Source: an uncultured Nitrospira sp. (GTDB lineage: Bacteria; Nitrospirota; Nitrospiria; Nitrospirales; Nitrospiraceae). Taken from it: a DNA stretch of 16,617 bases. This document shows positions 1 to 16,617 of this stretch, in pieces; position 1 is the first letter of the stretch, and the number at the start of each line of letters is the position of its first letter. Position numbers and translations under genes: made by a program. The stretch spans positions 1-16,617 of the forward strand of contig CAMLHQ010000070.1 in NCBI GenBank assembly GCA_946479785.1, written 5' to 3'. The notes beneath the pieces are model-generated. The model saw nothing but the letters and a program-made list of their open reading frames with translations, was not told where the DNA came from and did no database searches.

Positions 1-2423
1 TCCGGATCAACGGCCATCGGGCCGTCTATCTCCCGATCATGAAACAAGCGGGGGCCAATACGATCCAAGTGATTGATGGAATTAAAACCGTCCTGCCGAA
101 TCTCATCGGCCTTCCCAGGGAATTGTCCGTTAAACTGTTGTTCGATCAATCGCTATACATCAGACAAGCCATCCAGACCCTGGAACATGAAGGGCTGTTA
201 GGCGGTGGATTAGCCTGCCTGATGGTACTGATCTTTTTGGCGAGCCTGCGATCGACCTTGATCATTGCGCTCGCGCTTCCTCTCTCTATCATGGCGGCCT
301 TTGTCCTACTGTATTTCACGGGGCAGTCGGTCAACGTGATGACGCTCGGAGGGCTGGCGTTGGTGATCGGGACGCTGTTGGACAATAACATCGTGGTATT
401 GGAAAATGTGCACCGGCACTTGGCGATGGGGAAACCGCCCGCGCAGGCGGCGGGCGACGGAACAAGCGAAGTCGCGCTGCCGATGCTGGTCATTACGATC
501 AGCATTCTGATTGTCTATCTGCCCATTATGTTTTTCACCGGCATCATCCGCTTTTTGTTCGTGCCGCTCGCGCTGGCCGTTGCGTATACGATGGTTGTGT
601 CCTACTTCTCTTCCATGACGGTCGCTCCCATGGCAATGGCCGCTCTGCTGAGACCGGCCAGCCATCCAGGCAGCGGACTTCACGCCCATTCATCGCGATG
701 GTTCGATCGCTGGTTCGGCAGTCTGGTGAGCCGGTATGTCCAGACCCTGCGCTGGTGTTTGAGGCACAAGGTCTTTGTGATCCTTGGGGTTGTGGTGATC
801 TTTGTTGCCTCGTTGCTGGCCGGAACGCAGCTCGCCACAGAGTTCTTTCCGAAAGTCGATGCGGGATCCTTCATCCTGAATGTCTCCGTTCCTGAGGGAA
901 CGCGTGTGGAAAAAACCGAAGCCATCGTTGCGCGCATCGAACAGTTCGTTCGTCAACATGTACCGGCTACCGATTTGGAACAGATCGTGTCGAACATCGG
1001 CCTGCCCCAGGGATGGATGGTGCTCTACACCCCGGTCAACGGTCCACATCAGGCGTTTATTATTGTGAGTCTGAAGAAAGAACATGCGACCAGGACCGAC
1101 ACGATTATCGAAACGCTCAGGGAAGACCTTCTCCACAAGCTGCCGGGCATCAAATTCAGTTTTCAGACGGGCGGGATTGTCAGCGACGTGGTCAATTTCG
1201 GAGTGCCGGCGCCGATCGATATCAAAGTGACCGGACGTGATCTCTCCACATTGGCCGAGGCCGCCAATCAGATTCGAAACGTTGTGGCACGCGTTCCCCA
1301 AACGACCGATGTGCAGGTCCGGCAGGGCATGGACTACCCGGAAATCCATCTGGATATCGACCGTGCGAAGGCTGCCTATGTGGGCCTCAAAGAGAAGGAC
1401 ATCGTGTCGGATCTCATCACGGGGCTGAGTTCTAACGTGACGTTGAATCCAGGTTATTGGATTGATCCGCGTTCCAACAATGCCTATTTCGTCGTCACTC
1501 AATTTCCCGAACAACTGCTCGTCGAGTTCCAGGATTTCTTGAATCTTCCCCTCGTCGGCACTCCGGTGTCACTGCGATCCGCCGTCACGGTCGGAGGGAC
1601 GTTGCGTCGAGGCGGGTCTCTCACGCGGTCGCAAACTCCGTTTCCTGAGCGCCCGGAGTTGCCGATACTGGGCGGAAACCGAAGCCACTCCATCATGCTG
1701 AGAGATATTGCTCAAGTCTCCCGGACATCTGGCCCGGAAACGGTGGACCATTATAATCTCCAACGGACAATCGATGTGCTGGCCAATGTCAAAGGCTATG
1801 ACCTGGGACGGGTGGCGGCACAGGTTGAACAGGCGGTCGCAGGTGTTTCGCTTCCAAAAGATGTCACGGTGATGTTCAAAGGGGAAGTGGACAGCATGAG
1901 ATCAGCTATCAAGGGCTTCGCCGGTGTGCTCCCCTTGGCCATTGTCCTCGTTTATCTGGTCATGGTCGGCTTGTTCCGTTCCTACCTTGCCCCTCTCATC
2001 ATTATTTTTGCGGTGCCACTGGGATTTATCGGGGTGATATGGATGTTGTTGCTCTCCCACACCTCGGTCAATGTGGAATCCCTGATTGGGACGCTCATGA
2101 TGATCGGCATTGTCGTGGCAAACAGCGTGCTTCTCGTGGACTTTGCCAACAATCTCATACGGGATGGCACACCGATCGAGGAAGCCGTCGTGGAAGCCGG
2201 GCGGCTTCGGATCAGGCCCATATTGATGACGGCACTCGCGACCGTATTCGGCCTGGCCCCGATGGCGCTCGGGATCGGAGAGGGCAGCGAGATGAATATG
2301 CCCTTGGCACGGGCGGTTATCGGAGGCCTATTGGTATCTACCGTGATGACCCTGCTCGTCATTCCCGTCTTGCACACGTTAATTCACAGAGGCTCGACGG
2401 AGTCATCTGCATCGAAGGTCTAA
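1..2423 (+). CDS. RND-family efflux pump permease, 3' portion (AcrB/HAE1-like)
   Basis: Inner-membrane proton-driven pump of the RND superfamily; it would export compounds through a periplasmic adaptor and an outer membrane channel. The frame is open from base 3, before the first ATG (39), and reads INGHRAVYLPIMKQAGANT, a conserved stretch of the porter domain. The gene therefore begins upstream, and about 806 codons of a usual ~1030-1050 are present. Visible parts, in order: end of the first porter half, a membrane block with the TM4-type motif LLDNNIVVLENVHRHL (about 375-425), the second porter/docking half (about 820-1860), and the last membrane block with IGIVVANSVLLVDFA and RLRIRPILMTALA (about 1900-2370). 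AcrB-like pumps have Asp-Asp in the first motif and Lys in the second; here they are Asp-Asn and Ala. A Gly/Arg/Pro-rich stretch at about 1560-1688 looks inserted before LRDIAQV. The adaptor and three channel genes follow. Substrate cannot be told; nothing specifically indicates metals. Confidence 0.93.
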   Translation, partial: RINGHRAVYLPIMKQAGANTIQVIDGIKTVLPNLIGLPRELSVKLLFDQSLYIRQAIQTLEHEGLLGGGLACLMVLIFLASLRSTLIIALALPLSIMAAFVLLYFTGQSVNVMTLGGLALVIGTLLDNNIVVLENVHRHLAMGKPPAQAAGDGTSEVALPMLVITISILIVYLPIMFFTGIIRFLFVPLALAVAYTMVVSYFSSMTVAPMAMAALLRPASHPGSGLHAHSSRWFDRWFGSLVSRYVQTLRWCLRHKVFVILGVVVIFVASLLAGTQLATEFFPKVDAGSFILNVSVPEGTRVEKTEAIVARIEQFVRQHVPATDLEQIVSNIGLPQGWMVLYTPVNGPHQAFIIVSLKKEHATRTDTIIETLREDLLHKLPGIKFSFQTGGIVSDVVNFGVPAPIDIKVTGRDLSTLAEAANQIRNVVARVPQTTDVQVRQGMDYPEIHLDIDRAKAAYVGLKEKDIVSDLITGLSSNVTLNPGYWIDPRSNNAYFVVTQFPEQLLVEFQDFLNLPLVGTPVSLRSAVTVGGTLRRGGSLTRSQTPFPERPELPILGGNRSHSIMLRDIAQVSRTSGPETVDHYNLQRTIDVLANVKGYDLGRVAAQVEQAVAGVSLPKDVTVMFKGEVDSMRSAIKGFAGVLPLAIVLVYLVMVGLFRSYLAPLIIIFAVPLGFIGVIWMLLLSHTSVNVESLIGTLMMIGIVVANSVLLVDFANNLIRDGTPIEEAVVEAGRLRIRPILMTALATVFGLAPMALGIGEGSEMNMPLARAVIGGLLVSTVMTLLVIPVLHTLIHRGSTESSASKV

Positions 2424-2424
2424 G

Positions 2425-2544
2425 ATGAATGAGCATGGATCACCGAGAAGCATGAACACAGGCTGGTTCTTTGGATACTGGCAGAAGAAAAAGGAGGCCG
2501 TATGGCGGCGCCGTCTCAGCTTTCGATCGGAGAAGAATTCATGA
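2425..2544 (+). CDS. Possible small Trp/Lys/Arg-rich peptide (39 aa) between pump and adaptor
   Basis: This short frame begins 2 nt after the pump stop, with AAGG six bases before its ATG. It encodes 39 residues: four Trp (GWFFGYW and a later VW) and a strongly basic second half (QKKK, WRRR). Its TGA overlaps the in-frame ATG at 2541 of the adaptor gene in an ATGA arrangement, as in translational coupling. Against it: the usual adaptor start (2502) lies inside it with a strong Shine-Dalgarno site, the length is within chance, and I recognise no family. It could equally be leader DNA. Confidence 0.18.
   Translation: MNEHGSPRSMNTGWFFGYWQKKKEAVWRRRLSFRSEKNS
2491..2497 (+). promoter_or_regulatory. 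Strong Shine-Dalgarno site for the adaptor gene
   Basis: AAGGAGG lies four bases before the ATG at 2502 and favours that start. A second in-frame ATG at 2541 has GGAG eight bases upstream (2529-2532) and is a real alternative. Confidence 0.6.
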
Positions 2545-3707
2545 TGCAGCCACGGACGATGAAACGTCTTTATATTGTCATGGGGAGTGTGCTGGCCGGG
2601 GTGTTCATTGTCATCATGACGCTGGTTGGGCCGCACGGGCGAGACGAGTCTGTTTCGTCTCCGCCCCAGGACAACCGAGAGACGGCAGAGACGGTCAGGG
2701 GTCCGGCGGTTCAAGTGCTAACCCCACAGCGGCGCGATATTGTGAGGTCGTTGACTATTCCAGCCAACATTTCTCCCTGGCAGCAGGCCACGCTCTACGG
2801 AAAAGTGTCGGGTTATCTTAAATGGATCGGATTTGACAAAGGCGATGTCGTCAAGCAAGGGGAACTGCTCGCCGTGATCGATGCCCCCGAGATAGAGGAC
2901 CAATACAAGCAGGCCGAGGCCGACTATGCCATCAAGAAAGTCACCTATGAGCGGTACCTGAGCGTCTGGAAAGACAATCCAGATATCATCGCCAAGCAGG
3001 ATGTCGATGTGGCAAAGGCTACGGCGGAATCCGCCAAGCATCAGCGAGACAGCCGGCGGAACTTGATGGATTACACCAAAGTGTACGCACCCTTTTCTGG
3101 CGTGATCACGGCGCGATTTGCGGATCTGGGAGCGTTGATTCAATCTGCCACCGGTTCCGCTACGCAAGCCGCCCCCCTCTTTACGGTTATGGATCTCAGC
3201 AAGCTCCGAGTTTACGTCAGCGTTCCTCAGGAATCTGCATTGCTGGCCAAACCTGGCATTCCGGCGGTGTTGACTGCCCGAGAGATTCCTGACAGAGAGT
3301 GGAAGGCTTCGGTTACCAGAACCACCGACTCCTTGGACCCAGCAACCCGCACCTTGTTGGTCGAGATTGACATCCCGAACGAAAAGCACGAACTCCAAAC
3401 GGGAATGTTTGTGATGGCGACTCTGTTTCTCGAGCAACACCCCAACAGCCTTGCACTTCCGCCTGCCGCCGTTGTCTCCGGGAAAACACGCGATGAGAAA
3501 TGGGTGTTCGTTGTTGAGCAGGGGAAAGCGCACCGAAGGCCTATTCGGACCGGCATCGACGACGGAGTGTGGATCGAAGTGATCGATGGTCTGAAGGGCG
3601 AGGAAGAGGTCGTTGTCGTGGGCAAAAGTGGCCTATCGGATGGTCAAGTCGTGACGGTCTCAAACTATGACCTGCCAGCTGGCCAGCCGGCCCGGCAGAA
3701 GATGTAA
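2502..3707 (+). CDS. RND efflux periplasmic adaptor (membrane fusion protein)
   Basis: Adaptor of the HlyD/AcrA type that links the inner-membrane pump to the outer membrane channel. From the start at 2502 it has 401 residues; from 2541 it has 388. A short basic N-terminus (MKR) is followed by one hydrophobic anchor, LYIVMGSVLAGVFIVIMTLVG (split here as LYIVMGSVLAG and VFIVIMTLVG). There is no lipobox cysteine, so it is membrane-anchored by a helix. In order (401-residue numbering): first biotinyl-lipoyl half with VSGYLKWIGFDKGDVVKQG (about 102-120), a short alpha-hairpin (about 128-188), second lipoyl half VYAPFSGVITARFADLGALI (about 194-213), then beta-barrel and membrane-proximal domains. 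It lies 78 bp after the pump and 12 bp before the first channel gene, so one transcript is likely. The pump-before-adaptor order is the reverse of acrAB. The start choice is the main uncertainty. Confidence 0.93.
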   Translation: MAAPSQLSIGEEFMMQPRTMKRLYIVMGSVLAGVFIVIMTLVGPHGRDESVSSPPQDNRETAETVRGPAVQVLTPQRRDIVRSLTIPANISPWQQATLYGKVSGYLKWIGFDKGDVVKQGELLAVIDAPEIEDQYKQAEADYAIKKVTYERYLSVWKDNPDIIAKQDVDVAKATAESAKHQRDSRRNLMDYTKVYAPFSGVITARFADLGALIQSATGSATQAAPLFTVMDLSKLRVYVSVPQESALLAKPGIPAVLTAREIPDREWKASVTRTTDSLDPATRTLLVEIDIPNEKHELQTGMFVMATLFLEQHPNSLALPPAAVVSGKTRDEKWVFVVEQGKAHRRPIRTGIDDGVWIEVIDGLKGEEEVVVVGKSGLSDGQVVTVSNYDLPAGQPARQKM

Positions 3708-3719
3708 CGAGGAAGATTG

Positions 3720-5168
3720 GTGATCTGCGCAGACAGAATCTCGACCAGGAGCATCGGGCTTGTCATAGTCATGGCTCTGATTGGCTCGACGAGGGCGGGG
3801 CACCAGTGCTTTGCTGCAACCGAAAGCGTTGCCATCGCGGTCAGTTCGACCGTCGTTCAGCCCCTCGCAACGCGTCAGGGCGAGGTCTTACGGTTAGATG
3901 AAGCGATCCGCATCGGATTAGAACGTCATCCGTTGATCGAACGCTCACGCTATAGCTCACTGATCGCGAAGGCCCTGACCCGCCAAACACAAGGCGAACG
4001 CTACCCCTGGCTAGAGGCCTCGGTCGCGGAGAGCAGCGGTTCTCTCCGTATCGTGACCAGCGATGGCAAGATCGTTCATAACCAAGGCGGTCATGGGTTC
4101 GATCCCGGCGGAGCTTTGGCCAAACACAACCAGAACATGTTAACGGGGGGGCTGATTCTCAACCAACTCATCACGGACTTCGGCTATACCGCCCACCGCA
4201 TTTTGGCCAATGAGGCCAATGAAGCTGCAAGCGAGAAGGAAATTCTGACGAACAAGGCCTTTGTGATTCTGACTGTCCAGAAGGCCTATTTGGATTGTCT
4301 CCTTCAACAGAACCTCGTGGATATTGCTGGTGAAACGATCAAGACACGAAAAGCGGTTCGAGACCTAGTCCAAGCCCTGTACAAGAACCAACTCAAGTCG
4401 AAGGTGGACCTGGATCTCATTCTGGTCGAAGTGTCGAATGCGGAACTGGTGTTGATCAGGGCGCAGAACGATCTCAAACAGGCGTTTGCCACATTGAACA
4501 ATGCCATGGGGATCCAAGGTGTCAATCACTACGAACTGCAGAAGATTCCTATAGCGATCACACCAACTATGGCCCCTGAATCACTGGTGGCAGTGGGGCT
4601 CAAGGACCGGCCTGAGTTGCTGGGCAATCGTGACCGTCTGGTGGCCAGCGAAGAATTGCTCAAGGCAGTCAAGGCCCTGAATTTTGGCTCCCTCTCTGCT
4701 GTTGGTTCGATCGGCATCACGAAATACGGCGATGTGCATGATGCCGGCATTCCTTCCGATGGCGTGGCCCCCTTCTGGGGGGGAGGCGCCACGATGAAAT
4801 TTCCAATCTTCACAGGATTCCGGATTCAGAATCAGATCAAGGAAGCAGGCCATCATAAGGGAGAAACGGAGCAGGAGTTGCAGAACCTGGCGAACGAGGT
4901 CGTTCTGCAAATTGTGCGTGCGTACCTGACCCAGACAACGAATGCAGAGCAGATTGCGCTCGAACGAGAGCGCGTCGCGTTTGCCAAAGAGGCATTGGTT
5001 CTGGCGCAAGAGCGGTATCGACTGGGTCTGAGCCCAATCATAGAAATCGTGCGAGCGACAACTGCACTGTTTGAGTCGGAGTCGCGCCTAGCAGAAGCGC
5101 TCTACATTTATAAAACCAGCGAGGCTGTGATCGCGTATGCCACGGGACAAGATTACAAGCGTTTCTAG
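3720..5168 (+). CDS. TolC-family outer membrane efflux channel, copy 1 of 3
   Basis: Outer membrane factor that forms the exit duct of a tripartite efflux complex. I place the start at GTG 3720 because GAGG (3709-3712) is seven bases upstream; TTG 3717 would add one residue. The N-terminus has a signal-peptide-like hydrophobic run (SIGLVIVMALIG) with cleavage possible near residues 26-33. The two OEP repeats are visible: EAIRIGLERHPLIERSRY opens the first, LITDFGYTAHRILA marks a strand/helix junction, FPIFTGFRIQNQIKEAG marks the same place in the second repeat, and RYRLGLSPIIEIV comes near the end. The protein ends in Phe, as expected for BAM-inserted beta-barrels. Length (482 aa) is normal for TolC-type proteins. 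A cysteine at residue 193 (AYLDCLLQQ) sits in the predicted periplasmic helix and is shared with the two following copies. The last 32 nt overlap copy 2. Confidence 0.93.
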   Translation: MICADRISTRSIGLVIVMALIGSTRAGHQCFAATESVAIAVSSTVVQPLATRQGEVLRLDEAIRIGLERHPLIERSRYSSLIAKALTRQTQGERYPWLEASVAESSGSLRIVTSDGKIVHNQGGHGFDPGGALAKHNQNMLTGGLILNQLITDFGYTAHRILANEANEAASEKEILTNKAFVILTVQKAYLDCLLQQNLVDIAGETIKTRKAVRDLVQALYKNQLKSKVDLDLILVEVSNAELVLIRAQNDLKQAFATLNNAMGIQGVNHYELQKIPIAITPTMAPESLVAVGLKDRPELLGNRDRLVASEELLKAVKALNFGSLSAVGSIGITKYGDVHDAGIPSDGVAPFWGGGATMKFPIFTGFRIQNQIKEAGHHKGETEQELQNLANEVVLQIVRAYLTQTTNAEQIALERERVAFAKEALVLAQERYRLGLSPIIEIVRATTALFESESRLAEALYIYKTSEAVIAYATGQDYKRF

Positions 5169-6522
5169 ACACCTGGTTATCTGGCTGATCGTTAGTCTTC
5201 CAGCGTCAACATCGTTTGCCGCCGACATGACACCGCCGCGCTCCCTGCCTGTGGCTGGGGCCATGCTCGCCTGGGAGCAGGCTATCCAGATGGCGATCGA
5301 GAAACAACCGCTTATCAAAGCGGCACAACACGAGGTTCTTGAATCCCAGGCTGTGATGAAGCAGATCGAATCGGCCAATTATCCTCAAGTCACCGGCCTC
5401 TATGCGAGTACAGGGGGCAACACGCGGGTCCTGGCGAATCTAGGTATCTCCGGTTCGCTACCGAAACCGACCAACTATCTCACAACGCCTGGTCTGCGCG
5501 TTGACCTGCTCATCACCGACTTCGGACACACGGCTCACCGCATTCTGGCGCAGAAATCGTTTACAGCCTCTGCCGAGAAGGCCGTGCTCACCACGAAAGC
5601 GCTGACGATTCTCAATGTGGAACAAGCCTATTTGAATTGCCTCAAGCAACAGCGGTTGGTGGACATCGCACGAGAAATCCTCAAGGAACGGGAGCTGATC
5701 CGGCAACAGGCAGAGACGTTTTATCGGCACCAGTTGCGGTCCAAACTCGATCTCGACTTTGCCTCGGTCGAAGCGAACCGTGCAGAGGTCGTTCTGATTA
5801 AAGCACAAAACGATCTCACGACAGCCTTCGCGGCGCTCAACACCGCGATGGGCATCCAGCCGGGAGCCGAGTATGTATTGGATAAGGTCACGCTTGCGGT
5901 CAAGCCAGCGGCGCCGCTCGAATCGCTATTCCCGGAAGCACTGGAGAAACGACCGGAGTTACTCGGGAGCAAAGATCGGATTCAGGCGGCAGAGGAAGCG
6001 GTGAAAGCTGCCAAGGCTCTGAACTACGGTAGCATTACTGCCATCGGCACAGCAGGATACACCTGGTGGGGTCGAGAGGAACAGCCCAGCGGGAAGGATG
6101 TGTCTAATCCCGGAGCCAAGCTCGGCTGGTGGGGAGCCGGGGGAACCAGCTCCTTCCCCTTATACACCGGGGGCCGGATCCAGGGCCAGATTGAGGAATC
6201 GGAAGCCCGCAAGGGTGAGACCGAATCAGACAGTCGAGCCATCGCGAACGATGTCGTACTCCAAGTCGCCCAAGCGTACTTGAGTCGACTGACGGCAGAG
6301 CAACAAATCAAAGTTGCAGAAGAAAAGGTCGCCCAGGCACGAGAGGCGCTTACTCTGGCACGGGAACGATATAAGACGGGGCTCAGTTCCGTTCTTGACG
6401 TGGTCACTGCAACAGCGGATCTCCTGAGCGCCGAAGTCGGGTTAGCGCAGTCTCAATACGACTATCGGGCCAGCGAAGCAGCCCTCGCCTATTCCACCGG
6501 AGCTGAGTATGCACGCTACTGA
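5137..6522 (+). CDS. TolC-family outer membrane efflux channel, copy 2 of 3
   Basis: Second of three tandem outer membrane factor paralogues, 461 residues. The ATG at 5137 lies inside copy 1, giving a 32-nt overlap. It is the only conventional start before the signal peptide; the nearest SD-like GAGG (5121-5124) is 12 bases away, so translation may depend on coupling. The signal peptide is clear: basic N-terminus, HLVIWLIVSLPAS, and cleavage near SFA-A (residues 28-29). The same landmarks as in copy 1 appear in the same order: LITDFGHTAHRILA, AYLNCLKQQRLVDIA (Cys168), FPLYTGGRIQGQIEESEA, RYKTGLSSVLDVV, and a C-terminal Tyr (GAEYARY). It also ends by overlapping the next gene (14 nt). Sequence similarity to its neighbours is obvious by eye across the full length, so it is a duplicated functional-looking gene with no frameshift. 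Confidence 0.93.
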   Translation: MPRDKITSVSRHLVIWLIVSLPASTSFAADMTPPRSLPVAGAMLAWEQAIQMAIEKQPLIKAAQHEVLESQAVMKQIESANYPQVTGLYASTGGNTRVLANLGISGSLPKPTNYLTTPGLRVDLLITDFGHTAHRILAQKSFTASAEKAVLTTKALTILNVEQAYLNCLKQQRLVDIAREILKERELIRQQAETFYRHQLRSKLDLDFASVEANRAEVVLIKAQNDLTTAFAALNTAMGIQPGAEYVLDKVTLAVKPAAPLESLFPEALEKRPELLGSKDRIQAAEEAVKAAKALNYGSITAIGTAGYTWWGREEQPSGKDVSNPGAKLGWWGAGGTSSFPLYTGGRIQGQIEESEARKGETESDSRAIANDVVLQVAQAYLSRLTAEQQIKVAEEKVAQAREALTLARERYKTGLSSVLDVVTATADLLSAEVGLAQSQYDYRASEAALAYSTGAEYARY

Positions 6523-7969
6523 GCGTCGACTGCTGCGGTGCCTGCGGGCCGCGTCAACCCACGGATCGAGGCCGCGATGGTTCGTAGCTGCACTTGTCTT
6601 GACAACTATCCTCGGGGTGGCCGAACACGCCTGGTCAGGTACGCCTCCACAGGATCCTGCTGCTGCCCCCTCGAAGGACTCGCCAGACAAGCTGCCTCAG
6701 ACGAAGGGAGCGTATTTGGGGTATGAGAACGCTATTCGCATTGGGCTTGAACAGCATCCCACACTCCGGAGAGCCAAAGAGACAGCGATGGCTGCGGACG
6801 CGGTCACGGAACAGGCGAAATCGAAATACTATCCTGAACTGAATGCGTATGCGATTCAAACAGGCGGCACCATCCGTCCGCTAAGCGCCTTCAATATCGC
6901 CGGTGCACAAAATAAACCGACCTCGTATGTCGAGAGCGCAGGTTTTCGCGCAGACCAGCTCATTTATGATTTTGGCCAGACTGCCCATAGGACTCTGGCT
7001 GAGCGAGCTGGCCAAGAGGCAGCGGAAAAGGACATTCTCACTCACAAGGCGTTGGTAATTCTCAGAGTCCAGCGGGCGTACATCCACTGCCTACGGCAGA
7101 AGCGTCTCGTCGAGATCGCGGAAGAAACGGTCCGGGAGCGTGGAGTCCTGCGCGATCAAATCGCGCTTCTGCACAAGCGTGAATTGAAATCCAAGCTGGA
7201 TCTTGATCTGATCTCTGTGGAGTTAAAGAACGCTGAGGTTCAACTTGTGCAGGCGAAAAACGAATTGCGCGCGGCCTTCGCGAGCCTGAATAATGCGATG
7301 GGGGTGCGGGGACCAGAAGATTACACGCTCGAAGATGTCCCTGCCTCGGCGATTCTCTCAGGTACACTGGAATCGTTGATTCAGCGAGCCATGGAAGAAC
7401 GTCCGGAACTGCTCAGCACGACGGACAGGATCAGGCAGGCTGATGAGAAACTTAACACGGCACAGGCCCTTAATCTTCCTACGATCTCGGCTCTCGGCAT
7501 GTACGGCGTCATTCACTTCAGCGACGCGCCGACGAACCAATATGGCGGTGCCCATCCAGGACAAACCAATCTCTGGTGGGGCGCGGGAGCGACGGTGTCC
7601 GTGCCGCTGTTTACCGGATTTCTCATCGAAAATCGCACAGCGGAGGCTCGTCAGCAGAAATACAAGGCGGAACAAAAGAAGATCGACTTGTCTAATCGGA
7701 TTGCGCTGGAAGTCACAGATGCGTACGTCACGTTGCAGACAGCCATGCAGCAGATCAAAGTGGAAGAGAAAGAAGTCGAGTCGGCACGCAGCGCGCTCAC
7801 TTTAGCGAAGGAACGGTACCGGCTTGGGCTGGCGTCGATCGTTGACGTCACGACAGCGACCATGGAGCTCCTGATGGCCGAAGTTCGTCTGTCGGAGATA
7901 AGTTATGCAGTCCAAGCCGGGGTGGTTGCCGTAGCCTATGCGACCGGGCAAACGTATCAGAACTTTTAA
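6509..7969 (+). CDS. TolC-family outer membrane efflux channel, copy 3 of 3
   Basis: Third tandem outer membrane factor paralogue, 486 residues, and the last gene of the efflux operon. Its ATG overlaps the end of copy 2 by 14 nt and has GGAG (6499-6502) six bases upstream. The N-terminus is long and basic before the hydrophobic core (WFVAALVLTTILGVA), with cleavage likely around residues 41-44. It keeps the OEP landmarks LIYDFGQTAHRTLA, AYIHCLRQKRLVEIA (Cys194), VPLFTGFLIENRTAEA and RYRLGLASIVDVTTATMELL, and ends in Phe. The stop at 7969 is followed by 173 bp before the convergent otsB. It differs from copies 1 and 2 at many positions, so the duplication is not recent. Confidence 0.93.
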   Translation: MHATERRLLRCLRAASTHGSRPRWFVAALVLTTILGVAEHAWSGTPPQDPAAAPSKDSPDKLPQTKGAYLGYENAIRIGLEQHPTLRRAKETAMAADAVTEQAKSKYYPELNAYAIQTGGTIRPLSAFNIAGAQNKPTSYVESAGFRADQLIYDFGQTAHRTLAERAGQEAAEKDILTHKALVILRVQRAYIHCLRQKRLVEIAEETVRERGVLRDQIALLHKRELKSKLDLDLISVELKNAEVQLVQAKNELRAAFASLNNAMGVRGPEDYTLEDVPASAILSGTLESLIQRAMEERPELLSTTDRIRQADEKLNTAQALNLPTISALGMYGVIHFSDAPTNQYGGAHPGQTNLWWGAGATVSVPLFTGFLIENRTAEARQQKYKAEQKKIDLSNRIALEVTDAYVTLQTAMQQIKVEEKEVESARSALTLAKERYRLGLASIVDVTTATMELLMAEVRLSEISYAVQAGVVAVAYATGQTYQNF

Positions 7970-8126
7970 TGAGCCTTGGACCGTTGACGGTGGTGATTTG
8001 CGATTTTCTCTTCTTTGTAGAATCGGGCTAGAATTCTTCCACGATCACGCGCAATAGTCCCGAAACGTCTTGCAGATCCGTGACCGCCGCGATTCATGAG
8101 TGTCCGGGGACTGTCGAGGCGGCCCG

Positions 8127-8145
8127 TGAGTCATCCACGGACTCA
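8127..8145. terminator. Small inverted repeat at the convergent junction, possible weak terminator
   Basis: TGAGTC and GACTCA form a perfect 6-bp stem around a 7-nt loop. The repeat overlaps the otsB stop codon. On the + strand it is followed by GTATTTT, so it could weakly end the efflux transcript. The stem is short and not GC-rich, and the T-run has only four bases. On the minus strand no T-tract follows. Confidence 0.2.
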
Positions 8146-8970
8146 GTATTTTCGGTAGGACTTTCTTTTTTCTTCACTGTTGCTGCTATCGGAATAAGGA
8201 GATTCCGCCGGGCGATCCATCTCATGGACCAGAAAACGAAGCACTTCTTCCACCTCTCCCTGATGGTGGAGATAGAATCTGGCGTGCGAGCCGGCGTGTT
8301 GTCCGACGCGGACCCCCATTGTCAATCCTCTGGTCAAAGCGAATACGGTTTCGTCCGTGTCCTCGTCGCCGATATAGAACAATCCGGTCAGTCGAAGATG
8401 CTCCATTAACGCGAGCGCGGCAGGGCCTTTCCCTCCCTGTCCGGAAGGCAGCACATTAATGGAGTATTTTCCCGGAATGAGATGAGGTCTTGGGGTAAGA
8501 CGGCTGAGCAACATGAGCGCCTTCGCGGAAGACTCGACCGGGTCCGGCGCCCGGCGAAAATGCACCGTCAGAGAGTAGCGTTTGTCTTCAACCTCCGCGC
8601 CCAGTGCCGTCAACGATTGTGCCATACCGGTCGTCATCTCCCCGCTCCAATGCGCACAGATCGCTTCAGCGCGATCCAGTGCGGCAGCGGCCACCAACGG
8701 GCTCTCGATGCCGTGATTGCCAATCACGTGTGGAACAGTCCCGTTGACCCGTGGCGTCACATCGGAGAGGGCCCTTCCTGAGACGACGGCGCAGGCGGCC
8801 AGCTTCGATAGCTTGTGTAACCATTCGAGACAGAGTGGAGACATCTTCACGGCGTGGCGATCGGACGAGATCGGAGCCAGCGTGCCGTCGAAATCGAAGG
8901 CATAAAGAATCGACTGTGTTGCGACTGATCGCAGGGCGCAACGGCCTTCGTCGGACAAGAGGTATGTCAC
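8143..8970 (-). CDS. otsB: Trehalose-6-phosphate phosphatase
   Basis: HAD-superfamily phosphatase that converts trehalose 6-phosphate to trehalose in the cytoplasm, the second step of the OtsA-OtsB pathway. The GTG at 8970 is chosen over a longer open frame to 9177. It has GGGAGG six bases upstream, its protein begins just before the catalytic motif, and the extra 69 residues would lie wholly within otsA. The 275 residues are close to E. coli OtsB in length. HAD motif I is DFDGTLAPI with Asp26 and Asp28, motif II is VVSGRALSDV, the trehalose-phosphatase signature GNHGIE follows, the Lys region is in SGQGGKGPAAL, and motif IV is IGDEDTDETVF. The last ~20 residues are a Ser/Glu/Lys-rich tail (SSNSEEKRKSYRKY) outside the fold. 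The start overlaps the otsA stop as GTGA, so the two are translationally coupled. Confidence 0.95.
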   Translation of the reverse strand: MTYLLSDEGRCALRSVATQSILYAFDFDGTLAPISSDRHAVKMSPLCLEWLHKLSKLAACAVVSGRALSDVTPRVNGTVPHVIGNHGIESPLVAAAALDRAEAICAHWSGEMTTGMAQSLTALGAEVEDKRYSLTVHFRRAPDPVESSAKALMLLSRLTPRPHLIPGKYSINVLPSGQGGKGPAALALMEHLRLTGLFYIGDEDTDETVFALTRGLTMGVRVGQHAGSHARFYLHHQGEVEEVLRFLVHEMDRPAESPYSDSSNSEEKRKSYRKY

Positions 8971-11216
8971 ACCTGTCCTCCCGTCGTGGTCCGAGCGTCT
9001 CGCGTTCCCGTTTGCCGCACCATGCGGGCCCGTTGTCGCATGCGGGCTGCGTCCATGAGCATGCGCCCCGCCCAGCGATAGACATTGAACTCCTGGACGA
9101 TGCCGCGCATGCTGCGCATCCGGGCCCGCTGCTCCGTCGGCGGCATGGTGAGCGCGACATGCAGAGCTGCGGCGCACTGGTCAATGTTGTAGGGATTGAC
9201 CACCAGGGCATCAGGTAGTTCGGTGGCTGCGCCAGTGAACTGGCTCAGGATGAGCACCCCTTGTTCGTCGTCCCGCGCCGCCACGAATTCTTTTGCCACG
9301 AGGTTCATACCGTCATGGAGACTGCTGACGATGCATAAGTCGGCGCCGCGGTAATGAGTCATGACGTGCTGGGCGTCGTGGTGTTCCATCCGTAAATGAA
9401 TGGGGAGATAGCCGTCACGACCGAAGCGTCGGTTGATCTGGTCGGCTGAGGCGGTGACCTGCCGTGCAAACTGTTGGTACTCCTCGATTTTTGTCCTGCT
9501 GGGGGCGGCTATCTGCACAAATGAAAAGCGCCCGATCCACTGCGGCTCCAGTTCCAGCAAGCGTTCGACCGCCAGAAACCGTTCGAGGATGCCTTTCGTA
9601 TAATCGAGGCGTTCGACGCCGATTCCCACCCGATGGTCGGACCGAAGACCGTACCGGTCTCTGATACGTTCACGACACACGGCGACGGGCGGCTGCTGCG
9701 AGAGTGCGCGGCTCGGCCATTCGATCGAGATCGGATAGGGATTGACCGCCGTCAGTTTGCCCCCATAGGAAATAGTGGAGCTGTCCCAGTCGATCCTCGT
9801 TTCGAGAGATCGATCCACGGTGTTGATGAAATTGCTGCAGTGAAAGCGCGTGTGAAACCCCAGAATGCTGCTACCCAGGAGTCCTCCGAGGATCTCCCGA
9901 TACCAGGGGCAGATGGCATAGCGTTCCGGATTGGGCCACGGGATATGCCAGAACGTAATGAGCGTGGCATGCGGCAGTTGATCTCGGACGATTTTCGGCA
10001 CCAGCGCGAGGTGAAAATCCTGGATAAGCACGACCGGATTGTCGGTCTTCGCTTCTTCCAGCACTGCCAAGGCGAACCGCTCGTTAATATTCTTATACTG
10101 CTCCCAATCGGAGGACCGAAACACGGGACGCACGTGAGCGAGATGGCACAGGGGCCAGATGCCTTCATTGGCGAATCTGTAGTAGTAGCCGTCCTCTTCC
10201 TCGGGCGTCATCCAGACCCGCCGGAGGTCGAAGGAAGGACGCTCGGGGGGAACCCGGACGTGGCTGCGGGCATCGACGACCTGACGGTCCGCGGTTCCGC
10301 TCCCGTGGGCGATCCACACGCCTGAACAGGCGCGCATGACGGGCTCCAACGCCGTGACCACGCCGCTGGCCGGGACCTGCACTTCGATTTCCTGATCCTT
10401 CCAGTTGTGAAGATACGGCTCGCGGTTGGAGACGGTGAGCACTTCATCTCCGGCCAGGTGATCGCGGAGAATCGTCTTGAGCGTGGCCGGCGTCCAGCTG
10501 ATCTGACTTTCGTCTCTCATGCGCTTGTCCGATTCCAGATTGTGGATGAGGGCACGAAGGTCCTTGGCTACCGGCTGTAATTCAGGGCCGTGGTGCTGAC
10601 CCTTAATCAACGCGATCAGTCCCTCGCCGCGTAGCATGGCCCGGACATCGGTCACCCATCCCCGCCAGCTCAAATGCGCAACGAGGACCGTGACGAGCGA
10701 GATGACGGCGCCGATAACCGCAAACAGATAGAAGAGATACCACTTGGTGTCGGTGCTGCGGCGCTGGACCCAGCTCATGTCGTGGACCAGCATGAGGCGA
10801 CCTATGACACGGCCGTTGTCCTCGATTCCCACGCCCGACACGTGTACCGCTCCGCGTGGCAACTGCAACAAAGATGTCTGGCCGGCCCTGATTGTGTCGC
10901 TGCCGTCGCATGCAATGGCATCTGGGTAGGTTTGCGTCTTGTAGAGCAGCCGGTTGTCCCGGTCACAAAACCCGATGGCAAATAGCCGTTCGTCTTGAAT
11001 GATGCGGTTAAAATAGGCGAGCAATTTCGCTTTGGGTTCGGCGGCAAGAAGCTCCACTATTGGGCCTTCCACCATGCGACCGATGAGTTCTGACCGGATT
11101 TCGGTATCCCGCACAAACCATTTCAGCGTGAGCGTGTCGACCAAAGGGATGACCGCATAGGCGAGGCCAGCGAGCACCAGCGCCAACGGAAACAGGAATC
11201 GCAGCGACAAGCGCAT
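8967..11216 (-). CDS. otsA: Membrane-anchored trehalose-6-phosphate synthase with N-terminal sensor-like module
   Basis: GT20-family glycosyltransferase that joins a nucleotide-activated glucose to glucose 6-phosphate to give trehalose 6-phosphate. At 749 residues it is about 275 longer than E. coli OtsA. The excess is N-terminal: a membrane helix (about 6-28), an extracytoplasmic domain (about 29-157, with Cys84 and Cys103), a second helix (about 158-182) and a HAMP-like linker (about 183-235). The GT20 domain runs from about 255 to 725 and keeps VSNREPY (262-268), a glucose-6-phosphate/acceptor region YYYRFANEGIWPL (344-356), QDFHLALVP (399-407), FWHIPWPNPE (422-431), ERLDYTKGI (535-543, donor-phosphate Arg/Lys) and HDGMNLVAKEF (634-644). 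These residues suggest an active enzyme. The ATG has AAAGGTGA upstream. It is followed by otsB with a 2-nt overlap. The sensor role is inferred from the layout. Confidence 0.93.
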   Translation of the reverse strand: MRLSLRFLFPLALVLAGLAYAVIPLVDTLTLKWFVRDTEIRSELIGRMVEGPIVELLAAEPKAKLLAYFNRIIQDERLFAIGFCDRDNRLLYKTQTYPDAIACDGSDTIRAGQTSLLQLPRGAVHVSGVGIEDNGRVIGRLMLVHDMSWVQRRSTDTKWYLFYLFAVIGAVISLVTVLVAHLSWRGWVTDVRAMLRGEGLIALIKGQHHGPELQPVAKDLRALIHNLESDKRMRDESQISWTPATLKTILRDHLAGDEVLTVSNREPYLHNWKDQEIEVQVPASGVVTALEPVMRACSGVWIAHGSGTADRQVVDARSHVRVPPERPSFDLRRVWMTPEEEDGYYYRFANEGIWPLCHLAHVRPVFRSSDWEQYKNINERFALAVLEEAKTDNPVVLIQDFHLALVPKIVRDQLPHATLITFWHIPWPNPERYAICPWYREILGGLLGSSILGFHTRFHCSNFINTVDRSLETRIDWDSSTISYGGKLTAVNPYPISIEWPSRALSQQPPVAVCRERIRDRYGLRSDHRVGIGVERLDYTKGILERFLAVERLLELEPQWIGRFSFVQIAAPSRTKIEEYQQFARQVTASADQINRRFGRDGYLPIHLRMEHHDAQHVMTHYRGADLCIVSSLHDGMNLVAKEFVAARDDEQGVLILSQFTGAATELPDALVVNPYNIDQCAAALHVALTMPPTEQRARMRSMRGIVQEFNVYRWAGRMLMDAARMRQRARMVRQTGTRDARTTTGGQV
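8977..8982 (-). promoter_or_regulatory. Shine-Dalgarno site that fixes the otsB GTG start
   Basis: On the minus strand GGGAGG lies six bases before the GTG at 8970, inside the end of otsA. With the GTGA stop/start overlap this settles the otsB start against the longer upstream frame. Confidence 0.7.
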
Positions 11217-11264
11217 GGATCACCTTTCGTTTACTTCGGCCAGAAAATCGCCTATGGTTGGGGC
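11217..11264. promoter_or_regulatory. 48-bp divergent control region between otsA and the GH15 gene
   Basis: The starts of otsA (minus) and the GH15 gene (plus) are separated by only 48 bp. The otsA side holds its ribosome site (AAAGGTGA on the minus strand). The GH15 side has no good Shine-Dalgarno site; a -10-like TATGGT at 11253-11258 would put transcription close to the ATG. No convincing -35 box was found for either gene, so promoters may overlap or lie inside the opposite coding region. Confidence 0.3.
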
Positions 11265-13049
11265 ATGTATCCTTATGCCCTCATCGGGAATTGTCATATT
11301 TCGACCCTCATCAATGCAAACGGCACCGTAGAGTGGATGTGTCTGCCGCGACCCGACAGTCCGCCGATCTTTGGCCGATTGCTGGACCCTGACGGAGGCC
11401 ATTTTGCCATTACAAGTCCGATGGTCTCGGCGCAACCATCCTACCGCCAAAACTATATACCCAACACTAACATTCTTACCACGACCGTGGCTTTGACGAA
11501 CGGCGATGCCTTTCAAATCACCGATTTTTGTCCGAGGTTCGAGCAGTATGGCCGCATCTATAGGCCCCCTGCCCTGTTCAGAATTGTTGAGCCTTTGCGG
11601 GGCACTCCGGCCATTCAAGTGAGTTGTCGGCCGGTCTCCGGATGGGACAAAACCGTTGTGACCCCTGTACGGGGCAGCAACCATCTGAGGTACGACATCC
11701 GCGGGGAACCCCTTCGCCTGCTGACGAACATGCCATTGACCTATTTATGCGAGGAAATCCCGGTCGCACTGACTCGGAAATTTTACTTTGGGCTGACATG
11801 GGGACTTGGCGTAGAAGACGACCTCATCAAGGTGACGCACGACTTTCTTGAGCAAACCACAAGGTACTGGCGGACATGGGTCAAGCACTGCTCGGTGCCC
11901 CTGTTGCATCAGCAGGAGGTCATCCGGTCCGCGCTGGCTTTGAAGCTTCACTGTTTCGAGGACACGGGAGCGATTCTGGCGGCAATGACGACCAGCCTGC
12001 CGGAGCAGGTGGGTGGACCACGCAACTGGGATTATCGTTATTGCTGGCTGCGAGACGCCTATTTTACACTGACGGCGTTCAACAACCTGGGTCATTTCGA
12101 AGAGATGGAAAGCTTCTTGAACTTCCTGCTGAACCTCGCCCTGACCCATGAACATTCGCGTGATCGGCTTCGCCCTGTCTATACGTTGAGTCAGGGATTA
12201 CCTCTTCCGGAGATCGAACATGCGAATTGGGCCGGATATTCGGGTAGCACGCCGGTTAGAAGCCACAACTTGGCCGCCGATCAGGTGCAAAATGACGCCT
12301 ATGGTGAAATGATCCTCACGTTCACGCCGATTTTTTTCGACGAGCGGTTCGTCGATCTCCGGACGAGAGACCTCGACGGCCTGTTAGCACACTTGGCGCA
12401 GCTCTGTGCGCGCAGCATCGGCAAGCGGGACGCTGGTTTATGGGAAATTAGGAGCGGCTTGCAGGAGCATTCCTTTACGAATCTGCTCTGCTGGGCTGGG
12501 ATGGAACGGCTGGAGCGGATCAAGCACGCAGGTCATCTCCGTGCGATCTCGATGGATCTGAGCGCCGAACGACTGCGTGCCGCACAGGCCTTGCTTCGCG
12601 GGGTGCGAGATGGCGCCGTTCGAAACGGGCCGGACGATTCCAGTCATGATGCGGCGCTGGCGCAGCTCGCCATCCTGGGCTATCCCGATCGGAAGCTGTG
12701 CGAATCCACCGTGTCCCAGATCATCCGCGCGCTGTCGCTAAAGCAGGAGAATGCCGAGACCGGGTTCTTTTACCGTTACATCCGCGACGACGACTTCGGG
12801 AAGCCGAAGGGAGCGTTCGTGATTTGTTCGTTCTGGATCGCACAAGCGCTCGCCCGCCTGGGACGGGTCACCGAGGCGCGAATCATTCTCGATCGCGTGT
12901 TAGCGGCGGCCAATTACGTCGGATTGTTCTCCGAGCATTTCGTCCACGAAACAAGCACACAGTGCGGAAATTTTCCTCAAGCCTACTCACATGTCGGCCT
13001 TATCAATGCCGCGTTCGCCGTCAGTCCTCCCTGGAGCGATGTGCTCTGA
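11265..13049 (+). CDS. GH15-family glycoside hydrolase (glucoamylase/trehalase type)
   Basis: Inverting alpha-glucosidase of family GH15, 594 residues, with no signal peptide and so probably cytoplasmic. The N-terminal beta-sandwich begins YALIGNCHISTLINANGTVEW (split: YALIGNCHIS and TLINANGTVEW) and carries the usual substrate-loop text PRPDSPPIFGRLLD. The (alpha/alpha)6 catalytic barrel has NWDYRYCWLRDAYF (254-267), the likely general acid Glu394 in GLWEIR, and the likely general base Glu557 in LFSEHF followed by GNFPQAYSHVGLINAA. Members next to otsA/otsB are common in bacteria. Some GH15 proteins are true trehalases (mycobacterial), others act on maltodextrins, and sequence alone does not decide. 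The neighbours suggest trehalose or alpha-glucan turnover. The ATG lacks a clear ribosome site. The gene ends 158 bp from the convergent response regulator gene. Confidence 0.9.
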   Translation: MYPYALIGNCHISTLINANGTVEWMCLPRPDSPPIFGRLLDPDGGHFAITSPMVSAQPSYRQNYIPNTNILTTTVALTNGDAFQITDFCPRFEQYGRIYRPPALFRIVEPLRGTPAIQVSCRPVSGWDKTVVTPVRGSNHLRYDIRGEPLRLLTNMPLTYLCEEIPVALTRKFYFGLTWGLGVEDDLIKVTHDFLEQTTRYWRTWVKHCSVPLLHQQEVIRSALALKLHCFEDTGAILAAMTTSLPEQVGGPRNWDYRYCWLRDAYFTLTAFNNLGHFEEMESFLNFLLNLALTHEHSRDRLRPVYTLSQGLPLPEIEHANWAGYSGSTPVRSHNLAADQVQNDAYGEMILTFTPIFFDERFVDLRTRDLDGLLAHLAQLCARSIGKRDAGLWEIRSGLQEHSFTNLLCWAGMERLERIKHAGHLRAISMDLSAERLRAAQALLRGVRDGAVRNGPDDSSHDAALAQLAILGYPDRKLCESTVSQIIRALSLKQENAETGFFYRYIRDDDFGKPKGAFVICSFWIAQALARLGRVTEARIILDRVLAAANYVGLFSEHFVHETSTQCGNFPQAYSHVGLINAAFAVSPPWSDVL

Positions 13050-13207
13050 CAGTTCCAGGCGGAGTCACGAGAAGACATCCCAACGCAAACAATTGGCGGC
13101 GGCCCGCCGGCATCATTCACTGACAGCCGGACTGTGATGACAGGTCAGGAGGACGCTCTCCAACTACCGTGGTCTCTTTTCAGGATTGATCGCAAAGGCT
13201 GGGATTC

Positions 13208-13879
13208 TTACGGCCGGGGATCCAACTCGATTAAGCCTTTCCTGATCGCAAGAATTGCGGCCTGTGTGCGGTCGTAGACTTGGAGCTTGTGGAAGATATT
13301 CCGCACGTGATTCTTTACAGTCTTCTCGCTGAGGTCGAGGCTATTGGCGATCTCTTTATTGGTTTTCCCATCCGCGACCAACCGCAATACGGTTATCTCG
13401 CGCTCGGTCAGATCGTGTTCCACCCAGGCCGGCTTTTTCCCCTTTTTTTGTGCCATAAGCGAAAATTCGGCGAGGATTTTGCTGGCCACGGAGGGATGAA
13501 TCAATGACTCGCCTCGGTAGATGGCGCGGATGGCGGCGACGATTTGCGACGACTCCGAGTCTTTCAAGAGATAACCGGTAGCCCCGGCGCGGACCAGATC
13601 GAAGATGTATTGCTGTTCTTCATACATGGTGAGGGCGACGATGCCGATATGCGGAAACTCCCGCTTGATTTGGCGCGTAGCTTCGACGCCACCCATACGC
13701 GGCATGCTGACGTCCATGAGAATCACGTCGGGCATCAATGCCTTGGTTTTCTCGACAGCCTCTATTCCGTCCTGAGCCTCACCGACGACGTTGATGTCGT
13801 CCTTGGTCTTGAGGATGGCGGCCAGCCCTTCCCGTACCACCCGATGATCGTCTGCGATCAGGACCTTAATCTTTTCCAT
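13208..13879 (-). CDS. NarL/FixJ-family two-component response regulator
   Basis: DNA-binding response regulator, 223 residues. The start is ATG 13879 (MEKIKVLIADDH), with AAGGAG ten bases upstream. A longer frame to 13972 only adds residues read out of frame from the kinase gene. The receiver domain (about 1-120) has Asp10/Asp11, phosphoacceptor Asp56 in VILMDVSMP, Thr84 and Lys106 (LLKDSES), a complete active site. The C-terminal LuxR-type helix-turn-helix (about 155-218) includes LTEREITVLRLVADGKTNKE and LDLSEKTVKNHVRNIFHKL. The gene overlaps the kinase gene upstream by 14 nt, so the two are a co-translated pair. Targets are unknown; the nearest genes on either side are GH15 and, beyond the kinase, nrdR. 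Confidence 0.95.
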   Translation of the reverse strand: MEKIKVLIADDHRVVREGLAAILKTKDDINVVGEAQDGIEAVEKTKALMPDVILMDVSMPRMGGVEATRQIKREFPHIGIVALTMYEEQQYIFDLVRAGATGYLLKDSESSQIVAAIRAIYRGESLIHPSVASKILAEFSLMAQKKGKKPAWVEHDLTEREITVLRLVADGKTNKEIANSLDLSEKTVKNHVRNIFHKLQVYDRTQAAILAIRKGLIELDPRP

Positions 13880-14975
13880 CGTCCACGCTCTCCTTCTTCC
13901 CGAGCGGCACTTCGACGACAATCGTGGTGCCGCGTCCCTTTTTCGAATCGATCCTTGCTTCGCCTCCGACAAGTTTCGCCCGCTCCACGATGCCGCGCAC
14001 GCCGAAGTGATCCCATTTTTCCGGATTGTGAAGGACCTGTTGCATGTCGAATCCGACGCCGTTGTCTGTAATTGTGACCCTCAGTGTATCAAGCTCGATC
14101 ACCAATCGCACGGAGACGCAGTCGGCCTTGGCATGTTGGACGACGTTGCTCAAGGCTTCCTGGACGATACGAAACAGGAAGATCTTGGTGCGAGGAAACA
14201 AAATCTGCTCATCCCCGGACGCGGTGAATTCAGTCTTGATGTGGTATTGGGTCTCGTAAGATTTGAGATAGTTCGTGAGACCCGGAATCAGCTCCATCTT
14301 GTCATACTGGAGGGGCCGGAGGTTAAAAATGACCTGACGCGCCTCTTGGATCGCCAGTTTGAGTTGCTCCTTGCTCTCGCGCAGAGTTGCCAAACTGGCT
14401 TTGGGATTTTTGCGGATCAACTGCTGACAGAGTTCCAGCTTGAAGTTGACGCCGGCCAGGCTCTGGACCAGGCCGTCGTGAATTTCGCAGGCGATTCTCG
14501 TTCGCTCCTCCGTGACGGCGGCGCCTGTTTCCTTGACGTAGAGGCGATACAGTGATTGATATTTGTTCAGTGTCTTCTCGATTTCCGCGGTCGCTCTGAT
14601 GCGCGCCTCGATCAATTCCCACATGAATTTTGCGCTGGCGCCGCCGAGAATCGTGACACCCATGCGGTGCACATCCTGAAGAGATTGCCAGACCTCAGAG
14701 CTGCCGGACACGTCGATGATGAGGTCGACCCGCTCCAGGTTCAACAGCATGCGATAGTCGCGCGTGACGGGAATCTTCAATCGTTTGGCGAGCGCAAGTC
14801 CGGGCGCGGCGGCATTGATCTCGGCCACCGCCACGATATCCACGAGAGGATCGTTGGCAAAAATCTCCATGAGGGCTGTGCCGCCCCGTCCGGCCCCGAT
14901 GATCGCCACGTGCGTGGCGCCGGATGCCGCCGTCTTCTGCGCGCGTTTCGACGCTTTAGCCTGTGCGGTCGGCAT
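13866..14975 (-). CDS. Soluble histidine kinase with N-terminal Rossmann (NAD(P)-binding-like) domain
   Basis: Sensor histidine kinase of the NarX/DegS type, 369 residues, with no membrane segment. After a short Ala/Lys-rich start, residues 21-120 look like a Rossmann fold. A beta strand and GAGRGG (Gly27, Gly29, Gly32) fit GxGxxG, an acidic residue (Glu52) ends strand 2 (VDIVAVAEIN), and APGLALAKRLKIPVTRDY and VDLIIDVSG follow. This resembles the NAD-binding half of homoserine-dehydrogenase or Gfo/Idh-type enzymes, without their catalytic part. A helical linker (about 120-158) leads to the HisKA_3 dimerisation domain with His166 in ACEIHDGLVQSLAG. The ATPase domain follows with N-box EALSN (Asn277), DNGVGFD (304-310) and FGVRGIVERAKLVGG. 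It overlaps its response regulator by 14 nt and starts 93 bp after nrdR. Binding of a nucleotide is inferred from the motif. Confidence 0.93.
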   Translation of the reverse strand: MPTAQAKASKRAQKTAASGATHVAIIGAGRGGTALMEIFANDPLVDIVAVAEINAAAPGLALAKRLKIPVTRDYRMLLNLERVDLIIDVSGSSEVWQSLQDVHRMGVTILGGASAKFMWELIEARIRATAEIEKTLNKYQSLYRLYVKETGAAVTEERTRIACEIHDGLVQSLAGVNFKLELCQQLIRKNPKASLATLRESKEQLKLAIQEARQVIFNLRPLQYDKMELIPGLTNYLKSYETQYHIKTEFTASGDEQILFPRTKIFLFRIVQEALSNVVQHAKADCVSVRLVIELDTLRVTITDNGVGFDMQQVLHNPEKWDHFGVRGIVERAKLVGGEARIDSKKGRGTTIVVEVPLGKKESVDDGKD

Positions 14976-15068
14976 GTGCCCCTGTCCTCTTGACGGATCC
15001 TGCGTACGTTGCGAACGAGTCGGGTAGGAGAGAAGAGAAGGCCGAGCCAGAACGATCAGACGGCACCG

Positions 15069-15533
15069 TCACCGCTCTCGGCGTTGCTGGGCCAAGGTTC
15101 TCAGCTCGTCCATGAACTGGTCGATGTCCTTGAACTCGCGATAGACGGAGGCGAACCGGACATACGCCACTTGATCGAGTTGATGCAATTCCTTCATCAG
15201 CTCTTCGCCGACGATACGGCTTTCGATCTCCGTCTCGCCCATCTCCTGAATGCGTTTCTCAACGCGGTCGGCCACCGCCTCGATCGTCGCGGTGCTGATG
15301 GGGCGTTTCTCGCATGCCTTCTTGAGTCCGGAAAGAATTTTCGACCGGTCGAACGTCTCGCGCCGTCCATCTTTCTTGACCACGACGGGAAGAATTTCTT
15401 CCACGCGTTCATAGGTCGTATAGCGGCGCTTGCAGCCGAGGCACTCGCGGCGGCGGCGGATGACCTCGCCCTCCTTCGCCATGCGCGAGTCGACCACCTT
15501 GTCTTCCAGCTCATCGCAGAAGGGACATTTCAC
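15069..15533 (-). CDS. nrdR: Transcriptional repressor NrdR
   Basis: Zinc-finger/ATP-cone repressor of ribonucleotide reductase genes that reads (d)ATP levels. The 154 residues match the usual NrdR length. The zinc ribbon has Cys3, Cys6, Cys31 and Cys34 (MKCPFC and ECLGCKRR). The ATP-cone domain spans about 49-139, from [16 protein letters not shown] to [15 protein letters not shown]. The start codon is GTG (15531-15533), supported by the invariant family start MKCPFC; its ribosome site is weak. It lies 23 nt after glyA on the same strand, a pairing seen in many bacteria, so co-transcription is likely. No nrd reductase gene or recognisable NrdR box was seen in the window. Confidence 0.97.
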
Positions 15534-15556
15534 CGGCGGTGGCCCTGCCCTGGTGG

Positions 15557-16617
15557 TTAGTAGGAGTGAAAGATCGGGAAACGGTTGCAGAGCGCTTTGG
15601 CTTGCGCCCGGACCTCGTCGAGCACCGCCTGGTCCTGTCGATGCTGCAACACACGATCGACTAAGGCGACGATCTCCTTCATCTCTGCTTCCTTCATCCC
15701 GCGCGTCGAGACGATGGGCGTGCCTAGCCGGATGCCGCTCGCGACGGCCGGCGGCTTCTCGTCATAGGGCACGGCATTCTTGTTGACGATGATCCCGGCG
15801 GCGTCCAGCGCGGCGTCCGCTTCCTTACCGGTGATGCCCTTGTTGGTAAGGTTCACCAACATGAGATGCGTGTCGGTGCCTCCCGAAACGATCTTATAGC
15901 CTCGACCAAGAAGTCCCTGCGCCAGCACCTTTGCGTTGGCGATCACTTGTTGCTGGTATCGCTTGAACGCCGGGGAGAGCGCCTCCTTGAAGGCGACGGC
16001 TTTCGCCGCAATCACATGCATCAGCGGTCCGCCTTGCATGCCGGGAAACACGAATTTGTCGATGGCCTTGGCATGCTCGGCTTTGCACATTACGACACCG
16101 CCGCGGGGACCTCGGAGGGTCTTGTGCGTGGTCGTTGTCACAAAGTCGGCATAAGGGAGAGGATTCGGATGCAGACCCGCCGCGATCAGTCCCGCAATGT
16201 GGGCAATATCGACCATCAAATACGCGCCGACTGATTTAGCGATCGCCTCGAACTTGGGAAAGTCGAGCGTCCTCGCATAGGCGCTGGCGCCGACCACGAT
16301 CATGCGGGGGCGGCATTCTTCCGCCAGTTTCTGAACGGCCTCATAGTTGATGGTTTCCGTTTGGCGATCGACGCCGTAAGAAAAGGCGCGAAAGATCATC
16401 CCGGAAAAATTGACCTTGCTGCCATGGGTCAGGTGACCCCCCTGCGCCAGGTCCATGCCGAGAATCGTGTCCCCGGGTTTAAGCACGGACAGGTAGGCCG
16501 CCATATTGGCCTGTGAGCCCGAATGGGGCTGAACGTTCACATGCTCGGCACCGAAAATTTGCTTACATCGTTCAATGGCGAGGCTTTCGACGGTATCCAC
16601 GTGCTGGCAGCCGCCGT
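15557..16617 (-). CDS. glyA: Serine hydroxymethyltransferase, C-terminal portion
   Basis: PLP enzyme of one-carbon metabolism that interconverts serine plus tetrahydrofolate with glycine plus methylene-tetrahydrofolate. The gene runs off the right edge: before the GTG at 16600 the frame continues as GGCQH, matching the conserved GGC region, so that GTG is an internal Val. About 352 codons of a usual ~415 are present. Landmarks are [38 protein letters not shown], the PLP lysine in [14 protein letters not shown] (codon at about 16121-16123), [17 protein letters not shown] and SGIRLGTP. It is followed by nrdR after 23 nt. Confidence 0.98.

Follow-up and report, generated by a model that had tools for sequence, protein, structure and literature searches.

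Three co-inherited TolC-family channel genes behind one RND pump and one adaptor in Nitrospira, and their possible assembly as a heterotrimer

Gene content of the locus

The window, the whole 16,617-nt stretch of DNA analysed here from an uncultured Nitrospira sp. (contig CAMLHQ010000070.1), opens inside a pump gene and contains one RND pump, one adaptor and three intact same-strand TolC-family genes as a single unit (Table 1). The RND tripartite set (PF00873, TIGR01730 and PF02321) is complete in this unit; full-length orthologues of the window pump have ~1085 aa. RND tripartite systems usually, though not universally, have one outer membrane factor gene. Three were present in the window and in 18 other genomes, as far as the contigs allow. 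Because the block is orthologous in those 18 genomes, a chance arrangement is of no concern.

The original prediction of an intact, diverged channel trio behind one pump and one adaptor was confirmed by the open reading frames, the PF02321 and TIGR01730 matches, and pairwise identities of 40–45% among the window copies of OMF1, OMF2 and OMF3; the 5′ end of the pump gene lies outside the window. Both OEP repeats were found in each copy as predicted, in the form of two PF02321 stretches per protein (155–190 bits; cut-off 22). The AlphaFold model of OMF1 predicted a TolC fold with four barrel strands, long H3/H7, and split H2/H4 and H6/H8. Hydrophobic N-termini were seen in the OMF translations by eye alone. 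The aromatic C-terminal residue ascribed to the trio was present in the window copies but not throughout their relatives, since the last residue is P, Q or H in 6/18 OMF1 orthologues. OMF1 has two start options, TTG at 3717 (the choice of the ORF list) and GTG one codon downstream at 3720.

The gene overlaps, proposed earlier to serve coupled translation, measured 32 and 14 nt in the window as stated, and both overlap ATGs sit within Tyr-Ala codons of the conserved C-terminus. Among the 18 trio loci, the OMF2 ATG at −32 was found in 9/18 junctions and the OMF3 ATG at −14 in 10/18. Most junctions lacking the overlap ATG had their first candidate start 15–168 nt past the stop, and two had no candidate start in the range searched. 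Because about half of the 18 junctions keep these ATGs, the overlaps are recurrent yet not a defining feature, and the idea of a conserved coupling device was not upheld.

Table 1. Coordinates of the pump, adaptor and channel genes in the window and of features within them
Feature	Positions	Strand	Evidence or remark
RND pump (HAE-type permease), C-terminal part, ~794 aa	39..2423	+	PF00873, E 4.6e-164, profile from position 286
Periplasmic adaptor (membrane fusion protein)	2502..3707	+	TIGR01730, 199.7 bits vs cut-off 94.9
OMF1, TolC-family channel paralogue 1, long extracellular loop 1	3717..5168	+	PF02321, 155 bits; AlphaFold model with TolC fold
OMF2, TolC-family channel paralogue 2	5137..6522	+	PF02321, 190 bits
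OMF3, TolC-family channel paralogue 3	6509..7969	+	PF02321, 166 bits
Overlap OMF1/OMF2, 32 nt	5137..5168	+	ORF coordinates; ATG at −32 in 9/18 junctions
Overlap OMF2/OMF3, 14 nt	6509..6522	+	ORF coordinates; ATG at −14 in 10/18 junctions
OMF1 extracellular loop 1, residues 109–138	4041..4130	+	30 residues in the window's clade, 47–51 in the other clade
OMF2 extracellular loop 1, about residues 95–112	5419..5472	+	18 residues, hyper-conserved
OMF3 extracellular loop 1, about residues 121–138	6869..6922	+	18 residues, hyper-conserved
OMF1 Arg446, counterpart of aperture residue D374 of TolC	5052..5054	+	Thr there in OMF2 and OMF3

Distribution, neighbouring pumps and phylogeny

A survey of 175 genomes of one Nitrospira family revealed 86 genomes with a match, 18 with the trio and 68 with single copies only. 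Single loci numbered 76 in total, including two fragments at the beginning of contigs; four of the 18 trio loci were interrupted by contig ends. As far as the contigs reach, copy number three, joint inheritance and the order 1-2-3 were kept in 18/18 carriers, one of which (G172) has a stop codon inside OMF3. Related genomes had been named in the original prediction as a place to look for loss of single copies, and no free loss was observed there. No locus with two or four copies of the channel clade was found among the trio loci and the 76 single loci of the 86 matching genomes; the failure to find a surviving two-copy stage among these genomes is odd for stepwise duplication. No relatives were found in a viral collection.

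The pump and adaptor lay immediately upstream of the channels, on the same strand, in 11/18 related trio loci. In G005, they are on the opposite strand and the trio is intact; quick trees clustered the G005 pump and adaptor with the single-type ones of G002 and G016 (100 and 97), and scoring of all candidates revealed no single channel gene in G005. Only one pump of the window-pump subfamily was present in about 11/18 trio carriers, and G007 had two in tandem. The carriers additionally contain more distant RND pumps and adaptors, and in G002, G010, G047, G048 and G158 a second pump or adaptor is accompanied by its own single channel gene. The arrangement RND-MFP-one OMF was observed in 12/12 single loci opened, whose pumps were 52–73% identical to the window pump (81% over a 156-residue piece) and whose adaptors were 49–64% identical to the window adaptor. 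The window pump itself was placed near single-type pumps (quick RND tree, 88) and the window adaptor inside the trio clade (98). Slice by slice, the window pump resembled trio pumps in places and single pumps in others, a mosaic that we read as recombination.

Phylogenetic analysis was performed by maximum likelihood on 65 rows, to which 14 newly detected channel proteins scoring >180 bits contributed; 21/72 family rows, some of them near-duplicates or cut pieces, were left out. The trio formed one clade (99/98) with the singles as its sister (96/87), each paralogue was recovered at 100/100, and each paralogue subtree showed the identical two-clade split. The program gave a warning on long outgroup branches joining in this tree. 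A quick tree had left the branching order of OMF3, the singles and OMF1+2 open, and this order was settled in the 65-row tree with other outgroups. The triplication predates the diversification of the carriers. The 12 singles were 39–44% identical to OMF3 and 34–38% identical to OMF1 and OMF2, OMF3 being the nearest.

Pairwise dN/dS of OMF1–3 was 0.07–0.43 in the 15 comparisons, of 17, that were computable, and purifying selection was shown to act on all three copies. With three ancient orthologous groups and dN/dS well below 1, the earlier view that no copy is decaying held. A recent duplication and a decaying copy were both ruled out by these ratios, the ML tree and the identity of 40–45%.

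Conserved and diverged parts of the channels

In 14 loci, paralogues within one genome had an identity of 0.50–0.65 in the tips and 0.19–0.42 in the four barrel strands; the strands of orthologues from the two clades had an identity of 0.52–0.76. The adaptor-docking tips thus stay alike, and the barrel strands and exit loops have diverged.

Variability was measured in 120 homologues of each paralogue, taken among the matches listed of 219, 184 and 658 for the three. Relative to the protein's own helices, the entropy of loop 1 was 0.72 in OMF1, 0.26 in OMF2 and 0.40 in OMF3; it was 1.47 in 20 single relatives. Among the homologues listed, loop lengths were nearly constant within each paralogue, and every other segment of OMF2 varied more than loop 1, which in OMF3 was tied with S1 for lowest. 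Loop 1 of OMF2 and OMF3 froze after divergence, and its lowest-variability status ruled out diversification of this exit loop for evasion. Evasion-driven diversification may still apply to loop 1 of OMF1, whose identity across the two clades is 0.49, and to loop 2 of OMF1 and OMF2, the entropy of which was 1.27 and 1.43 times that of the own helices, respectively, among the homologues listed.

The place of TolC D371 is acidic in all three paralogues (E/D/D in OMF1/2/3). The place of D374 is occupied by R/T/T, so that the two acidic aperture rings of TolC are not both reproduced. At position 446 of OMF1, 108/119 homologues with a residue there, among the matches listed, had Arg and 11/119 had Gln. 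According to the accessible text of PMC8277102, aperture residues differ among outer membrane factors (EefC, for instance, has Ser/Thr); R/T/T is therefore no bar to TolC-family membership. The TolC A159C-S350C cross-link, given in the same text, was used to set the H4/H7 register. Paralogue-specific charges at OMF1 positions 241, 248, 411 and 418 (H4/H7) disfavoured one heterotrimer order when weighed by hand in an uncertain register; the remaining order fitted no better than homotrimers, and these charges were dropped as heterotrimer evidence.

Interpretation and comparison with known systems

Outer membrane factors are trimers and TolC is a homotrimer, as stated in the accessible part of PMC8277102. 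The gene content of the trio loci argues against a homotrimer of one gene product. OMF1–3 are probably the protomers of one obligate 1:1:1 TolC-type heterotrimer, which we consider the most likely reading of the genomic data. The fuller proposal, a natural obligate heterotrimeric duct with three barrel sectors and an asymmetric gate, produced by two duplications and kept throughout the history of the Nitrospira clade, may be held with slight preference over its negation. The ancestor would have been a homotrimeric channel from a single gene, as in the sister systems. A first duplication would have separated OMF3 from the ancestor of OMF1/2 and a second OMF1 from OMF2; the adaptor-binding periplasmic tips would have been retained while the β-barrel and extracellular loops diverged. 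Each copy would then supply a distinct sector of the barrel and exit gate, so that none would be dispensable, and the 1:1:1 channel would dock onto a single adaptor ring and a single RND trimer. The 1:1:1 physical assembly, the asymmetric exit gate and the lack of functional homotrimers are the parts that we infer.

Joint retention of the ordered trio is what a heterotrimer predicts. The all-or-none occurrence of the trio, the single-channel sister pumps, the one-clade tree and G005 support this reading, as do the single subfamily pump in about 11/18 carriers, the shared tips, the frozen loop 1 and the low dN/dS. Against it count the clade difference in loop 1 of OMF1, the variable loop 2, Gln at 446 and the G172 stop; moreover, three needed homotrimers with different exits would also give joint retention and fixed loops. 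Such homotrimers, sharing the pump and adaptor and offering alternative exits per substrate or condition, are a rather unlikely alternative that deserves weight. Tips alike, with strands and loops that differ between copies yet are conserved within each, are as expected from it, and background favours homomers: the accessible text of PMC7480870 puts the share of obligate homomers among E. coli paralogue pairs at ~55%. However, it predicts neither exactly three copies, never two or four, in 18/18 carriers (contigs permitting), nor an unbroken order, and occasional single losses would be expected.

Mixed assembly without fixed stoichiometry, e.g. 2:1 trimers alongside homotrimers, appears improbable. 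Related protomers of the same fold from adjacent genes would meet while assembling, and stoichiometry is unconstrained by the present data; however, the three-gene rule, together with loop lengths characteristic of each paralogue, suggests that every protomer has its set position. One homotrimer per different pump, an alternative raised in the original prediction, was weakened to a very small likelihood: the tandem pumps of G007 and the distant RND pumps and adaptors of carriers would suit it, but about 11/18 carriers have a sole subfamily pump, second pumps or adaptors are paired with their own single channels in the five genomes named above, and the docking tips are alike in the three copies. 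Simple gene dosage, likewise raised there, or a transient tandem duplication would agree with tandem overlapping genes; it was rejected as having a negligible chance, given 40–45% identity, 100/100 clades older than the carrier split and dN/dS well below 1.

If real, the proposed heterotrimer would be, as far as our searches show, the first outer membrane factor other than a homotrimer; no report of a heterotrimeric one was found in the open-licence PMC literature, including the accessible parts of PMC8277102 and PMC13082787. It would also offer a natural test case for the change from a homomeric ring to an obligate heteromer, since the one-gene version persists in sister systems, in a few cases within the same genome, and a channel whose protomers could be examined one at a time. 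For one carrier, Nitrospira sp. KM1, both a pure culture and a complete genome exist, and the accessible text of the paper on a second, NS4, reports its enrichment and isolation; the heterotrimer idea is therefore open to laboratory test. In a term search of the KM1 and NS4 papers, TolC, efflux, outer membrane and RND were all absent.

Compared with TolC of E. coli and the PF02321 family (OprM, CusC, VceC), the present system has three co-inherited paralogues, R/T/T at the place of D374, and an exit loop 1 that, in OMF2 and OMF3, is conserved rather than variable. The RND transporter MdtBC is named as a heterotrimer in the accessible part of PMC8277102. Here too, as proposed from the genes, paralogues would jointly form a trimer in a tripartite efflux system; however, MdtBC is an inner-membrane pump of two proteins, and the present case concerns an outer-membrane channel of three genes. 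The single-channel Nitrospira systems share the RND-MFP-OMF order, related pumps and adaptors, and a sister channel clade, but have one channel gene, variable exit loops, and longer, variable C-terminal tails. In the fungal V-ATPase proteolipid ring, co-dependent paralogues arose by duplication from a homomeric ancestor. That ring is eukaryotic and belongs to another protein family, and the likeness is in logic alone.

Distribution and ancestry of the channel trio

An alignment of the three TolC-family channel paralogues (OMF1, OMF2 and OMF3; the trio) was used as query against one genome per species (~85,000 species). The search matched 36 loci: 10 close relatives (L001-L010), all titled Nitrospira, Nitrospiraceae or Nitrospirae/Nitrospirota, and 26 others at 20-31% identity. 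Genes of the close relatives were 58-84% identical to their own orthologue and ~38-50% identical to the two other paralogues. Gene order was 1-2-3; L008 had 1-2 alone and L010 a piece of 1 alone because their contigs end. The family of the trio-carrying genome G005 gave matches in 86 of 175 genomes: 18 trio carriers (G001-G010, G017, G047, G048, G058, G158, G172, G173 and G174), among them the pure culture Nitrospira sp. KM1, and 68 genomes with single-copy relatives (singles) only. Nitrospira sp. NS4 is another carrier, represented in each of the three homologue lists. Of 76 single loci in the family, 70 were in the 68 non-carriers (G021 and G022 having two apiece on separate contigs) and the other 6 in trio carriers (G002, G003, G010, G047, G048 and G158); two of the 76 (G146 and G003) were pieces at contig starts. 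No genome outside the known carriers had at least three matches in a 395-genome sample of the phylum; scoring was limited to ≤9 candidates per genome in the family and ≤4 in the phylum, and distant extra copies could escape it. Two low-scoring matches were found in 15 other genomes of the phylum, on different contigs among the matches listed.

All three genes were intact on one contig at 14 of the 19 trio loci (the window and 18 genomes), and a contig end lay inside or beside the trio at four (G008, G010, G158 and G173). No locus with two or four copies of the trio's clade was found among the 19 trio loci and the single loci of the family. Pump and adaptor were directly upstream on the same strand at 12 of the 19 (the window, G001, G003 with its pump cut, G006, G007, G008, G009, G017, G047, G048, G058 and G174). 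An adaptor piece preceded the G002 trio, and a second contig of G173 held the pump, the adaptor and the start of OMF1. The upstream region was not visible in G004, G010, G158 and G172 because the contig begins too late. Broken, duplicated and distantly related genes near these loci, and other genes of the window, are listed in the table.

A careful maximum-likelihood tree (65 rows, with ten outgroup channels of the phylum) placed the trio members in one clade (bootstrap 99 / SH-aLRT 98), with the singles as sister group (96/87). OMF1, OMF2 and OMF3 each received 100/100, and OMF1 + OMF2 99/95; an earlier quick tree, whose two outgroup rows were distant, had not settled the basal order. The split of G006, G007, G009 and G174 from the rest recurred in every paralogue subtree. 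This topology indicates that two duplications predate the carriers' last common ancestor and that the three paralogues have been co-inherited since then. Pairwise dN/dS of OMF1-3 was 0.07-0.43 in 15 of 17 comparisons and not computable in the other two, because synonymous sites were saturated. The top value was that of OMF1 in G008/G009, where the adaptor was equally high (0.40), and pairwise dN/dS revealed no consistently relaxed copy among OMF1-3.

Coordinates of features in the window and at related loci
Feature	Locus	Coordinates	Strand	Remark
RND pump gene	window	39-2423		mosaic
Trehalose-phosphatase-type and glycosyltransferase family 20 (trehalose-phosphate synthase type) genes	window	8143-11216	-	overlap ~200 nt (8967-9177)
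Divergent GH15/trehalase-like gene	window	11265-13049		adjoins the preceding pair
Response-regulator-like gene (13208-13972) and histidine-kinase-like gene (13866-14975)	window	13208-14975	-	overlap in longest reading; names by eye only
Adaptor and pump	G005, L005	12754-17135	-	facing the trio
Second tandem pump	G007, L007	3-2018		64% identity; immediately precedes the trio system
OMF3	G172, L074	3040-4355		broken by one TGA, sole case among carriers; sequencing error or decaying copy
Distant TolC relative	G007, L007	12873-14240		22% identity; downstream of the trio, beside another pump
Distant TolC relative	G174, L071	15158-16507		as preceding; first gene of a different type of OMF-adaptor-pump unit
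Two unlike adjoining channel genes	G340 (outside family), L091	6146-8991		262 and 112 bits; between two adaptors

Pump and adaptor partners

The order RND-MFP-one OMF was found in all 12 single loci opened (L083 with its pump cut, L085 with two pump-adaptor pairs ahead of its one channel) and in three additional ones; one further contig showed the channel alone. Single-locus pumps were 52-73% identical to the partial pump of the window (the 156-residue piece of L083 reached 81%); the adaptors of the 12 loci were 49-64% identical to the window adaptor. Five full-length single-type pumps (64-73%) and the full-length trio-linked pumps (66-69%) were equally near to the window pump, and near singles intermingled with trio pumps in the RND tree and likewise in the adaptor tree. 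These findings indicate one pump lineage with either one or three channel genes. Some 100-residue slices of the window pump were closest to single-channel pumps (up to 86-88%) and others to trio pumps; the window adaptor, unlike this mosaic pump, was trio-type. Trio proteins end ~8 residues past an AYATG-like motif, and 20 single relatives have longer, variable tails. The C-terminal tail of OprM matters in adaptor pairing (PMC8277102).

Pumps were counted with a pump profile, contig-end pieces being taken as one gene. One pump of the subfamily was present in 11 of the 18 carriers (G001, G004, G005, G006, G008, G009, G017, G058, G172, G173 and G174); a second copy is possible in G009, because its two pump pieces share 46 profile positions. 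G002, G003, G047 and G048 have a second pump, which belongs to a single-channel system, in G003 presumably. G007 has two subfamily pumps in tandem. G010 showed one pump and a second adaptor next to its single channel, and G158, whose trio contig is cut, showed a single-type pump only. Two adaptors scored above 450 bits in G002, G010, G047 and G048; the remaining 14 carriers had one apiece above this score.

The adaptor and pump of G005 lie on the strand opposite to the trio, and both cluster with the single-channel counterparts of G002 and G016 in the two quick trees. No single channel gene was found in G005 with all 25 candidates scored, and a pump profile search revealed no second pump of the trio subfamily. 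Having a single-type pump and no single channel gene, G005 therefore seems to have kept the trio as a unit beside the exchanged pump, an apparent case of pump exchange with trio retention.

Regional divergence of the paralogues

Domain limits were taken from a structural model. Same-genome paralogues (14 loci) had an identity of 0.50-0.65 in the two periplasmic tips and lower values over the four strands of the barrel (0.19-0.42), the exit loops (0.09-0.38) and the equatorial part (0.31-0.34), the last of which was poorly conserved among orthologues as well (0.37-0.52). Orthologues of the two clades shared 0.52-0.76 in the barrel strands (14 loci); across clades, loop 1 identity was 0.87 in OMF2, 0.81 in OMF3 and 0.49 in OMF1, and 0.56 between two clades of singles.

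The ratio of loop 1 entropy to that of the upper helices was 0.72 in OMF1, 0.26 in OMF2 and 0.40 in OMF3 (best 120 of 219, 184 and 658 homologues, respectively, being the best matches of the window copies and mostly of the window's own clade), and 1.47 in 20 singles hand-picked from 76. Entropy of barrel strands S1 and S2 was also below that of the singles, barely so for S1 of OMF2 (1.39 vs 1.49). Loop 2, relative to the helices, was conserved in OMF3 alone (0.56; OMF1 1.27, OMF2 1.43, singles 2.24). Among the best 120 homologues each, the counted stretch of loop 1 was 33 in 113/117 OMF1 and 21 in 120/120 OMF2 and 120/120 OMF3; that of loop 2 was 14 in OMF1, 18 or 19 in OMF2 and 17 in OMF3 (120/120 each). 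With such near-fixed lengths and low entropy, the S1-loop1-S2 hairpin looks fitted to a fixed partner.

The place of TolC D371 was acidic in all by alignment. The D374 place held Arg in 108/119 and Gln in 11/119 OMF1, Thr in 116/118 OMF2 and 108/120 OMF3 (best 120 homologues each), and Gln in 20/20 singles; it is Asp in TolC, OprM and OprN and Thr in EefC (PMC8277102). Residues H121, H137 and H341 of window OMF1 and H336 and D339 of window OMF3, which lie in exit loops or at the ends of the barrel, were 97-100% conserved among the best 120 homologues each, and could conceivably form a metal- or substrate-binding site at the exit.

Assembly of the trio products

Gene content, ancestry, the constraint pattern and the OMF1 fold are established by this analysis. 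From them we infer the assembly, stoichiometry and asymmetric exit of the trio channel. The three proteins would be exported and then assembled into one 1:1:1 channel, in which neighbouring protomers would recognise one another mainly via the barrel and the S1-loop1-S2 hairpin. The near-equal tips would dock on the single kind of adaptor, and the exit would be asymmetric.

We consider this heterotrimer, which the original prediction proposed, to be the probable product of the trio. In E. coli, obligate homomers make up about 55% of paralogue pairs (PMC7480870), a background rate that tells against the heterotrimer. Three co-retained homotrimers on one adaptor are a serious, if distinctly less likely, alternative. 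An OMF1 homotrimer would place three Arg at the aperture vs one in the heterotrimer, a difference that is suggestive only. Mixed trimers are unlikely. Three homotrimers serving different pumps seem very improbable, and we give almost no credence to gene dosage. Neither a heterotrimeric OMF nor a report on Nitrospira channel trios was found among the papers listed by searches of the open-licence literature. The accessible part of the review PMC8277102 presents OMFs as trimeric and TolC as homotrimeric, and the sole heterotrimer that it names is the RND pump MdtBC.
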